Below, piece after piece: positions 1 through 64,000 of a stretch of DNA of 64,000 nucleotides; positions within the stretch are counted from its first letter, which is position 1, and each line of letters starts with the position of its first letter. Origin of the DNA: an uncultured Geobacteraceae bacterium. GTDB lineage: Bacteria; Desulfobacterota; Desulfuromonadia; Geobacterales; Pseudopelobacteraceae. Made by a program: the position numbers and the translations under genes. The stretch spans positions 62,001 to 126,000 of the forward strand of contig CAJAFV010000062.1 in the NCBI GenBank assembly GCA_903939115.1. The letters are read 5' to 3'. Under the pieces are notes generated by a model. That model made no database searches and had not been told where the DNA came from. It was given only the letters and a program-made list of their open reading frames with translations.

Positions 1-2
1 CT

Positions 3-230
3 GCCGCTCGGGCGGCGCGGGCTGCTGCGAGAATCGGGGTGCCGGTTCGCTTCAAATCGACCGGTGGTGGTTCGGATGCCAACATCTTTAACAGCCGGGG
101 GCTGCCGTCCGTAGTGCTCAGCTGTGGGTATGAAAAGGTCCACACCACCGAAGAGCGGATTCCGTTGGCACAACCGGTGTTGCTGACGGAGTGGGTGTTG
201 GCTATTATTGACGATTCACCGGCGAAGTGA
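3..230 (+). CDS. M20-family metallopeptidase, C-terminal end (partial)
   Basis: The reading frame is open from the first bases of the window, so the start lies outside. The 75 visible residues contain GGGSDANIFNSRGLPSVVL followed by GYEKVHTTEER. This is the C-terminal catalytic-domain signature of M20 exopeptidases of the tripeptidase/PepT type. The histidine of VHTTEE matches the last zinc ligand of the family. The likely role is cytoplasmic di- or tripeptide hydrolysis. The exact substrate cannot be read from this fragment. It is separated from the sulfur genes by about 250 bases with their own promoter, so it is probably not part of that operon. Confidence 0.8.
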   Translation, partial: AARAARAAARIGVPVRFKSTGGGSDANIFNSRGLPSVVLSCGYEKVHTTEERIPLAQPVLLTEWVLAIIDDSPAK

Positions 231-303
231 AGAATTTTAACGGTCAGGTTTGAGGATCAAAGCACAATAGTATATAATGTTTGTAGATATTATGTTTTTT
301 GTA

Positions 304-332
304 TTGACAGCGTAGTTTTGTTTTGGTAGTGT
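304..332 (+). promoter_or_regulatory. sigma70-type promoter upstream of dsrE2/cysE
   Basis: TTGACA at 304-309, a 17-base spacer and TAGTGT at 327-332 form a good -35/-10 pair ahead of the DsrE2 gene. The octamer TGTGAACG overlaps the -10 and start region (330-337). The same octamer lies at nearly the same place in the metY promoter (1935-1942). The transcript would have a leader of about 140 bases. Confidence 0.5.
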
Positions 333-387
333 GAACGTGAAAACAGACGGCATGAGTTAAAGTCCATGCTTTTGACATACACATTTA

Positions 388-459
388 ACAACTGACCAGA
401 AAAACTGGAGGTCAAGGAAAGTGCGGGTCTGCATACTCTCCTTGACCTCTTTAAGTTGT
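388..459 (+). repeat. nested inverted repeats in the dsrE2 leader
   Basis: GAGGTCAAGGA (408-418) is the perfect reverse complement of 439-449, giving an 11-bp stem with a 20-base loop. Around it, ACAACT (388-393) pairs with AGTTGT (454-459). A small CCAG/CTGG hairpin (396-408) is an alternative to part of the main stem. The run after the stem (TTTAAGTTGT) is too weak for a confident intrinsic terminator. The hairpin ends about 20 bases before the ribosome-binding site AAGGAG, so it could affect translation or transcript stability. Its function is unknown. Confidence 0.45.
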
Positions 460-481
460 CACAGCAGCAAAGGAGTCCGTT

Positions 482-961
482 ATGGCAGAAAAGAAAAAGC
501 TTTCCATCATCAGTATGAGTGGGGATTTTGACAAAGTTATTGCCGTGTTTACGCTGGCATCCGGGGCAGCGGCGGTTGGGTATGAAGTCAACATCTTCTT
601 TACCTTCTGGGGTCTTAACAGCATCAAAAAAGTGACCGGTCACAGTTTTATCGGCAGCGGACTTATGGCCCGGTTTTTCAACTTCCTGCTTGGGGGGCGA
701 AAGAGTCTGCCGCTCAGTCGCCTCAACTTTGGTGGTCTCAGCCCGATACTTATGACCGGCATGATGAAAGGGAAAAATGTCGCTACGCTGGAGGAGTTAT
801 TTGATGCCTCCAAGGCGCTGAAAGTTAATTTTTATGCGTGTGAAATGGCGATGCACGTGCTGGGGTTGACCAGAGCAGATTTTATTCCGGAAGTTAAGGA
901 TGTTCTTGGTGTTGCCTCCTTTCTTGAGCTTTCGGAAGGTGGGCAGACGCTGTTTATATGA
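482..961 (+). CDS. DsrE/DsrF/DrsH-like (DsrE2) family protein
   Basis: A 159-residue protein with an N-terminal beta strand (KLSIISMSGDFDKVIAVFTLASG) and a DsrE-type alpha/beta fold. The hydrophobic NIFFTFWGLNSIKK stretch and the C-terminal cysteine in FYACEMAMHVLGL are typical of the DsrE2 subgroup. Family members are proposed to carry or transfer sulfane sulfur through that cysteine, often beside TusA and rhodaneses. It starts at ATG with AAGGAG about 7 bases upstream and is followed by cysE after 57 bases. Its place at the head of the sulfur-assimilation block supports a role in sulfur relay. The exact donor and acceptor are unknown. Confidence 0.75.
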   Translation: MAEKKKLSIISMSGDFDKVIAVFTLASGAAAVGYEVNIFFTFWGLNSIKKVTGHSFIGSGLMARFFNFLLGGRKSLPLSRLNFGGLSPILMTGMMKGKNVATLEELFDASKALKVNFYACEMAMHVLGLTRADFIPEVKDVLGVASFLELSEGGQTLFI

Positions 962-1018
962 GAAAATGGTGTAATCAAATCAGATTGAAGAGTTTCATGA
1001 AAAAGAAAGGAGAGCTCA

Positions 1019-1885
1019 GTGGCCCCACAGAATGCTCATAAAGCTACCGTATCAAGTATCCACCAGGAGCGGAGCGTAAATCGGGATAAACCTGAGGTCA
1101 GTGACCAGGTCTGGGCGCGACTTCGACAGGACGTGTATGAAACGGCAAAGTCAGAATCGATGCTGGCCGGGTACCTGCATGATACGGTACTTAAACATGC
1201 GACACTGGAGAGCTCAATCTCGTATTTCCTTGCCGGAAAACTTGCATCCGCCTACCTGACGACAACGTCGCTCCGTGATGTTTTTTATGATGCACTTACC
1301 TCTTCAGAAAATATTCGCGATGCGATACGCCGCGACCTCCAGGCTGTACTGGAGCGCGATCCGGCCGCTGGGAGTTTTGCGCTGCCGTATCTCAATTTCA
1401 AGGGTTTTCAAGCGCTGCAGTCGTATCGTGTCGCCCACTGGTTATGGGAGAGTGGTCGTCACCCGTTGGCACTCTATCTGCAAAGCCGCATTTCCGAAAC
1501 GTTTGCGGTCGATATCCACCCCGCAGCCCGCATCGGTAAAGGGATACTGATCGATCATGGCACCAGTGTTGTCATTGGTGAAACTGCCGTTGTCGGCGAT
1601 GACGTCTCCATGCTGCACGAGGTTACGCTGGGAGGTACCGGCAAGGAGTCAGGCGACCGGCACCCCAAAGTCGGCAATGGCGTTTTGATAGGGGCGGGGG
1701 CTAAAATTCTTGGTAACATCATAATAGGTGATGGCTCAAAAATCGCCGCCGGTAGTGTCGTTCTGAACGAGGTTCCGCCGCATTCCACTGTTGCCGGTAT
1801 TCCGGCCCGGGTGGTTGGAAAGCCAAAATCGGCTGAACCTGGCAAACAGATGGATCAATATGTTGAGTTTGATTACGCCATCTAA
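1019..1885 (+). CDS. cysE: serine O-acetyltransferase
   Basis: CysE transfers acetyl from acetyl-CoA to L-serine, making O-acetylserine for cysteine synthesis. The 288-residue protein has an N-terminal helical domain (about 28-160) and a hexapeptide-repeat beta helix. Catalytic residues match E. coli CysE: Asp165 (DIHPAA), His180 (IDHGTS) and His215 (DRHPKV), with the VTLGGTGK CoA loop. The chain ends in isoleucine, as in enzymes whose tail docks into the CysK active site to form cysteine synthase complex. The start is GTG at 1019 with AAAGGAG 8 bases upstream. The first 25 residues are poorly conserved, so a later start is possible. No cysK is in this window. Confidence 0.93.
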   Translation: MAPQNAHKATVSSIHQERSVNRDKPEVSDQVWARLRQDVYETAKSESMLAGYLHDTVLKHATLESSISYFLAGKLASAYLTTTSLRDVFYDALTSSENIRDAIRRDLQAVLERDPAAGSFALPYLNFKGFQALQSYRVAHWLWESGRHPLALYLQSRISETFAVDIHPAARIGKGILIDHGTSVVIGETAVVGDDVSMLHEVTLGGTGKESGDRHPKVGNGVLIGAGAKILGNIIIGDGSKIAAGSVVLNEVPPHSTVAGIPARVVGKPKSAEPGKQMDQYVEFDYAI

Positions 1886-1909
1886 TTACCGTGAAATATG
1901 TATTTGTTG

Positions 1910-1938
1910 TTGACATAACATGTGTGGTTTGGTATGTG
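1910..1938 (+). promoter_or_regulatory. sigma70-type promoter of metY
   Basis: TTGACA at 1910-1915 and TATGTG at 1933-1938 are separated by 17 bases, predicting transcription from about 1945. The octamer TGTGAACG at 1935-1942 repeats the element seen in the promoter at 304-332, which suggests a shared regulator. It directly precedes the attenuator-like terminator in the metY leader. Confidence 0.55.
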
Positions 1939-1976
1939 AACGAACAAGAACTATGATCAACTGTTTAGGCAACTGT

Positions 1977-2008
1977 ACCCATTTCTGTTCGGATGGGTTT
2001 TTTATTTT
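1977..2008 (+). terminator. intrinsic terminator inside the metY leader (candidate attenuator)
   Basis: ACCCATTT (1977-1984) pairs with GGATGGGT (1991-1998), including two G-U pairs, around the loop CTGTTC. A T-rich run follows (1998-2008, with one A). It lies between the metY promoter and the metY start, about 20 bases before the ATG. It could end cysE transcription, attenuate metY, or both. CGAACAAGAA (1941-1950) can pair with TTCTGTTCG (1983-1991), which would break the terminator. That left arm overlaps the predicted transcription start, so this alternative pairing is uncertain. Confidence 0.6.
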
Positions 2009-2027
2009 CTGCAGACAGGATAGATAT

Positions 2028-3272
2028 ATGACACAGACACTTCGCTTTGATTCACTGCTTGTGCATGGCGGCCTGGAGGCAGGGCCTGCCGGGGCGACTT
2101 CAGTGCCGATAGTTCAGTCAAGTTCGTTTGCCTATGAAACCGCCGAGGGGTTGGAGGATGTTTTTCGGGGCAGGGCAGTCGGATCCGTCTATACCCGTAT
2201 CGGCAACCCGACGACTGAGGCACTGGAAAAGCGCCTGGCCCTGCTTGAAGGTGGTGGGACTGCAATTGCCACCGCATCCGGTATGGCGGCTATAACCACG
2301 GCAGTTTTGACTATTCTGCGTTCAGGTGATGAAATCCTCTCTTCGTCATCTCTATTTGGTGGTACTTTCTCGCTCTTTCGGGATACTCTTTCCAACTACG
2401 GCATTACAGCGACCTTTGTCGATCCGCTCGATCTGGACGGCTTCAGGAACGCCATCAACGAACGGACCCGATTGCTTTTTGTCGAGACAATCGGCAACCC
2501 GAAGCTGGATGTCCCGGATGTACCGGCGCTTGCCCGGATCGCTCACGAAGCCGGTCTCCCCATCATGGTTGATTCCACTGTTTCAACGCCCTATTTAGCG
2601 ACCGGAGCAGCGCTTGAAGCCGATATCCTTGCCTATTCCACCAGCAAATATATCAACGGTACCGGCACAACCATTGGCGGTGTCATTGTCGACCGGGGTG
2701 TCTTTGACTGGAACAGTCCCAAGTTTCCGCATTTCGAACAGTTTCATAAAAAATACCGCGCCTTTGCCTTCACCGCCCGGGCCCGCAAGCTTGTGCATAA
2801 AGATGTAGGCGCCTGCGCTGCGCCGTTCAACTCCTACCTCCTCACTGAAGGCGTGCAAACCCTGGCGCTGCGCATGGAGCGCCACTGTTCAAGCGCAGTG
2901 GCACTGGCCCGTTTTCTTAAAGATCACCCAAAAGTTGCCTGGGTCAGTTATCCGGGACTTGAAGATTCACCGCACCATGAAATTGCTACAAAACTTTACG
3001 GCGGACGCTACGGCGGTCTTTTGGCGTTCGGCACCGGTGACAAAGCTTCCGCCTTTAAAGTTATCAACGGGCTCAAGCTGGCAAAAAACCTTGCCAACAT
3101 CGGCGACGCCAAGACTCTGGTCATCCATCCGGCCAGTACCATCTGCGCTGACTATAATGGCGAGGAAAAAGCTCTGATGGGAGTTACGGAAGACCTGATC
3201 CGGGTGTCGGTTGGTATTGAAGACAGCCTCGATATTATTGATGATTTCAAGCAGGCACTCGATGGAATTTAG
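2028..3272 (+). CDS. metY: O-acetylhomoserine sulfhydrylase-type Cys/Met metabolism PLP enzyme
   Basis: A 414-residue PLP enzyme of the Cys/Met metabolism family. It shows YTRIGNPTTEALEKRLA near the N-terminus, ATASGMAAI, and a PLP-binding lysine in AYSTSKYINGTGTTIGG. The likely reaction is replacement of the acetyl group of O-acetylhomoserine by sulfide or a thiocarboxylate, giving homocysteine. The start is ATG at 2028 (MTQTLRFDSLLVHGG) because similarity begins there. The frame is open upstream, but that stretch is the terminator-containing leader. It is followed at 16-22 base spacing by two ThiS-like genes, an E1-like gene and a JAMM protease. This matches the Wolinella hcy/metY locus, which favours MetY over cystathionine synthases. 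Confidence 0.85.
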   Translation: MTQTLRFDSLLVHGGLEAGPAGATSVPIVQSSSFAYETAEGLEDVFRGRAVGSVYTRIGNPTTEALEKRLALLEGGGTAIATASGMAAITTAVLTILRSGDEILSSSSLFGGTFSLFRDTLSNYGITATFVDPLDLDGFRNAINERTRLLFVETIGNPKLDVPDVPALARIAHEAGLPIMVDSTVSTPYLATGAALEADILAYSTSKYINGTGTTIGGVIVDRGVFDWNSPKFPHFEQFHKKYRAFAFTARARKLVHKDVGACAAPFNSYLLTEGVQTLALRMERHCSSAVALARFLKDHPKVAWVSYPGLEDSPHHEIATKLYGGRYGGLLAFGTGDKASAFKVINGLKLAKNLANIGDAKTLVIHPASTICADYNGEEKALMGVTEDLIRVSVGIEDSLDIIDDFKQALDGI

Positions 3273-3287
3273 CCAGGGAGAAATGAC

Positions 3288-3479
3288 ATGCTGACGATAA
3301 AAGTAAATGGTCGTGAAGAAAAACTGAAAATCGGGTGCCGAACGAGCGTCTATCTTGATGTCCTGCTGAAAATACTCGAATCTGATGTTACGCAGGTAAC
3401 ACTTAACGGAGCAACAATTACCAGTCGCGAATTCGAACATACCACCGTTAATAGCGGCGATTCGCTACTACTGAAATAG
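3288..3479 (+). CDS. ThiS/MoaD-like ubiquitin-fold protein lacking the terminal di-glycine
   Basis: A 63-residue protein starting MLTIKVNGREEKLKIG, with the beta-grasp pattern of sulfur carriers (VTLNGATITSREFEHTTVNSGDSLLL). It stops at ...LLLK, where ThiS proteins continue into hydrophobic-GG. It therefore cannot be adenylated and thiocarboxylated in the usual way. It has a good ribosome-binding site (GGGAG, 7-8 bases before the ATG) and sits between metY and the complete carrier gene. That argues for a kept gene rather than noise. It might be a structural partner, an inhibitor or a decaying copy of the carrier. No function is established. Confidence 0.7.
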   Translation: MLTIKVNGREEKLKIGCRTSVYLDVLLKILESDVTQVTLNGATITSREFEHTTVNSGDSLLLK

Positions 3480-3500
3480 TACGGCTTAAGGAGCTATCAG

Positions 3501-3713
3501 ATGAACATATCTATTAATGGCAAAGAAACAATTATCTCTGAAAACAGTGACCGCACGGTTGATTCCTTACTTGAAGAGTTGGATGTGTCGCAACGTTTAT
3601 ACGTTACTGTTGAATTGAACGGCGAGATTCTGGAGCGTCCGGCATATGAGACGACGCCGGTCAAAGAGGGCGATGTTATCGAATTCTTATACTTTATGGG
3701 TGGAGGACGCTGA
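3501..3713 (+). CDS. hcyS: sulfur-carrier protein, ThiS family (HcyS-like), with masked C-terminus GGGR
   Basis: A 70-residue beta-grasp protein (MNISINGKETIIS ... VTVELNGEILERPAYE ... VKEGDVIEFLYFMGGGR). ThiS-type carriers end in exposed Gly-Gly, which is adenylated and converted to a thiocarboxylate. Here an arginine follows the glycines (67-70), so a protease must trim it first. The JAMM protease two genes downstream is the obvious candidate. In Wolinella succinogenes HcyS is made with an extra C-terminal residue that HcyD removes, and the thiocarboxylate feeds MetY. SD AAGGAG lies about 7 bases before the ATG. The hcyF start follows 1 base after the stop. Confidence 0.85.
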   Translation: MNISINGKETIISENSDRTVDSLLEELDVSQRLYVTVELNGEILERPAYETTPVKEGDVIEFLYFMGGGR

Positions 3714-3714
3714 C

Positions 3715-4527
3715 ATGCTGACTGAATCTCAAATCGAACGCTACTCACGACATATTATTCTGAAAGAGGTTGGCGGCAAAGGGCAGCAGAAGCTGCTTGA
3801 CGGCAAGGTGCTGATTATCGGCGCCGGCGGTTTGGGCGCGCCGGTCGCCCTCTATCTGGCTGCGGCTGGGGTTGGGACTATCGGCCTGGCCGACGCCGAC
3901 GATGTCGATCTCTCTAACCTGCAGCGCCAAGTGATCCATTTTACCGCCGACATCGGTAAGCCGAAGGTGGAATCGGCCCGCGATAAAATTGAAGCCATCA
4001 ATCCTGACGTAACGGTTATCACCTACAAGGAGTGGGTAACGGCCGCCAATATCGCCGGAATTATCGCCGATTATGACTTTGTCATTGACGGTACCGATAA
4101 CTTTGCTGCCAAGTTCCTCATCAATGATGCCTGTGTACTTGCCGGCAAGCCGTACTCTCACGGCGGCATCCTGCAGTTCGTCGGTCAGACCATTACGATA
4201 CTTCCCGGCCAGTCACCCTGTTACCGCTGCCTGTTTCCCCAGCCTCCTCCCAAAGATGCAATTCCCACCTGTTCTCAGGCCGGCGTCATTGGCGTTCTTC
4301 CGGGAGTGATAGGTTCCATCCAGGCCACTGAAGCAATCAAATTCCTGCTTGGAAAAGGTAAACTGCTGGCGGGGCGGATCCTCATGTATGACGCTCTCGA
4401 TATGAAGTTCCGTGATGTCGAGATCAAGCGTAATGCCAACTGTCCGATTTGCGGCGAACATCCGACCATTACCGAGCTGAAAGATGAGTTGGATGCGTTG
4501 ACGGTCTGCGACCTCAAGGAATCCTGA
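3715..4527 (+). CDS. hcyF: E1-like sulfur-carrier adenylyltransferase (ThiF/MoeB/HcyF)
   Basis: A 270-residue ThiF/MoeB-family enzyme that activates the carrier C-terminus as acyl-adenylate. It shows the nucleotide motif GAGGLG (36-41), the DDVDLSNLQRQ loop, a CYRC/CPIC pair of zinc-binding CxxC motifs and the QAGVIGVLPGVIGSIQATEA region. The start is ATG at 3715 with GGAGG 8 bases upstream inside the carrier gene's end. A longer open frame exists upstream but overlaps hcyS out of frame. Tight packing with hcyS and hcyD shows the intended partner. A second role in thiamine or molybdopterin sulfur transfer cannot be excluded. Confidence 0.9.
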   Translation: MLTESQIERYSRHIILKEVGGKGQQKLLDGKVLIIGAGGLGAPVALYLAAAGVGTIGLADADDVDLSNLQRQVIHFTADIGKPKVESARDKIEAINPDVTVITYKEWVTAANIAGIIADYDFVIDGTDNFAAKFLINDACVLAGKPYSHGGILQFVGQTITILPGQSPCYRCLFPQPPPKDAIPTCSQAGVIGVLPGVIGSIQATEAIKFLLGKGKLLAGRILMYDALDMKFRDVEIKRNANCPICGEHPTITELKDELDALTVCDLKES

Positions 4528-4528
4528 G

Positions 4529-4930
4529 ATGATTGAAATTCCGAAAACAATTCATGACGACATGATCACCCACGCTCAGGAAGGATTCCCACTTGAGGTC
4601 TGCGGGATTTTGGGCGGAGCCGGCGACACTGTTTCGGTGAATTATCGAATGACCAATACTGATGCCAGCAACGAGCATTTCATGATGGACCCCAAGGAGC
4701 AGTTTGCCGTGGTCAAAGAGCTTCGGGCAAAGGGGCTATCCATGCTGGCCATCTATCACTCTCACCCCGAAACCCCGGCCAGGCCTTCTGAAGAGGATAT
4801 CAAGCTGGCACTCACTCCGGATGTCTCATATGTGATTGTCTCGCTCGCCGATGCGGCAGTACCGGTCATCAAATCCTTTAAAATAGGCTCTGGAAACGTA
4901 GAAGTTGAACCGATAGAGATAATAATATAG
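4529..4930 (+). CDS. hcyD: JAMM/MPN+ metalloprotease (Mec+/HcyD-like)
   Basis: A 133-residue protein containing the complete JAMM zinc site: Glu23 (PLEVCG), His77 and His79 (YHSHP), then Ser87 and Asp90 at the canonical x7 and x2 spacing. Prokaryotic relatives (Mec+ of Mycobacterium, HcyD of Wolinella) cleave residues or amino acids from the C-terminus of ThiS-like carriers. Here the substrate is most likely the upstream carrier ending GGGR. It could unmask Gly-Gly, or release product after sulfur transfer. It starts one base after the hcyF stop. An 87-base gap with a possible promoter follows. Confidence 0.87.
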   Translation: MIEIPKTIHDDMITHAQEGFPLEVCGILGGAGDTVSVNYRMTNTDASNEHFMMDPKEQFAVVKELRAKGLSMLAIYHSHPETPARPSEEDIKLALTPDVSYVIVSLADAAVPVIKSFKIGSGNVEVEPIEIII

Positions 4931-4959
4931 AAAATCTGTAGATAATAAGAAAATATCGC

Positions 4960-4988
4960 TTGACAGCTGAAATCAATTTTGGCACTAT
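4960..4988 (+). promoter_or_regulatory. possible promoter of the sulfite reductase gene
   Basis: TTGACA at 4960-4965 is followed after 17 bases by CACTAT (4983-4988), a poor but usable -10. It lies in the 87-base gap between hcyD and the sulfite reductase, about 30 bases before the ATG. The -35 is perfect and the -10 matches only three of six consensus bases. Confidence 0.35.
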
Positions 4989-5017
4989 CCAGTTAACACA
5001 TACTTGGAGTTATTTCG

Positions 5018-5965
5018 ATGGCCGATGTAAAGCAGACAAAGATTGATCTGAACAACCTTAAAGCCGGCGGCTTCATCAAGGAGCGCGGCAAGGATCTTTT
5101 TACCGTGCGCCTTCGTGTTCCAGGTGGCAGAATGAGTGTGCCGCGCCTGAAGAAGATCGCCGAAGTCGCTGAAAAATTCGGTGGTGAGTTTGTCCATCTG
5201 TCTGTCCGTCAATCCATTGAGCTGATTAACATCAACTTCAAAGACTTTGATGCTGTTGTCGAGGAGTTGGGAGAAAAAAGCCAGAAAGTAGCTTCGTGCG
5301 GTGCGCGCGTGCGTGTGCCGGTCGCCTGTGGCGGCTGTGAATATAATCCCAATGGCCTGGTTGATACGCAAAAATCTGCTCTTGAAGTTGACGAAAAACT
5401 GTTCGGCACACCGACCGGTCACCACAAATTTAAAGTTGCCTTTGCCGGTTGTCCTTTTGACTGCCCCAAGTCTTCTACCAACGATGTCGGTTTTTCCGGA
5501 GCCATCGAGCCGGTGTTGGATAAAGCAACCTGCATCAGTTGCGGCCTCTGTGTTAAAAGCTGTGTTCCAAAAGCGCTCGTCATGGGAGAAGACAATAAAC
5601 CGGTGCTGACAGCGGAAAAATGCATCTGGTGCGGTGATTGTGTCAAGGTCTGTCCGACTGAAGCATGGAGCGTTAAAAAGAAAGGCTACACCGTTCGTAT
5701 CGGCGGCAAATGGGGACGCAATCCGTTAGTGGGGACGCTGTTCGCCACGTTCCTCCCCGAAGATAAAGCGGTCGAATTCATTGCCGCTGTCCTTGAATGG
5801 TACAAGCAGAAAGCTGAAGGTCTTGGCCGCATCAGATTGGGTGATACTATTATCAAGGAAGGCCCTGATGCGCTTCTAAATCATCTGCGCAGCCAGTTTC
5901 CTGATTACACAGTAGCGAAAACCATCGCTCCGCAGATTATCCAGACTCAAGTTGGTATGAATTAA
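5018..5965 (+). CDS. siroheme sulfite reductase-like protein fused to a 2[4Fe-4S] ferredoxin domain
   Basis: A 315-residue reductase likely to make sulfide from sulfite. Residues 25-70 hold the ferredoxin-like half-domain ending in HLSVRQSIEL. The siroheme/[4Fe-4S] region follows, with the expected C-x3-C at 145/149 (GCPFDC). The first pair is odd: C104-x2-C107 with Asn at 110, where C-x5-C is usual. Two ferredoxin clusters follow (C172/175/178/182 and C202/205/208/212). It resembles the single-chain Dsr-like reductases of anaerobes more than CysI. Position between hcyD and tusA, upstream of the sulfate activation genes, indicates an assimilatory role. ATG with TTGGAG upstream. Confidence 0.8.
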   Translation: MADVKQTKIDLNNLKAGGFIKERGKDLFTVRLRVPGGRMSVPRLKKIAEVAEKFGGEFVHLSVRQSIELININFKDFDAVVEELGEKSQKVASCGARVRVPVACGGCEYNPNGLVDTQKSALEVDEKLFGTPTGHHKFKVAFAGCPFDCPKSSTNDVGFSGAIEPVLDKATCISCGLCVKSCVPKALVMGEDNKPVLTAEKCIWCGDCVKVCPTEAWSVKKKGYTVRIGGKWGRNPLVGTLFATFLPEDKAVEFIAAVLEWYKQKAEGLGRIRLGDTIIKEGPDALLNHLRSQFPDYTVAKTIAPQIIQTQVGMN

Positions 5966-5979
5966 AAGGAGAAATTTTC

Positions 5980-6207
5980 ATGCAGACCATAGACCTGCGT
6001 GGTGTCAGCTGTCCCACTAACTTTGTGAAGGCCAAACTGGCTCTGGAAGACCTTGACGATGGCATGATTGCCCAAATCCTGCTTGATGATGGCGAACCGG
6101 TTAAGAATGTACCGCGTAGCCTCAAAGCTGACGGTCACAAGCTTCTTGGCCTTACGCAGACGGAAGAAGGTTACTACATTCTCGAACTGAAAAAGATAGA
6201 AGAATAA
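5980..6207 (+). CDS. tusA: TusA-family sulfurtransferase
   Basis: A 75-residue TusA/SirA-fold protein with [19 protein letters not shown] at the N-terminus. Cys11 is the conserved sulfane-sulfur acceptor. The usual CPxP motif is CPTN here, a variant common in sulfur-metabolism TusA proteins. It lies 14 bases after the sulfite reductase with SD AAGGAG. It probably carries sulfur, or assists the reductase or the thiocarboxylate pathway. MnmA downstream, which needs persulfide for tRNA thiolation, is another possible client. Confidence 0.82.
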
Positions 6208-6224
6208 TTCACGCATATATTTTT

Positions 6225-6253
6225 TTGGCAGCAAAATCTATAAATACTATAGA
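6225..6253 (+). promoter_or_regulatory. sigma70-type promoter of sbp and the sulfate operon
   Basis: TTGGCA (6225-6230), a 17-base spacer and TATAGA (6248-6253) lie 20 bases before the sbp start. AAGGAGAG then serves as ribosome-binding site. This suggests a separate transcript beginning with sbp. Confidence 0.5.
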
Positions 6254-6272
6254 AAAATTAAAGGAGAGAAAA

Positions 6273-7277
6273 ATGAAATTGAACAGAATCACAACAACCC
6301 TCACAGCACTTGCATTAACATTGTCCACATCAACTGCAGTACTCGCTGCCGATGTCACACTTCTCAACGTCTCCTACGACCCAACCCGCGAACTGTACAC
6401 TGACTTCAACAAGTCGTTTGCAGCATACTGGAAAGGAAAAACCGGAGACAATGTCACCATCAAGCAGTCCCACGGTGGCTCCGGCAAACAGGCGAGGGCA
6501 GTTATCGATGGTTTGGAGGCCGATGTCGTCACCCTCGCGCTTGCGTATGATATTGATGCCATCGCCGAAAAAGGGCTGATCAAGCCGGGGTGGCAAAAAG
6601 AGCTGCCTCACAATAGCTCGCCGTACACTTCCTCTATCGTCTTTCTCGTACGCAAGGGGAACCCCAAGCATATAAAAAACTGGGACGACCTGATCAAGCC
6701 GGGCGTCGCTGTTATTACCCCGAACCCCAAAACCTCCGGTGGCGCCCGTTGGAATTACCTGGCAGCCTGGGCCTTTGCTCTTCATCAGCCGGGTGGCAAC
6801 GAAGCCAAAGCGAAAGAATTTGTCTCCAAGCTTCTCAAAAATGTTCCGGTGCTTGACTCTGGAGCCCGTGGGTCAACCAACACGTTTGTGCAACGCGGCC
6901 TGGGCGATGTTCTGCTGGCCTGGGAGAACGAAGCATTCCTTGCCATCAACGAACTGGGCCCGGACAAATTTGATGTTGTAACACCGCCGGAAAGCATCCT
7001 GGCCGAACCGCCGGTAACCGTAATCGACAAGGTAGCCGACAGACGCGGTACCCGCAAAGTGGCAGAAGCATACCTGAACTACCTCTATACCGACGAAGGT
7101 CAAAAGATTGCCGCCAAGCATTACTATCGCCCGATCAATACCAAAATCCCGATCAAGCTTGCCAAGATATTTAAATTATATACCATCGACAAGGATTTCG
7201 GCGGTTGGCAGAAAGCACAGAAAACACACTTTGCAGATGGCGGCACGTTCGACCAGATCTACGCACCTGCAAAATAA
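6273..7277 (+). CDS. sbp: sulfate-binding periplasmic protein of the sulfate ABC importer
   Basis: A 334-residue solute-binding protein with a Sec signal peptide (hydrophobic 6-22, cleavage near AVLAA-DV). The mature protein begins [15 protein letters not shown], followed by [30 protein letters not shown]. This is the classic Sbp/CysP pattern. It binds sulfate (possibly thiosulfate) and delivers it to CysT/CysW/CysA, encoded 4.6 kb downstream. The start is set at 6273 by the strong AAGGAGAG and the signal peptide. An upstream ATG at 6225 falls in the promoter. Unusually the CODH-like and NMT1-type transport genes lie between it and its permeases. Confidence 0.93.
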
Positions 7278-7282
7278 CCAGA

Positions 7283-7309
7283 ATGCGGGGCAGGTATTCT
7301 GCCCCGCAT
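7283..7309 (+). repeat. strong GC-rich hairpin between sbp and the CODH-like gene
   Basis: ATGCGGGGCAG (7283-7293) and its exact reverse complement (7299-7309) form an 11-bp stem with the loop GTATT. No T-run follows, so it is unlikely to be a simple terminator. It may protect the sbp mRNA 3' end or cause partial polarity, letting sbp be expressed above the downstream genes. Confidence 0.6.
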
Positions 7310-7358
7310 CCTCCATTCTACTGTCAGGTTGTGCATGATCCCAAGAGAGAGGAAGCGC

Positions 7359-9380
7359 ATGAACCGAAAATCAAAATTCCCGAACAAGCGTGACGTATTA
7401 GAACGTACCCCAGACCCTGCGGTGCGTGAAATGCTTCTCCATATGGAGCAGGCAGGGATTGAAACACCCTTTGATCGTTTCGATGCTCAGAAGCCGCACT
7501 GTGGATTTGGCCTGTCCGGCACCTGCTGTAAAAATTGCCATATGGGACCGTGCAAAATTACCGCAAAGAGTCCGAAGGGCGTCTGCGGTGCTGATGCTCA
7601 TGTCATTGTAGCCCGCAATATCTTGCGGTGGGTGGCCGCTGGTGTGGGTGCTCATGGTGCTCGTGGGCGCGAAGTCATGCTGGCACTCAAGGGAGCTGCA
7701 GAAGGGAATCTTGATATTCCGATTCTCGGTCCGGAAAAGGTCCTCGCAACAGCCAAATCCTTTGGAATATTCAGCGAAGAGAAAACTGTCGAAGCTATGG
7801 CCGGTGAGATCTCCATGATCCTTCTTGAAGACCTGTGCCGTACTCTACCAGGACCGCACCGCACTCTGGAAACGCTGGCGCCTAAAGAGCGGGTCGACGT
7901 ATGGAGAGAACTGGATATTCTGCCGATCGGGGCGTATCACGAAGTCTTCGAAGCACTGCACCGTACGACGACCGGAACTGACGGTGACTGGGAAAACCTG
8001 ATGCGTCAGGTATTGCGTTGTGGGCTGGCCTTTGCCTGGAGCAGTGTGGCCGGTTCTGCCATTGCCATGGATTGCCTCTATGGAATGCCCAAGCGGAGCC
8101 GTATCACGACCAACCTGGGCGTAATTCAGACCGGCTCAGTCAATGTGGCCGTTCATGGCCATTCTCCGGTGCTGGTATCAGCCATTGTTACGGCTGCACG
8201 ACGTACAGACCTGATCGCTGAAGCTGTTTCAAAAGGTGCTGAAGGGATTCGTCTCTACGGCATCTGCTGCTCAGGGCATTCCGCTCTGGCAAAGTTTGGC
8301 GATGTCCACCCACTTGCAAGTGCGGTCGGAGCTGAGTTGGTACTCGCCACCGGGGCCATGGATCTGTGGGTAGCAGATGTGCAGGATGTCTTCCCCGGCA
8401 TCATGGATGTGGCGGCATGCTTCCATACCCGCGTAGTAACGACCAGTGATTCGGCACGCCTGCCGGGCGCTGTTCATCTCGGTTTTGACCACCACCATAG
8501 TAATCTGTCAGAGGCAGATGATCTGGCTGAGCGCATCATCAGGATGGCCATTGACGCCTTCCACCAACGCGATGCCGGCAAGGTGTTTATTCCTCAGGCA
8601 CGGATGGATGCTGAAGTAGGCTTTTCGGTGGAAAACGTGCTGGCAACTTTTGGTGGTGCAGCGGTACTGCGGGAACATCTTACCAGCGGCAGAGTGCGTG
8701 GCATCGTGAATCTGGTCGGCTGCAACAATCCGAAGATCGTCTACGAAGAAGCTGTGGTACAGGTCGCTCAGGCGCTTATCGCCCACGACGTCATCGTATT
8801 GACCAATGGGTGTGCCGCCTATGCTCTCTTGAAAACAGGCTATTGCCTGCCCGAGGCGTTGGAGGAATCAGGCAATGGCTTGCGGGAAGCTTTGACCCCT
8901 CACAAGCTGCCACCGGTATGGCATATGGGCGAATGTCTTGATAATGCCCGCGCTACCGGAATGTTCCGTGCCGTAGCAGAGGCAACCGGTGAGCCGTTTA
9001 AGAACTTACCGCTGGCCTTTTCCAGCCCTGAATGGTCCAACGAAAAAGGTGTCGGAGCGGCCCTCGGTTTCCGTTTGCTGGGACTGAACTCTTACCACTG
9101 CATTGAACCGCCGCTGAGCGGTTCAGACAAGGTTTCACGTTTTTTCTACGAGGACACGCACGCACTGCTTGGTTCGGTCATGGTTGTCGAACATGATCCG
9201 CACGCACTGGCAGCTCGAATTATTGCCGATCTGGATGCGCGTCGAACCGCTCTCGGGTGGCAGCCATCCGGTCCGCCGACAGCCATAAAACAGATACATG
9301 GTCATAGTGAAGGGCATGGTCATGACCATAAACATCACCATCATGATCACAGTCACAGTCATAAACCGCACAGCCATTAA
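7359..9380 (+). CDS. cooS: divergent anaerobic carbon monoxide dehydrogenase (CooS family) with His-rich tail
   Basis: A 673-residue homologue of Ni-Fe CODH catalytic subunits. The N-terminal C48/C56/C57/C60/C65/C76 pattern (CGFGLSGTCCKNCHMGPCK) supplies the D and B clusters. The C-cluster region keeps VHGHSP (H266/H268), GICCSG (C303/C304), VGCNNPK (C455), TNGCAAY (C485) and HMGECLDN (C526). The position of the sixth ligand, Cys333 in C. hydrogenoformans CODH-II (DxQC), is Asp343 here (DVQD). GICCTGNE of typical enzymes is GICCSGHS. The last 27 residues contain 14 histidines, a probable metal-binding tail. No cooC or cooF follows; an NMT1-type ABC importer does. CO oxidation is doubtful. The start is ATG 7359 behind GAGAGGAAG. 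Confidence 0.8.
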   Translation: MNRKSKFPNKRDVLERTPDPAVREMLLHMEQAGIETPFDRFDAQKPHCGFGLSGTCCKNCHMGPCKITAKSPKGVCGADAHVIVARNILRWVAAGVGAHGARGREVMLALKGAAEGNLDIPILGPEKVLATAKSFGIFSEEKTVEAMAGEISMILLEDLCRTLPGPHRTLETLAPKERVDVWRELDILPIGAYHEVFEALHRTTTGTDGDWENLMRQVLRCGLAFAWSSVAGSAIAMDCLYGMPKRSRITTNLGVIQTGSVNVAVHGHSPVLVSAIVTAARRTDLIAEAVSKGAEGIRLYGICCSGHSALAKFGDVHPLASAVGAELVLATGAMDLWVADVQDVFPGIMDVAACFHTRVVTTSDSARLPGAVHLGFDHHHSNLSEADDLAERIIRMAIDAFHQRDAGKVFIPQARMDAEVGFSVENVLATFGGAAVLREHLTSGRVRGIVNLVGCNNPKIVYEEAVVQVAQALIAHDVIVLTNGCAAYALLKTGYCLPEALEESGNGLREALTPHKLPPVWHMGECLDNARATGMFRAVAEATGEPFKNLPLAFSSPEWSNEKGVGAALGFRLLGLNSYHCIEPPLSGSDKVSRFFYEDTHALLGSVMVVEHDPHALAARIIADLDARRTALGWQPSGPPTAIKQIHGHSEGHGHDHKHHHHDHSHSHKPHSH

Positions 9381-9392
9381 AGGAGAAGACCA

Positions 9393-10361
9393 ATGAATCG
9401 CAGAGAATTCCTGATTACCGGTGGAGCGGCATTAGCCGCGACGGCACTTGCAAATCCTTTCTTCCCCGCTTTTGCCAGCGGGAAAAAACTTACTATTAAG
9501 GTCGGTTATCTGCCGATCACTGACCATCTCCTTATGTTAGCGGTTGAACAGGAAAAGTTTCCCAATGTGACGCTTGAACCGGTCAAGTTTTCATCCTGGC
9601 CGGAGATTACTGAGGCCCTGAAAGCCGGCAAAATCGATGGCGCATTCCTGCTGACCCCGATGGGACTGACCCTGCGTCAGAAAGGCATACCGGTCAAAGT
9701 GGTTCTGCTCGGCCACCGTAACGGCAGTGTCATCACCGTCAAGAACTCCGGTGAAATAAACCGCATCGAAGATCTGAAAGGTAAGACAATAGCTATACCC
9801 AGTCCGTTTTCAACCCACAATATACTGTTGCGGAAGATCCTTACTGAAAAGGGTATTGACCCGGCACACGACCTCAAGATAATCGACATGGCCCCGCCGG
9901 AGATGGTTGTTGCACTGGCTACCGGTCGTATTCACGGGTATATTGTGGCTGAACCATTCGGCGCCCAGGCAGAGGCACAGAAAGTCGGCAAGATACTCAC
10001 CCTCTCCAAGGATATCTGGCACGACCATATCTGCTGCGTCCTGAACGTACAGGAAAAACTGCTTCAACAGTATCCGGGCGAAGTGCAGGAGCTTGTGTCA
10101 GGCTTCCTGCGTACTGCCGACTTTATCGAAGCTAATCCTCTCCTTGCTGCAAAGGGATCGGTCAAAATACTCGGCCAGAAAGCAGAAATTGTCGAAAGGG
10201 TACTTACCACTCCGGCTGACCGTCTGACCTTCCGTAATCTGGTTCCGGCTAAAGCAGACTTCGTTGCGACGCAGGATTACATGATCAAATTCGGTATTGC
10301 CAAGGAAAAGGTCGACATCTCTGCCTATCTTGATGACCGATTCGCACGTAAAAAAGTGTAG
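9393..10361 (+). CDS. ABC transporter substrate-binding protein, NMT1/SsuA/NrtA type
   Basis: A 322-residue periplasmic binding protein with a twin-arginine-like leader (MNRREFLITGGAALAATA). The fold is that of the NMT1/SsuA family (KVGYLPITDHLLMLAVEQ ... WPEITEALKAGKIDGAFLLTPMG ... GKTIAIPSPFSTHNILLRK). Family members bind sulfonates, taurine, nitrate, bicarbonate, cyanate or thiamine precursors. The ligand cannot be assigned from sequence. It starts 12 bases after the CODH-like gene with AAAGGAGAAG and is followed within 6 bases by its permease. The shared operon with the CODH homologue suggests the imported compound and the CODH-like enzyme belong to one pathway. Confidence 0.85.
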   Translation: MNRREFLITGGAALAATALANPFFPAFASGKKLTIKVGYLPITDHLLMLAVEQEKFPNVTLEPVKFSSWPEITEALKAGKIDGAFLLTPMGLTLRQKGIPVKVVLLGHRNGSVITVKNSGEINRIEDLKGKTIAIPSPFSTHNILLRKILTEKGIDPAHDLKIIDMAPPEMVVALATGRIHGYIVAEPFGAQAEAQKVGKILTLSKDIWHDHICCVLNVQEKLLQQYPGEVQELVSGFLRTADFIEANPLLAAKGSVKILGQKAEIVERVLTTPADRLTFRNLVPAKADFVATQDYMIKFGIAKEKVDISAYLDDRFARKKV

Positions 10362-10366
10362 GCTGT

Positions 10367-11125
10367 ATGCTCCGCTCTGTATCTCATAAAATGTTGCCGA
10401 CAGTGTCGTTGGTGGGCTTTATCGCCGTTTGGCAGTTTGCGGCGAGCTTCTGGCCGCCAGAGCTGTTTCCATCTCCTCTGGTCGTAGCCAAAGCCTTTCG
10501 TGAATTGGCAGATATGGGTGTTCTCTGGAGTCATATCGGGGTCAGTCTGGCACGATTTACCACTGCCTATCTGGCTGCGATCATCTTCGCAATACCACTT
10601 GGTCTCTTTTTGGGGCGCAATCCGCTCTGCCGCCATGCTATAGACCCACTGGTGCAGGTGTTGCGACCAATTTCGCCAATCGCCTGGTTTCCACTGGCGG
10701 TCTTATGGTTTGGGATTGGCAACGCTCCGGCAATTTTTATCATTTTTCTGGCAGCCTTTTATCCGGTACTGCTTTCGACGATCAGTGCAGTCGTCGGGAT
10801 TCCGCCGGTCTATCTCAAGGTTGCCAACAATTTTGGTGCCAAACCTGGTGCCGTGTTTCTGCGCGTTATCATACCTGCTGCGTTTCCCGGGATTATGGTC
10901 GGGCTGCATATCGCCGTTGGTACTGCGTGGATACATCTGGTGGCTGGAGAGATGTTGGGAGCCCAATCCGGACTCGGTTACATGATCGTCGATGCTCGTA
11001 ATTTTCTACGAACCGACTGGATTATGGCCGGAATGCTGCTGATTGGCATTATCGGGCTTGTTATTAATCAGGCCATGCGAAGAGCGGAGCAATGGCTTGG
11101 TCGACGGTGGGGAGGTGTGGCGTGA
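10367..11125 (+). CDS. ABC transporter permease, SsuC/TauC/NrtB type
   Basis: A 252-residue inner-membrane permease with about six predicted helices. It carries the EAA-type cytoplasmic loop (PPVYLKVANNFGAKPGAVFLRVIIPAAFPGIMVG). The C-terminal LGYMIVDARNFLRTDWIMAGMLLIGIIG block is characteristic of sulfonate/taurine/nitrate permeases. It presumably forms a homodimer with the following ATPase. The stop overlaps the ATPase start (TGATG), indicating translational coupling. Substrate is unknown, as for the binding protein. Confidence 0.87.
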   Translation: MLRSVSHKMLPTVSLVGFIAVWQFAASFWPPELFPSPLVVAKAFRELADMGVLWSHIGVSLARFTTAYLAAIIFAIPLGLFLGRNPLCRHAIDPLVQVLRPISPIAWFPLAVLWFGIGNAPAIFIIFLAAFYPVLLSTISAVVGIPPVYLKVANNFGAKPGAVFLRVIIPAAFPGIMVGLHIAVGTAWIHLVAGEMLGAQSGLGYMIVDARNFLRTDWIMAGMLLIGIIGLVINQAMRRAEQWLGRRWGGVA

Positions 11126-11916
11126 TGACCACTCCTAAAATAAAGCTCTGCGCCGCTGAAAAACACTATTCTTCACCGCAGGGAGAAGATGTCATAGCTC
11201 TTGCGCCAGTCAACCTGGAGATAGCAAAGGGAGAGTTTGTTTGTCTGGTTGGCCCTTCCGGATGCGGCAAAACCACTCTGATAAATCTGATGGCCGGGTT
11301 TGAGAAGACAACTGCGGGAACGGTAACTATCGATGGACGCCCGGTAAAAGGTACTGATCCTGACCACATTATGATTTTTCAGGATTACGGGCTTTATCCG
11401 TGGCGGACTGTGCTCGGCAATGTGCTCTTTGCACTGGAAGCAAAAGGGCTGAAGAAAAAAGAGGCTGTAGAAAAGGCTACGGAATATATCGAACTGGTCG
11501 GCCTTACAAAATTTACCGAAAGCTTTCCTCATCAACTTTCAGGTGGTATGAAACAACGTGTAGCCATTGCCCGGGCACTGGCTGTGGAACCGAGTGTCCT
11601 TTTTCTGGATGAACCCTTCGGAGCGCTTGATGCGTTTACCCGCATGTATCTGCAGGATGAACTGCTGCGCCTTTGGCAGGAGAAACGCCCAACGGTGGTT
11701 TTTGTGACGCATGATCTTGAGGAAGCTGTCTATCTTGGCGGTCGGGTGGTATTAATGGCACCTGGGCCGGGTCGAGTTCAGAAGGTCATTGACATTCGTC
11801 TCCCCTGGCCGCGGGAAAGAACCGGGGATAGTCTTGGTAAATATCGCCGTGAATTATTTGAAGAGTTCCATCTTGTCCACCAGCAGGCTTCTGGTGAGGC
11901 AGAGTATGTTATCTGA
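11125..11916 (+). CDS. ABC transporter ATPase, SsuB/TauB/NrtD type
   Basis: A 263-residue ATPase with Walker [11 protein letters not shown]-loop IMIFQDYGLYPW, signature LSGGMKQRVAIARAL, Walker [13 protein letters not shown] and the switch histidine in VTHDLEEA. This is the standard layout of the sulfonate/nitrate/taurine importer subfamily. The start ATG 11125 overlaps the permease stop and has GGGGAGG upstream. A longer open frame starting at 11092 lies inside the permease and is less likely. It completes the importer associated with the CODH homologue. Confidence 0.9.
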   Translation: MTTPKIKLCAAEKHYSSPQGEDVIALAPVNLEIAKGEFVCLVGPSGCGKTTLINLMAGFEKTTAGTVTIDGRPVKGTDPDHIMIFQDYGLYPWRTVLGNVLFALEAKGLKKKEAVEKATEYIELVGLTKFTESFPHQLSGGMKQRVAIARALAVEPSVLFLDEPFGALDAFTRMYLQDELLRLWQEKRPTVVFVTHDLEEAVYLGGRVVLMAPGPGRVQKVIDIRLPWPRERTGDSLGKYRRELFEEFHLVHQQASGEAEYVI

Positions 11917-11922
11917 GGTCAT

Positions 11923-12753
11923 ATGAAACTATTTAAGCGTCATAACAACGTCCTGCCCGGCTTCGGGATTACCCTCGGTTTCACGATCTTCTACTTAAGT
12001 GTGATCGTGCTGATCCCACTGTCGGCTTTGGTCTTCAGAACAATGGGACTCACCTGGGGAGAGTTTATCAGCACCGTTACCGCTCCCCGGGTAATGGCCT
12101 CCTACAAAGTGACATTCGGTGCGGCACTGATCGCTGCATTGATCAATGCGGTGTTTGGCGTACTGGTGGCATGGGTGCTGGTCCGGTACAAATTTCCCGG
12201 CCGTAAAATTGTTGATGCCCTGGTGGATCTTCCCTTTGCGCTACCGACCGCCGTGGCAGGTATTACCCTGGCGACGATCTACTCATCCAACGGCTGGGTC
12301 GGACGTTATCTGGAACCGCTCGGTATCAAGATCGCCTTTACACCACTCGGAATTACGCTGGCAATGACCTTCATCGGGCTCCCCTTCGTAGTGCGTACGG
12401 TTCAACCGGTAATAGAAGAAATCGAAGTGGAGCTTGAAGAGGCTGCCGTCTGCCTTGGCGCTAACCGTTGGCAGACCTTGACCCGGGTGATATTTCCGAT
12501 GTTGTTCCCGTCAATTCTGACCGGATTTGCCCTTTCATTTGCCCGGGGTGTGGGGGAGTACGGCTCGATCATCTTTATTGCCGGTAACATGCCGATGGTT
12601 TCGGAGATCACCCCATTGCTGATTATCACCAAGCTTGAGCAGTTTGACTATCGCGGCGCTACGGCGATCGCCTGTGTGATGCTGCTGATATCATTCTTAA
12701 TGCTTCTGGTCGTAAACCTTCTGCAAAAATGGAGCAGAAGATACGCTGATTAG
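11923..12753 (+). CDS. cysT: sulfate ABC transporter permease CysT
   Basis: A 276-residue inner-membrane protein with six hydrophobic segments. Landmarks are the CysT features LPGFGITLGFTIFYLSVIVLIPL near the N-terminus, PFALPTAVAGITLATIY, and the EAA loop EEAAVCLGANRWQTLTRVIFP, then GEYGSIIFIAGN. It pairs with CysW and CysA to import sulfate or thiosulfate delivered by Sbp. It begins 6 bases after the unrelated importer ATPase stop, so both transporters probably share one mRNA. A 97-base structured gap separates it from cysW. Confidence 0.93.
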   Translation: MKLFKRHNNVLPGFGITLGFTIFYLSVIVLIPLSALVFRTMGLTWGEFISTVTAPRVMASYKVTFGAALIAALINAVFGVLVAWVLVRYKFPGRKIVDALVDLPFALPTAVAGITLATIYSSNGWVGRYLEPLGIKIAFTPLGITLAMTFIGLPFVVRTVQPVIEEIEVELEEAAVCLGANRWQTLTRVIFPMLFPSILTGFALSFARGVGEYGSIIFIAGNMPMVSEITPLLIITKLEQFDYRGATAIACVMLLISFLMLLVVNLLQKWSRRYAD

Positions 12754-12760
12754 TAAGTTA

Positions 12761-12838
12761 GAAATCAGTTTCTGCGTTTTTGCAGAAAATGATTTCGTTA
12801 ACGCACTTATCCTGTTCATCAGGGCTAGTGCAGGATAA
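12761..12838 (+). repeat. two intercistronic hairpins between cysT and cysW
   Basis: The first (12761-12796) has two 7-bp stems (GAAATCA/TGATTTC and TTTCTGC/GCAGAAA) with one mismatch and a 6-base loop. The second pairs TTATCCTG (12807-12814) with CAGGATAA (12831-12838). GCACT (12803-12807) with AGTGC (12827-12831) is a competing, mutually exclusive pairing. The second hairpin ends just before the cysW ribosome-binding site (GGAG), so folding could modulate cysW translation. No T-run is present. Confidence 0.5.
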
Positions 12839-12850
12839 CGGAGAGTTTCC

Positions 12851-13723
12851 ATGTCGGCTCATGTCTCAACTATTACCACATCAGTCAAATCGAAGGACAG
12901 GGCTCAGAATGAGCCTGCTGTCGTTCGCTGGCTGCTGATCGCCGTAGCACTGATTTTTCTGGCCCTTTTTCTTGCCCTTCCTCTGGCTGCGGTCTTCAGT
13001 CAGGCCTTCGAAAAGGGTCTTTCAGTGTATCTTGACGCTCTGCGGGAAGCTGATACCATGTCATCCATCAAATTGACACTTATCACCGCCGCCTTCTGCG
13101 TTCCTCTCAACCTCTTTTTCGGCGTGACTGCGGCATGGGCTATCGCCAAATTTACCTTTCCGGGTAAAAACCTGCTGATCACTCTGATTGACCTGCCGTT
13201 CTCGGTCTCTCCGGTCATCTCAGGTCTGATCTATGTCCTGATCTTCGGCCTCCAGGGGTGGATAGGCCCATGGCTTCAGGATCACGACATAAAGATCGTT
13301 TTTGCCGTGCCGGGGATTATTCTTGCCACGATTTTTGTCACCTTTCCTTTTGTGGCCCGTGAACTGATTCCGCTGATGGAGGCCCAGGGGAGGGAGGAGG
13401 AGGAAGCTGCACTCGTGCTTGGTGCAACCGGTCTGCAGACATTCCTTCGAGTGACTCTTCCCAACGTCAAATGGGGTATCATCTATGGAGTTATCCTCTG
13501 TAATGCTCGTGCCATGGGGGAATTCGGCGCTGTTTCGGTCGTTTCCGGCCATATCCGCGGCATGACCAACACCGTTCCACTTCATGTGGAGATTCTTTAC
13601 AACGAATATAATTACACAGCTGCTTTTGCCGTCGCCTCGCTGCTGGCTTTCCTGGCGTTGATCACCCTGGTGGTGAAGACGATCGCCGAATGGAAGGTCA
13701 GACAGCAGTTAGAAAACCATTAA
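12851..13723 (+). CDS. cysW: sulfate ABC transporter permease CysW
   Basis: A 290-residue permease with a roughly 25-residue N-terminal cytoplasmic extension and six membrane segments. CysW hallmarks are [47 protein letters not shown] and [25 protein letters not shown]. It forms the translocation pore with CysT. It starts at ATG 12851 with GGAG seven bases upstream. The 97-base gap to cysT is large for this operon and contains two stable hairpins. Confidence 0.94.
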
Positions 13724-13742
13724 ACGACAGGAATCAACTACC

Positions 13743-14813
13743 ATGAGTATCGAAATCGAAAACGTTAACAAGCAATTCGGCACGTTCAAAGCCTTGAGCA
13801 ATGTCAGTCTGGCAATACCTTCCGGTGAGCTGGTAGCACTTTTGGGCCCTTCCGGGTGTGGCAAAACTACTCTGTTGAGGATTGTTGCCGGATTGGAATA
13901 TGCTGACTCGGGACGCATTCTTTTCAATGGCGAAGACACAACGCAGAGCCATGTTCGAGAGCGACGCGTCGGCTTTGTGTTCCAGCACTACGCCCTGTTC
14001 AGGCATATGACCGTTTTTGATAACGTTGCTTTCGGCCTGACAGTCCGCCCTAAAGCGACAAGGCCATCGAAGCAGGATATCAGGGAAAAAGTGATGAAAC
14101 TGTTGCAACTGGTGCAGCTGGAGAACATGGCAACTCGCTATCCTGCCCAGCTCTCCGGGGGGCAGCGTCAGCGTATTGCCCTGGCTCGTGCTCTGGCGGT
14201 CGAACCACAAGTGCTGCTTCTGGACGAGCCATTTGGAGCGCTGGATGCTCAGGTGCGGGCCGAACTGCGCCGCTGGCTGCGCAGACTGCATGATGAGATT
14301 CATGTTACCAGTGTTTTTGTTACCCATGATCAGGAGGAGGCGCTGGAAGTTGCCGACCGCATTGTCGTCATGAACAAGGGGAAAATTGAGCAGGTCGGGA
14401 CTCCGGACCAGGTCTACGAAAATCCGGCAACATCATTTGTGCTCAACTTTCTTGGCAGCGTCAACATGTTCCATGGCAGAATGTCGCAGGGCAAGGCGCA
14501 GTTGAGCGGATTACAGGTTCATTCGAATGGTTATGCCGGCGCTGACGATACGCCTGCTGTGGCATACGTCCGTTCCCACGACATAGAGATTGATCGCAGT
14601 CAGATTGACAACAGTTCTATTAAAGCCGAAATAAAAAATATTCTTAAACTGGGCCCTACCGTACGAATTTCGCTGCTCATTGAGGGTAACAGTGAGTTTG
14701 TCGAGGCCGAGTTGACACGGGACAAATTCCAGCAGCTTGATTTGAAGCATGGTGAGCATGTCTATGTCCACCCGCGACAGGTCAGAGTATTTGTTGATGA
14801 TTTCCAGATATAG
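13743..14813 (+). CDS. cysA: sulfate/thiosulfate import ATPase CysA
   Basis: A 356-residue ABC ATPase with Walker [40 protein letters not shown], signature [19 protein letters not shown], Walker B and VTHDQEEA. The C-terminal TOBE-like domain (from about 240, [12 protein letters not shown]) identifies CysA rather than a generic importer. It powers sulfate uptake with Sbp, CysT and CysW. It sits 20 bases after cysW and 9 bases before cysH, linking transport with reduction in one transcript. Confidence 0.95.
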
Positions 14814-14821
14814 GAGCGTAC

Positions 14822-15517
14822 ATGTCGAACAGTATCCCGAATATTGAGGCCGGCAGCAGTCCGGCAGCAATCCTCACTGCCGGTATTCAGGCTGCCGGAG
14901 GTAACGTGTCATTAGCCTGCTCATTCTCGATGGAGGATGTTGTCATCATCGACATCGCCCATACGGCAGGTCTCACGCTGGGGGTGTTTGCTCTCGATAC
15001 CGGGCGACTCCACGAAGAAACCTACGAAGTAGCAGAAGCCCTCGTTGAGCGCTATCGTCTCTCAATTAATTGGTACTTTCCAAGGCATGCCGAGATAGAA
15101 GCGCTTGAGCGAACAAAGGGGCTGTTCTCTTTCCGCGAGTCTCTGGAAAATCGCCACGAATGCTGCCGTATCCGCAAGGTGGAGCCGCTGTCGCGGGCAT
15201 TGAAAGGAGTGAATGGCTGGGTGACCGGTATGCGCCGCGAACAGAGCGTCACCCGCAGTGACTTGAAATCAATCGAGCTGGATGAATTAAACGGCGGAAT
15301 TCTTAAAATAAACCCGCTGGTTGACTGGTCCGAACGCCAGGTGCTGGATTACACCAATGAACACAATCTACCGAAAAACCGTCTCTACAAGCAGGGCTTC
15401 CGCTCTATCGGCTGCGCTCCCTGCACCCGGGCTATCGCTCTGTCTGATCAGGAACGTGATGGGCGGTGGTGGTGGGAGAATCCCGAAAATAAAGAGTGTG
15501 GGCTGCATAAAAGATGA
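14822..15517 (+). CDS. cysH: adenylylsulfate (APS) reductase, [4Fe-4S] type
   Basis: A 231-residue PP-loop reductase converting APS to sulfite and AMP with thioredoxin. The substrate loop is SLACSFSMEDVV. Two cysteine pairs (ECCRIRK and GCAPC) mark the [4Fe-4S] APS-reducing class. The catalytic cysteine is in the C-terminal ECGLHKR. The iron-sulfur pairs predict direct APS reduction without APS kinase, which fits the absence of cysC here. It starts 9 bases after cysA with GGAG. Confidence 0.93.
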   Translation: MSNSIPNIEAGSSPAAILTAGIQAAGGNVSLACSFSMEDVVIIDIAHTAGLTLGVFALDTGRLHEETYEVAEALVERYRLSINWYFPRHAEIEALERTKGLFSFRESLENRHECCRIRKVEPLSRALKGVNGWVTGMRREQSVTRSDLKSIELDELNGGILKINPLVDWSERQVLDYTNEHNLPKNRLYKQGFRSIGCAPCTRAIALSDQERDGRWWWENPENKECGLHKR

Positions 15518-15532
15518 CTGAAAGAACTCAAC

Positions 15533-16603
15533 ATGAGTCATAAGCGTGTTGTAATAGCTATGAGCGGCGGCGTCGATTCCTCTGTCAGTGCGGCCCTGCT
15601 GAAAGAGCAGGGATATGATGTCTTCGGAGTGTCGCTGCAGCTGTATGATCCGCTACCAAAGGAACCGGGCTGTCGGCTGAAAACCTGCTGCTCGTTGGAC
15701 GATGTTCTTGATGCTGGAAGAGTAGCAAAGAAACTGGGCATCCGTTTTGAAGTTATCGACATGCGGGCTGAGTTCAAGGAACTGGTGATCAATTATTTCA
15801 TTGCCGAATATGCGGCTGGTCGTACCCCCAACCCCTGTATCCGCTGCAATGAATTGATCAAGTTTGACCTGCTACTGAAGAAGGCAAAAGAAATGGGTGC
15901 AGATCTGCTGGCAACCGGTCATTATGCCCGCACAGGCGATGATGGTAACGGCAGAAAACGACTTCTGACCGGCCTTGATCCCTTAAAGGACCAGTCATAT
16001 TTTCTCTTTACGCTCACGCAGGAGCAGCTGCAACAGGTCATCTTTCCGGTCGGCATGCTTGAGAAACCTGAAGTCAGGAGGCTCGCGGCAGAATTCAGCC
16101 TCCCGGTGGCACAAAAGCACGAGAGCCAGGAGATCTGCTTTATTCCCGACAATGACTACGTGAAGTTTCTGGAGAGCCACGGTGTCACGCAGAAACCGGG
16201 TGAGATTGTAACCGGCGAAGGCACTGTGATCGGGCGCCACTCCGGATTACACCGCTATACCGTTGGTCAGCGCAAGGGCCTGGGAATCGCCTGGAAGCAG
16301 CCGCTGCATGTGAACTCCATTGATACTGAAAATAACCGGGTTGTGGTGGGTGAACGATGCGAGCTGGAACGATCACGGTTGACTGCTGAGCGAGCAACCT
16401 GGAGCATCGCCCCCGCAGTGACTGAGTTTCGCGCCGCGTGCCGGATTCGCTATCGGCATACACCGGCGCCATGCCGGGTGGTCATCTTCGCAGATAACCG
16501 TTTTGAAGTATATTTTGACACGCCGCAAATATCGGTTACCCCCGGCCAGGCAGCCGTGCTTTATGATGGCGAAGCTGTACTTGGTGGCGGCTGGATTGAA
16601 TAG
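15533..16603 (+). CDS. mnmA: tRNA-specific 2-thiouridylase MnmA
   Basis: A 356-residue enzyme that thiolates U34 of Lys, Glu and Gln tRNAs. It has the PP-loop MSGGVDSSVSAALL, the NPCIRCNELIKFD catalytic cysteine region, QSYFLFTL, and the second cysteine in ESQEICFI. The C-terminal beta-barrel begins around HRYTVGQRKGLGIA. Full length and complete motifs indicate a working enzyme. It lies 16 bases after cysH and 40 before cysD, inside the sulfate-activation operon. The SD (GAAAGA) is weak. Confidence 0.95.
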   Translation: MSHKRVVIAMSGGVDSSVSAALLKEQGYDVFGVSLQLYDPLPKEPGCRLKTCCSLDDVLDAGRVAKKLGIRFEVIDMRAEFKELVINYFIAEYAAGRTPNPCIRCNELIKFDLLLKKAKEMGADLLATGHYARTGDDGNGRKRLLTGLDPLKDQSYFLFTLTQEQLQQVIFPVGMLEKPEVRRLAAEFSLPVAQKHESQEICFIPDNDYVKFLESHGVTQKPGEIVTGEGTVIGRHSGLHRYTVGQRKGLGIAWKQPLHVNSIDTENNRVVVGERCELERSRLTAERATWSIAPAVTEFRAACRIRYRHTPAPCRVVIFADNRFEVYFDTPQISVTPGQAAVLYDGEAVLGGGWIE

Positions 16604-16642
16604 TCACGTTTCACTGTCCGAATAGAATCAGGAGCTACTTTT

Positions 16643-17548
16643 ATGAGTAAAAACCTCACCCACCTGCAGCAGCTTGAAGCCGAAAGTATTCATATCATCC
16701 GCGAAGTGGCATCAGAATTCGGCAACCCGGTGATGCTCTACTCCATCGGCAAGGATTCTGCGGTCATGCTGCACCTGGCCCGCAAAGCCTTTTACCCGGC
16801 ACCGCCCCCCTTTCCGCTGATGCATGTGGACACGACCTGGAAGTTCCGCGAGATGATCGAGTTCCGGGACAAGATGGCCGCCGAATGCGGCCTCGACCTG
16901 ATCGTTCATGTCAATGAGGAAGGTGTCCGCCAGGGCATTTCCCCCTTCACCCATGGCTCATCGCTCTATACCGATATCATGAAAACTGAAGGGCTGAAGC
17001 AGGCGCTTGACCGGTACAAGTTTGATGCCGCTTTCGGCGGTGCCCGCCGGGATGAAGAAAAATCACGGGCAAAGGAGCGCATCTTCTCCTTCCGCAGCGC
17101 CAACCACCGCTGGGACCCAAAGCTGCAGCGCCCGGAATTGTGGAACCTCTATAATACCCGCATCAAACCGGGGGAAAGCATCCGTGTCTTTCCGATTTCC
17201 AACTGGACTGAACTGGATGTCTGGCAGTACATCCACCTGGAGGACATTCCGATCGTGCCGCTCTACTTTGCCGCTGTCAGGCCGGTCGTTGAGCGGGACG
17301 GCATGCTGATCATGGTGGACGATGAGCGCCTGGAGCTCAAGCCGGGGGAAACGGTGCAGTATAAATCGGTCCGCTTTCGCACCCTCGGCTGCTACCCGCT
17401 CACCGCTGCAGTTGAATCGGAAGCGACTACCTTGCCGCAGATCATTCAGGAGATGCTCCTGACCCGTACTTCGGAGCGGCAGGGACGCCTGATTGACCAT
17501 GACTCGGCCGGATCCATGGAAAAGAAAAAACAGGAGGGGTACTTCTAA
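16643..17548 (+). CDS. cysD: sulfate adenylyltransferase subunit 2
   Basis: A 301-residue PP-loop subunit of ATP sulfurylase, making APS from sulfate and ATP with energy from CysN GTP hydrolysis. It contains [59 protein letters not shown] and the conserved C-terminus [12 protein letters not shown]. The length matches the family. The last base of its stop codon is the first base of the cysN start (TAATG), so the two subunits are translationally coupled. Confidence 0.96.
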
Positions 17549-19218
17549 TGGCACATCAATCAGAATTGATCGAAGATGATATCCTCGCCTACCTCAAAAG
17601 CCATGAAGAAAAAACCATGCTTCGCTTCATAACCTGCGGCAGTGTCGATGATGGTAAAAGCACCCTGATCGGGAGGCTGCTCTGGGATTCGAAGATGGTT
17701 TTTGAAGATCAGCTGGAGTCGCTGGAGGCGGACAGTAAAAAGGTCGGTACCCAGGGTGGAGCCATCGACTATGCACTGCTGCTTGACGGACTACAGGCGG
17801 AGCGTGAGCAGGGGATCACCATCGACGTGGCCTACCGCTACTTCTCCACAGAAAAGCGTAAGTTCATAGTCGCTGATACCCCCGGTCACGAACAGTACAC
17901 CCGTAACATGATTACCGGAGCCTCCACCGCCCAGGTTGCCATCATCCTTGTCGATGCCCGCAAAGGTCTGCTGACCCAGACCAGACGTCACAGTTATCTG
18001 GTCTCTCTGGTCGGCATCAAGCATATTGTGCTAGCCGTCAACAAGATGGACCTGATCGATTTCAACCAGGAGAAGTTTGAAGCTATCCGGAACGACTACG
18101 AGCAGTTTGCCGCATCACTTGGCTTTGGTGACATCACCGCCATCCCGCTCTCGGCCCTCGGCGGCGACAACATGATCGAACCGAGCGCCAACACCCCGTG
18201 GTATGAAGGACCGACCTTGATGAACTATCTGGAAAATGTGCCGGTCGCTGGAGATAGCCGCGCAGAGCAGTTCCGGATGCCGGTTCAGTGGGTGAATCGT
18301 CCACATCTCGACTTCCGCGGTTTTTGCGGCACGATCGCATCCGGAACCATCAGGCAGGGTGATGAGCTGCGGGTCGCCGCATCCGGGCAGATGGGCAGAG
18401 TGGCACGGATCGTTACCATGAACGGCGATCTGCCGGAAGCGACAGCCGGCCAGGCGATTACACTGACTCTGGAGGACGAGATCGACATCAGTCGGGGGGA
18501 TATGCTCTCATCTCCTGATGCACCACCAACATACGCCCGGCACCCGGAAGCACACCTGGTCTGGATGCACGACGAGCCACTGCAGCCGGGACAGATCTAT
18601 CTTGTAAAAACAGCGACGGCGGTAACACCCGGTCGCGTCACCGCCGTGCAGTATGCAGTTGATGTCAATACCCTTGAACAGAAACAGGTGCCGACACTGA
18701 AGTTGAACGAAATCGGTGTTGCCCGTCTGGAACTTGACCGGCCGATCTCCTTTGATCCCTATCGGCAGAATCGTCATACCGGCAGCTTTATCCTGATCGA
18801 CCGCTTCAGCAACGCAACTGTCGCAGCCGGTATGATCATCGGGACAACCCCGATGGAATCGCCTCTGACAGCGAAGAGAGCGGAACGATCAGACTCGGAC
18901 AGCGGCCTTCCCAAGCGGATCAACTTGAGTGAAGCCGCCGCCGGCAGTGCCGGAGTAAGCGTCGTTGATCTGACCGGGGAGTGGGGGGCACTCGAATTCG
19001 ACGTGTCGACCAGTTTTCTTGATTATCTTGGCAAGGGGAACCGGATTCTCTTTCGCTTGAGGGACGTGGAACAGCTGCAGGCAGTGGCTCTGCTGGCGTA
19101 CGACCACACATTGTCATTTGAATTTGATCGAACTACTGAAGGGGTAAGTATCCTGCTCTTTATGCGGGGGATTCGTTCCGGGAGCAGGCTGTCCGGTGAT
19201 GACGGTATCGGGATATGA
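17548..19218 (+). CDS. cysN: sulfate adenylyltransferase subunit 1 (GTPase) with an extra C-terminal domain
   Basis: A 556-residue EF-Tu-like GTPase: G1 GSVDDGKSTLIGRLL, G3 DTPGHEQYTRNM, G4 NKMD. Beta-barrel domains follow, ending around FILIDRFSNATVAAGMIIG. E. coli CysN ends about 45 residues after that point; this one continues for about 124 (433-556). The tail contains VVDLTGEWGALEFDVSTSFL and FRLRDVEQLQAVALLAYDH. It has no P-loop, so it is not the fused APS kinase of CysNC proteins. Its role is unknown. It is the last gene of the cluster; degraded sequence follows. Confidence 0.93.
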   Translation: MAHQSELIEDDILAYLKSHEEKTMLRFITCGSVDDGKSTLIGRLLWDSKMVFEDQLESLEADSKKVGTQGGAIDYALLLDGLQAEREQGITIDVAYRYFSTEKRKFIVADTPGHEQYTRNMITGASTAQVAIILVDARKGLLTQTRRHSYLVSLVGIKHIVLAVNKMDLIDFNQEKFEAIRNDYEQFAASLGFGDITAIPLSALGGDNMIEPSANTPWYEGPTLMNYLENVPVAGDSRAEQFRMPVQWVNRPHLDFRGFCGTIASGTIRQGDELRVAASGQMGRVARIVTMNGDLPEATAGQAITLTLEDEIDISRGDMLSSPDAPPTYARHPEAHLVWMHDEPLQPGQIYLVKTATAVTPGRVTAVQYAVDVNTLEQKQVPTLKLNEIGVARLELDRPISFDPYRQNRHTGSFILIDRFSNATVAAGMIIGTTPMESPLTAKRAERSDSDSGLPKRINLSEAAAGSAGVSVVDLTGEWGALEFDVSTSFLDYLGKGNRILFRLRDVEQLQAVALLAYDHTLSFEFDRTTEGVSILLFMRGIRSGSRLSGDDGIGI

Positions 19219-19363
19219 TCGATTTCATTGATCAGTCGTCGGCGGGCTGACCGTTTCAGGCTAGAAGTAATTTACTTCACAAGGATTGACGTGCTGATGG
19301 TCCCAAAATTGAAATTCTAACGTTCAACGGAAGTTTGTATATGCCCTTTATAATAGATAAAAA

Positions 19364-19500
19364 TTGGCTGCAGAAGCTGATGTGTTGAAGGTGATTGGCC
19401 ACCCGATCCGCCTGAAGATTGTTGCAGGACTCTGTACTCAAGAGTGCAATGTGAAGCATATCTGGGAATGCCTTGGACTGCCGCAAGCGACCGTTATCAG
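19364..19500 (+). pseudogene. ArsR-family transcriptional regulator, 5' fragment
   Basis: The stretch encodes ADVLKVIGHPIRLKIVAGLC followed by NVKHIWECLGLPQATV. This is the first half of an ArsR-type winged helix up to the recognition helix. Immediately after LPQATV the similarity stops and the frame runs into unrelated sequence, where SQHLAxLK would be expected. There is no convincing start (TTG without SD, in-frame stop just upstream). This is a broken remnant, perhaps of a regulator of the neighbouring sulfur genes. It abuts antisense receiver-domain fragments. Confidence 0.6.
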
Positions 19501-19533
19501 GTTGTTATCAACAACAAATATCTTAAAGCGTTA

Positions 19534-19920
19534 CATCACGATTTTCCCCCAATGCCTCAAATTTATCCATGACTCGCTTCATTTTACTGACAAGCTCATT
19601 TATAGAAAGTGGCTTTGATACATAACCATCAAATCCGAAGTTGCATTCATAGCCCGCTTCATTTATGCGACCAGTTCCTTCGTTAGCATCGGTTTTGACA
19701 GATACCCGTCAAATCCTTCACAAATAAAGCGGTCCTTTTCACCGCGTAACGCCCGGGCGGTGTGAGCAATAACCGGTTGGCGGGAAGAGTTGCCGTACTC
19801 TTTCGCGCGAATGGCACGAAGCGCTTCCTCGCCATTCATGACCGGCATCTGAATATCCATCAGGACGAGATCGAATTCACCCTGCTCATGTGCTTCCAGA
19901 CTCTCTTTACCATTTTTGTA
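19534..19920 (-). pseudogene. two tandem receiver-domain (REC) remnants
   Basis: On the minus strand, 19663-19920 encodes EFDLVLMDIQMPVMNGEEAL and FDGYLSKPMLTKELVA, the second half of a response-regulator receiver with phosphoacceptor Asp and conserved Lys. Directly downstream, 19534-19660 encodes another C-terminal receiver piece (FGFDGYVSKPLSINELVSKM). Neither has a full receiver or a start. They look like debris of a hybrid histidine kinase, or of a duplicated one, related in kind to the kinases at 21411-34773. Confidence 0.6.
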
Positions 19921-19923
19921 ATG

Positions 19924-20091
19924 TCAACGCTTAACCTTAGTTATATCTTCACGGTAAATCATTAAACAGCTATCACAAGTGTAAATCCACTCGTATGGAG
20001 TCCCAATAAAAGTAATATGTGGAGAAAATGACTCTCCCTTACAATAAAGACAACAGCGCTTAGTTTTACCCTCAGCTAATTTATCTAACAT
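19924..20091 (-). CDS. small zinc-ribbon-like protein, 55 aa
   Basis: A short gene with a near-consensus ribosome-binding site (AAGGAG, 9 bases before the ATG at 20091). The product begins MLDKLAEGKTKRCCLYCKGE and has a second CxxC in YTCDSCLMIYREDI. The CxxC-x(n)-CxxC spacing suggests a zinc ribbon. No enzyme function is apparent. It stands among pseudogene fragments, so it may be the surviving part of a mobile or accessory cargo. The good SD and paired cysteines are the reasons for calling it. Confidence 0.5.
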   Translation of the reverse strand: MLDKLAEGKTKRCCLYCKGESFSPHITFIGTPYEWIYTCDSCLMIYREDITKVKR

Positions 20092-20167
20092 AGGTTCTTG
20101 CTCCTTGAGAGTTCCGGTTCTGATCTTCAGGTTTTAAAAAGCGTGAACGAGGAGGTTTTCTGTAGCT

Positions 20168-20350
20168 TTATACAGCATCGGCATTGTCTTTCTCAACATA
20201 TTGGAAGATAACCCCGCGACCATCGGCCAACATTACCGGATTGGATAACAGCGCGCCCCTATGCTCTGGGAACGGGATTTGGTCAATAGATACGTTTTTC
20301 CAAAACGGCAACGTATACCAGGCTATTATAATGACTATGGCGGGGAACAA
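20168..20350 (-). other. unassigned short open frame in degraded region
   Basis: A 60-codon frame (MFPAIVIIIAWYTLPFWKN ...) with one hydrophobic segment. There is no recognisable domain and no clear SD. It lies between the zinc-ribbon gene and an ATPase fragment. It may be a leftover of a larger protein or chance; I do not recognise it. Confidence 0.2.
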
Positions 20351-20417
20351 CAGCTTTTAAAATGGCGGGAGCATATCAAGAGTAAGACCTGCGTCAACGG
20401 GGAGTGGTCCCACCCAC

Positions 20418-20675
20418 AAACCAGCATTACATCATCCTGAACAGCCAACTTGCGCATCCCCTCTGTGAAGCCACTTCTGCTGAACAGGATGAAACGCTCC
20501 CGTCGTGACTCCTTACCCCCATGCAAGCCGTACAGTCCAAGTCTGCTCTTGTCGGGATATTTTTCCGTAACTTGAATTTCTTTATCCACGAATCGGAGTG
20601 AACGCAGGATATCCAGATAACGGACAAGATGACTCTTTTCAAAGCCGGTGTCGGTAATGATTTCCGACATTTTAC
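20418..20675 (-). pseudogene. remnant of a DEXX-box/DUF234-type AAA ATPase, C-terminal part
   Basis: The minus-strand translation contains KMSEIITDTGFEKSHLVRYL and EIQVTEKYPDKSRLGLY. This is the winged-helix plus linker that follows the ATPase domain in archaeal/bacterial DUF234 ATPases. It then jumps to LFSRSGFTEGMRKLAVQDD, typical of the C-terminal nuclease-like domain. The middle of that domain is missing, the ATPase domain is absent, and there is no start. The upstream end runs into the 3' flank of the tmRNA gene. It is a decayed gene. Confidence 0.5.
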
Positions 20676-20715
20676 GTTTGTGCTCCACGCTCCATGCGCC
20701 ATGCCTGGCGTACAA

Positions 20716-20746
20716 AAGAAAAAGCCCCTGATTTCTCAAAGGCTTT
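20716..20746 (-). terminator. terminator of the second tmRNA gene
   Basis: AAAGCC (20721-20726) and GGCTTT (20741-20746) form the stem. Read on the minus strand it is followed by a T-rich run. The stem-loop and the bases between it and the tmRNA 3' end closely resemble those after the main ssrA gene (44872-44932), which shows common ancestry of the two loci. Confidence 0.55.
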
Positions 20747-20778
20747 CGTGTTTGTCCGGATGGTGCCGGAGTGCTATT

Positions 20779-21182
20779 TGGTGGAGGTGCAGGGAGTTGA
20801 ACCCTGGTCCAAACGCTCTTCAATACTAACCTCTACGCTGATAGATTGATTATGGGTTTAAATTCGAGGTAAGCCATCACTCGCGGCACCAAGAACCGAT
20901 TCCTTAATACGACGAATATCGGACCATCCTCGCCGTCCCATTACAATTACTTCTTTTTGACAGCCGAAGGGTTACACAGGGAGTTAAGTCTACCCTCTAG
21001 CTCGCTTGGATTCCGAAGATTCCAAGGCTGGTACTAAGCAGCAATTGCACCTGCAAAGGCGTAATTGTCTGCAGCAGTTGTATTGTTTGCATTTATTGTG
21101 TAGTGGATTATTCTAGAGGCCAACCACCATCCTCCCAGCGCAATCAGTACTTATCTTCGCCTGTCGAAACCTTTACACCCCC
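20779..21182 (-). ncRNA. ssrA: second tmRNA (SsrA) gene
   Basis: Read on the minus strand the RNA begins GGGGGTGTAAAGGTTTCGAC and ends in a T arm (CAGGGTTCAACTCCCTG) and CACCTCCACCA. The 7-bp acceptor stem GGGGGTG/CACCTCC forms completely with one G-U pair. A tag reading frame ends at TAG (21034-21036) and encodes ...ADNYAFAGAIAA, preceded in frame by ANNTTA. Resume codon GCA at 21070-21072 is the likeliest. At 404 nt it is longer than the other copy and nothing looks broken. tmRNA rescues stalled ribosomes with SmpB. Two complete genes in one window is unusual. Confidence 0.85.
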
Positions 21183-21410
21183 ATGAAGTTGAAACCCTTA
21201 AAACGAGAATCATTATTGCTGCTTTCAGTCATACACTATTATCAAATAATTTGCACGAGATTCCGAAAAGGCAGGGACTCTCAGATTGTCCCAGGAAGGT
21301 CTATTTTATTGTTTATATAGGTTAACTACCTGAATTCAATAAAAATCATAACTATGTCGCGCCAGGGATTGGAATCTCAAGGGAGCTTAGGATCTGTCGC
21401 TGACGTTCGG

Positions 21411-22997
21411 TTATCGTAATTGACTATCCAGACACTTTCGCACTGATGCTGCCAAGTCAGATAACCTGAATGGCTTCTGGACGAAATGCACACCCTCATC
21501 AAGCACACCGTGCTGAGTGATGACATCTGCAGGGTATCCAGACATATAAAGGCACCTGAGCTGAGGATTCAGGGACCGAAGTTTGTCAACCAGGTCCTTG
21601 CCGTTCATCTCGGGCATAATAACGTCAGTCATGAGAAGATCGATCTCTCCAGCATGCTCATGTGCCAGGCGCACGGCTTCGCCTGGGGTTCCCGCTGTCA
21701 GCAGGGTATAACCCTGAGTTTCGAGCAGTAGCGAGGTTATCTGCAAAATACCCGGCTCATCTTCCACCAGGAGGATGAGCTCTTGTCCTTTTGGCAATGG
21801 CGCCGGCTGTGCTTCTATCAGAGGTTTTGGGTCCTTCTCCTCGTGCCGTGAGAGATAGATCATAAAGGTTGTGCCTTTCCCATATTCACTGAAGATATTG
21901 ATGAAGCCGTTGTTCTGAGTGACAATACCGTATACGGTGGCCAGCCCGAGGCCGGTCCCTTCTCCAAGACCCTTGGTTGTAAAGAACGGCTCAAAGATGT
22001 GGGCTATTGTTTCCTTGTCCATGCCTGAGCCGTCGTCACTTACGGTCAAGCGGACGTACTCGCCGGGGGTCGCTTCCGGGATTGCGGCACAATAATCGGC
22101 ATCAATGGAGCAGGTGCCGATCTCTATGGTTATCTGGCCGATATCTTCGATTGCATCACGGGCATTGACGCAGAGGTTGGCCAAGATCTGGTCGATCTGG
22201 GAAGGGTCAACTTTGACCAGGCAGGAGTCTGGTGCAGGTTGCCAGACAAACTGGATGTCTTCTCCGATAAGACGCTGCAGCATTTTGAGCATACCGCTAA
22301 TGGTATCATTGAGGTCGATGACTTTGGGGACTACCGTCTGTTTGCGGGCAAAGGCCAAGAGTTGCCGGGTCAGATCGGCTGAGAGTTCGGCGCTGGCTTT
22401 GATCTCTTTCAAATTGTTGCAGACCGGATTAGTCGGGCCAAGGTGCATCAACCCCAGTTCGGCATTGCCGAGGATGACGGTCAGCATGTTGTTGAAGTCA
22501 TGTGCCACACCGCCCGCCAGTCGACCCACTGATTCCATTTTCTGGGCCTGCTGGAGTTGAGATTCGAGTTTTATTTTCTCCTCCTGGGCATGTTTGAGAT
22601 CAGTTATGTCGCGACCAACGCCAAGAACTCCGAGTAGTGAGCCACCGGCTTCATACATCGGAATTTTGGTTGTATACAGCAGGGCGCTATGGCCGTCATC
22701 GGCAAACGTAACCCATTCTTCGTTGCTGCTGGGGCCGTCAGCTGCCATAGCCTTGCGGTCATGATCCCGGAAGAAGTCGGCCAGTTCCTTACCCACAAAG
22801 TCATAATCTGTTTTGCCGACAATGTCGGTTTCTGTGGCACCAAAAAAACGACCAAAGGTTGCATTGCACGCCAGATAGACGCCGTCAGCATCTTTCAGCC
22901 AGATCAGGTCCGGGATCGTATCCAGCAGAGTGCGAAAGCGGCTTTGATTTTCGCGCAGCCTCTCCTCGGCCCGCTTGTGCTCGGTTATATCCCGCAT
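21411..22997 (-). CDS. hybrid sensor histidine kinase, 3' portion of a frameshifted gene (PAS-HisKA-HATPase-REC)
   Basis: A 528-codon frame from MRDITEHKRAEERLREN. It has a PAS domain (about 15-135), HisKA with phospho-His in VAHDFNNMLTVILGN, HATPase_c (NARDAIEDIG, DDGSGMD, GTGLGLATVYG) and a C-terminal receiver (LLMTDVIMPEMNG, FVQKPF). The coding frame continues upstream past the nominal start (FDVTVSPLFDELGSVIAFVHVM). It meets the frame of the 23069-23743 gene at about 23071. Removing one A from AGAGG there restores one REC-PAS-PAS-kinase-REC protein. As written this half lacks a proper start and SD, so the gene is probably inactive unless the extra base is a sequencing error. Confidence 0.75.
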   Translation of the reverse strand: MRDITEHKRAEERLRENQSRFRTLLDTIPDLIWLKDADGVYLACNATFGRFFGATETDIVGKTDYDFVGKELADFFRDHDRKAMAADGPSSNEEWVTFADDGHSALLYTTKIPMYEAGGSLLGVLGVGRDITDLKHAQEEKIKLESQLQQAQKMESVGRLAGGVAHDFNNMLTVILGNAELGLMHLGPTNPVCNNLKEIKASAELSADLTRQLLAFARKQTVVPKVIDLNDTISGMLKMLQRLIGEDIQFVWQPAPDSCLVKVDPSQIDQILANLCVNARDAIEDIGQITIEIGTCSIDADYCAAIPEATPGEYVRLTVSDDGSGMDKETIAHIFEPFFTTKGLGEGTGLGLATVYGIVTQNNGFINIFSEYGKGTTFMIYLSRHEEKDPKPLIEAQPAPLPKGQELILLVEDEPGILQITSLLLETQGYTLLTAGTPGEAVRLAHEHAGEIDLLMTDVIMPEMNGKDLVDKLRSLNPQLRCLYMSGYPADVITQHGVLDEGVHFVQKPFRLSDLAASVRKCLDSQLR

Positions 22998-23068
22998 GAC
23001 ATGAACAAAAGCTATGACACTGCCCAGTTCATCAAAAAGAGGTGATACCGTGACATCAAAAAAACCGT

Positions 23069-23743
23069 TCAGCCTCTTTCCTCGATTTCAAATTTATGCA
23101 CCTGGGCATCCTGTATCATACCGATCAAGGGGCAACTGCACGGAACAGCTTTCAATCCATGCACCGTATCGAAGCATTTCCGCCCCACGATCTCTTCTAC
23201 GGTTATACCGCAACTGTCAGCCATAGCCTTGTTGACCCGGGTAATGGTGTGGTTGATGTCAATGATGGAAATAAGGTCGGGAACTGCATCGAAAGTGCGT
23301 TCCCAGTCTTTTTTTGCCCGAAGTGCTGCTTTGTCAGCCTGCTTGCGTGACTGAATCAGCGACCAGTGTTTTAAAGTTTGCGCCACGGTACGAGGTAGCG
23401 CCTCGAAAGTTTCCGCCGACTTGACGATGTAATCCTGAGCGCCGATCTTCATGGCCTCGACGGCAATCTGTTCATTACCGTGCGATGTCATCATGATAAC
23501 CGGGCACGCTCCGGCTGCCAGGGCGACCAAGTCGCTACCTTCACCATCCGGCAACTGGAAATCAGTCAGGACGAGATCGGGAGCGTGCTGATCTAGGGCC
23601 ACTCTGGCAGCGTGTAATGTACTGACTCGTTTAAGGCAAAACTCTTCAGTAACATTCTCAAAAGAATATTGAATCAACCGGGCATGGCCTTTGTCGTCTT
23701 CAACAACCAGTATCATTGGTGAAGAGGGGTTATCTGTCAGCAT
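23069..23743 (-). CDS. REC-PAS N-terminal portion of the frameshifted hybrid kinase
   Basis: A 224-codon frame: a receiver domain (MILVVEDDKGHARLIQYSF, Asp in VLTDFQLPDGEG, Lys in DYIVKSAE) at about 8-125, then a PAS domain (FDAVPDLISIIDINHTI ... HGLKAVPCSCPL). It ends at TGA within the PAS C-terminal cap, exactly where the next gene's frame takes over one base shifted. It could still produce a soluble REC-PAS protein. It starts 18 bases after the CheY-like regulator gene, with AAAGGAA before the ATG, as the last unit of the signalling operon. Confidence 0.72.
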   Translation of the reverse strand: MLTDNPSSPMILVVEDDKGHARLIQYSFENVTEEFCLKRVSTLHAARVALDQHAPDLVLTDFQLPDGEGSDLVALAAGACPVIMMTSHGNEQIAVEAMKIGAQDYIVKSAETFEALPRTVAQTLKHWSLIQSRKQADKAALRAKKDWERTFDAVPDLISIIDINHTITRVNKAMADSCGITVEEIVGRKCFDTVHGLKAVPCSCPLIGMIQDAQVHKFEIEERG

Positions 23744-23760
23744 GGGAAATTCCTTTCAGG

Positions 23761-24201
23761 TCACCAAGGATGGCTGTTCCAGGCCAACCAGTAAAACCCC
23801 AGATCCTTCAGCAATCTGCTGAAGTCAACAAAATTAACCGGTTTGGTTACGTAGCTGTTGGCATGATATTCGTAGGCCATTGCCATATCTTTCTCGGCAT
23901 CCGAGGTGGTCAGGATGACCACCGGAACAGCTCGCAAGGCCTCACTGGTCTTGACCTCCTTGAGGACATCCAGCCCATCCACTTTGGGCAGACGCAGATC
24001 CAGCAGCATCAGGTGCGGCATGGGGAATAGTTTGCGATCGGCATATTTGCCCCGCCCGTACAGATAGTCGAGCGCCGCCTGACCATCTTTGACATGGTTA
24101 ATGGTATTAGCCACTTGAAAATCCTCCATGTTGCGTATTATTAACTCGGCGTGGTCGCTGTTGTCCTCTACCAGCAGTATTGTTAACGGTTCTCCGTTCA
24201 T
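23761..24201 (-). CDS. single-domain response regulator (CheY/Rcp1-like)
   Basis: A 146-residue stand-alone receiver (MNGEPLTILLVEDNSDHAEL). It has the acidic pair, phosphoacceptor Asp in MLLDLRLPKVDG, Thr in VILTTSD and Lys in YVTKPVNF. The longer loop GRGKYADRKLFPMPHL resembles cyanobacterial Rcp1-type regulators that pair with phytochrome-like or PAS kinases. The start is chosen at 24201 because AAAGGAGG lies 8 bases upstream. The ATG overlaps the stop of the upstream kinase gene by four bases, making that kinase its likely partner. Confidence 0.88.
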   Translation of the reverse strand: MNGEPLTILLVEDNSDHAELIIRNMEDFQVANTINHVKDGQAALDYLYGRGKYADRKLFPMPHLMLLDLRLPKVDGLDVLKEVKTSEALRAVPVVILTTSDAEKDMAMAYEYHANSYVTKPVNFVDFSRLLKDLGFYWLAWNSHPW

Positions 24202-25406
24202 TGTGGTGCCTCCTTTATTGTGAAACAAAACCGGCTCCCCATCCCTACACCTTCCGACTCCACCCAGACCCGACCGCCATGCACCTCAATGATCCGCTTG
24301 ACCAGGGCCAGCCCTACGCCGGTCCCTTGGCTGTTGGCATCAAGTTTATTGAACAGGCCGAAGATGAGCTGATGGTATTTTTTATCGATACCGATGCCGT
24401 TGTCCTGAACAAAGAAGATATTTTCACCCGCCTCCTGCCGTACGCCGATTTCTATGCGCGGTTCTGTCTGATCGCCGATGTAATTGATGGCGTTCTCCAC
24501 CAGGTTCTGCAGCACTTCTGCCATGCGCCGACGGTCGCACAATACTTTCGGTAAACCGGTCTGCACCTCAACAGTCAGATTACTGTTTTTCAAAGGGCCG
24601 GCCAACTGAGCCAGCACATCGTCTACCAGCAGATTCATATCCTCCGGTTCCGGCGTATTGATAGCCCGGCCAATGGTTGAGAGTTCCAGCAGATCGCGCA
24701 GCAGATCGACCATCTTGTCGGCAGCGTCGCTGACCCGCTTCAGATCTTCCGCCATCCGTTGATAATTACCACTCAAAAGATCTTTTTCCAGAGAGCCGGT
24801 GAATCCCTTAATGGTAATAATCGGGCTTTTCAGATCATGGGAGACGGTGTAGGCAAAACGCTCCAGCTCGCTGTTCATACGGATCAGCTCGGACTCTCTC
24901 GTGCGCAGTCCCTCTTCGGACTGCTCCAGTTGTTTGATCTTCTCCTGAAGTTCGAAGGTGCGCTCCGCCACTTTTTCCTCAAGCTGAAGATTTGCCAGAT
25001 CAAGTTTATCGTGGGCCTGCTTGATGCGAAACATCACCTTCAGGCGTGCGGCAAGTTCCACATTGTCAATCGGCTTGGCAATAAAGTCATCGGCGCCGGC
25101 GTCGAGTGCCTCGACTCGCAGATTCACTTCAGACTTGTGCGCGGTCATAAGCACCACCGGAATATGGCTAGTTTCAGGATGTGCCTTTAACTGGCGGCAC
25201 AATTGGATACCATCGGTTCCCGGCATCTGGATATCACTCAAAATACCATCCGGATGATGTTCTATCGCCAATCGAAGCGCCGTCTCAGCGTTGGGTGCGG
25301 TATACACCGTGCAGGCAGGTAGATATTCCCCCATCACCTGCTCGATAACATAAAGGTTGTCAGGCCGGTCATCAACAACCAGCAGAATCGGAACTTCATG
25401 ATTCAT
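24198..25406 (-). CDS. response-regulator/histidine kinase (REC-coiled coil-HisKA-HATPase)
   Basis: A 402-residue soluble kinase. The N-terminal receiver (about 5-120) has DGILSDIQMPGTDG and DDFIAKPIDN. A coiled coil (125-165) leads to HisKA with VSHDLKSPIITIKGF and HATPase_c (NAINYIGDQ, DNGIGID, GTGVGLALVKRI). The kinase half is strikingly similar in DNA and protein to that of the gene at 32665-34773, indicating recent duplication. The start at 25406 has AAAGGAGAG. It lies 38 bases after the CheD-HDOD gene and overlaps the CheY-like gene. Confidence 0.88.
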   Translation of the reverse strand: MNHEVPILLVVDDRPDNLYVIEQVMGEYLPACTVYTAPNAETALRLAIEHHPDGILSDIQMPGTDGIQLCRQLKAHPETSHIPVVLMTAHKSEVNLRVEALDAGADDFIAKPIDNVELAARLKVMFRIKQAHDKLDLANLQLEEKVAERTFELQEKIKQLEQSEEGLRTRESELIRMNSELERFAYTVSHDLKSPIITIKGFTGSLEKDLLSGNYQRMAEDLKRVSDAADKMVDLLRDLLELSTIGRAINTPEPEDMNLLVDDVLAQLAGPLKNSNLTVEVQTGLPKVLCDRRRMAEVLQNLVENAINYIGDQTEPRIEIGVRQEAGENIFFVQDNGIGIDKKYHQLIFGLFNKLDANSQGTGVGLALVKRIIEVHGGRVWVESEGVGMGSRFCFTIKEAPQ

Positions 25407-25444
25407 GGTTCTCTCCTTTTGGTTTCGGGTAGCCCGGATCAGGC

Positions 25445-26794
25445 TCACCGCAACAAACCTGCGCCCCGAAGCTTCAGAATAATATCCGGAAAAAGCCTCT
25501 CATTATTGTTAACAACCTTTATCTGTTCGAGGGCCGATAGCGAGAAGTCGGCGCTCCGCTGCACTCTGGTACCGGATATACCGAGCATGGCGCTAATATT
25601 ACAGGCTGCCTCGACAACGGCCGCAAGGGTGACCCTGTCTGACGATATGAGGGGCGACCGCACAGTTGACACCGCCTCCGCTAGTACCTGTGGTAACTGC
25701 CATATTGTCAGCAATGCCCCGGCTAGCAGGCGATGGTACCGTGCACTTTTTGAATCCGGCTCTACGGAAAACGAGCATAAGTCATCGCACCTTTCATCAG
25801 GAGATGATTCGCCGTCAGCAGCAACCAGGCAGGCAGCAATGGAACCGAGCGGGTGCAACAGGGCAGCGGAAAACGCCTCTTGCTCCAGCTCCGGGCAAAT
25901 CTCCAGAGCCAGATACTGCGCGGCGACAGCGCTGGCCAGAGTGTGACGGGAAAGAGTCTTCTGATCGATGCCGAATTCCGCCAACCGGGTGGTGCTGTTC
26001 TTTTCCGCAGCCACAACCACACAGACACGACGTAGTTTGTCAGGACCGAGACAGGAAAGCGCTGCAGCAAAAGAGCCGACCGACTGCGGGTTCCCGTAGT
26101 AGTCAGAATTGCACTTTTGCAACAGGTGCAAGGCAAGCACAAAATCCTGACAGACAAGAGCGGAGATCTCCTGCCAGTCTAGTTCACGTTGGTGCAGTGC
26201 CTCAAAAAGTCTCCCGGCAACATGCGGATCAGGGCGTATCTGTTCCAGGGAAGCGGCAACGGTGTTTAGCAATGGCAGCGGTAGTGGCTTGCCGCTGGTG
26301 CTGGTGCCGTTGCGAGAACCCTGTATCTGCCGGGAATTCGGCCTGATCCTTATAGCACCGCTGGCAACCGTAATCTCGACGGCACGCCCCTCAATCCCTC
26401 CTGTTTCCTGCCGTATCAGCGGGATACCCGCCTCAGTCAGCAGAGCCAGGCATTTTTCACTATTGTCAACTCCGACGTCGGGATTGCCGCCGGCCACCAA
26501 ACACGCGCCGCCGGCAACTATTGCCGTTATCCGGTCGCGGTCGGCGCCATGTCGTTCCATCTCCCTGATAAGGAGCGGCACCCCGGTGTCGGCATAAAAG
26601 GCGTTTTTGTCATCTATGCGCTCATTTTCCCGATGTCCCGGCAGTACAATGTGCAGCAATCCGGCAATTTTCTCCCTGGAGTCATACAACGCTACCGCTA
26701 CGCACGATCCGACGCAGGTAAACAGGATGTCGGCAGGATCAAACGACACACGAAATTCACCAATTGGAATATGTACCGTTTTAGTGCGGTTCAT
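25445..26794 (-). CDS. CheD-HDOD fusion protein
   Basis: A 449-residue protein. Residues 1-155 are CheD, the chemoreceptor glutamine deamidase, with catalytic Cys31 (VGSCVAVAL) and His48 (LLHIVLPG) plus IVAGGACLVAGGNPDVG. From about 170 an HDOD domain follows (PLLNTVAASLEQI ... DWQEISALVCQDFVLALHLLQ ... LGPDKLRRVCVVVAA), a degenerate HD-hydrolase fold used as a signalling scaffold. CheD is normally a separate 160-200 residue protein. No chemoreceptor or CheC is nearby, so the deamidation target is unknown. It lies 6 bases after the large hybrid kinase. Confidence 0.85.
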   Translation of the reverse strand: MNRTKTVHIPIGEFRVSFDPADILFTCVGSCVAVALYDSREKIAGLLHIVLPGHRENERIDDKNAFYADTGVPLLIREMERHGADRDRITAIVAGGACLVAGGNPDVGVDNSEKCLALLTEAGIPLIRQETGGIEGRAVEITVASGAIRIRPNSRQIQGSRNGTSTSGKPLPLPLLNTVAASLEQIRPDPHVAGRLFEALHQRELDWQEISALVCQDFVLALHLLQKCNSDYYGNPQSVGSFAAALSCLGPDKLRRVCVVVAAEKNSTTRLAEFGIDQKTLSRHTLASAVAAQYLALEICPELEQEAFSAALLHPLGSIAACLVAADGESSPDERCDDLCSFSVEPDSKSARYHRLLAGALLTIWQLPQVLAEAVSTVRSPLISSDRVTLAAVVEAACNISAMLGISGTRVQRSADFSLSALEQIKVVNNNERLFPDIILKLRGAGLLR

Positions 26795-26800
26795 AGCATT

Positions 26801-29800
26801 TCACGTCATCCATTTTCGCACTTTTTCCAACAACTCATCCGGATTTATCGGTTTGGGAACATAATCGTCGGCCCCCGCAGCCAGGATAACCTCCTTCTCC
26901 CCCTTCATGGCTCTGGCGCTGACCGCAATGATCGGAATATGTCTGGTAGTCGGATCGCTCTTGATAATTTTTATCGCCTGGATACCATCCATAACCGGCA
27001 GTTGAATATCCATCAGGATTACATCCGGCAGCAGTTCCCTGACCATCCGGACCCCCTGTTCGCCATCTTCGGCAACGGACAGTTCGTAGCTGTTCCCCTC
27101 AAGGATGGCGGAAACGGTCAAGCGGTTATCGGCATTATCTTCTACCAGCAGGATGCTCCCCGCTCCGGAGCGGGCCGTTTTTACACCTGCCTCTGTCATC
27201 GTATGTTTCCTCTCCTCGCCCTTATGCGGAGAGAGCATTCTCTTGACGCTGGCAACGAGCTGTTCGCGGTCGGTGCTTCCTTTCTGGATAAGCTGCACTA
27301 TATTGTTGTGCATCAATCGACTCCGTTCGGCAGCCGAAATCTCCTTGGCGGTCAGGATCAGCACCGGCAGGGCGGCCGTCTCCGGCCAGGAGCGGATCTG
27401 CTCCAGCGCCTGAAAACCATCGACCTTCGGCATCATTAGATCCAGAACGATGGCGTCGGGCATGTCCTGTCTGACGTGTTCCAGTCCCTCTGCTCCATCT
27501 TTGGCAACTACAACCTCAAAGCCGTTATCCTGCAGGGCGGCGCAGATCTGCATGCTGGCGATTTCGTTATCTTCCACTACAAGAATCCGTGGAGGGCCTG
27601 ATCTTCCGGAGGAGGGGATTGCGGGCGGCGGAGGTTCGGATACGATATCGGCATACAGCGATTCACCGTGAAAGGTGAGAGGAAGAGCCAGAGTGAAGGT
27701 GCTTCCGGCGCCCGGAGTTGATGCTACCGTAATTTCCCCGCCAAGCAGAGCGGTGAGTTTTTTGGAGATTGCCAGACCAAGGCCCGTTCCTTCATGTTCA
27801 CGGGTGAAAGAGCCGTCCACCTGCCTGAATTCATCAAAAATACTTCCCTGATCCCCCGCCGAGATACCGATGCCGCTATCGCTGACAATGAAGAAAACCT
27901 TACGGTCTGCCTCCTTGACATGCAGGGTCACCTTCCCTTTTTCGGTGAATTTGATCGCGTTGGAGAAAAAATTAAGCAGTATCTGATATACCTTGTCTTC
28001 ATCGGAAAACAGCACCGATTCCCCCTCAATATGAGTATCAAGCTGCAGCCCTTTTTTATCGGCCAGCGGGCGCGCAGTTTCAAGGAGGCGTTCGACAATC
28101 TGTCTGGTTTCAAATTTGGTCGGGAAAATATCCATCCGGCCAGACTCAATCTTGGTCAGGTCAAGGATGTCATTGATCAGGTTGAGCAGTTGCCGCCCGT
28201 TCCGGTCAATGACCCTGAGGTATTCGGTCGCCTTCTCCGGGTCTTTTTCAATCCCCCGGCTGATCATCAGTTGCGAAAGGCTCATGATGCTGTTGAGCGG
28301 AGTGCGCAGTTCATGACTCATATTGGAGAGGAACTCGGACTTTAATTTGTCGGCCTCCTCGACCTGGAACCGTTTCTTTTCCAGTTCGACAGTCTGGGCC
28401 TGCAGTTCATCCCGCTGGGCCTGCAGCTCGCTGGCCTGGGCCTGCAACTCCTTGTTCAGCGCGGAAAGCTCATTATTTGAAACATTGATCTGATCTGTTT
28501 TAGTCTGCAGCTCTTCATTTGCCGCCTGCGAATTACGGTAAAGATCCTGTATCTGTCTGTTCTGCAGAGAGATGTTGAGCTGGCTGGCGATAATCTGAAC
28601 CGCCTCGTCGACAAATTGTTTCTTCATCGGTGCCAGCGCTTCAAATGTGGCAATTTCGATGACACCCAGGAGTTCATGCTCAAAGAGAATCGGTACGGCA
28701 TAGATGTTTTGGGGCGGTTCGCTGACGGTGCCGCTGTTGGCGCACGCCTCGTCCCTGGAGATGTTTTTCAGCATGATCGGTTTTTTTTCAACGGCAACCT
28801 GCCCGATCACCCCTTCTCCACGAAGGAAACGGTTGGCAAGAAATTTTCGTTCGACAAAAGCATATGAGGCGGTGAGATTGCAGGCGGCATCGGCACGGTC
28901 ATAGAGATAGAAGACGCCGGCGCAGGCGTCGAGAGTCCGGGAAACGAAGCTGACGCTCGTCTCGGTCAACTCGTCAAAAGAGATGTTGCCGCTTAATATG
29001 CGGCCAAGTTCGTTCAGTTTGTCCCGGAGCCAGAGTTGATCCCTGATGACTGTAACCAGTGCGTTATAGTGCAAGGCGAGATCGGCAATTTCATTTTTCC
29101 CCTCTACTTCCACCATGCCTATTACGCCGCTGCTGGTACCAGCCGCCATTTTGTCTTTAAGGGTACCCAGCGACCTGGTGATACTGTTAATGACAATACA
29201 CGCCGCACCAAAACAGAAAATCGTCACCAGACATATTGCGAGTATCACCATCTTCATAGTCTGCTGCCGGGTTTCCTCGGCATTTGCCATAAACCCGTCA
29301 GCCTTTTTGTTGGCATAGCTGCTAAGCTCGGTTGTTTGTCTCTCAAGCCGGTCAACGAAGTCGTCCGTATTTTTTCGATGGATTTCGAGGGCAGCCGCTT
29401 TGTCTCCCTTCAGAACGAACTCTTCAACTTTTATCCTGCGCGGCTTCCAGCTCGAAAATATATCGATGCTCTCCTGCGCCAGTTTCTTCCCCTCTTCACC
29501 GAGAATCAGCTCTTTAACCAGGGCAAGATCCTTGTAGACATCTTTCTCATCATCCAGAATCGCCTGAATGGAGCGGTTTGCCTCCAGTTGCGATTGAGCC
29601 AGGAGCACATCTTTGATGTTTCTATGCATACTGATAATGCCGGATTGTACCCGGAGCGCCGCATTGGAGACCTGAAGGGGGTGATTATGCAGGGTTTTGG
29701 TCAGTTCGGCCAGAGTCCCGAGCCTCTGCAGGGCAAATACCCCAAAGAGCGCAAACAGGAGAATGGAGAGGGAAAACAGCGCGACAATCCTGCTTCTGAC

Positions 29801-29824
29801 GGTTATTTTATGTAAAAATCCCAT
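26801..29824 (-). CDS. membrane hybrid histidine kinase (sensor-HAMP-GAF-HisKA-HATPase-REC-REC)
   Basis: A 1007-residue kinase. Two membrane helices (about 13-33 and 190-213) flank a four-helix-bundle-type periplasmic sensor. HAMP follows, then GAF (about 275-430), a long coiled coil with repeated LQAQ units (445-500), HisKA (MSHELRTPLNSIMSLSQLM) and HATPase_c (GTGLGLAISKKL). Two receivers come last (VLDLMMPKVDG near 800, VILMDIQLPVMDG near 935). The GAF suggests cytosolic ligand or redox sensing in addition to the periplasmic input. The start has GGGAGG 8 bases upstream. It lies between CheR and CheD-HDOD, so chemotaxis-type adaptation of this kinase is conceivable. Confidence 0.88.
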   Translation of the reverse strand: MGFLHKITVRSRIVALFSLSILLFALFGVFALQRLGTLAELTKTLHNHPLQVSNAALRVQSGIISMHRNIKDVLLAQSQLEANRSIQAILDDEKDVYKDLALVKELILGEEGKKLAQESIDIFSSWKPRRIKVEEFVLKGDKAAALEIHRKNTDDFVDRLERQTTELSSYANKKADGFMANAEETRQQTMKMVILAICLVTIFCFGAACIVINSITRSLGTLKDKMAAGTSSGVIGMVEVEGKNEIADLALHYNALVTVIRDQLWLRDKLNELGRILSGNISFDELTETSVSFVSRTLDACAGVFYLYDRADAACNLTASYAFVERKFLANRFLRGEGVIGQVAVEKKPIMLKNISRDEACANSGTVSEPPQNIYAVPILFEHELLGVIEIATFEALAPMKKQFVDEAVQIIASQLNISLQNRQIQDLYRNSQAANEELQTKTDQINVSNNELSALNKELQAQASELQAQRDELQAQTVELEKKRFQVEEADKLKSEFLSNMSHELRTPLNSIMSLSQLMISRGIEKDPEKATEYLRVIDRNGRQLLNLINDILDLTKIESGRMDIFPTKFETRQIVERLLETARPLADKKGLQLDTHIEGESVLFSDEDKVYQILLNFFSNAIKFTEKGKVTLHVKEADRKVFFIVSDSGIGISAGDQGSIFDEFRQVDGSFTREHEGTGLGLAISKKLTALLGGEITVASTPGAGSTFTLALPLTFHGESLYADIVSEPPPPAIPSSGRSGPPRILVVEDNEIASMQICAALQDNGFEVVVAKDGAEGLEHVRQDMPDAIVLDLMMPKVDGFQALEQIRSWPETAALPVLILTAKEISAAERSRLMHNNIVQLIQKGSTDREQLVASVKRMLSPHKGEERKHTMTEAGVKTARSGAGSILLVEDNADNRLTVSAILEGNSYELSVAEDGEQGVRMVRELLPDVILMDIQLPVMDGIQAIKIIKSDPTTRHIPIIAVSARAMKGEKEVILAAGADDYVPKPINPDELLEKVRKWMT

Positions 29825-29849
29825 GGCGACCTCCCCTGCTTGTTTAGAA

Positions 29850-30680
29850 TTATTTCTTCCTGAAGATCCGGTTCCGATCGTCCACTTCCGTAAACTCTGA
29901 TTTACTGATATCCGCCAGCCATTCAGACTCCCCGAGGATCAGATAACCACCCTTGTTGAGCGATCTGATGATCTTGTTCTGGACAGATTTTCTGCACGCC
30001 TCGTTAAAATAGATCATGACATTTCTGCAGAACACTAGGTCGAATGCGCCGAAAATACTCGCGGATGGCGCGCTCCTTTCAGTCGAAGCCAGATCGTCGA
30101 AGGAAAAATCTACCATGCGCCTGATACCCGGCTTGATTCTGAACGCCTCGCCAACCGGAGTAAAGTACTCGTCGACAATGCCGACCTTTGTTTCAACCAG
30201 TTTTGCCCGTGAGAACAGACCTTTTTCCGCCTCCGCAAGGATTTTCCGATCAATATCGGTAGCGAAGATCAAGATCCGCCACTCTGACAGTTCATCCTTC
30301 AATAGCTGCCGCAGCAGGATGGCAACGCTGTATGCTTCTTCTCCCGTCGAGCAACCGGCGCTCCAGATACGGATTTCCCGTGAGCCGTCAGTGCGCTTTG
30401 CGTCCAGAATTGCCGGGAGTGTCCGCTCCTTGATAATCTCGAACACCAGGGGATTCCGAAAAAACAGGGTGACTTGAATCCCGATTTCCGATAAAAGGGT
30501 ATCCGCTTCGATCGGCTCTGTGCGAAGTTTTTCCCGATACGCTGCCGCACTCTGTATCTGTAAGGATACCATGCGTTTTTCAATTTTTTGGATCAGAAAA
30601 TCGGTTGAATAGGCAGAAAGGTCAATCCCCTTTTGCTCTTTTATCTCTTGTAGAAGATCATCACTATTCAGTATCAGCAT
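29850..30680 (-). CDS. CheR-type protein-glutamate O-methyltransferase
   Basis: A 276-residue SAM-dependent methyltransferase. The N-terminal helical domain (about 1-75) contains DFLIQKIEKRM. The Rossmann domain has RIWSAGCSTGEEAYSVAILL (SAM motif I), LIFATDID, and FDLVFCRNVMIYFN. CheR methylates glutamates of chemoreceptors. Neither CheB nor any receptor is encoded nearby. The start is set at 30680 because similarity begins at MLILNSDDLLQEI. An in-frame extension upstream is antisense to the kinase tail. A modest AGGGGA precedes the ATG. Confidence 0.87.
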   Translation of the reverse strand: MLILNSDDLLQEIKEQKGIDLSAYSTDFLIQKIEKRMVSLQIQSAAAYREKLRTEPIEADTLLSEIGIQVTLFFRNPLVFEIIKERTLPAILDAKRTDGSREIRIWSAGCSTGEEAYSVAILLRQLLKDELSEWRILIFATDIDRKILAEAEKGLFSRAKLVETKVGIVDEYFTPVGEAFRIKPGIRRMVDFSFDDLASTERSAPSASIFGAFDLVFCRNVMIYFNEACRKSVQNKIIRSLNKGGYLILGESEWLADISKSEFTEVDDRNRIFRKK

Positions 30681-30690
30681 ATGGATTCCC

Positions 30691-32586
30691 CTACGACCCC
30701 ATCGTAAAGCAGAACCTGCTTCCTTTTCCTTCCCCCTCCGACTCCACCCACACCTTGCCACCATGCGCCTCGACAATCCGCTTGACCAGCGCGAGACCGA
30801 TACCTGTCCCTTCACTTTTGGCATCCAACTTTTTGAAAAGACCGAAGATTTTTTCGTGGTGGCTCGGGTCAATACCTTTGCCGTTGTCGCTGACAAAGAA
30901 GACGCACTCCTTGCCATCCTGCCGTGTGCCGATCTCGATGCGAGGCGCAGCCTGATCACCCATATATTTGATGGCGTTTTCAATCAGATTCTGCATGACC
31001 TCTGCGATGCGTTTCTGATCGCCAAGAACAGATGGGAGATCAGGGTGCAGCACAATCTCAACGTGACTACCCGCGATTGGTCCTGCCAGTTGCTGCAGGG
31101 TATGCTCAACCAAGCGGTTCATGTCCACCGGTGAAGGTTCGTCCATCATTCTACCAGCACGGGAAAGCTCCAGTAGATCATTGAGCAGTTTAGTCATCTT
31201 GCCCGCCGCATTCTCAATCCTCTTCATGTCATCCTGAGCCCGCTCGTACTTGCCTGTTTCCAAATCATTTTTGATCATCCCGGCATATGCCTGTATCGTG
31301 ATTAACGGGCTCTTCAGGTCATGCGAGACTGTGTAGGCGAAACGATCCAGTTCGATGTTTTTGTCCAGCAGCGCTTGTTCTGTCAGCTTGCGTGCAGTGA
31401 TGTCACTCAGTGTGCCGACCATCCGTTCTGCTTTTCCATCTGAGTCCCGTTTGACTGTTTTGCCGCGTGTGGATACCCACAGCCATTCGCCGGATTTCAT
31501 TCTCATACGGAGAGCAATCTCAAAGCCTCTGCCTGTTTCGATACTCTGCCGGATGTCATGTTCGACCCGCTCGATGTCTTCCGGATGGATCAGACTCTGC
31601 CATGAGGCATAATTAGCCGGAAACTCCATGTCAGTATAACCGAGCAAGGCATAGTAAACCGGGCTGAAAAATGAGTTTCCGCTCGGTACATGCCAGTCCC
31701 AGATTCCATCGTTTACTGCGGCGAGGGTAATGGAGTATCGCTCCTCGGTTTGATGCAACGCCACTTCTGTTTGTTTGCGCGAGCTGATATCACGAACTAT
31801 CTTTGATGCCCCTGCAATAGTACCGTCATTAGCTTTGATCGGTGAAATGGTTACCGAGACATCGACCACTCTTCCACTTTTGGCACGTCTGATCGTCTCA
31901 TAGTGATCAATATGTTCCCCAGAGGAAAGCCTCTTCAGTATGTTTTTTTCTTCTGGCAAAAGCTCATTGGGAATAATTATCGAAATAGGCTTCCCAATTG
32001 CTTCATCCGAACTGTAACCAAAGATCTTTTCTGCCCCCTTGTTCCAGGTAAGAATTCTACCATCCAGGGCTTTGGTTATGATGCCGTCGTTTGAATACTC
32101 AACGATTGCCGCCAGCCGTTCCTGATGCTCATGCAACGCTTCTTGGCTTTTTTGAATAGCTTGTTCTTTTTCGAATAGGGCGACTTTTTTTTGATTGCTC
32201 CGATTGAGATTGGTTATAATTCCTATAAGGAGGCAGGTCCCACTAAACAACGCTACACCAAGAATATCGACGGGAGATTCAATCTTAATTTTACCTATCG
32301 GTGCCAACTCCCATACGCTGACTGTTATGATTGTCAGAATTACTGACAGAATACCTGGCCAAAAGCCGACAAGCAAAAACACTAAAATGACTGCGGGGTA
32401 GAAGGTAATGTAGACTGGCAATCCAGGGCCAAACGGGATCGAAAAGACATATCGGACCAAATAGGCACAGGCAACTGCGGCTGCGGATAGGCCAAAATTT
32501 GCTGCCATCGCTACTATTGGACGATTTTTGAAAAAGGATGTCCACCAGTGTGTTTTTATTGTTTTTGATGGCTGTTTCACATTCAT
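30691..32586 (-). CDS. membrane PAS histidine kinase with DUF4118-type N-terminus
   Basis: A 631-residue kinase. The N-terminus holds four closely spaced membrane helices of the KdpD-like DUF4118 domain (about 25-120, with VYITFYPAVILVFLLVGFWPGILS). Two PAS domains follow (about 150-260 and 275-395), then HisKA with VSHDLKSPLITIQAYAG and HATPase_c (DNGKGIDPSHH, GTGIGLALVKRI). No receiver is attached, so the output could go to the stand-alone regulator or to receivers of its neighbours. It has GAGG before the ATG and ends 10 bases before the cheR start. Confidence 0.88.
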   Translation of the reverse strand: MNVKQPSKTIKTHWWTSFFKNRPIVAMAANFGLSAAAVACAYLVRYVFSIPFGPGLPVYITFYPAVILVFLLVGFWPGILSVILTIITVSVWELAPIGKIKIESPVDILGVALFSGTCLLIGIITNLNRSNQKKVALFEKEQAIQKSQEALHEHQERLAAIVEYSNDGIITKALDGRILTWNKGAEKIFGYSSDEAIGKPISIIIPNELLPEEKNILKRLSSGEHIDHYETIRRAKSGRVVDVSVTISPIKANDGTIAGASKIVRDISSRKQTEVALHQTEERYSITLAAVNDGIWDWHVPSGNSFFSPVYYALLGYTDMEFPANYASWQSLIHPEDIERVEHDIRQSIETGRGFEIALRMRMKSGEWLWVSTRGKTVKRDSDGKAERMVGTLSDITARKLTEQALLDKNIELDRFAYTVSHDLKSPLITIQAYAGMIKNDLETGKYERAQDDMKRIENAAGKMTKLLNDLLELSRAGRMMDEPSPVDMNRLVEHTLQQLAGPIAGSHVEIVLHPDLPSVLGDQKRIAEVMQNLIENAIKYMGDQAAPRIEIGTRQDGKECVFFVSDNGKGIDPSHHEKIFGLFKKLDAKSEGTGIGLALVKRIVEAHGGKVWVESEGEGKGSRFCFTMGS

Positions 32587-32664
32587 GGCGACCTCATTGA
32601 TTCACTCAGCTTTTTGGTAAAGTAGTCATGTGCTACCCCAAAAACATTATTCGGGGACACCGTA

Positions 32665-34773
32665 TCAAACAGGCTGAGGCGCGGTCAGTGAACCGACCGT
32701 AAAACAAAACCGACTCCCAAATCCTTCACCTTCCGACTCCACCCAAACCTTGCCGCCATGCACCTCGATAATCCGCTTGACCAGTGCCAGGCCAACACCG
32801 GTGCCGTTGCTTTCGGCATCCAGTTTATTAAACAGCCCGAAAATGATCCGGTGAAATTTTTCATCAATGCCTATGCCGTTATCCTGCACAAAAAAGATGT
32901 TTTCGCCAGCTTCTTCTCGCATACCAAACTGTATCTGCGGCTCTGTCTGATCACCCATGTAATGTATGGCGTTCTCAAGCAGATTTTGAAGCACCTCGGC
33001 CATGCGCAGTCTGTCGCAGAATAGTATTGGCAGACCAGGCTGCACGGCAACGGTCACTCTGTGATTTTTTAAAGGCCCGGCCAGTTGAGCGAGCACATCG
33101 GCTACCAGCAGATTCATATCCACCGATTCCGGAGTATTGATAATCCGGCCGATGGTTGAGAGTTCCAGCAGGTCGCGCAGCAGATCATTCATCTTGTCGG
33201 CGGCATCGCTGACCCGCTTCAGATCGCCCGCCATCCGCTCGTAATTACCTTTCAAAAGATCCTTTTCCAGAGAACCGGTAAACCCCTTGATTGTAATTAT
33301 TGGGCTCTTAAGATCGTGGGAGACGGTGTAGGTGAAACGCTCCAGTTCGGCGTTCTTTTGCTGGAGCTCTCTTTCATACACCTTGCGTTCAGCGATAAAG
33401 CGGGCCTGTTGAATATTCTGGTACGCCTTCAGGGATAATTCATTGGCGAGCAGAAAGAGGACGAGAGCCACCTTGTCAAACCGCTCTTTCGACATGGTCG
33501 GAACTTCCGCCAGCGCAGTCCTGAAAAGTTCCCGGTCAACATCTATCTCATCGGCATATTCCAGCATCTTCTCTTCGTCCTGTTCTTCGTTCCTGACCTG
33601 CCCTATGAGCCAGTTGGCAATATGTCTGCCGCCGACGGTAATGCTTGCCCCGCCATCCCAGAGTCCGCCGCTCATGCAGGGCTGGACAGTCGGACCTGCT
33701 GGATTGCATTTCCCCAGGACGCTGTCAGACTTGATGCAGTTCTCCAGACCTTTTTCCGACTTGCGGATAATGTCATTACATAACCTGCAGAAGTTACTTG
33801 GCTTGGTGAGAGGTTCGCCGTCAGGGGTGGTGATTATGGAAGCCACGCCGGTCGCCTCTGCAAAGGCATCCTGAATATGCTGCAGTTCATTGATGCTGAA
33901 CAGCTCTTCAAATGAGATTGAGCCGCTGTCTAACGGTTGAGTCAGTGATACAAGCCGCTTTTCGATTGTCTCCTTATCCCGTTTGCGCTCGGTGATGTCA
34001 GAGAAGGAAACAACAACCTGCAGCAACGTGCCATCTGCACCGGTGACCGGATAGGCGTTGCATTGCACCCAGACCGGTTCAGCCAGATCAGGGCGGCGAA
34101 TCCCCAAAACCTGGTTAGCCATTGGTTCGCCTGACGACAGCACCCGATTGACCGGGTATTCTGCAAGCGGTAATGCCGTACCGTTTTCCTGAAGAAAGCA
34201 CCAATCCGGATCCATGGCAACTCTTCCCTGCATCTGGTCCTTAGTGAGGCCGAGCAGGGTTGAAGCCATGGAGTTGGATAAAATGACTGAGGAATCCGGG
34301 GCATAGACAATCATGCCGGAGGAAAGATTGTTAACCAGAGCACGATACTTCTCCTCGCTGTCCCGCAACGTTGCTTCTGTCCGTTTGCGCTCGGATATAT
34401 CATGCCAGACCACATAGATCACTCCGTCCGGAAGAGCTGCTAGGGAAACCTCCACAGGGAATTCTTTGCCATCGTCCAGGTGATGGTGAATCCATTCAAA
34501 ACGATTTGAACCGGTTTCAAGGGCCTTATCAACTACCATTTGCACTTTGACTTGAGATAACAGGCCATCAGGTTGATACTCAGGGGAGAGTTCCCATGGC
34601 GATATATTGATTACATCAGCAATTGATTTTGCATGGAGACTGTCAGCCGCAGCCTGATTACAATCGATGAACTTGCCGTCATGGAACAAAAGACAGGCGT
34701 CCCTCGAATATTCAAACATATTTCGAAATTTACGTTCGGAGCTGGCAAGCGGCTGTTTAAGTGTGTACTTCAT
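32665..34773 (-). CDS. PAS-PAS-PocR histidine kinase
   Basis: A 702-residue soluble kinase, first gene of the signalling run. PAS domains lie at about 10-125 and 135-265. A PocR ligand-binding domain (about 285-455) has the cysteine series FCRLCNDIIR ... CIKSD ... KCNPAGPTVQPCMSGGLWDGG. PocR domains bind small metabolites or metals, as in the propanediol regulator PocR. HisKA (VSHDLKSPIITIKGF) and HATPase_c (GTGVGLALVKRI) complete it. The kinase half is almost a copy of the one at 24198-25406. SD is weak (GAGG). Confidence 0.88.
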   Translation of the reverse strand: MKYTLKQPLASSERKFRNMFEYSRDACLLFHDGKFIDCNQAAADSLHAKSIADVINISPWELSPEYQPDGLLSQVKVQMVVDKALETGSNRFEWIHHHLDDGKEFPVEVSLAALPDGVIYVVWHDISERKRTEATLRDSEEKYRALVNNLSSGMIVYAPDSSVILSNSMASTLLGLTKDQMQGRVAMDPDWCFLQENGTALPLAEYPVNRVLSSGEPMANQVLGIRRPDLAEPVWVQCNAYPVTGADGTLLQVVVSFSDITERKRDKETIEKRLVSLTQPLDSGSISFEELFSINELQHIQDAFAEATGVASIITTPDGEPLTKPSNFCRLCNDIIRKSEKGLENCIKSDSVLGKCNPAGPTVQPCMSGGLWDGGASITVGGRHIANWLIGQVRNEEQDEEKMLEYADEIDVDRELFRTALAEVPTMSKERFDKVALVLFLLANELSLKAYQNIQQARFIAERKVYERELQQKNAELERFTYTVSHDLKSPIITIKGFTGSLEKDLLKGNYERMAGDLKRVSDAADKMNDLLRDLLELSTIGRIINTPESVDMNLLVADVLAQLAGPLKNHRVTVAVQPGLPILFCDRLRMAEVLQNLLENAIHYMGDQTEPQIQFGMREEAGENIFFVQDNGIGIDEKFHRIIFGLFNKLDAESNGTGVGLALVKRIIEVHGGKVWVESEGEGFGSRFCFTVGSLTAPQPV

Positions 34774-35475
34774 GGCAAAACCTCAATTAAGGAATAAGAG
34801 TTTTTTTCGTTCCCACCGGCACTACCCTTTACCCTTTTTGCGTACCAACTGTAAAACAAAAAACAATTCTGGAACAGGGTTTTAGGTGTGTAATTATAGA
34901 ATTTCTCCTTGGGAAAGTAACTAATATTTTTGCTGTAATAAATGTATTTCATTATTCTGAAGCGTGTTTCACAGTTGGGAATGTCTAAAACCTCCAGATA
35001 TCGCTGAAAGAGCTTATGCTTGAAGATGCTGCAACTGTCCCCTCTATATCAAACACCGCGTTACTCCTTGCAAAATAGTATTCACGCATCACAACCCAAC
35101 ATCAAAAATCCATCTTAGTGGGAAAAGGTGTCAAGTGTCCGGTGAAACCCGTATTACCATTTGTTGAAATTGCAAAGATCATTGCATCCGCGACAGCAAA
35201 CTGGTCGTTGCTATATGCGCACCGGAGTTATTTTATTGCTAAGGTGTGGGAGGTTCACTTATCTGATGACTTTGGCTGTGTAACGGAAGATGCCAGATGA
35301 TGAGTTATGAAAATATGGCCAAAGAAGAAATACAAGCGTATCTACATAAACTTGAGAGGGATGGGGTGGCTGAGCTTCAACTCATTGACATCTGAGTGAT
35401 CTGATATGTCTTGTTCCAACTGATTCCAGTAAGCTTATCAACTCTGCATCTGTGTATTTGATGATATGCTCTCGC
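34774..35475. other. intergenic region without a confident gene
   Basis: About 700 AT-rich bases between the first kinase of the signalling run and the MocR regulator. Two 60-codon open frames exist, 34770-34952 minus and 35118-35300 plus. A 33-codon frame starts at 35297, overlapping the end of the second. None has a recognisable domain or good SD. The region should contain the promoter of the kinase operon, but no convincing -35/-10 pair stands out. Confidence 0.4.
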
Positions 35476-36867
35476 TCAGCAGATTTGGGAGAGTAGTGCG
35501 ACTCCTTGCTCAATCTCGCTGCTATTCATCCCACCAAAGCCGAGCAGCAATGTTGTCGCTTCGGGTTGGCCAACTACGTGGAATGCAGAAAACGGGAACA
35601 GACGAATGCCTTTTTGCCGTGCTCGATCTATGATCTCCGCTTCGCTGGGTAACGTGTCAGGCAGCATAAGAACAATATGAAGTCCGGCGCCTTGACCAAT
35701 AACAACAGCCCGTTTGCCAAAATGAGTTTCAATCGACCGTAACAGGATGTCGTGTTTCTTTTTATAGATAATGCGCATCCGCCGTATATGCCGTTCCCAG
35801 TGCCCCTGCTCCATGAATGTTGCCATAGTTCTCTGTTCGAGCAACGATACTGAGGGAAAATAATCCTGGTAAAGGTGACGGTAAGATGCCAGCAATGAGT
35901 AGGGTAGCACCATGTAACTCAAACGGAGTGCCGGGGAGAGTATTTTTGAGAATGTTCCCGAATAGATACTATTTCCGGTCGGACGCAGCCCTTGTAAAGA
36001 GGGTATGGGCTTCCCATGGTAGCGGAGTTCGCTGTCATAATCGTCTTCAATAATATACTTACAACCCGACTCCGCCCATTCAATCAACGCAAGCCGGTTA
36101 GCGACCGGCATAACGTAACCCAAAGGCATCTGGTGTGAAGGGGTGACGTAGGCGATGGTGCTATTACTGGCTTTGAGCAGATTCAGGTCAAGACCGCCCG
36201 ACCCGACTGGGACCGGGAAGATGGTATATGAATGGTTTTTGAAAACGGAACGTGGCAGGTGGTAACCAGGGTTCTCGACCGCCACTACAGAATGGTTTCC
36301 CTTTAATATATGCGAGACTATGTCGAGGCTCTGCTGAAGTCCGGCGCAGATAACAATCTGATCAGGGGCACAGATCACACCTCGTGATCGTTCCAGATAA
36401 CTTTGAATAGCGCAGCGCAATCCCCAGTCTCCTTGAGGATCGCCATACTGGACAAGCTGTTCGCTGTTTCGGCGCAGGCCTTCAATAAAACTTTTTCGCC
36501 AGAGTTCCGTGGGAAAACTTTCAGGATCAAGACGGGCAGGGTGGAAATCATAGGCAAAGTTGGATGGGGGACCTGGAAGGTAGTCGTCTTTGCCTGGCTT
36601 GCCCGTTAGAGATTGCGGTGCAGTCTCCTGGTCAAGTGCCGACACGAAATACCCGCTGCGTGGCTTGCTGTATATGTATCCTTCTGCGTAAAGTTCTTGA
36701 TAGGCCCCGTCAACCGTGTTGCGACTGGCTGAAAGTTCGATGGCTATATCCCTGACCGATGGGAGCCTGGAATCGGCAGGCAGCTTGCCTGACAGGATAT
36801 GCTCCCGGATCTGATTATAGAGTTGTCTGTATAGCGGAACATGATTACTGCTATTCAGAATGAACAT
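35476..36867 (-). CDS. MocR/PdxR-family transcriptional regulator (GntR HTH + aminotransferase domain)
   Basis: A 463-residue chimera. The N-terminal GntR winged helix (about 1-75) shows VPLYRQLYNQIREHILSG, LPSVRDIAIELSASRNTVDG and YQELYAEGYIYSKPRSGYFV. A fold-type I aminotransferase domain (about 90-460) follows, with the PLP lysine in YSGTFSKILSPALRLSYM and IIEDDYDSELRYHG. MocR proteins sense PLP or amines and usually control a divergent gene for PLP synthesis, transport or amino acid use. Here the divergent side holds only an integrase fragment, so the target seems lost. Two direct repeats about 100 bases upstream may be its operator. Confidence 0.9.
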   Translation of the reverse strand: MFILNSSNHVPLYRQLYNQIREHILSGKLPADSRLPSVRDIAIELSASRNTVDGAYQELYAEGYIYSKPRSGYFVSALDQETAPQSLTGKPGKDDYLPGPPSNFAYDFHPARLDPESFPTELWRKSFIEGLRRNSEQLVQYGDPQGDWGLRCAIQSYLERSRGVICAPDQIVICAGLQQSLDIVSHILKGNHSVVAVENPGYHLPRSVFKNHSYTIFPVPVGSGGLDLNLLKASNSTIAYVTPSHQMPLGYVMPVANRLALIEWAESGCKYIIEDDYDSELRYHGKPIPSLQGLRPTGNSIYSGTFSKILSPALRLSYMVLPYSLLASYRHLYQDYFPSVSLLEQRTMATFMEQGHWERHIRRMRIIYKKKHDILLRSIETHFGKRAVVIGQGAGLHIVLMLPDTLPSEAEIIDRARQKGIRLFPFSAFHVVGQPEATTLLLGFGGMNSSEIEQGVALLSQIC

Positions 36868-36969
36868 GTCGCCCCCGGTTATCTTAACGAGTTTTAGAAG
36901 CTTTTTGACGTTAGATTTTTAATCATCGCGCCTCGCCGACCTTCTTTGCATACTCGCATGTTACATAAT

Positions 36970-37006
36970 CTGCCACCATAAAATAAATAAAAACTGCCAC
37001 TATAAA
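36970..37006. promoter_or_regulatory. direct repeats upstream of mocR, candidate operator
   Basis: CTGCCACCATAAA (36970-36982) and CTGCCACTATAAA (36994-37006) match at 12 of 13 positions and are spaced 24 bp apart. MocR/PdxR proteins commonly bind pairs of direct repeats in the divergent control region. The assignment is by position and pattern only. Confidence 0.4.
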
Positions 37007-37009
37007 TGG

Positions 37010-37273
37010 TTGCAATCTGGGTTTATGCTGGAATTATGCATTCGTCAGGACCTCAACAAACTCGTTGATCTCATGGGACATGCTTCGAAGAGGATGATCT
37101 ACGATGTTTATGGGAAATATGTAAAAGGATTGGAAGAAGATCGACTTCTGGTCCTGGAATATTTTGGAAGGGATTATTTAGACGGCAGAAACGACATGAC
37201 CCTTGACTCACAGACTTCTGGTGAAAGTATTAGTGAAAGTCAAGGGCCATGTCATTATAACAGCCTGTTTTAA
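37010..37273 (+). pseudogene. C-terminal fragment of a tyrosine recombinase
   Basis: The reading frame contains LVDLMGHASKRMIYDVYGKYVKGLEEDRLLVLEYFG. This is the end of a phage-type tyrosine integrase with the GH motif and the catalytic tyrosine in YDVYGKY. The arginine, HxxR and N-terminal domains are missing, and the only start is a TTG without SD. It abuts the outer att copy of the present island. It is probably left from an older element that used the same or an adjacent site. Confidence 0.6.
37193..37253. repeat. long inverted repeat next to the outer att site
   Basis: Bases 37193-37208 (GACATG-A-CCCTTGACT) pair with 37238-37253 (AGTCAAGGG-C-CATGTC). This gives 15 base pairs interrupted by one mismatch, with a 29-base loop. 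It overlaps the 3' end of the integrase fragment. It may be a recombination-related or transcript-end structure. Confidence 0.5.
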
Positions 37274-37283
37274 CAGGTTTTTT
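37264..37283 (+). terminator. intrinsic terminator after the integrase fragment
   Basis: CCTGT (37264-37268) and ACAGG (37273-37277) form a short stem with a 4-base loop, followed by TTTTTT. It lies directly before the outer att copy and would stop plus-strand transcription from the integrase remnant. Confidence 0.5.
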
Positions 37284-37285
37284 GC

Positions 37286-37320
37286 TGGTGGAGACGGTGG
37301 GAGTCGAAGCGTCTCCACCA
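37286..37320. repeat. outer attachment site of the ssrA-integrated island
   Basis: Bases 37286-37308 are identical to the 3'-terminal 23 bases of the main ssrA gene (44933-44955), in the same orientation. This is the direct repeat expected from site-specific insertion into a tmRNA 3' end. Unlike the gene, this copy continues into GTCTCCACCA (37311-37320), which is the reverse complement of its own first ten bases. The site is therefore also a palindrome. The two copies lie 7.65 kb apart and bracket the integrase. Confidence 0.75.
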
Positions 37321-37539
37321 ACCAACTTATAACATGCTGTTTTTATTGTCTATTGCCGATTACTGCTGTGTCGAACGGATCACCTAAATGGATCACCTGA
37401 ATGGCACACCGAGAGACCTCCGTGTACGTGTACCATTAATATTCGTAGCTTACAATTTTACAGCATCAGGATTCAACTAGATAATTTTGTAGGACAACGG
37501 TTCGACTCCCAAAATGGGAATAGAACAGCTCGAAATTGT

Positions 37540-37854
37540 TTAGGCATGTTCAGGAACAAATCTTATCTCAAGATGACAGCCGACCGCTTGAGCGTACTTT
37601 TTGAGTGTAGTCACTGAAGGGGCGTGTTTCCCAGCAGCTTCGAGTCTTGATATTGCACTTTTTGTTGTTCCCATCAGTTCTGCTACTGCTTCTTGTGAAA
37701 GCCCGACTCGTGAACGGGCGGCAAGCATCTCCCTTACAAGTGCATATTCCTCTTCCAAATCATCATAAGCCTTCTTGAAACCTTCCCTCTGCTTGGCTTT
37801 TTCAATGAAAGTATTGTGGTCATGGGTTACTGGTTTAAATTTTAATTCAGCCAT
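37540..37854 (-). CDS. XRE-family antitoxin (HigA-like)
   Basis: A 104-residue protein. The N-terminal part includes DHNTFIEKAKQREGFKKAY. The C-terminal helix-turn-helix reads RSRVGLSQEAVAELMGTTKSAISRLEAAGK, as in HigA-type antitoxins. It would neutralise the toxin and repress the operon, probably at the palindrome at 38171-38190. It overlaps the upstream toxin gene by 8 bases, in the toxin-first order of HigBA modules. Because the toxin is frameshifted it may be an orphan antitoxin. Confidence 0.85.
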   Translation of the reverse strand: MAELKFKPVTHDHNTFIEKAKQREGFKKAYDDLEEEYALVREMLAARSRVGLSQEAVAELMGTTKSAISRLEAAGKHAPSVTTLKKYAQAVGCHLEIRFVPEHA

Positions 37855-38162
37855 TTTGCACCTCCTTGATACGTTTTCGAGCTATTTTCAGCTCTGATTC
37901 AGGTGTAGCTGGTGTTTTCTTTATGAACGCATGAAGTATTATGATTCTCCGCCCGACAAGAAAACAGTAAAATGCACGTCCGATTCCTTCTCGCCCTTTT
38001 GGTCTTAACTCAAAGAGACCTTTCCCCATTGCTTTTGAATGAGGCATTTTCACGTTAGGCCCAAAGCTCAAGAAGTCTGGTGTAATCGGCAAGAATGCCA
38101 TCAGGCCAAGATTCAATTTCAGCTTGGACACGAAAATGGAAATATTCAACTAAGTAGCTCAT
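37847..38162 (-). pseudogene. HigB-type (phage Gp49-like) toxin gene, frameshifted
   Basis: From the ATG at 38162 the frame gives MSYLVEYFHFRVQAEIESW, then PDGILADYTRLLELWA and a stop (38055-38057). The rest of the toxin (FGPNVKMPHSKAMGKGLFEL, RPKGREGIGRAFYCFLVGRR) lies in another frame to 37847. Gp49/HigB proteins normally run straight from TRLLELL to EFGPNVKMPHSK. A small deletion at about 38062 has therefore split the gene. A 100-codon frame starting at 38149 covers the second part but begins with out-of-frame residues. The mRNase toxin is probably inactive. Confidence 0.75.
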
Positions 38163-38170
38163 TGGAATAT

Positions 38171-38198
38171 GGTTAGCAAATATGCTAACCTTTGTCAA
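38171..38198 (-). promoter_or_regulatory. toxin-antitoxin promoter with palindromic operator
   Basis: GGTTAGCA (38171-38178) and TGCTAACC (38183-38190) form a perfect 8-bp palindrome with a 4-base centre. On the minus strand TTGACA (38193-38198) precedes it, and the palindrome covers the spacer and the -10 area (TAACCA). This is the expected layout for autorepression by the HTH antitoxin. The toxin start at 38162 follows. Confidence 0.6.
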
Positions 38199-40171
38199 GT
38201 AATACCATCTTTGTTGTGATCGATTTTTGTTTCAACTGTTTTGGAAAGATCGTTATTTTCAGAAGCAATATTTGTACGTGCCTTCCGTATTTTTCTTTTT
38301 GCTATTTTCAAAAGACCATCAAGTGTATCTACTTTTGATAATAGGAACTCAAGTACATTTACGTTATTAAATTCACATGTCCCAAATACGGTTGACAGTA
38401 CGAGGTATTCCTTGAGCGTTTGCTCGGTTGACATTGCCCCAGTATACCTTCTATGTCTTGCAAAACGTTTTATGGCGTGTTCTGCATTGTTATTATTCCA
38501 AGGCACTCCATCATGGTTAATAAATGCAAATAATTTTGGGCCGTTTTTTTCGAAACGTCTTTTATATTTTGAAGCAAGTTCTGAGGAATATTCAGCTGAT
38601 GATAATTGTTCTAAAAATTGTTGGGCCTCTTTTTTGTGCTTTTGCAGATGCCTCCGCTTTAAACCAAATTTATCAATTGTATTGACAATTTTTCTCAATA
38701 CTGTTCCAAAAGCCTGAGCCATTCCTTTAAGTTCATAGTCGAAAGGATTTCGCAATATGTCATCATCGATGTCTCTGACCAGATGAATAAGACATTTTTG
38801 CTGTTCACAAGGCAAAGAATCATAGCCCGTGTAGAAATCAGAAATCAACACGCCTTTAAATTGAGCAAGCATTTCTTTTAGGAACGATGCCTCTCGTGTC
38901 GGTCGGTAGAAGTAGTAAACCTTATCCATGCTCGTTAATACCCATACATACCCGTTTTGTAATGGTTTTAGTTTAACAGTGGTTTCGTCGATGTGAATAA
39001 CTGCTTCAGAAAGTATACTCTGGAGAATCTCATCATGTAGTGCTTGGTACTGCCTCGTGACATATTGCAGAGCACGCCTAATTGTTTGATTATGAATCGA
39101 TATTCCGAAAGCATCATTAAGAGTTTTTTCAATTCTAAGAATATTTACGCCACATACATTATTAAGGTAAACGCACCAAGAGGCTATGGGAGTGGAGAAA
39201 AGAGCAGTAAGGTCAGAACCCTCAAACGGAATACGCTTTTCGTTGTCGGGTACATCTTTTTTCTTGATGCCAATTCCTGTAAATGGATTCTGCTGGGCAT
39301 AACCATTTTTACAAGCCCAGGTAAAAAATTGAGAGACTCGACTGAAATAAGCATTGACCTTTGGTATAGACAGCAAGTCTTCCTTGGGAACTTTCATTGC
39401 TGCAACGTCTTTGACAGACTTGTCACGATAAAGGGGCTTCTTGTTCATGTTCGATGGTAATTTCATCAGTGTATCTTTGAAAAACTGCGACACTTGATAG
39501 TCAACCGATGAAATAGTTATGTCATTGGTAATAATGACCAACAGTTTGTAAATTGATCTATACTCGGATTCTGTTTTTGGAGTCCAGTTCCCGCCAACCA
39601 CCATTTCTTTACAGTACTTTTCAATAACTTCAGAAATTGGCATGCCATTTAGATTATTGGTGACAATGCCCTGGGGTGGCAGCATTGTAGATGAACGTAC
39701 AGCCTGAAATGACTGAGCCTCTGTATTTAAATATATTCGCTGTTGGATAAATTCTAGATACATTTTTACGGTTGCTTCGCAGAATTGCACAAACTGATCA
39801 GATGATTTGTCCAAATTTATATTGGCTGATTGAAGAATATTTTCTGCAAGTGTTACTGCAAATTCAGGAATATTATCAGAAGTCACGCCCAAAAACTGAT
39901 TCTGTCGTAATTCGGATACAGTTTGAATTGCTTTGAGATAACTGGGAATAGTATTATTTTTCCAGATATCATCCGCAATAACAGAGTAGGGGCCGACCTT
40001 TCGCAGCGTCTCCTTTTCCTGAGCAATTAATTGTTCAAGCGTTTGGTCTAGTTTTTTTCTCAGCTCTTCCCAACTGATCATATTGTCTCTTATCCCATCT
40101 AAATTCGCTTCAAAACAGACTCGTAGTGCTCTGCCAACGGTTCGGGCAGCATGGAGGCTTCGGGTCTGCAA
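38195..40171 (-). CDS. chimera of a tyrosine-integrase N-terminal half and an IS66-type transposase
   Basis: One 658-codon frame joins two unrelated parts. Residues 1 to about 328 look like the N-terminal and SAM-like DNA-binding domains of a phage integrase (TRSLHAARTVGRALRVCF ... SRVSQFFTWACKNGYAQQNP ... EGSDLTALFSTP). They stop before any recombinase catalytic residue. From about 331 an IS66-type transposase follows, with DDE candidates Asp395 (IHIDETTV), Asp445 (LISDFYTGYD) and the Glu of NNNNAEHAIKRFA. Its own N-terminus is missing. Coding potential continues upstream of the ATG (GEELHRREYRRSLQ), so the 5' end is truncated too. The junction is near 39180. Confidence 0.7.
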   Translation of the reverse strand: MQTRSLHAARTVGRALRVCFEANLDGIRDNMISWEELRKKLDQTLEQLIAQEKETLRKVGPYSVIADDIWKNNTIPSYLKAIQTVSELRQNQFLGVTSDNIPEFAVTLAENILQSANINLDKSSDQFVQFCEATVKMYLEFIQQRIYLNTEAQSFQAVRSSTMLPPQGIVTNNLNGMPISEVIEKYCKEMVVGGNWTPKTESEYRSIYKLLVIITNDITISSVDYQVSQFFKDTLMKLPSNMNKKPLYRDKSVKDVAAMKVPKEDLLSIPKVNAYFSRVSQFFTWACKNGYAQQNPFTGIGIKKKDVPDNEKRIPFEGSDLTALFSTPIASWCVYLNNVCGVNILRIEKTLNDAFGISIHNQTIRRALQYVTRQYQALHDEILQSILSEAVIHIDETTVKLKPLQNGYVWVLTSMDKVYYFYRPTREASFLKEMLAQFKGVLISDFYTGYDSLPCEQQKCLIHLVRDIDDDILRNPFDYELKGMAQAFGTVLRKIVNTIDKFGLKRRHLQKHKKEAQQFLEQLSSAEYSSELASKYKRRFEKNGPKLFAFINHDGVPWNNNNAEHAIKRFARHRRYTGAMSTEQTLKEYLVLSTVFGTCEFNNVNVLEFLLSKVDTLDGLLKIAKRKIRKARTNIASENNDLSKTVETKIDHNKDGIT

Positions 40172-40218
40172 TGAACGTCTATATTCACGTCTGTGTAATT
40201 CCTCCCCGATAACGTAAA

Positions 40219-40431
40219 TTGGAAATATTATTAAACATATTTATATTTATAATTGCAGTCACTCCGCTGCTAATACTGGAAAATTTGAGTGACAGGTCAG
40301 AGTGGATCAAAAAAAACCATGACGTGGTAAGCGTGTTCCTCTGGATAGCGGTTATGGTGACGCTGTATTTCTTCATTCTACCATTATTTAGCATGAAGCC
40401 TAATCCTGGTGTGTTCAGGGATATGCGCTGA
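40219..40431 (+). CDS. possible small membrane protein
   Basis: A 70-codon frame from TTG. It has two hydrophobic segments (about 3-20 and 37-57) separated by the charged loop SDRSEWIKKNHD, then a short polar tail. The pattern resembles a real two-helix membrane protein, or the end of a larger one. No SD is visible, and the start abuts the truncated integrase part, so it may be a fragment. I do not recognise the family. Confidence 0.35.
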   Translation: MEILLNIFIFIIAVTPLLILENLSDRSEWIKKNHDVVSVFLWIAVMVTLYFFILPLFSMKPNPGVFRDMR

Positions 40432-40449
40432 CAGTATCAACGGCTGAAG

Positions 40450-40512
40450 GGCCGTCGCTGGGGGACAAACTGATTGGTGGTATTTGCATCCAAGCCCACC
40501 CCAGCGACGGCC
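40450..40512. repeat. 14-bp perfect inverted repeat
   Basis: GGCCGTCGCTGGGG (40450-40463) is exactly complementary to 40499-40512, with a 35-base loop. No T-run follows. It lies in gene-poor sequence (40432-40726) at the end of the minus-strand replication genes. It might be a transcription end, a replication-related site or an old element boundary. Nothing else recognisable is in this stretch. Confidence 0.55.
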
Positions 40513-40726
40513 TATCCCGTTTACCTCTGTCCCGCGGCCCCACTCCGCACAACACTGCTGTCAGAACCTCTACAGCCGTCCGACCGCACTGTCCCCCTAG
40601 TTGGTGTAGGTCATCTTAAGAACGTGCCCCCAGTAGACCGTGGGGAAGCGAACGACGGTTCCACCTGGTTCGGCCCGTCGGTATATTGGGCTAGGTGTTG
40701 TCACGTTGCCGGGGCCACGCTCTGGT

Positions 40727-41080
40727 TTATGCACCCGCACCGGCATCACTTCGCCGTCGGGTTAGAGTTGCTTTGACTGCCGGGACTTGGCAGCCGGGGT
40801 CGCCGCAATAGAGAAAGCCGTTGTTCCCCACTTGTAGCTGAGCGCCGCATACTTTACCGCCCACCTTCCTGGCTGAGCAATACCCCAGAGACCATATCTC
40901 TGTCGGCGCGGACTTCACCCGCAAGGGGTCCCGTGTCCCCTCGTGGTAAGTGACAGCAGGCCCAATCGGCATGACGTAGCCTTCCAACTTGGCGAGCACA
41001 GCGTCCGGTACTTTGATGATACTTCCGGGGAGCTGTAACACTCCCCGGTCTCTGAATACCTTTATGACTTGATATCTCAT
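40727..41080 (-). CDS. hypothetical island protein with zinc-ribbon-like cysteines
   Basis: A 117-residue protein of unknown function beginning MRYQVIKVFRDRGVLQLPGS. Its C-terminal half has four cysteines in the order GYCSARK, KVCGAQLQVGNNG, LYCGDPGC, suggesting a zinc ribbon. The tail is basic (LTRRRSD). The ATG overlaps the stop of the RepA-like ATPase gene by four bases. This supports translation as the last gene of that small operon. Confidence 0.6.
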   Translation of the reverse strand: MRYQVIKVFRDRGVLQLPGSIIKVPDAVLAKLEGYVMPIGPAVTYHEGTRDPLRVKSAPTEIWSLGYCSARKVGGKVCGAQLQVGNNGFLYCGDPGCQVPAVKATLTRRRSDAGAGA

Positions 41081-42396
41081 GCCGGTTCACTCAGATCGAC
41101 ATCGAGGACCTTTGCAAATGGATCTGCTGTTTCTTGGTAAGGTGGCCAAATCCCTTCACCTCGAACAGTGGCCATGTTGACCATGTTGGCCATGTTGCCG
41201 CTGCCAAGGCAGTCAAGGCGGTCAAGGCAGTCAGTATTATTATTGATAGAATTTGGCCATATTGACTCTGGCTCTGTTGATTCTGAAATTATTTGGGCAT
41301 CTTCAGAAGTGCAGAAAATGAGACCAGATCCTCTTTTTGTGATTTCTACGTCTGTCTCTAATCTCCAACTCCAACCGCTAGGGAACTTTTTACTGGCGAC
41401 TCGCAATGTTTTTTTGGCCCGACCCAGTGTTTTTTCGGCGATGCCCCGTCTCTCCGCTTCTTCTTCGATCATGTTTTGAGCTACAAATTTGCCGTCTGAT
41501 AAAATATTATTTAAAAACTCTACTGCTTCAGATAGGCGAGAAATTTTCTTTGGTTTGTCAGATTCTGGTACGGCCTGAGAGAGTAGATCTCGGCTGTGAC
41601 CTTTGACTAATTGGCCCCATAGAACGGATGACGCTTCCATCCCATGTTCTGCCAGCGCCTCCATGCGGAGGTCATATCCAATGCCATCTTCATCGGGGCC
41701 GATATTCGACTTGATACGGCAGAATATTCGTGAATGGCCATGTTCGTCAGGCGCGGTTAGTTTTGCAGCACCAAGGACCACACGCGCTACTGCAGCGAAT
41801 GCGAGAGACCCTGACACAAGATCAAGCGGATTGGAAGTGTTACCACCTGATTTATTAAAGTGGGATATCCCGACTATACAAGCGCCGGTGTCGCGGCCAA
41901 GATCTACAAGAGGCTGCAAACCTTTTCGGACTTCGGCATTTTTGTGCGAATCACCGTTAATTGTACTGACAACAGGGTCCACCACCACCATTTTTATATC
42001 TGTAACTGTTTTGATTATTTCTGCCAGTTGCGGCATATCCTTACTCGGGTCAAACTGGGTGTGCCCCTTGCCAGCGACAAAATATACTTTGTTCATATCA
42101 GCGCCCATTGCAATCAACCGTGGTGCTAAAGTGTCAGCAATACCGTCTTCACCGGACCAGATGACCACGCCGCCCCTGACTGTGGGCGCACCGCCTGGCA
42201 TGTTCCCGCCGATGGTAATCGCCGCCATTATTGACAGCATTACTGTTGTCTTCCCTGTGCCTGGCTGACCGGCAAGAATGACCAGCTTGCCATTAGGAAA
42301 CCAGCCGTTCCACGCCCAAGTGATATGTTCTAGTTTTACGGTACTACCACGGATAAGTTCGACCTTGTCGTTCTGGCTTGTTTTTATATTTGTCAT
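41077..42396 (-). CDS. RepA-like AAA ATPase (RecA-fold replicative helicase type)
   Basis: A 439-residue protein with Walker A LAGQPGTGKTTVML, Walker B-like MVVVDPVVSTING, and the RecA-fold stretch GACIVGISHFNKSGGNTSNP ... DLVSGSLAFAAVARVVLG. This is the pattern of RepA/DnaB-related ATPases on plasmids, phages and integrative elements. A C-terminal helical region (SEAVEFLNNILSDGKF ... AEKTLGRAKKTL) resembles the DNA-binding tail of such proteins. It probably helps replicate or maintain the excised island. It is overlapped on both sides by short genes of the same operon. Confidence 0.85.
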   Translation of the reverse strand: MTNIKTSQNDKVELIRGSTVKLEHITWAWNGWFPNGKLVILAGQPGTGKTTVMLSIMAAITIGGNMPGGAPTVRGGVVIWSGEDGIADTLAPRLIAMGADMNKVYFVAGKGHTQFDPSKDMPQLAEIIKTVTDIKMVVVDPVVSTINGDSHKNAEVRKGLQPLVDLGRDTGACIVGISHFNKSGGNTSNPLDLVSGSLAFAAVARVVLGAAKLTAPDEHGHSRIFCRIKSNIGPDEDGIGYDLRMEALAEHGMEASSVLWGQLVKGHSRDLLSQAVPESDKPKKISRLSEAVEFLNNILSDGKFVAQNMIEEEAERRGIAEKTLGRAKKTLRVASKKFPSGWSWRLETDVEITKRGSGLIFCTSEDAQIISESTEPESIWPNSINNNTDCLDRLDCLGSGNMANMVNMATVRGEGIWPPYQETADPFAKVLDVDLSEPA

Positions 42397-42653
42397 GGCC
42401 GGGCACCCCCGTTTTTGACAACACTCGAAGCCTCACGGAACAACCATGACCTGGCGTTCAGAAGCCGCTTCGCAGGTAGGGACTCCCCCCGTTCATAGTT
42501 GACTACGGCAGCCAATAGATCTGTTGTCTCGGGGAATGTGAACAGGGCCCGTTTGCCTCTTGTTGCCAGCTCTATAACAGGGGCGGCAACTGCCACTGCT
42601 AGGTAACTTGCCAGGTCAAGACTTTCTGTTTGGAATAATCGTAGACTGTTCAA
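42393..42653 (-). CDS. hypothetical island protein, 86 aa
   Basis: A small protein (MNSLRLFQTESLDLASYLAV ... PETTDLLAAVVNYERGESLPAKRLLNARSWLFREASSVV) that I cannot assign to a named family. Similar short proteins are common between AlpA and the RepA-type ATPase in proteobacterial islands. Its stop overlaps the ATPase start by four bases, and AlpA lies just upstream, so it is almost certainly translated. Confidence 0.6.
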   Translation of the reverse strand: MNSLRLFQTESLDLASYLAVAVAAPVIELATRGKRALFTFPETTDLLAAVVNYERGESLPAKRLLNARSWLFREASSVVKNGGARP

Positions 42654-42656
42654 AGT

Positions 42657-42869
42657 TTATGCCCTCCCTTTACTGGCGATGAACTCCAGGACATCGGACA
42701 TCTTCCATACGGTGCACCGCTCCGACAACTTAACCGGTGCCGGGGCTTTTCCATCCTTAACCAGTTGTAACCAGTGCGCCCGTGATATCGGGATTATTGC
42801 AGGTATGCCTGCCTTCCGGTCTCCAACGAGGTCCTTCACCCTAACCCAACGTGTGTTTGCATCCATTCT
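42657..42869 (-). CDS. alpA: AlpA-family phage/island regulator (excisionase-like)
   Basis: A 70-residue helix-turn-helix protein: WVRVKDLVGDRKAGIPAIIP, ISRAHWLQLVKDGKAPAPVKL and CTVWKMSDVLEFIASKGRA. This is the MerR-like fold of AlpA, which regulates excision and integrase expression in P4-type islands. The start at 42869 is fixed by AAGGAGAA. An in-frame extension to 42920 runs through the terminator structure and lacks SD. It is the first gene of the alpA-hypothetical-repA-zinc ribbon operon. Confidence 0.8.
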   Translation of the reverse strand, partial: RMDANTRWVRVKDLVGDRKAGIPAIIPISRAHWLQLVKDGKAPAPVKLSERCTVWKMSDVLEFIASKGRA

Positions 42870-42889
42870 ATTCTCCTTCGTTTTGGCAA

Positions 42890-42952
42890 CAAAAAAAGCC
42901 TGCACCGATACATCTCCCATTTGTTATCAGGGGGAGGTAATCAGCACAGGCT
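42890..42952 (-). terminator. terminator-like stem-loop just upstream of alpA
   Basis: On the minus strand AGCCTG (42947-42952) pairs with CAGGCT (42897-42902) and an inner CTCCC/GGGAG stem forms. Seven Ts follow (42891-42896 region). It ends only about 20 bases before the alpA start. It may stop integrase-side transcription or act as an attenuator for the alpA operon. Confidence 0.5.
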
Positions 42953-43092
42953 CGGAGTATTCCGGGATGTCCGGTGTCACGTAGCTGTTGCGTTATGTAG
43001 TTTTTTGCGTGTAGGTCTCGAACACCCTTTACTACCAGTGTACTCCTCACGCACATGCTGCATAGGCAGCTAATTTATAGACTGATTATTAC

Positions 43093-43398
43093 TTATTTAT
43101 GCCGGTACCTTTTTTTAAAAGACCAGCTCTCGACCACGTTGTTTTGTACGTTGCACACAATTTGTCTCGTTAATATGTCCGCTGGGTCGCCGTTGGCCTG
43201 GGTCAACCACGGGATGACCTCCAATTTAACCATCTGTTTGGCCCAGTCCGGGGCACTCCGGTTGTCAAGGTTACCCCTATTGATGATGAGGGTCTCCTTC
43301 CGTGTAGGTTTCCCCGGCAAGGAGGCTACTATTGCTGAGAGTGTTGTTAAATTGAACATGGTTCGCTTATACAGTCCAACGGCATCGGTGTCAAGCAT
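43093..43398 (-). CDS. hypothetical protein, weakly supported
   Basis: A 101-codon minus-strand frame (MLDTDAVGLYKRTMFNLTTL ... APDWAKQMVKLEVIPWLTQA). Its composition resembles a real protein, but I find no recognisable domain and no SD. It lies between the integrase and the alpA terminator, facing the same way as both. A competing plus-strand frame covers the same bases. The rest of 42953-43468 holds nothing I can identify. Confidence 0.3.
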   Translation of the reverse strand: MLDTDAVGLYKRTMFNLTTLSAIVASLPGKPTRKETLIINRGNLDNRSAPDWAKQMVKLEVIPWLTQANGDPADILTRQIVCNVQNNVVESWSFKKRYRHK

Positions 43399-43468
43399 GT
43401 TTAGTCCAACGATATCAAATAGTTGTCAGCAATACGTTGTGGAGAGTCACCGTGTCTAACCTCTTAAG

Positions 43469-44725
43469 CTAGGCGGCTTTACGCTCAAACGGTATTACCT
43501 TTGCCCCTTGCTTCAACCCGTCTAGGTAGTCGGCCCAAACCTGCATCATCTTCTTTCGCTCAGCAAGGTGTGCTGTCCGATTGTAGGCGCGACCGTTCGG
43601 GTCTTTTACTGCGTGGGCAAGTTGATGCTCGATAAAGTCCGGTCGTACCTGTAGCACTTCGTCAAGGATTGTCCGCGCCATAGCCCTGAAGCCGTGGCCG
43701 GTCATTTCATCGGAAGTGTACCCCATACGGCGCAATGCGGCTGTTATAGCGTTGTTGGTCATTGGCCGTAATGGCGAACGATGGCAGGGGAAAACATATC
43801 TACCGTTTCCAGTTAATGGCTGCAACTCCTTCAGAATCGCGACGGCCTGGGAGGGTAGGGGGACAATGTGAGGTTGCTTCATCTTCATCTTTTCGGCGGG
43901 GAGGTTCCAACGTTCCTCATCAAAATCTATTTCTGACCACTCCATCTGTCGTAACTCCCCAGGGCGGGAAAACAGCACCGGTGAAAGCTTCAGAGCACAC
44001 TTGACGTGAAACGTGCCCTTGAAGCCATCAATGGCGCGGAGGAGCTCGGCCACCTCTTTCGGGTCTGTCAGCGCCGCATGGTGCCTTTCCCGTGTCGGCG
44101 GTAATGCTCCTCTTAGGTCAGCGGCTGCATCACGTTCGGCGCGTCCGGTGGCAACTGCATAGCGCAGGACCTGTCCGCATATTGTTCTGATCCTGTGTGC
44201 TGATTCAAGAGCGCCCCGGCCTTCCACGCGGCGTAATACTGCCAGTATGTCAATTGGCTTTATTTCACTAATCGGCTTAGCTCCCAGCCAAGGGAATACA
44301 TCGCGCTCAAGACGACTCATGATCGTGGTGGCGTGGCCTTCCGTCCATACTTCCTTATTCGGCTTTTTGGAGTCTTGGACTGAAAATGCGGTATGCCATT
44401 CACGGGCTACAAGCTCAAAGCTATTTTCGATAACTGCTGACTGTTCGGCCAGAGCCTCTTTCAGAGCTTTCCGCTCAGCACCTGGATTAATGCCATGAGC
44501 AACCATATTACGGGCATCGTGGCGCTTGTCTCTGGCTTCTGCGAGGCTTATATCTGGGTAGGTACCGAAGGAAATCATTTTCTCTTTACCGCCGAAGAAG
44601 TAGCGGAAGCGCCACCACTTTCCCCCGGTGGTCGTAACCTGGAGATACAGTCCGTTACCATCGGCAAGCTTGTAAACCTTCTCTTTCGGTTTTGCTGTTC
44701 GTACCTGGATGTCAGTAAGTGCCAT
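43469..44725 (-). CDS. int: P4-type tyrosine integrase of the ssrA island
   Basis: A 418-residue site-specific recombinase. The N-terminal arm-binding DUF4102 domain (ALTDIQVRTAKPKEKVYKLADG ... FGTYPDISLAEAR) is followed by a core-binding SAM-like domain. The catalytic domain has Arg in FSRPGELRQMEW, HxxR in HGFRAMAR and the nucleophilic tyrosine in RAYNRTAHL. All catalytic residues are present. The start is ATG 44725 behind AAGGGGGA. Its 5' end lies about 200 bases from the tmRNA 3' end, which is the attachment site. This is standard for tRNA/tmRNA-targeting islands. Confidence 0.93.
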   Translation of the reverse strand: MALTDIQVRTAKPKEKVYKLADGNGLYLQVTTTGGKWWRFRYFFGGKEKMISFGTYPDISLAEARDKRHDARNMVAHGINPGAERKALKEALAEQSAVIENSFELVAREWHTAFSVQDSKKPNKEVWTEGHATTIMSRLERDVFPWLGAKPISEIKPIDILAVLRRVEGRGALESAHRIRTICGQVLRYAVATGRAERDAAADLRGALPPTRERHHAALTDPKEVAELLRAIDGFKGTFHVKCALKLSPVLFSRPGELRQMEWSEIDFDEERWNLPAEKMKMKQPHIVPLPSQAVAILKELQPLTGNGRYVFPCHRSPLRPMTNNAITAALRRMGYTSDEMTGHGFRAMARTILDEVLQVRPDFIEHQLAHAVKDPNGRAYNRTAHLAERKKMMQVWADYLDGLKQGAKVIPFERKAA

Positions 44726-44871
44726 ATCGTCCCCCTTGTGGCTGGTTACCCAGCAGTTACCCAATAATATGTGGCTATGTTACCCATTAGCATGCCTGGT
44801 TACCCGTAAAGTTACCCAGTAAATAACTGGATTCCACCTTACATTATTGGACTGTAAAAGGCAATGAACGC

Positions 44872-44901
44872 AAAAAAGCCCCTGATTTCTCAAGGGCTTT
44901 T
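44872..44901 (-). terminator. terminator of the main ssrA gene
   Basis: On the minus strand AAAAGCCC (44894-44901) pairs with GGGCTTTT (44874-44881) around a 12-base loop, followed by further Ts. The same loop sequence occurs in the terminator of the second tmRNA gene (20716-20746). Confidence 0.65.
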
Positions 44902-44932
44902 AGGTGTTGCCGGATGGTGCCGGACTTTGAAT

Positions 44933-45286
44933 TGGTGGAGACGGTGGGAGTCGAACCCACGTCCGAAAAACCTAGCATCTGAGACCCTACACCGTTAGTT
45001 CGTTGCTCGATTTAACCATCTGCCTGCGCACCGAACAAGGCAGTCAGACGGCGATCCCGTTGAGTTTCGGATTGCGCTACGGGTGTTGCGCTTTCCTATC
45101 CGATAGTGAGTGACGCCCCCTTCCTACCATCGGCATCTTAGTCGGGGACGCCTATTAAGCAGCTAGTGCAATAGGAGTGTTATAATTGTCGGCAATTAAT
45201 GCCGTGCAGGTTTATTAAGGTCGGCCGCCTGCCCCGACCCGGTGCTCCCCAGATTTTCAATTCCCCGTCGAAACCTTTACGTCCCC
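44933..45286 (-). ncRNA. ssrA: tmRNA (SsrA), main copy and integration target
   Basis: Read on the minus strand the 354-nt RNA starts GGGGACGTAAAGGTTTCGAC and ends with a T arm (GTGGGTTCGACTCCCAC) and CGTCTCCACCA. Acceptor strands GGGGACG and CGTCTCC pair fully with one G-U. The tag frame (45155-45193) encodes ADNYNTPIALAA and stops at TAA, with resume codon GCC. It tags proteins from stalled ribosomes together with SmpB, encoded 1 kb upstream on the same strand. Its last 23 bases (44933-44955) are repeated at 37286-37308 and serve as the att core of the island. Confidence 0.95.
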
Positions 45287-45295
45287 CTTTGAAAA

Positions 45296-45325
45296 ATAAT
45301 CTAACTTTTTAATATGATTTGCCAA
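45296..45325 (-). promoter_or_regulatory. promoter of the main ssrA gene
   Basis: On the minus strand TTGGCA (45320-45325) is followed after 18 bases by GATTAT (45296-45301). The tmRNA 5' end lies about 9 bases further on. Position and spacing fit a vegetative promoter for a stable RNA. Confidence 0.5.
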
Positions 45326-45382
45326 TTACGTCTCACTTGTAGCTGCTAATCTGACTCTCTGCAATCTAATTCTTTACTATAG

Positions 45383-46258
45383 TCACTTGGCCTGGGGTTT
45401 CATGACAGGCAGATCATGGACGTCGATATGACAGGAGAGGCAACGCGGATACTTCTCATGGAACGATGTATTGTGCGGTTTGCCATGGCAGTCGGTACAC
45501 GGCGGAATAAAGCGATGCTTGCCTTTGTGGCAGGTAACGCAGGTTAATGCCGCGTGTTTGCTGGTTCCTTTCGACAGCTTGGTCACAATTGCAGAGTGAC
45601 AGGTACTGCAGGTGTTAGAAGGCGTATTCGTGGCAAAGACGATGTTCCGTGGCTGATGAACAGGGTGGCACTGGAGACAGAGCGGCACTGTCTGCCCTTC
45701 GGCATGCGGCTTGTGACAGGTGAAACAGGACGGCTTGAAGCCGTGTGATGTGTGACACGTTGTACAGGCAACCTTCGTATGCTTACTCGGGAGTGTGTCC
45801 AACTGCTTACGGACGGCGCCGTGGCAGTCATAGCAGAAATTGGTGATTTGAGCCGTTACGGCAATCTTCTTGGGTGTGTGTGGATTAGAGTGGCAGGTGG
45901 CACAGTCTGTGATCTTTGCCCCGTGTGGCGCTTCATGGCACGATACGCATTTGGGCATGATCGCATCATAATTCCCCTTGCGCGGACTATAGGCGTGAAT
46001 GACGGTATGGCAACTCTGGCACGCAAACTGGTGTCTTCCGCCACTATCCTTCAATCCCTGGAAAGGACCGGTATGGCATTGTGCGCATTGACCCGCGGAA
46101 AGTGGTTGCGGCTGAACTGCATACTGCTCCGGAGTGGGCGCAATAGAAACCGTTGCGACCTTTTTGCCTTGTGCCGCAAAAGACAAACCTGCGCATGCTA
46201 GCACGATAGCTGCTCCTGACAGAATCCTTCTGAAACTGATACGTTTGGAAATGCTCAT
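45383..46258 (-). CDS. 12-haem periplasmic cytochrome c
   Basis: A 291-residue protein with a signal peptide (hydrophobic stretch ILSGAAIVLACAGLSFAA) and twelve CxxCH haem-binding motifs: CAQCH, CQSCH, CVSCH, CATCH, CYDCH, CTTCH, CFTCH, CLQCH, CSTCH, CVTCH, CTDCH, CLSCH. Extra histidines such as SNPHTP and GKPHN could be distal ligands. Multihaem cytochromes of this kind carry electrons across the periplasm in metal-reducing bacteria. The specific partner is unknown. The start at 46258 (MSISKRISFRR) has GAGAGG upstream and puts the signal peptide at the N-terminus. Confidence 0.88.
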   Translation of the reverse strand: MSISKRISFRRILSGAAIVLACAGLSFAAQGKKVATVSIAPTPEQYAVQPQPLSAGQCAQCHTGPFQGLKDSGGRHQFACQSCHTVIHAYSPRKGNYDAIMPKCVSCHEAPHGAKITDCATCHSNPHTPKKIAVTAQITNFCYDCHGAVRKQLDTLPSKHTKVACTTCHTSHGFKPSCFTCHKPHAEGQTVPLCLQCHPVHQPRNIVFATNTPSNTCSTCHSAIVTKLSKGTSKHAALTCVTCHKGKHRFIPPCTDCHGKPHNTSFHEKYPRCLSCHIDVHDLPVMKPQAK

Positions 46259-46337
46259 TCTTTCGACCTCTCGCCAAGAGTATTTAATGTCCATGCTACC
46301 GCATGGAGTAGACTTGTTTTTAGGCCACATACCCGAA

Positions 46338-46796
46338 TTAGTCACGATTTCTGGACTTCAAAGCCTGCGACATCTCTCGCTGACTATCCTTTGATTTCAA
46401 ATCTTCACGTTTATCGTACAGCTTCTTGCCTTTAGCAAGCCCTATCTCAACTTTTACCAATCCGTCTTTGAAATAGAGCCTGAGAGGAACAACAGAAAGA
46501 CCCTTCTCGCGAATTTTGCCGTAGAGGCGGTCAATCTGACTGCGATGCAGCAGCAGCTTGCGGTTACGATCCGGTTGATGATTCTGGCGGTTGCCGAATT
46601 CATATTGAGAAATATTCAGGTTGTGCAGATACGCCTCGCCGTCACGCACCAGCATAAATGAATCACTCAGACTGGCCTTACCGGCCCGCAACGATTTTAC
46701 CTCAGTGCCCTGCAGCACAATCCCGGCTTCAAGCTTCTCCTCGATAAAATAATCGTGATAGGCTTTTTTATTATTACAGATCAGTTTTTCACCCAT
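46338..46796 (-). CDS. smpB: SsrA-binding protein SmpB
   Basis: A 152-residue SmpB with the conserved N-terminus ICNNKKAYHDYFIEEKLEAG, IVLQGTEVKSLRAGKASLSD, the YEFGNRQNHQPDRNRKLLLH loop and the C-terminal basic tail KKLYDKREDLKSKDSQREM. SmpB binds the tRNA-like end of tmRNA and brings it to stalled ribosomes. It is separated from the tmRNA gene only by the cytochrome gene, all on the minus strand. With two tmRNA genes nearby, it is the only SmpB seen here. Confidence 0.96.
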   Translation of the reverse strand: MGEKLICNNKKAYHDYFIEEKLEAGIVLQGTEVKSLRAGKASLSDSFMLVRDGEAYLHNLNISQYEFGNRQNHQPDRNRKLLLHRSQIDRLYGKIREKGLSVVPLRLYFKDGLVKVEIGLAKGKKLYDKREDLKSKDSQREMSQALKSRNRD

Positions 46797-46841
46797 GCGT
46801 ATCTACCTATCATAAATCACTTTAAAATGGAATGCTCAACC

Positions 46842-46870
46842 TTGCATTAAGCTATAGAAATCTATATAGT
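46842..46870 (+). promoter_or_regulatory. sigma70-type promoter of glgP
   Basis: TTGCAT (46842-46847), 17 bases, then TATAGT (46865-46870), about 64 bases before the glgP start. The spacer contains CTATAG repeats that make a weak palindrome around the -10. Confidence 0.5.
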
Positions 46871-46933
46871 TCCGATTCTGAAACTATCCTTGAAAAAACG
46901 GTTCGTTAACTCTGTCACGAAAGGATCGCTGCC

Positions 46934-49426
46934 ATGACCATCGCTGATGCGACACCCGATTTCGATAAAAAACCGACCGCAGCAGATCTGCAGCGATCTT
47001 TTCTTCGCCACCTGCAGTATACCCTGGTGAAGGACAAATTCTCGGCTACAAAAGCGGACCTTTATCTGGCGCTTGCCTATGCCGTGCGTGACGTACTGGT
47101 CGATCGCTGGCTTGATACCCAGCAATCCTACTACATTAACGATGCGAAACGGGTATATTATATCTCAATGGAATTTCTGATGGGACGTACGCTTGGCAAC
47201 AGCCTGATAAATCTCGGCATTATGGAAGAGTGGCAGACGGCCCTCAAGCAGATGGGAATTGATGTTGAAGAACTGCAGGGGCAGGAGTGGGATGCCGGTC
47301 TCGGTAATGGCGGTCTTGGTCGCCTTGCAGCCTGCTTCCTCGATTCAATGGCCACGATGAGTCTTCCAGCGTATGGGTATGGTATCCGCTATGAATACGG
47401 CATGTTCTATCAAAAAATAGTTAACGGCGCACAGGCAGAGTTTCCTGATAACTGGCTGCGTTATGGTAATCCGTGGGAGTTTGACCGTCAGGAGCATCTC
47501 CACCAGATCAAGTTCTTTGGCCGAGTTGAAAGTTATCAGGATAATCGGGGGCACACCCGCTACAACTGGATCGATACCACGGATGTCATGGCATTGGCCT
47601 ATGACTTTCCGATTCCGGGATACGGCAATGAAACCGTAAATACTATGCGGCTCTGGAGTGCTAAATCGACCCGTGATTTCGAACTTGGTTCGTTTAATCA
47701 GGGGAATTACATCGGTGCCGTCGAATCAAAAATGCGCACGGAAAATATTTCCAAAGTACTGTACCCGGCGGATCATATGGCTGAGGGAAAGGAATTGCGC
47801 CTGCGTCAGGAGTATTTCCTCTCCTCAGCGACGGTTCAGGATATATTCTACCGCTTTGCGAAAAAGCATGACAACCTGACTCTGTTGCCGGAAAAAGTGG
47901 CTATTCAGCTGAATGATACTCACCCGACGCTGGCGATCCCCGAGCTGATGCGAATTCTGCTTGATGACAAGCGACTTGACTGGGATGATGCCTGGCTTAT
48001 CGCGCTCAGCACTTTTGCCTACACCAATCACACGGTACTCCCGGAAGCGTTGGAAAAATGGCCGGTGCAGATGATGGAGAGAATTCTTCCGCGTCATCTC
48101 CAGATAATTTATCGAATCAATGAGCTCTTTATCAAGCAGATCATCGCCCGTTTTCCGGGTGATAATGACCGGCTGCGGCGGATGTCAATCATCGATGAAG
48201 ATGGTGAGCGCTGCGTGCGGATGGCGCACCTGGCGATTGTCGGCAGTCATTCGATCAATGGTGTCTCGATTCTGCACAGCGAAATACTCAAAAATGAACT
48301 GTTTCTCGATTTTTATCAGCTCTGGCCCGAACGCTTTAACAATAAAACCAATGGTATTACCCAGCGGCGCTGGCTGAAATACTGCAATCCCTGGCTGGCA
48401 GACCTGATATCATCAAAAATAGGCGATGGCTGGACGACTAACCTTGATGAACTGAAAAAACTGATTCCGTTGGCCGATGATTCCGAATTTCAACAGATGT
48501 GGATCGAGGTCAAGCGGGCTAATAAACAGAAACTGGCTGACTTTATCCGCCTGCATAACTGCATCGAGGTTTCTCCCGATTCAATGTTCGACTGCCAGAC
48601 GAAGCGTATTCATGAGTACAAACGCCAACTTCTGAATGTACTGCATGTCATCACCCGCTATAACCGCATCAAAGCAGATCCTGGCGGCAATTTTGCGCCA
48701 CGCACCGTCATCTTCGGTGGTAAGGCAGCTCCCTCCTATTACATGGCAAAATTGATTATAAAGTTGATTAATTCAGTCGGTTCGGTCGTCAATAAAGACC
48801 CGGAGGTTAATACCTTACTGAAAGTGGTTTTCCTCGGTAATTACAATGTAACTCTGGCTGAGATGATCTTCCCCGCTTCCGATCTGTCCGAACAGATTTC
48901 TACCGCCGGCACCGAGGCGTCCGGGACTGGAAACATGAAGTATTCTTTGAACGGGGCACTTACGGTCGGCACTCTGGACGGAGCCAATATTGAAATTATG
49001 GAGGAAGTCGGGCGGGAAAATATTTTCATTTTCGGCAAGACCGCCGAACAGGTTGCCGGACTGAAAAAGGCGGGCTACCGGCCGCAAGATTACTATTTCC
49101 ATAACCCGGAGCTGAAACAGGCGATCGACATGATCGGTAACGGCAGTTTTTCAGCAGATGACCAGATGCTTTTCAAGCCGATCGTCGATACGTTGCTCGG
49201 CCCAGATCACTATCTGCTGCTTGCCGATTACGCCTCCTACATAGTGTGTCAGGATGATATTGATGCCTTGTATCAGCAGCCGCGCGAATGGGCGCGAACT
49301 TCGATTCTGAATACAGCCGGCATGGGCAAGTTTTCCAGTGACCGTACCATTTCCGAGTATGCGCGTGAAATTTGGGGCATCAAGCCGGAAAAAATCAGCC
49401 GTCATAGCCGGCGTGACCTGCGCTAG
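46934..49426 (+). CDS. glgP: glycogen/starch/alpha-glucan phosphorylase
   Basis: An 830-residue GT35 phosphorylase releasing glucose-1-phosphate from glycogen. It contains YFISMEFL-type sequence ([17 protein letters not shown]), [33 protein letters not shown] and the PLP lysine in [15 protein letters not shown]. Length matches family members (about 800-840). It begins a plus-strand run in which pfkA also appears, consistent with glycogen use feeding glycolysis. ATG follows GAAAGGA, with a promoter at 46842-46870. Confidence 0.96.
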
Positions 49427-49439
49427 GAGAACACAGACT

Positions 49440-50783
49440 ATGAATACTCCTGACCTCTGGGAAAACAACCCTGTAAAAGATAAAACCTCTGAGGTTTCTG
49501 CTCATGCGCCGCTTGCCGAACGTATGCGTCCGAGAACGATTGCCGAATTTTCCGGGCAGGAACATCTTGTTGGAGAGGGACGCATTCTACAGCGTATGAT
49601 TGAAACCGATTCGCTCTCATCTCTTATTCTCTGGGGGCCGCCCGGTTGTGGTAAAACCACACTGGCCCACATTATCGCTGCCGAAACAAAATCGCACTTC
49701 ATCTTTTTTTCCGCGATTCTTTCTGGAGTCAAGGAGATCCGCGAAACTTTTCGTGAGGCCGAGCGCTACCTGGCCCGAGGAATCCGTACCATCCTGTTCA
49801 TTGACGAAATTCACCGTTTCAATAAAGCTCAGCAGGATGCTTTTCTCCCCTACATCGAAAAAGGGGTTGTCACCCTTATCGGCGCTACAACCGAGAACCC
49901 GTCCTTTGAAGTAATCGCTCCGCTCTTGTCCCGCTGTCGCGTTCTGACGCTCCATCAACTCGATCCGGATGCTGTCTGCGAACTGCTGCTGCTGGCTCTT
50001 AATGACAATGAACGGGGTCTCGGTATTCGTGCCCTTACAGCGACCGATGAGACTCTGAACTTTCTGGCCGAGCAGTCGGGCGGGGATGCCCGCTCTGCGC
50101 TGAATACACTGGAGGTTGCTGCCGGATTGATTGAGGAGGGTCACACCGAAATAACCCTCGAAATTGCTCAGGAGGCACTCCAGAAAAAAGCGCTGCTGTA
50201 TGATAAGGGTGGTGAGGAGCATTACAACGTCATATCGGCGTTCATAAAATCTCTGCGCGGGAGTGATCCGGACGCGTCTTTGTACTGGCTTGCCCGGATG
50301 CTTGAAGCTGGTGAAGATCCGATCTTTATTCTGCGGCGTATGATCGTCATGGCTTCCGAAGATATCGGAAATGCAGACCCGCGGGCTCTGCAGATTGCCG
50401 TTGCGGCCTTGCAGGCGTTTCAGATGATAGGTATGCCTGAGGGTCGAATCATACTGGGGCAGGCGGTAACGTACCTGGCTACCGCCCCTAAATCTAACGC
50501 TTCATATGTTGGAATAAATGCTGCGTTATCCGAAGTGCGCAGTAGCGGCGCTCTCCCGATACCGCTCTATATCCGTAATGCACCGACAAAACTGATGAAG
50601 GAACAGGGATACGGAAAGGGCTACCAGTACGCTCATGACTATGAGGATGCTTACTCCGGGCAGGAATGTCTGCCGGAAAAACTTGCCGGCAGATTGTTTT
50701 ATGAGCCAAAAGGGCGCGGTTATGAAAAAAATATCATAGAGCGGATGGAGTGGTTAAGAAAGAGGAGGGATAAAGTATCATGA
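49440..50783 (+). CDS. rarA: replication-associated recombination protein A (RarA/MgsA)
   Basis: A 447-residue AAA+ ATPase of the RarA/WRNIP1 family: PLAERMRPRTIAEFSGQEHL, Walker A GPPGCGKTT, Walker B ILFIDEIHRFNKAQQDAFLP, sensor 1 GATTENPSFE. The C-terminal tetramerisation region has HYNVISAFIKSLRGSDPDAS and YWLARMLEAGEDP. It acts at stalled replication forks. The start at 49440 (MNTPDLWEN) follows GGAGAA. An in-frame extension lies within glgP. The last codon overlaps the next gene by four bases. Confidence 0.95.
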   Translation: MNTPDLWENNPVKDKTSEVSAHAPLAERMRPRTIAEFSGQEHLVGEGRILQRMIETDSLSSLILWGPPGCGKTTLAHIIAAETKSHFIFFSAILSGVKEIRETFREAERYLARGIRTILFIDEIHRFNKAQQDAFLPYIEKGVVTLIGATTENPSFEVIAPLLSRCRVLTLHQLDPDAVCELLLLALNDNERGLGIRALTATDETLNFLAEQSGGDARSALNTLEVAAGLIEEGHTEITLEIAQEALQKKALLYDKGGEEHYNVISAFIKSLRGSDPDASLYWLARMLEAGEDPIFILRRMIVMASEDIGNADPRALQIAVAALQAFQMIGMPEGRIILGQAVTYLATAPKSNASYVGINAALSEVRSSGALPIPLYIRNAPTKLMKEQGYGKGYQYAHDYEDAYSGQECLPEKLAGRLFYEPKGRGYEKNIIERMEWLRKRRDKVS

Positions 50784-51241
50784 AGCCATTTTCACTTGAG
50801 CGCACACAAGTACTGCCGATCTCTCTTGAAACGGCGTGGAAGTTTTTTTCCAATCCGGTCAATCTGGTTAAAATCACCCCGCCGGATATGGATTTTCGCA
50901 TTACGTCTCCGCTGCAAAATGATATGTATGCCGGCCAGATTGTTACCTACACAGTGCGGCCGTTAATGCGGGTACTCGTCAACTGGACAACAGAAATCAC
51001 CCATGTTGACTCTCCCCGTTTCTTTGTTGACGAGCAACGTTTCGGGCCGTATCGCTTCTGGCATCATCAACACCGTTTTCAGGAAGTTGAAGGGGGCGTT
51101 GAAGTATATGATCTTGTTCATTATCTGCTGCTCCATGATCAGTTGGCCGGCCTGATTAACCATCTCTTTGTAGCGCCGCGTCTCAAACGGATCTTTGATT
51201 TTCGCAGCACGGCACTCATTAAGCTTTTTCCAAATAGATAA
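50780..51241 (+). CDS. SRPBCC-fold protein
   Basis: A 153-residue START/Bet v1-like protein: FSLERTQVLPISLETAWKFF, PVNLVKITPPDMDFRI, then RFGPYRFWHHQHRFQEVEGG. Members bind hydrophobic ligands or act as cell-division/polyketide-type cyclases. No specific ligand can be named. It overlaps the rarA stop by four bases and precedes pfkA by 27 bases, so it is likely co-transcribed with both. Confidence 0.8.
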   Translation: MKPFSLERTQVLPISLETAWKFFSNPVNLVKITPPDMDFRITSPLQNDMYAGQIVTYTVRPLMRVLVNWTTEITHVDSPRFFVDEQRFGPYRFWHHQHRFQEVEGGVEVYDLVHYLLLHDQLAGLINHLFVAPRLKRIFDFRSTALIKLFPNR

Positions 51242-51268
51242 CTATTTCACTACTGAGGAGATGTTACC

Positions 51269-52231
51269 ATGAAAAGACTTGCTATTTTAACCAGCGGCGG
51301 AGACTGCTCCGGCATGAATGCCACCATTCGAGCCGCCGCCAGAACCGCACTTGCCAATGATGTTGAAATGATCGGATATCGCAAAGGGTATGCCGGTCTC
51401 TTGAAGAATGATTTTATCGTGCTCAATTCACAGGCGGTATCCGGGACTTTGCAGCGTGGCGGGACTTTTCTGCAATCGGCCCGTTCGGCTGAATTCCGCA
51501 CCGAAGAAGGGCGCAAAAAAGCACTGGAAAATCTTCTCAAAGAGAAGGTGGAAGGATTGATCGTTATAGGTGGGGATGGTTCGTTAAACGGTGCTCTGGC
51601 GCTCGACAAAATGGGGTTCCCGGTTGTCGGTATTCCGGCCAGTATTGACAACGACATTGCCTATACCGATATGGCGCTGGGGGTCGATACGGCTCTTAAC
51701 AATATCATCTATGCCGTCGACTGCATCAAGGATACGGCGAGTTCTCACGACCGCGCCTTTATCGTTGAAGTCATGGGGCGCAATTCAGGTTACCTCGCTT
51801 CAACGGCTGCCATCGCAACCGGCGCCGAGTTTGCGATCGTTCCGGAGGTAGAGCTTGACCTGAGTAAAATGTGCCACCAGCTGCGCCAACGATATGATGA
51901 GGGACGCACTAACGCCCTTATTATCATGGCTGAGGGGGCAGGGCATGCGCAGGAAGTCGCTGAAGGTATCAAAAATGCAGTTGGCTTTGAAACCCGCGTC
52001 ACCGTACTCGGTCACTATCAGCGCGGTGGTGCGCCATCAGTCTTTGACCGTCTGCTTGGCAGTCGCTTCGGCATGAAGTCGGTAGAGCTTCTTCTGAACG
52101 GAACAAAAGGGGTCATGGTCGGGTTGTCCGCTAATTCGCTCACCGCAACACTGCTGGAGATGGTGGTAAACGGCGGCCAGAAAAAGCTGAACCACGAGTT
52201 TTTGCGCATGTCAGAGATTCTCGGCATTTGA
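51269..52231 (+). CDS. pfkA: 6-phosphofructokinase
   Basis: A 320-residue PfkA: LAILTSGGDCSGMNATIRAA (ATP loop), IVIGGDGSLNGA, the catalytic loop PASIDNDIAYTDMALGVDTA, then EVMGRNSGYLA and VTVLGHYQRGGAPSVFDR. Gly in GGDGS indicates ATP rather than pyrophosphate as donor. The residue before the catalytic Ser-Ile-Asp is Ala instead of Gly, a mild departure. It converts fructose-6-phosphate to the 1,6-bisphosphate. SD GAGGAG precedes the ATG. Confidence 0.93.
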   Translation: MKRLAILTSGGDCSGMNATIRAAARTALANDVEMIGYRKGYAGLLKNDFIVLNSQAVSGTLQRGGTFLQSARSAEFRTEEGRKKALENLLKEKVEGLIVIGGDGSLNGALALDKMGFPVVGIPASIDNDIAYTDMALGVDTALNNIIYAVDCIKDTASSHDRAFIVEVMGRNSGYLASTAAIATGAEFAIVPEVELDLSKMCHQLRQRYDEGRTNALIIMAEGAGHAQEVAEGIKNAVGFETRVTVLGHYQRGGAPSVFDRLLGSRFGMKSVELLLNGTKGVMVGLSANSLTATLLEMVVNGGQKKLNHEFLRMSEILGI

Positions 52232-52264
52232 TGGGCGGAACGAAGGTGTAAAGGAGGCTGTGAT

Positions 52265-52885
52265 ATGGCTTTAGCCAGAGAAAAATCAACAGAGCTGTTT
52301 TCGTGGCACGAATATAAAGATTGGCCGGAGGACGAGCGGTGGCAGATCATTGATGGTCATGCCTACTGCATGGCTGCCGCCCCAAATATCAAGCATCAGA
52401 AGGTTACCGGGAATCTTTATGCCACCATAAGGGAAAAGCTTGGAGGAAAGCCGTGCACCACCTTTATCGCCCCCACCGATGTTGTTTTTGACGAATACAA
52501 CATCGTTCAGCCGGATGTGCTGGTTGTCTGTGACAAAAGTAAAATAACGGATGCTAACATTCAGGGCGCGCCGGATCTGGTTGTTGAGGTCATATCACCC
52601 TCCAATTCTTTCATGGACAAAAAACAGAAGCTGGAACTGTATGAACGCTTTGCAGTGCTGGAATATCTGCTGGTTGATCCGGTTGGCGATCTGGTTGAGC
52701 GCTTTCGCCTCGTGGAGGGTAAATACGGTCGGTCGGAAATTCTCGCGTGGCATGAGGAGTTAGCCCTGATCTCGCTTCCGGGGTTGGTTATCAATCTGTG
52801 GGAAGTTTTCGAGCGGGACCTGGCGGAGCTGAACATCGTGAGGGAAGGGCCGAAGGGGTCGTGTGTGACTAAACAAATCCAATGA
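52265..52885 (+). CDS. Uma2-family (DUF820) putative endonuclease
   Basis: A 206-residue PD-(D/E)xK-fold protein: FSWHEYKDWPEDERWQIIDG, NIVQPDVLVVCD, APDLVVEVISPSN and KKQKLELYERFAVLEYLLVDP, with candidate catalytic Asp, Glu and Lys residues. The family is widespread and often occurs in many copies. Its biological role is poorly known, possibly linked to transposons or DNA repair. It has AAAGGAGG before the ATG. It sits between pfkA and corA with no obvious functional tie. Confidence 0.85.
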   Translation: MALAREKSTELFSWHEYKDWPEDERWQIIDGHAYCMAAAPNIKHQKVTGNLYATIREKLGGKPCTTFIAPTDVVFDEYNIVQPDVLVVCDKSKITDANIQGAPDLVVEVISPSNSFMDKKQKLELYERFAVLEYLLVDPVGDLVERFRLVEGKYGRSEILAWHEELALISLPGLVINLWEVFERDLAELNIVREGPKGSCVTKQIQ

Positions 52886-52902
52886 GTAAGAAGAATTAAA
52901 CA

Positions 52903-53976
52903 ATGCGCCCAAACCAACGCTTCAACAAAAAACGTTCAATCAAAAACGGGCTTCCTCCCGGTTCGCTGGTGCATATCGGGGATACCTCCGACAAAGCTGC
53001 ACATATTTCCGTCATTGGGTATACCCCGGTTGGTGTTGAAGAGCATCACTTTGAGCAGATTGGTCACTATCTGCAGCATCCCTGCGACAGCACAGTCGTG
53101 TGGGTTAATGTCGAAGGGGTGCACGATATCGAGCTGATCCGGGCATTGGGTGAAAAACATTCATTTCACCCGCTGGTGCTGGAAGATATCGTCAACACGG
53201 TGCAACGGCCGAAGATTGAGGATTACGGCGACTATCTCTTCATAGTGTTGAGAATGCTCCGCCCGACTGACGATGGTGGTTTTAGCTCGGAACAGCTCAG
53301 CATCATACTCGGGCCCGACTACCTGTTCACGTTTCAGGAGGGGATTGAGGGTGATCCCTTTGAATCGGTGCGCAGTCGTATCCTGAACGGCAAAGGGAAA
53401 ATTCGCGGTATGGGGGCGGACTATCTGGCCTATGCTCTTATTGATGCCGTTGTTGACGGCTATTTCACCGTTATTGAAGCGTTTGGCGAGAGAATAGTGG
53501 ACGTCGAGGAAGAGTTGACGCACGCTCCTGACCAGAAGTCTCTCTACCGGATCAATGTTATAAAAAAAGAGATCATCTATCTGCGCAAGGCCGTCTGGCC
53601 ACTGCGTGAAGCGGTCTCTTTCCTGGAGCGGGGTGATAGCGCACTACTGAGCGATGCAACCAGACTTTATTTCCGCGATGTTTACGATCACACCGTTCAG
53701 GTGATCGATACCGTTGAAACCTACCGGGATCTCCTCTCCGGCCTGCTTGATATCTACCTTTCAAGCATCAGCAACCGTACGAACGAAGTGATGAAGTTTT
53801 TAACCGTGATCGGCACGATTTTTATGCCGTTGACCTTTTTGGTTGGAGTTTACGGCATGAATTTTAAGCATTTTCCCGAGCTGGAGTGGCAAAACGGCTA
53901 TTTCGTTCTCTGGGGAGTTATGATCACTCTGTCTCTGTTGATGATCGCCTATTTCAAAAAAAAGCGCTGGCTGTAG
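52903..53976 (+). CDS. corA: magnesium/cobalt transporter CorA
   Basis: A 357-residue CorA channel. The large cytoplasmic N-terminal domain (about 1-290) includes HPLVLEDIVNTVQRPKIEDY and the long stalk helix. It ends in two membrane helices with the YGMNF selectivity signature (GVYGMNFKHFPE) between them, then the basic tail YFKKKRWL. It imports Mg2+ and possibly Co2+ or Ni2+. The start lies 18 bases after the Uma2 gene, with a weak upstream SD. Confidence 0.95.
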   Translation: MRPNQRFNKKRSIKNGLPPGSLVHIGDTSDKAAHISVIGYTPVGVEEHHFEQIGHYLQHPCDSTVVWVNVEGVHDIELIRALGEKHSFHPLVLEDIVNTVQRPKIEDYGDYLFIVLRMLRPTDDGGFSSEQLSIILGPDYLFTFQEGIEGDPFESVRSRILNGKGKIRGMGADYLAYALIDAVVDGYFTVIEAFGERIVDVEEELTHAPDQKSLYRINVIKKEIIYLRKAVWPLREAVSFLERGDSALLSDATRLYFRDVYDHTVQVIDTVETYRDLLSGLLDIYLSSISNRTNEVMKFLTVIGTIFMPLTFLVGVYGMNFKHFPELEWQNGYFVLWGVMITLSLLMIAYFKKKRWL

Positions 53977-53986
53977 GAAAATATAT

Positions 53987-54331
53987 ATGACTCGTCTTGT
54001 CCTCAAATGGGCGCTCAACTCTTTTGCCCTTTATTTTGTCATGAAACTGATTCATGGCATTCAGATCAGCCGTTTTCAGGACCTGCTCCTGGCAACTTTG
54101 GTGATCGGCCTGCTCAATGCTTTTCTGAGGCCGATCATTGTTCTGCTGACACTGCCGGTTACGGTTTTGACTCTCGGCCTGTTTACCTTTGTGATCAACG
54201 GGGTGATCTTTCATCTTGCGGCTTATCTGGTGCCCGGTTTCCACGTCGCCGGTTTTGCCTCTGCCATTGTCGCAGCGTTCCTGTTCAGTCTGTTCAGTTT
54301 TACCCTGAACATGCTGTTCGGTACTAAATAG
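53987..54331 (+). CDS. phage holin family protein (4-TM membrane protein)
   Basis: A 114-residue hydrophobic protein with four predicted helices. Its NAFLRPIIVLLTLPVTVLTL motif and the following glycine-rich helices are typical of the bacterial PhageHol_4/YvlD family. Despite the name these are chromosomal membrane proteins. Some are linked to envelope stress; no lytic function is implied. It starts 10 bases after corA. Confidence 0.85.
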   Translation: MTRLVLKWALNSFALYFVMKLIHGIQISRFQDLLLATLVIGLLNAFLRPIIVLLTLPVTVLTLGLFTFVINGVIFHLAAYLVPGFHVAGFASAIVAAFLFSLFSFTLNMLFGTK

Positions 54332-54359
54332 TGGCTCTTTACTGCGACACCCTCCTTCC

Positions 54360-55745
54360 ATGATGAATTCTGCACTTGTTTCCCGAGTTGAGAAAACCAT
54401 TCGCCTGCAGCGACTCTTTCGTCCGGGGGGCGCTCTGGTCGTGGGCCTTTCCGGCGGTGCCGACTCGATCGCTCTCCTTGATATCCTCTCCCGGCTTCAA
54501 GGGTACAATCTTCACCTGATCGCCACACACCTGAACCACTGCCTGCGTGGTGCCGAATCTGATGCCGATCAGGAATTCTGTCGCTTGTTGGCCGGGCAGT
54601 ATGCAATTCCGTTTGAAGTCAGACGCATAGATATCAAAAAAATGGCGGAAGATCAGCGCTTGAACCTGGAAGATGCCGGTCGGCGCGCCCGGATAGCCTT
54701 TTTTGATGAAATTCGTGCTAAGTACGGTGCCGCAGCGGTGGCACTTGCCCATCATGCCGATGACCAGGCTGAAACCCTGCTGATGCGACTCCTCCGTGGC
54801 TCAGGCATGACAGGTTTATCGGGGATGGCGTACCGTAATGACCGAGGTTATATCCGTCCGCTGCTGGATATAACCCGCGTCGAAATCGAGCAGTATCTCC
54901 GCTCGTATGGTATAGAGTGGCGCGAAGATGCCAGCAACAGTGACACTGTTTATCTCCGTAATCGCATTCGCCATCAGCTGCTGCCTCTGCTGGAAGAGTA
55001 TAATCCCGCGATTCGTGCCGGCCTCGCCGCAACCGCATCAATTATCAGAGGTGATGAAGTTCTGCTGAGAGAATTGACAGAGCAGACGTTTGCCGCGTCC
55101 TGTCGGATCAGGGACAATTCAGTTGAAGGGAGCGTTGTGCAATTACGTGCACTTAATCCCGCCCTGCGTCGAAGAGTACTTCGATACGCTTTCAGCCGGT
55201 CAGCAGGATCCCTGGAACGTGTGACTCAACGTCATATTGATGCACTGTTTGAAATGATAGATTCCAGTCGACCCAATGCTCGCCTGGCTTTTCCGCACGG
55301 CGTTACGGTATTGCGGGAATATGATCGTTTGGTTTTGGTGAAGGGAGATGACAGCTCGCTTGAATCAGGCTTTGAGATGCATATTTCGGAACCGGGATGC
55401 TATCAACTCCCCGGTGGCGCCTCAATAGAAGTTGAAGTAGCCAGGAGTACAACCTTTAAGGCAAGCTCCGACGCCGTCTATGTTGACCTCAACAAATTTC
55501 CGTTCCCCTGGCTCGTCCGAACGTTCCGTTCCGGTGATCGTATGCAGCCGTTCGGCATGAAGGGGAGGAAAAAAGTTAAGGATATTTTTATCGATCACAA
55601 AATCCCTCAATCAGAACGCAGGAGCATTCCGCTTCTCTATTGTGGTAACGATCTTGTATGGGTTGCCGGAGTATGTGCGTCCGAATTAAGCCGCGTATGC
55701 GAAGATACGTATGCTGTTGTAAAAGCAACCTGCAAACGGCAGTAA
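54360..55745 (+). CDS. tilS: tRNA(Ile)-lysidine synthase
   Basis: A 461-residue TilS modifying C34 of the CAU tRNA-Ile to lysidine. The PP-loop GLSGGADSIALLD lies at 29-41, then HLIATHLNHCLRGAESDADQEF and LAHHADDQAETLLMRLLRGSG. The C-terminal domains end with RTFRSGDRMQPFGMKGRKKVKDIFID. It has two adjacent ATG codons and no good SD. It stands directly upstream of ftsH, a common arrangement. Confidence 0.95.
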   Translation: MMNSALVSRVEKTIRLQRLFRPGGALVVGLSGGADSIALLDILSRLQGYNLHLIATHLNHCLRGAESDADQEFCRLLAGQYAIPFEVRRIDIKKMAEDQRLNLEDAGRRARIAFFDEIRAKYGAAAVALAHHADDQAETLLMRLLRGSGMTGLSGMAYRNDRGYIRPLLDITRVEIEQYLRSYGIEWREDASNSDTVYLRNRIRHQLLPLLEEYNPAIRAGLAATASIIRGDEVLLRELTEQTFAASCRIRDNSVEGSVVQLRALNPALRRRVLRYAFSRSAGSLERVTQRHIDALFEMIDSSRPNARLAFPHGVTVLREYDRLVLVKGDDSSLESGFEMHISEPGCYQLPGGASIEVEVARSTTFKASSDAVYVDLNKFPFPWLVRTFRSGDRMQPFGMKGRKKVKDIFIDHKIPQSERRSIPLLYCGNDLVWVAGVCASELSRVCEDTYAVVKATCKRQ

Positions 55746-55834
55746 TTCGCAATTCAGCTTGTCAATCCGCCCCATGTATGCTAGCTTTACGAAATTTTTA
55801 ACGCCACAGACACACAACTATTTGGGGGTTTATT

Positions 55835-57703
55835 TTGAATCAGTTTTACAAGAATCTCTCACTCTGGCTGGTCATCAGCCTCATGATGATCCTGCTTTTC
55901 AACATGTTCAACAAGCCACGGCCGACCGCAGAGAAGCTGAACTTCAGCGACTTTATGACCCAGATTGAAACGGGAAAAATAACCGCTGTCGTTATTCAGG
56001 GTAATGAGATTTCCGGTAAGTTTGATGGGAAGGACGGCAAGGAATTCCATACCTATAAACCATATTCTGACGCCGATTTAACCAAGAAGCTGCTCGAGAA
56101 GAAGGTTACGATTAATGCCAAGCCGGAAGAGGAAAAGTTCTCCTGGTTTTCGATCTTTATCTCCTGGTTTCCACTGATTCTGCTTGTCGGCGTCTGGATT
56201 TTCTTCATGCGTCAAATGCAGATGGGAGGCGGCAAGGCGATGTCTTTCGGCAAAAGCCGCGCCAAACTGCTGACCGAGTCACAGGGGAAGATCACCTTTG
56301 AAGATGTTGCCGGCATTGAAGAGGCCAAGGAAGAGCTGGAAGAGATTATTGCCTTTCTCAAGGAACCGAAAAAATTCACCGCGTTGGGTGGAAAAATCCC
56401 CAAAGGGGTTTTGCTGGTAGGGCCTCCGGGAACCGGAAAAACATTGTTAGCCCGTGCCGTTGCAGGTGAAGCGGGTGTACCGTTCTTTTCAATATCCGGA
56501 TCCGATTTTGTCGAAATGTTCGTCGGAGTCGGTGCCAGTCGCGTCCGTGACCTGTTTTTACAGGGGAAGAAGAGCGCACCCTGTATTATCTTTATCGACG
56601 AAATTGATGCGGTCGGTCGTCACCGTGGCGCCGGCATGGGGGGAGGGCATGATGAGCGGGAACAGACCCTCAATCAGCTGTTGGTAGAGATGGACGGTTT
56701 TGAGTCAAATGAAGGGGTCATCCTGATCGCCGCCACCAACCGCCCCGATGTCCTTGATCCGGCTCTGCTCCGTCCGGGGCGTTTTGACCGTCAGGTCGTT
56801 GTTCCGCGTCCAGATGTCAAAGGTCGTGAAATGATCCTGAAAGTTCACTCCAAAAAAGTGCCGCTCTCTCCTGAGGTCGATCTGGCGGTAATTGCTCGTG
56901 GTACCCCCGGTTTTTCCGGTGCCGACCTGGCCAATCTGGTGAACGAAGCGGCCCTGCTGGCTGCTCGTCTGAATAAAACCGTTGCTGAACCGAGTGATTT
57001 TGACAGTGCCAAAGATAAGGTTATGATGGGTGCCGAGCGCCGCAGCATGGTGATCTCTGATGAAGAGAAAAAGAGCACCGCCTATCACGAAGCCGGTCAC
57101 ACCTTGGTGGCCAAGCTGGTTCCAGGCACCGATCCGATTCACAAGGTTTCCATTATTCCCCGTGGCCGGGCGCTCGGTGTAACGATGCAGCTGCCGATCG
57201 AAGATAAACACAGCTACTCCCGGGAATCCCTGCTGGCTCGCATTGCCGTCCTGATGGGGGGGCGTGCGGCGGAAAAAATTATTTTTGATACGTTTACGAC
57301 CGGTGCCGGCAACGACATTGAGCGTGCCACAGATATGGCGCGAAAAATGGTCTGTGAATGGGGAATGAGCGACAAAATGGGACCGCTTTCCTTCGGCAAG
57401 AAGGACGAGTCAATTTTCCTCGGTCGCGAGATGGCTATGCACAAGAATTTCAGCGAGAAAATCGCCGAGCATATTGATGATGAAATCAAGCGGATCGTCG
57501 ATGAATCATACGAGCGTGCTCTTGGTCTGCTGCGCAATAACATTCAGAACCTTCATAATCTGTCAGAAATATTAATCGAGAAAGAAAATTTGACCGGTGA
57601 TCAGGTTGATGAAATTATCTCCACAGGTACATTGGTCAGTCCGGAACTGCCTGCGTCGCCACTGCCTGAAGCATCACCACCATCGACTGATATAATCGCT
57701 TAG
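55835..57703 (+). CDS. ftsH: ATP-dependent zinc metalloprotease FtsH
   Basis: A 622-residue membrane AAA protease. Helices lie near 6-22 and 105-125 around a small periplasmic domain. AAA motifs are [33 protein letters not shown], and [10 protein letters not shown]. The zinc site is HEAGH ([14 protein letters not shown]). It degrades membrane and regulatory proteins, including tagged ones. The start is TTG at 55835 ([14 protein letters not shown]) after GGGGG. Similarity begins there and no ATG is close. folP starts 3 bases after the stop. Confidence 0.96.
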
Positions 57704-57705
57704 TT

Positions 57706-58911
57706 GTGGCAGGCTTTGCCCCCCGATTACTGGCTGTGCCGACGCCCGAACTGGCTGTGAGAGAGTTACAGCGGGTAGCTGTTGATGGCTGCGGCATTGC
57801 TGAAATGGTCCCCAAGATGAGGACGCTCTGCATCGGGCTGTCTCGACTTGACTGTCGACAGGCGAACATCCTGAAACAGGAGATGCTCTCTCTCGGCGGA
57901 GATGCCGCCGTTGCTCGCGGCACCGTAGCGTGCAGCATTGACAAAACTGATTGCATCCTGATCGGAACGGCCAAGCAACTAATGCGGCTCTGCCGGAAAC
58001 TCACCGCTCAGCCGTTCGGTCTGGCTGCGTTGGCAGATGAGTTGGAAGGCCTGCTGAGCAGGGTCGCCCGGCCGCCATCTGTCTGGAAAACTTCGCGCCG
58101 CTCGTTATCGCTCCAGCGTCCTTTGATAATGGGGATCCTGAATCTTACCCCTGACTCTTTTTCTGATGGGGGGCGCTGCTCCGACCCTTCACAGGCGTTT
58201 GAGAGAGCCCTGGAGATGGAAGCGGAAGGCGCTGATATTATCGATATCGGCGGTGAAAGTACGCGGCCGGGAGCAGCTCTTATTTCGGCTGAACAAGAGT
58301 TGGCCCGTGTCCTGCCGGTTATTGAACGACTTTCAGCCGCTCTGAAGTGCGCCATTTCGGTGGATTCCTGGAAAAGTGCTGTTGCTGAAAAGGCTCTTTC
58401 GGCAGGTGCAGAAATTATCAACGACATCAGTGGTTTCAATTTTGACCCGGAGATGGCCGGATTAGCGGCTGCAAGCGGTGCCGGAGTTGTGCTGATGCAC
58501 ACGAGGGGCACTCCGGATAAAATGCAGCAGGAGACGCTGTATGATGATCTGATGCTGGAAATAACCTCAAGCTTGAGCGCCTCAATTGTTCGAGCCTGCA
58601 GAGCCGGTGTTTCGGATGGCTGTATTGCAATAGATCCCGGCATTGGTTTCGGCAAAGATGCAGCAGGTAATCTGGAACTGTTACGTCGATTGTCAGAATT
58701 CTCCTGTTTCGGGCTGCCGATTCTGACAGGGACGTCCCGCAAGGCATTCATTGGTAAGACCCTGAACCGGCCGCACACGGATGACCGCCTCTATGGCACT
58801 GCCGCCACAGTAGCGCTCTCTGTGGCGCATGGCGCATCAATTCTTCGTGTCCACGATGTCCGGGCAATGCGGGACGTCGTTGATATGGCACACGCCATTT
58901 TGCACTGTTGA
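57706..58911 (+). CDS. folP: dihydropteroate synthase with N-terminal extension
   Basis: Residues from about 138 form a complete DHPS: IMGILNLTPDSFSDGGR, GADIIDIGGESTRPGA, ISVDSWKSAVAEKAL, IINDISGF, IDPGIGFGKDAAGNLELLRRL, GTSRKAFIG. It joins p-aminobenzoate to the pterin pyrophosphate in folate synthesis. The total length of 401 exceeds the usual 270-285 because of about 130 N-terminal residues (LAVPTPELAVRELQRVAVDG ... ADELEGLL) of unclear function. The start is GTG directly after ftsH with little SD. Confidence 0.92.
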   Translation: MAGFAPRLLAVPTPELAVRELQRVAVDGCGIAEMVPKMRTLCIGLSRLDCRQANILKQEMLSLGGDAAVARGTVACSIDKTDCILIGTAKQLMRLCRKLTAQPFGLAALADELEGLLSRVARPPSVWKTSRRSLSLQRPLIMGILNLTPDSFSDGGRCSDPSQAFERALEMEAEGADIIDIGGESTRPGAALISAEQELARVLPVIERLSAALKCAISVDSWKSAVAEKALSAGAEIINDISGFNFDPEMAGLAAASGAGVVLMHTRGTPDKMQQETLYDDLMLEITSSLSASIVRACRAGVSDGCIAIDPGIGFGKDAAGNLELLRRLSEFSCFGLPILTGTSRKAFIGKTLNRPHTDDRLYGTAATVALSVAHGASILRVHDVRAMRDVVDMAHAILHC

Positions 58912-58942
58912 TGTCGCATGTAGCCCGATGCAAAGAGGACGT

Positions 58943-59731
58943 ATGGCTTCACTCTTCGACAGCGCCACCCTGCCTGCCCTCCTCGACAAGCTTATTGTTG
59001 CCGGCCTGGTGTACGCCTGCTCGCTGATCCTTAAAAAAGAGGCGGCTCTTCGTTTTCTCGTAATTCTGCTCTCCCTTGTTGTCGCGGAGTTTGTCTCGAA
59101 TAAGCTTGGTCTGACCGCAACGGCTTCCTTTTTCAATCTACTGCTTACTTCTGCACCGGTTATTCTGGCAGTCATCTTCCAGAGTGATATTAAGCGTGCT
59201 CTTTTTTCATTCTGGAAACGGTATACCCCTGTTGAGAGTGCCACACTGGATGTGACGACGACTGTCGATGAATTGTCAAAAGGGCTTCATGAGCTGGCTG
59301 AACGAAGAATCGGCGCCTTGATTGTTATCATCCGCCAGATGTCGATTGACCATCTGGTGCAGATCGGTACCGAGATTGACGCAAAAGTAACCAGCGAGCT
59401 TCTCAATTCCATATTTCTTCCCTATTCGCCGATTCATGATGGTGCCGTTATTATCCACCGGGAGAAGATCACCTCTGCCGGCTGTATTCTACCGTTGTCC
59501 CAGAATCCGGACATTGCGAAGAGCTTCGGTACCCGCCACCGCGCGGCGCTCGGAATATCCGAACAGACTGATGTCCTGGTGCTGGTCGTTTCGGAGGAGA
59601 CCGGAAAAATATCCATCGTCCATGAAGGAAAGATCACGTACGATGCCGATCCGTCTGAAATTCGACGTCTTTCCCGGAAAGCGATCGAAGGGCGGCGTGC
59701 AGCGAGGGTAACTGCGGTTCAGGAACACTGA
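58943..59731 (+). CDS. cdaA: diadenylate cyclase CdaA
   Basis: A 262-residue membrane cyclase making cyclic di-AMP from two ATP. Three N-terminal helices (about 12-80) precede the DAC domain, with DGA (166-168, IHDGAVIIH) and RHR (198-200, GTRHRAALGISE). The start at 58943 (MASLFDSATLP) has AGAGGA just upstream. ATG 58928 and 58829 are also in frame but lack SD, and the latter overlaps folP. In many bacteria a YbbR/CdaR regulator gene sits between cdaA and glmM. Here glmM follows after 26 bases. Confidence 0.93.
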   Translation: MASLFDSATLPALLDKLIVAGLVYACSLILKKEAALRFLVILLSLVVAEFVSNKLGLTATASFFNLLLTSAPVILAVIFQSDIKRALFSFWKRYTPVESATLDVTTTVDELSKGLHELAERRIGALIVIIRQMSIDHLVQIGTEIDAKVTSELLNSIFLPYSPIHDGAVIIHREKITSAGCILPLSQNPDIAKSFGTRHRAALGISEQTDVLVLVVSEETGKISIVHEGKITYDADPSEIRRLSRKAIEGRRAARVTAVQEH

Positions 59732-59757
59732 TTTTATTAATAGGGGGTAAGTAAATC

Positions 59758-61116
59758 ATGAAAAAACTTTTTGGAACAGATGGCGTTCGCGGCGTTGCCA
59801 ATGTGCATCCGATGACCGCTGAGATGGCGATGCAACTGGGTCGGGCTGCTGCATATATTTTTAAAGGGGGCGGGAAGCATCGCCACCGTATCGTGATCGG
59901 AAAAGATACCCGACTCTCCGGCTATATGCTTGAAAACGCCCTGGTCGCAGGAATCTGCTCGATGGGTGTTGATGTTTTGCAGGTCGGGCCGTTACCGACC
60001 CCTGGAATTGCCAACATCACGTCATCAATGCGCGCCGATGCAGGGGTTGTTATTTCTGCATCACACAATGCTTTTCAGGATAACGGCATTAAATTCTTTT
60101 CAGCTGACGGATTCAAGTTGCCGGATGAAGTGGAGTTGAAAATTGAAAAACTCATTGAAACCAATAAAATCAATGCCCTCCGGCCAACCGCGACTGAAGT
60201 GGGAAAAGCCTATCGTATAGAGGATGCAGCCGGTCGCTATATCGTCTATCTCAAAAATACCTTTCCGCAGGAGATGGATCTTTCCGGCCTCAAAATAGTG
60301 CTCGATTGCGCCAACGGTGCGGCTTACAAGGTCGCCCCGGCGGTGTTTGAAGAGTTGGGGGCCGAAGTTATCCCTTACGGAGTCAAGCCGAACGGGACAA
60401 ATATTAATGCCGGGTGCGGTTCAACCTGCCCTTCCGTTATCAGTGAAGCGGTCAAACTGCATCGCGCCGATATCGGCATTGCGCTTGACGGTGATGCCGA
60501 TCGGGTGATCGTCTGTGACGAATTCGGCAATGAAGTCGACGGCGACCATATCATGGCCATCTGTGCCAGCGACATGCTGAAACGTAAACTGCTCAAGAAG
60601 AAAACGCTTGTGGCGACCGTTATGAGTAATATGGGGCTTGATATCGCCCTGCGTAAATGCGGCGGCAAGATTATCAAAACCGATGTCGGTGACCGGTACG
60701 TTGTCGAGGCGATGCGCAAGGGGGGATACAATCTGGGGGGTGAACAGTCTGGGCATATGATCTTCCTGGACTACAACACGACCGGAGACGGCATCCTTTC
60801 GGCACTCCAGCTCCTTGCCGTTATGCGCCGAGAGGAAAAAACGCTGGCTGAACTCGCAGAAATTATGATTCCCCTGCCGCAGGTACTTGTCAATACCCGG
60901 GTTCGGGAAAAAGTGGACATCTATTCAATTGCCGATGTCGCCGCCAAGATAAAAAATGTTGAAGAAAAACTCGGCGAAGAGGGGCGGGTGCTGATCCGCT
61001 ACTCAGGTACCGAACCTCTGTTGCGGGTTATGATTGAAGGCCAGGATAAATATGAGATTACGACCTGGGCCAACGAGATCTGTGATCTCGTGAAGAAACA
61101 TATCGGGGAAAAATAA
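59758..61116 (+). CDS. glmM: phosphoglucosamine mutase
   Basis: A 452-residue alpha-D-phosphohexomutase with [11 protein letters not shown], the phosphoserine loop [14 protein letters not shown] (Ser102), the Mg loop [10 protein letters not shown] and the sugar loop GGEQSGH. It interconverts glucosamine-6-phosphate and glucosamine-1-phosphate for peptidoglycan and LPS precursors. In some bacteria GlmM inhibits the adjacent CdaA. The stop codon's last base starts pdxJ (TAATG). Confidence 0.96.
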
Positions 61117-61835
61117 TGGCCAAACTGGGACTTAATGTTGATCACATAGCGACCGTCCGTCAGGCACGTGGCGGCGTTGAACCGGATCCTGTCACTGCTG
61201 CCGCAATCGGCGAGATGGCCGGGGCCGAAGGAATAACGATTCACTTGCGTGAGGACCGGCGTCATATCCAGGATCGTGACCTCGAAATATTGCGCCGTAC
61301 GGTAAAAAGTAAACTCAACCTTGAGATGGCAGCGACACAGGAAATGGTGCGCATAGCCCTCTCCATCAAGCCGGAACAGGTGACTCTGGTTCCAGAAAAA
61401 CGTCAGGAGCTTACCACTGAAGGGGGCCTTGATGTTATCGTTAATGCCAAACAGATTACCGATACCGTTAAGCGACTAAAAGATGGCGGTATTATCGTCA
61501 GTCTGTTTGTCGATCCGAATCAGGAACAGATCAAGGCGGCAAAAAAAACTGATACCGATTATATTGAAATTCATACCGGTGCTTATGCTGAAGCGGTCAG
61601 TTGGGACGAACAGCAGCACGAACTTGAACATATCGACACGGCTATCAAACTGGCCCGCAAGGTAGGTATGGGGGTGAATGCCGGTCATGGACTGAATTAT
61701 GTGAATATCAAAGCAATTGCTGCGCTCGGTGGCATCGAGGAATATAACATCGGTCACTCCATTATTGCCCGGGCCATGCTGGTTGGATTAGACCGGGCGG
61801 TGCGCGACATGGTTGAACTGCTCAAATACGCATGA
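61116..61835 (+). CDS. pdxJ: pyridoxine 5'-phosphate synthase
   Basis: A 239-residue TIM-barrel enzyme: [81 protein letters not shown]. It condenses 1-deoxyxylulose-5-phosphate with aminoacetone-3-phosphate to PNP in vitamin B6 synthesis. Full length. It overlaps glmM by one base and acpS by four. Confidence 0.96.
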
Positions 61836-62209
61836 TCTACGGGATCGGAACTGATATCGTCGCTATAGAGCGCTTCCAGCGTTTTATTGATACAGACAAT
61901 TCTGCGCTCATTGAACGGCTTTTTACGCCCGCTGAACGTTCTCGCTGCGAGAAGAGAAAAGATGCTGCCTCCTGTCTAGCGGCACGATTTGCGGCGAAAG
62001 AAGCCTTTTTGAAGGCACTTGGATCCGGGCTGCGGGATGGTCTCTCCTGGCAGGACATGGAAGTGTTAAACGATATATTGGGAAAGCCGGATTTGAAGCT
62101 TTCCGGCAAGGCGGCAGAACTGTTTCAGGCTAATGGGTTGATGCGGGTGCATCTGTCGCTTTCTCATGACGGCGGTCATGCAATTGCAATGGTTGTAGTG
62201 GAGTCATAG
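61832..62209 (+). CDS. acpS: holo-[acyl-carrier-protein] synthase
   Basis: A 125-residue AcpS that transfers 4'-phosphopantetheine from CoA to acyl carrier protein. Motifs are [14 protein letters not shown] (Mg-binding Asp) and [15 protein letters not shown], with [16 protein letters not shown] at the C-terminus. The length is typical. It overlaps pdxJ by four bases and is followed without a gap by the nnr gene. Confidence 0.95.
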
Positions 62210-63763
62210 ATGAGAGTGATCAGCGCAGAAACAATGCAGGAAATTGACCGGCAGGCCATCATGGAGTACGGTATTCCGGGCCTGCAGTTAATGGAAAGTG
62301 CCGGGCACAGTTGTGTTGAAGAGATAATCGCCGGGTTTGGAGCCTTCAGGCGCTGCGTTGTCATGGCCGGAAAAGGCAACAATGGCGGCGATGGCTACGT
62401 AATAGCCCGTCTCCTTGGAGCAAAAGGGTGGCGTGTTAAAGTTATTATCCTTGCTGATCGTGAACAGATCAGTGGAGATGCGGCGACAAACCTGGAAATG
62501 CTTTCGAACTCTGTGGTACATTACTCTGCCGGTGAAGGTCAGTTGTCTGCTCAGTATGGAAAAGATATCCTTCAGGCTGACGTGATTGTCGACGCGCTTT
62601 TTGGTACCGGATTGCGGAGTACTGTCAGCGGCACCTACCTGGAAGCGATCGAATTGATGAATACGTCAGGTCGTCCGATCGTTGCAGTCGACATTCCTTC
62701 CGGTATTGATGGATCAACCGGCCTTGTTCTGGGGGGCGCTGTCAGGGCAAATACTACCGTTACCTTTGCTTTTGCCAAATTGGGGCATGTACTCTACCCC
62801 GGTGCCGAATATACCGGTCGATTGGTTGTCGCTGATATCGGCATCCCGTTACCACTGATGGAAACGGCTTCCGGCTCTGATTTTCTGAATGAAGATACCG
62901 TGCGCCCGCTGCTGCAGCGAAGAGGTCGTCAGGCTCACAAGGGGCATTTTGGCCATTGCCTCATCATTGCAGGTTCCACCGGAAAAACTGGTGCCGCCGC
63001 CCTTTCAGCTAATAGTGCCGTACGGGCAGGTTCCGGACTGGTGACTCTGGCCGCAGCAGAACGTATTCATCACATTCTGGAGATGAAAACAACGGAAGTA
63101 ATGACCTTTCCGCTGCCCGATGCGGGGGGTGGCTATCTTACAGAAAGCGCCTTTCCGGACATCGAAACGCTCTGCGTCGACAAGGACGCCGTTGCAATAG
63201 GTCCCGGCCTTGATCGTCGCCAGGGGACGTCTGCTCTGGTACAGAAACTTGTTGAGATGGTTGACCTGCCGCTGGTTATCGACGCAGATGGTTTGAATGC
63301 CCTGGCTGAAGACATAACTGTATTAAAGCGAAAAAGATCGAATCAGGTTATTCTCACGCCGCATCCGGGAGAGATGTCCCGCCTTACCGGCACTTCAGTT
63401 GCGGATGTTGAGTCTGCACGTATTTCGACCGCTCTGGAATTTGCGCGTAGCTACGACGTATTCGTCGTTCTTAAAGGTGCCCGGACCATTATTGCGTCTC
63501 CGACAGGAGAGGTGGCAATTAACGGCAGCGGCAATCCCGGCATGGCTACCGGCGGTATGGGTGATGTCCTGACCGGTATCATTGTCTCTCTGCTGGGGCA
63601 GGGGTACTCTGCGTGGGACACCTGTCGACTGGGGGTCTTCCTTCATGGTTATGCTGCTGATATGGTCGCTGACGAAAAAGGGGAAATCGGCTTAAATGCA
63701 ACTGATGTTCTTGAAAAACTGCCCTATTCCTGTAATACATTACTAAGGAGAATGCCATGCTGA
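62210..63763 (+). CDS. nnr: bifunctional NAD(P)HX epimerase/dehydratase
   Basis: A 517-residue YjeF fusion. The N-terminal epimerase (about 1-215) shows QEIDRQAIMEYGIPGLQLME, VMAGKGNNGGDGYVIARLL and DIPSGIDGSTG. The C-terminal dehydratase (about 225-505) shows KGHFGHCLIIAGSTGKTGAA, GPGLDR, LVIDADGLNAL, LTPHPGEMSRLTG, KGARTIIASPTG and GNPGMATGGMGDVLTG. It repairs hydrated NADH and NADPH. It starts immediately after the acpS stop. Confidence 0.95.
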   Translation: MRVISAETMQEIDRQAIMEYGIPGLQLMESAGHSCVEEIIAGFGAFRRCVVMAGKGNNGGDGYVIARLLGAKGWRVKVIILADREQISGDAATNLEMLSNSVVHYSAGEGQLSAQYGKDILQADVIVDALFGTGLRSTVSGTYLEAIELMNTSGRPIVAVDIPSGIDGSTGLVLGGAVRANTTVTFAFAKLGHVLYPGAEYTGRLVVADIGIPLPLMETASGSDFLNEDTVRPLLQRRGRQAHKGHFGHCLIIAGSTGKTGAAALSANSAVRAGSGLVTLAAAERIHHILEMKTTEVMTFPLPDAGGGYLTESAFPDIETLCVDKDAVAIGPGLDRRQGTSALVQKLVEMVDLPLVIDADGLNALAEDITVLKRKRSNQVILTPHPGEMSRLTGTSVADVESARISTALEFARSYDVFVVLKGARTIIASPTGEVAINGSGNPGMATGGMGDVLTGIIVSLLGQGYSAWDTCRLGVFLHGYAADMVADEKGEIGLNATDVLEKLPYSCNTLLRRMPC

Positions 63764-64000
63764 CCGTAGCCGATATAATGACCAAAGAGGTAGTTTCAAT
63801 AAAAGGAACAACAACCGTGCGCGAAATGGCCGGGATATTTGACACGATGCATTTCGGCACTCTTCCGGTCGTTGATGAAGTCGGCAATCTGACCGGAATT
63901 GTTACCGCATCCGATCTTGTCGAGCAGGACCGGCCACTGCATATGCCGACGGTCATATCTCTTTTTGACTGGATCATACCGCTGGAAGGAGAAGGCGCCC
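63757..64000 (+). CDS. CBS-domain protein (partial, cut by the window end)
   Basis: The frame from ATG 63757 (MLTVADIMTKEVVSIKGTTT) encodes a CBS domain, with GTLPVVDEVGNLTGIVTASD as its end, and runs off the window. CBS pairs bind adenosine nucleotides and regulate other proteins. It has AAGGAG about 7 bases upstream and overlaps the end of nnr by seven bases. The downstream domains cannot be seen. Confidence 0.85.
   Translation, partial: MLTVADIMTKEVVSIKGTTTVREMAGIFDTMHFGTLPVVDEVGNLTGIVTASDLVEQDRPLHMPTVISLFDWIIPLEGEGA

Follow-up and report, generated by a model that had tools for sequence, protein, structure and literature searches.

The window analysed here, a 64,000-nucleotide stretch of one contig of an uncultured Geobacteraceae bacterium, carries two tmRNA (ssrA) genes of different types on the minus strand, ssrA1 and ssrA2. 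The features at ssrA2 are as follows.

20779..21182, minus strand: ssrA2, complete L-type tmRNA gene of 404 nt (ARAGORN, Rfam; alignment and fold of 15 L sequences)
21034..21090, minus strand: likely tag frame of ssrA2 including the stop codon (gene nt 93-149), ANNTTAADNYAFAGAIAA (frame open in L copies; same coding part given by ARAGORN in L127 and L141)
21183..21324, minus strand: upstream region accompanying L-type ssrA, presumed promoter region (similarity in relatives)
20720..20747, minus strand: terminator-like hairpin 3' of ssrA2 (resembles the sequence after ssrA1 and in relatives)

ARAGORN and the Rfam covariance model RF00023 both identify 20779-21182 as a full-length tmRNA with identical bounds (139 bits over model positions 1-374, exceeding the gathering score of 47), which confirms the complete second tmRNA recognized in the sequence-only reading. 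Its identity to ssrA1 is 64.7% over 340 aligned bases. ssrA1 and ssrA2 are the only two tmRNAs above the cut-off in the whole genome (4.76 Mb, 99 contigs), and the earlier observation of two ssrA genes with one visible smpB holds genome-wide. The terminator and adjacent flank noted as common to the two loci are also borne out, over 95 bp at 78.9% identity (44873-44967 vs 20719-20813). Five of the last 23 nt differ between ssrA1 and ssrA2, and comparison of these 23 nt reveals no exact 3'-end repeat joining the two genes.

The other tmRNA gene adjoins the smpB region and an integrative element, with the following features.

44933..45286, minus strand: ssrA1, S-type tmRNA gene, the host type (ARAGORN, Rfam 153.6 bits; tmRNA tree)
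45155..45193, minus strand: ssrA1 tag frame including the first stop codon, ADNYNTPIALAA (ARAGORN)
45383..46345, minus strand: multihaem cytochrome gene, between ssrA1 and smpB (gene annotation)
46338..46796, minus strand: smpB, the only copy in the genome (genome-wide search)
43469..44764, minus strand: tyrosine integrase of 431 aa with Arm-DNA-bind_3 and Phage_integrase domains, directly downstream of ssrA1 (domain matches)
37286..37308, minus strand: att repeat of 23 bp, identical to the ssrA1 3' end (repeat comparison)
37286..44955, minus strand: element 1, about 7.7 kb with a 23-bp repeat at each end (repeats and gene content)

Element 1 is an ordinary ssrA-specific integrative element, with an integrase beside ssrA and a repeat of the ssrA 3' end at its far side. 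The integrase, homologues of which adjoin ssrA in four relatives (G007, G031, G023 and G021), is followed by an AAA_25/primase-like gene, an IS66 transposase and a Gp49-like + HTH pair, which we take to be a HigB/HigA-type pair. The last 11 nt of ssrA1 recur in inverted orientation at 37309-37320, directly after the 23-bp att copy. Genomic islands that integrate at the ssrA 3' end are known from the Islander database (PMC4383910), Pseudomonas (PMC12595487) and Dehalococcoides (PMC3146451). As far as the available text of these sources goes, element 1 shares with such islands the 3'-end integration and the short end repeat at the far boundary, and tandem elements occur both among them and in the window. 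Element 1 and the Islander and Pseudomonas islands use a tyrosine integrase, whereas the available description of the Dehalococcoides islands names a serine recombinase (PMC3146451).

Between element 1 and ssrA2 lie two further features.

21411..36867, no strand assigned: accessory cargo comprising hybrid histidine kinases, CheR, CheD-HDOD, response regulators and GntR/aminotransferase (gene and domain annotation)
37034..37285, plus strand: probable C-terminal remnant of a tyrosine integrase (motif by eye; no Pfam or PHROG match)

About 24 kb of apparently inserted DNA, element 1 included, extends from the ssrA1 3' end, and ssrA2 marks its far end. The far boundary of the L-bearing DNA (20779-37285) is a whole L gene with its own 3' end, and ssrA2 occupies the usual place of a displaced ssrA1 3' fragment. 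Known ssrA islands, in the available portions of their descriptions, restore the target with a fragment, whereas the window has a whole divergent tmRNA gene at the far boundary. No intact integrase that certainly belongs to the L-bearing DNA is found in the window, only the 37034-37285 remnant without a family match. DNA resembling this remnant borders directly on S-type ssrA in G036 (87.6%); in G013 (87.2%) about 0.36 kb separate it from M-type ssrA.

Past ssrA2, the terminator-like hairpin is followed by a cysteine/sulfate cluster including cysN and cysD. Among 39 genomes of the genus, the CheD-HDOD cargo protein is found only in this one (1/39 at an E-value limit of 1e-60), while cysN, on the opposite side of ssrA2, is found in 29/39 (at a different limit, 1e-150), which places ssrA2 at the border of accessory DNA and widely kept genes. 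cysN could not serve to identify the native right flank: in relatives it and ssrA are on separate contigs or, in G005, at a distance of 478 kb. No gene is common to more than two genomes among 22 downstream stretches, except for an integrase in three, and the pre-insertion site can thus not be shown for this genome.

Three deeply different ssrA types occur in the genus, S (the type of ssrA1), L (the type of ssrA2) and M. Each is found adjoining smpB, and the three alternate at the smpB locus. The sample of 39 genomes includes this one, and many of the relatives are metagenome bins; S and L were counted by DNA search of all 39, and M from gene lengths (37 genomes) together with tags. L is full-length in 15 of the 39 genomes, S in 12, and M (395 nt) in three (G021, G032 and G013). 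In four more, the contig ends within the S gene, as repeats or mixed strains would lead one to expect. For 13 of the 15 carriers in the genus, L is the sole full tmRNA found, with G059 searched with S and L DNA only. Double sets are present in three of the 39 genomes: this one (G000, S and L), G032 (M and L) and G013 (S cut at a contig end, plus M). A second tmRNA in G023 (tag AENYDYALAA) was not counted as a double, being a probable contamination: it groups with Smithellaceae in the tmRNA tree and lies on a 5.4-kb contig (L148, G023:C401), with an adjoining smpB that is only 56% identical. Eight of the 39 genomes yielded no full tmRNA (G002, G008, G014, G018, G022, G025, G029 and G034), and re-scoring of these eight and G009 with the Rfam model gave 0/9. 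Six of the eight are rated 98-100% complete; contig breaks may explain some of the genomes without a full tmRNA.

A class-wide search of 277 genomes, with two candidates scored in each, finds full-length L in 16, namely the 15 of the genus and G254, from another genus of the same family. In four genomes of family f2 and in G202, the L match is confined to the 5' part. The L gene of G254 is 96% identical to ssrA2, with SmpB at 79.6%; as a comparison pair, ssrA1 and its S-type counterpart in Pelotalea chapellei share 84.9% identity, with SmpB at 88%. A terminator-like sequence similar to that of the window follows S, L and M genes in many relatives, and a simple duplication inferred from the common terminator was dropped for this reason. 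Conserved terminator-like sequences at ssrA attachment sites are reportedly a subject of Williams's 2003 article "Traffic at the tmRNA gene".

L retains its own upstream region in six genomes. Window positions 21183-21342 match the sequence upstream of L in G028, G254, G030, G027 and G020 with scores of 72-86 (best of 300 shuffles 20), more weakly that in G032 (27 vs best shuffle 17), and that in G010 with 17 (best shuffle 15); in the eight other L carriers tested the match is not above shuffles, the closest (G026) being equalled by 20/300. An M upstream region is conserved between G021 and G013 (score 72). The genomes can be read as different stages of a replacement. Both genes are present in this window (S + L), and in G032 M, an integrase of 565 aa and L follow one another within 2.7 kb, with L about 140 bp after the integrase gene. 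In G013, one contig opens with the last 20 nt of ssrA followed by a related integrase (61%), and M lies on another contig, with a right flank that has genes in common with the right flank of L in G019 and G035. In two relatives the host gene is broken and S remnants stand before L. These are G028, where a 23-nt S-type 5' end, preceded by a spacer like S-gene spacers (score 22, 0/300 shuffles), is followed by the L upstream region and L, and G254, where about 137 nt of decayed S with an altered conserved 5' end precede the L upstream region and L. Finally, L stands alone with its own upstream region in G030, G027 and G020, and alone without it, about 28-42 nt after smpB, in G016, G015, G006, G026 and G059.

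Taken together, these arrangements suggest that ssrA2 is probably an intact foreign L-type tmRNA gene that arrived on an integrative element targeting the ssrA 3' end. The sequence-only reading had left a choice between old paralogues and a copy brought by an element; the remnants, the scattered types described below, the upstream region and the cargo favour the element. The opposite polarity, in which L is native and S the invader beside smpB, was dropped, since S groups with Geobacterales tmRNAs and a truncated S lies between smpB and L in G028 and G254.

The L-type tag frame is open from a GCA codon for 18-19 residues and ends in a stop in 14/14 L copies examined, with codon-sized insertions in some. 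In ssrA2 this GCA is gene nt 93, and the tag is probably ANNTTAADNYAFAGAIAA, of 18 residues; the frame in the L copies indicates that the tag bounds first proposed from the window are probably too short. ARAGORN places the ssrA2 tag start at nt 108; its start coincides with the GCA in L127 and L141 and is shorter in the remaining L copies. The tag ends in AIAA, AVAA or ALAA among L copies, and AVAA or AIAA tags are present in other Geobacterales/Desulfuromonadia, leaving the idea of AIAA as a special degradation signal unsupported. Both ssrA1 and ssrA2 fit the standard tmRNA model RF00023 end to end, with part of the region after the tag, where a pseudoknot is expected, left unaligned in ssrA2. 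The L type differs from the standard tmRNA in its length of 404 nt and its probable 18-residue tag, 10 residues being the most frequent tag length according to the available part of PMC11915505.

In the tRNA-like end of ssrA2, the acceptor and T stems are perfectly paired and CCA is present. The whole acceptor stem, with its third G-U pair (the alanine identity determinant), is invariant in 15/15 L copies. The T stem pairs in 15/15; three of its five pairs vary, always with a compensating change on the opposite strand (in 6, 9 and 5 sequences), so that no pair is lost. The six broken cells in the predicted L fold (nested pairs only) all lie outside these two stems. The tRNA-like domain is predicted to fold, and the covarying T stem, with L as the sole full tmRNA in most carriers, supports the earlier impression of an apparently functional second tmRNA with another tag. 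It is unlikely that ssrA2 is a dying relic, unexpressed and intact only by chance after a recent arrival. Consensus promoter matches near ssrA2 are weak (2 vs 1.0 +/- 1.0 in shuffles) and the genome has another strong tmRNA in ssrA1, as a relic would lead one to expect; but the gene is complete with its tag frame intact, and it has the upstream region that also stands before the sole full tmRNA found in G028, G030, G027, G020 and G254.

Sequence diversity in L is highest in the last 34 nt (0.113), compared with 0.066 in the middle and 0.027 in the first 60 nt, while in S the end is not the most diverse part (0.055, 0.083 and 0.038, respectively). The diversity figures and the tag frame are based on 14 L copies, without L214 (G059), and the alignment and fold on 15, including L214; G254 is in neither set. 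T-stem variants of L are out of step with the rest of the gene (15 copies), and T-stem versions are common to otherwise different L genes (G028, G030/G020/G027 and G059). The diverse 3' end and the discordant T-stem versions fit an exchange of the att end by recombination.

In a midpoint-rooted tree of 68 tmRNA sequences, S falls among ordinary Geobacterales and Desulfuromonadia tmRNAs. A split with support of 100 sets these apart from L, M and the family-f2 type, which group together on long branches. It had been proposed that such a tree might match one of the two RNAs to mobile-element tmRNAs: L does stand apart from the host-type S, but a DNA search finds no ssrA2-like sequence in phages or plasmids, and a search of viral contigs for tag patterns of the L or M kind was empty. 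The types are scattered over an rpoB tree that covers 34 of the 39 genus genomes (five had no match; deep nodes are weak), with sister pairs G016 (L)/G009 (S, cut) and G013 (S + M)/G028 (S remnant + L), both with support of 100, and G026 (L)/G023 (S), with support of 93. This genome falls in a clade (support 98) with G031 (S), G024 (S) and G008 (3' fragment only).

An ancient duplication, in which the ancestor of this family and f2 had both types, with differential loss and a later separation of the copies by islands, would account for the single deep group of L, M and the f2 type, for the f2 genomes carrying their type beside smpB, and for the terminator common to both copies. However, the scatter of types over the rpoB tree would require one or the other to have been lost many times independently, and the duplication sits poorly with an L gene 96% identical between two genera whose SmpB is 79.6% identical, as well as with the S remnants upstream of L in G028 and G254 and the L upstream region of its own in six genomes. 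We consider it rather improbable.

Homologous replacement alone, in which free L DNA recombined at the conserved 5' end and at the 3' end/terminator with the islands as bystanders, is quite improbable as a full account. It draws on the short distance between smpB and L in G016, G015, G006, G026 and G059, as for S (S genes start 40-85 nt after smpB in seven S genomes), on the shuffling of T-stem variants relative to the gene body, and on S-like spacers. Comparison of the spacer alone, in G016, G015, G006, G026 and G035, finds the smpB-L spacer to resemble S-gene spacers in G015 (score 19, 0/300 shuffles) and G006 (14, 1/300), but not in the other three of the five tested. (A broader statement, that L lies within the host's S-type upstream sequence in G016, G015, G006, G026 and G059, was cut back, as the 160 bases compared were mostly smpB coding sequence; for the M spacer in G032, the resemblance to S-gene spacers is reached by 5/300 shuffles.) Replacement of this kind leaves unexplained L at the far end of the inserted DNA in the window, the M-integrase-L succession of G032, and the L upstream region in six genomes; it may well be a second step of the proposed L take-over. 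An assembly or binning artefact joining two strains is highly improbable, for although this is a draft of 99 contigs and the S gene is interrupted by a contig end in four relatives, a single 128-kb contig holds both genes at a distance of 24 kb, with coherent boundaries, and comparable doubles exist in G032 and G013.

Arrival on an integrative element, the preferred reading, would proceed as follows. The attP of the element would be the 3' end of its own L gene, so that integration into an S-type ssrA would give the order host ssrA, integrase and cargo, L-type ssrA, with the host gene staying beside smpB and L at the far end; since five of the last 23 nt differ between ssrA1 and ssrA2, the crossover point is not pinned down. 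Both RNAs would then be transcribed and charged with alanine and would have one SmpB in common, giving two tags per cell. Later deletion or recombination would remove S and leave L as the sole tmRNA. The L-carrying element would thus first co-exist with the host gene and then replace it, and the window would represent the co-existence stage, with element 1 (7.7 kb) integrated afterwards at ssrA1.

A more tentative suggestion is that L (and M) represent a kind of mobile gene, an integrase + tmRNA unit inserting at ssrA. The tmRNA of such a unit, with its longer tag and different T-arm att, might conceivably stand in for that of the host, making the unit indispensable and closing the site to rivals once the host gene decays. 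The integrase, about 140 bp and L of G032 could possibly be its smallest form. In G021, smpB and the M-type ssrA are separated by a Fic/DOC-domain gene (L135, about 3700-4600), perhaps cargo of an M-bearing element.

The usual view of tmRNA is of a housekeeping RNA, present in one copy and evolving together with its host. In this genus, three tmRNAs alternate at one locus, with intermediates in which both are present, the host copy is truncated, or the host copy is gone. The system makes it testable why ssrA is favoured as an insertion site, whether two tags in one cell depend on one SmpB and the same proteases, and whether a mobile element is able to take over a key cellular RNA; it also cautions against tmRNA as a vertical marker.

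Among known cases of more than one tmRNA, four mycobacterial species carry extra tmRNAs that resemble ssrA2 in being second tmRNAs with a different tag and are thought to be horizontally acquired from phage or another genus (PMC9569102); unlike our reading of the window, the available text of that paper mentions neither integration at ssrA nor displacement of the native gene. Phage-borne ssrA genes have been described, as have second or third alleles in bacteria (Hudson et al. 2014, PMC4131195), with no mechanism of exchange given in the part available. Two ssrA copies are mentioned for Skermanella in the accessible portion of PMC11767975, and the presence of two tmRNAs in Hydrogenivirga is put down to a probable mixed assembly in that of PMC4227106. 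Thus, ssrA islands and extra, horizontally acquired tmRNAs are already known, while no report of an element-borne ssrA displacing the host gene was found in the literature searched, a scope that mostly excludes subscription papers.

Other ssrA oddities occur in the wider group. The single-contig Geobacterales genome G202 has a group I intron in the 3' part of ssrA (L247:10240-10793, RF00028 69.7 bits). The intron junction falls in the T loop, and tmRNAs of an intron form are already known, as the available part of PMC11915505 indicates. G055, which belongs to a different family of the order, has a full ssrA and, about 19 kb downstream, a closely similar second gene that lacks a normal 5' end.

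L150:9744-10071 and L151:9464-9816: ssrA pair of G055

The tmRNAs of family f2 (L130, L131 and L133) adjoin smpB, and their tags are called at 22 residues, ANNKIAGFFAADNYTFAGAVAA and a variant.
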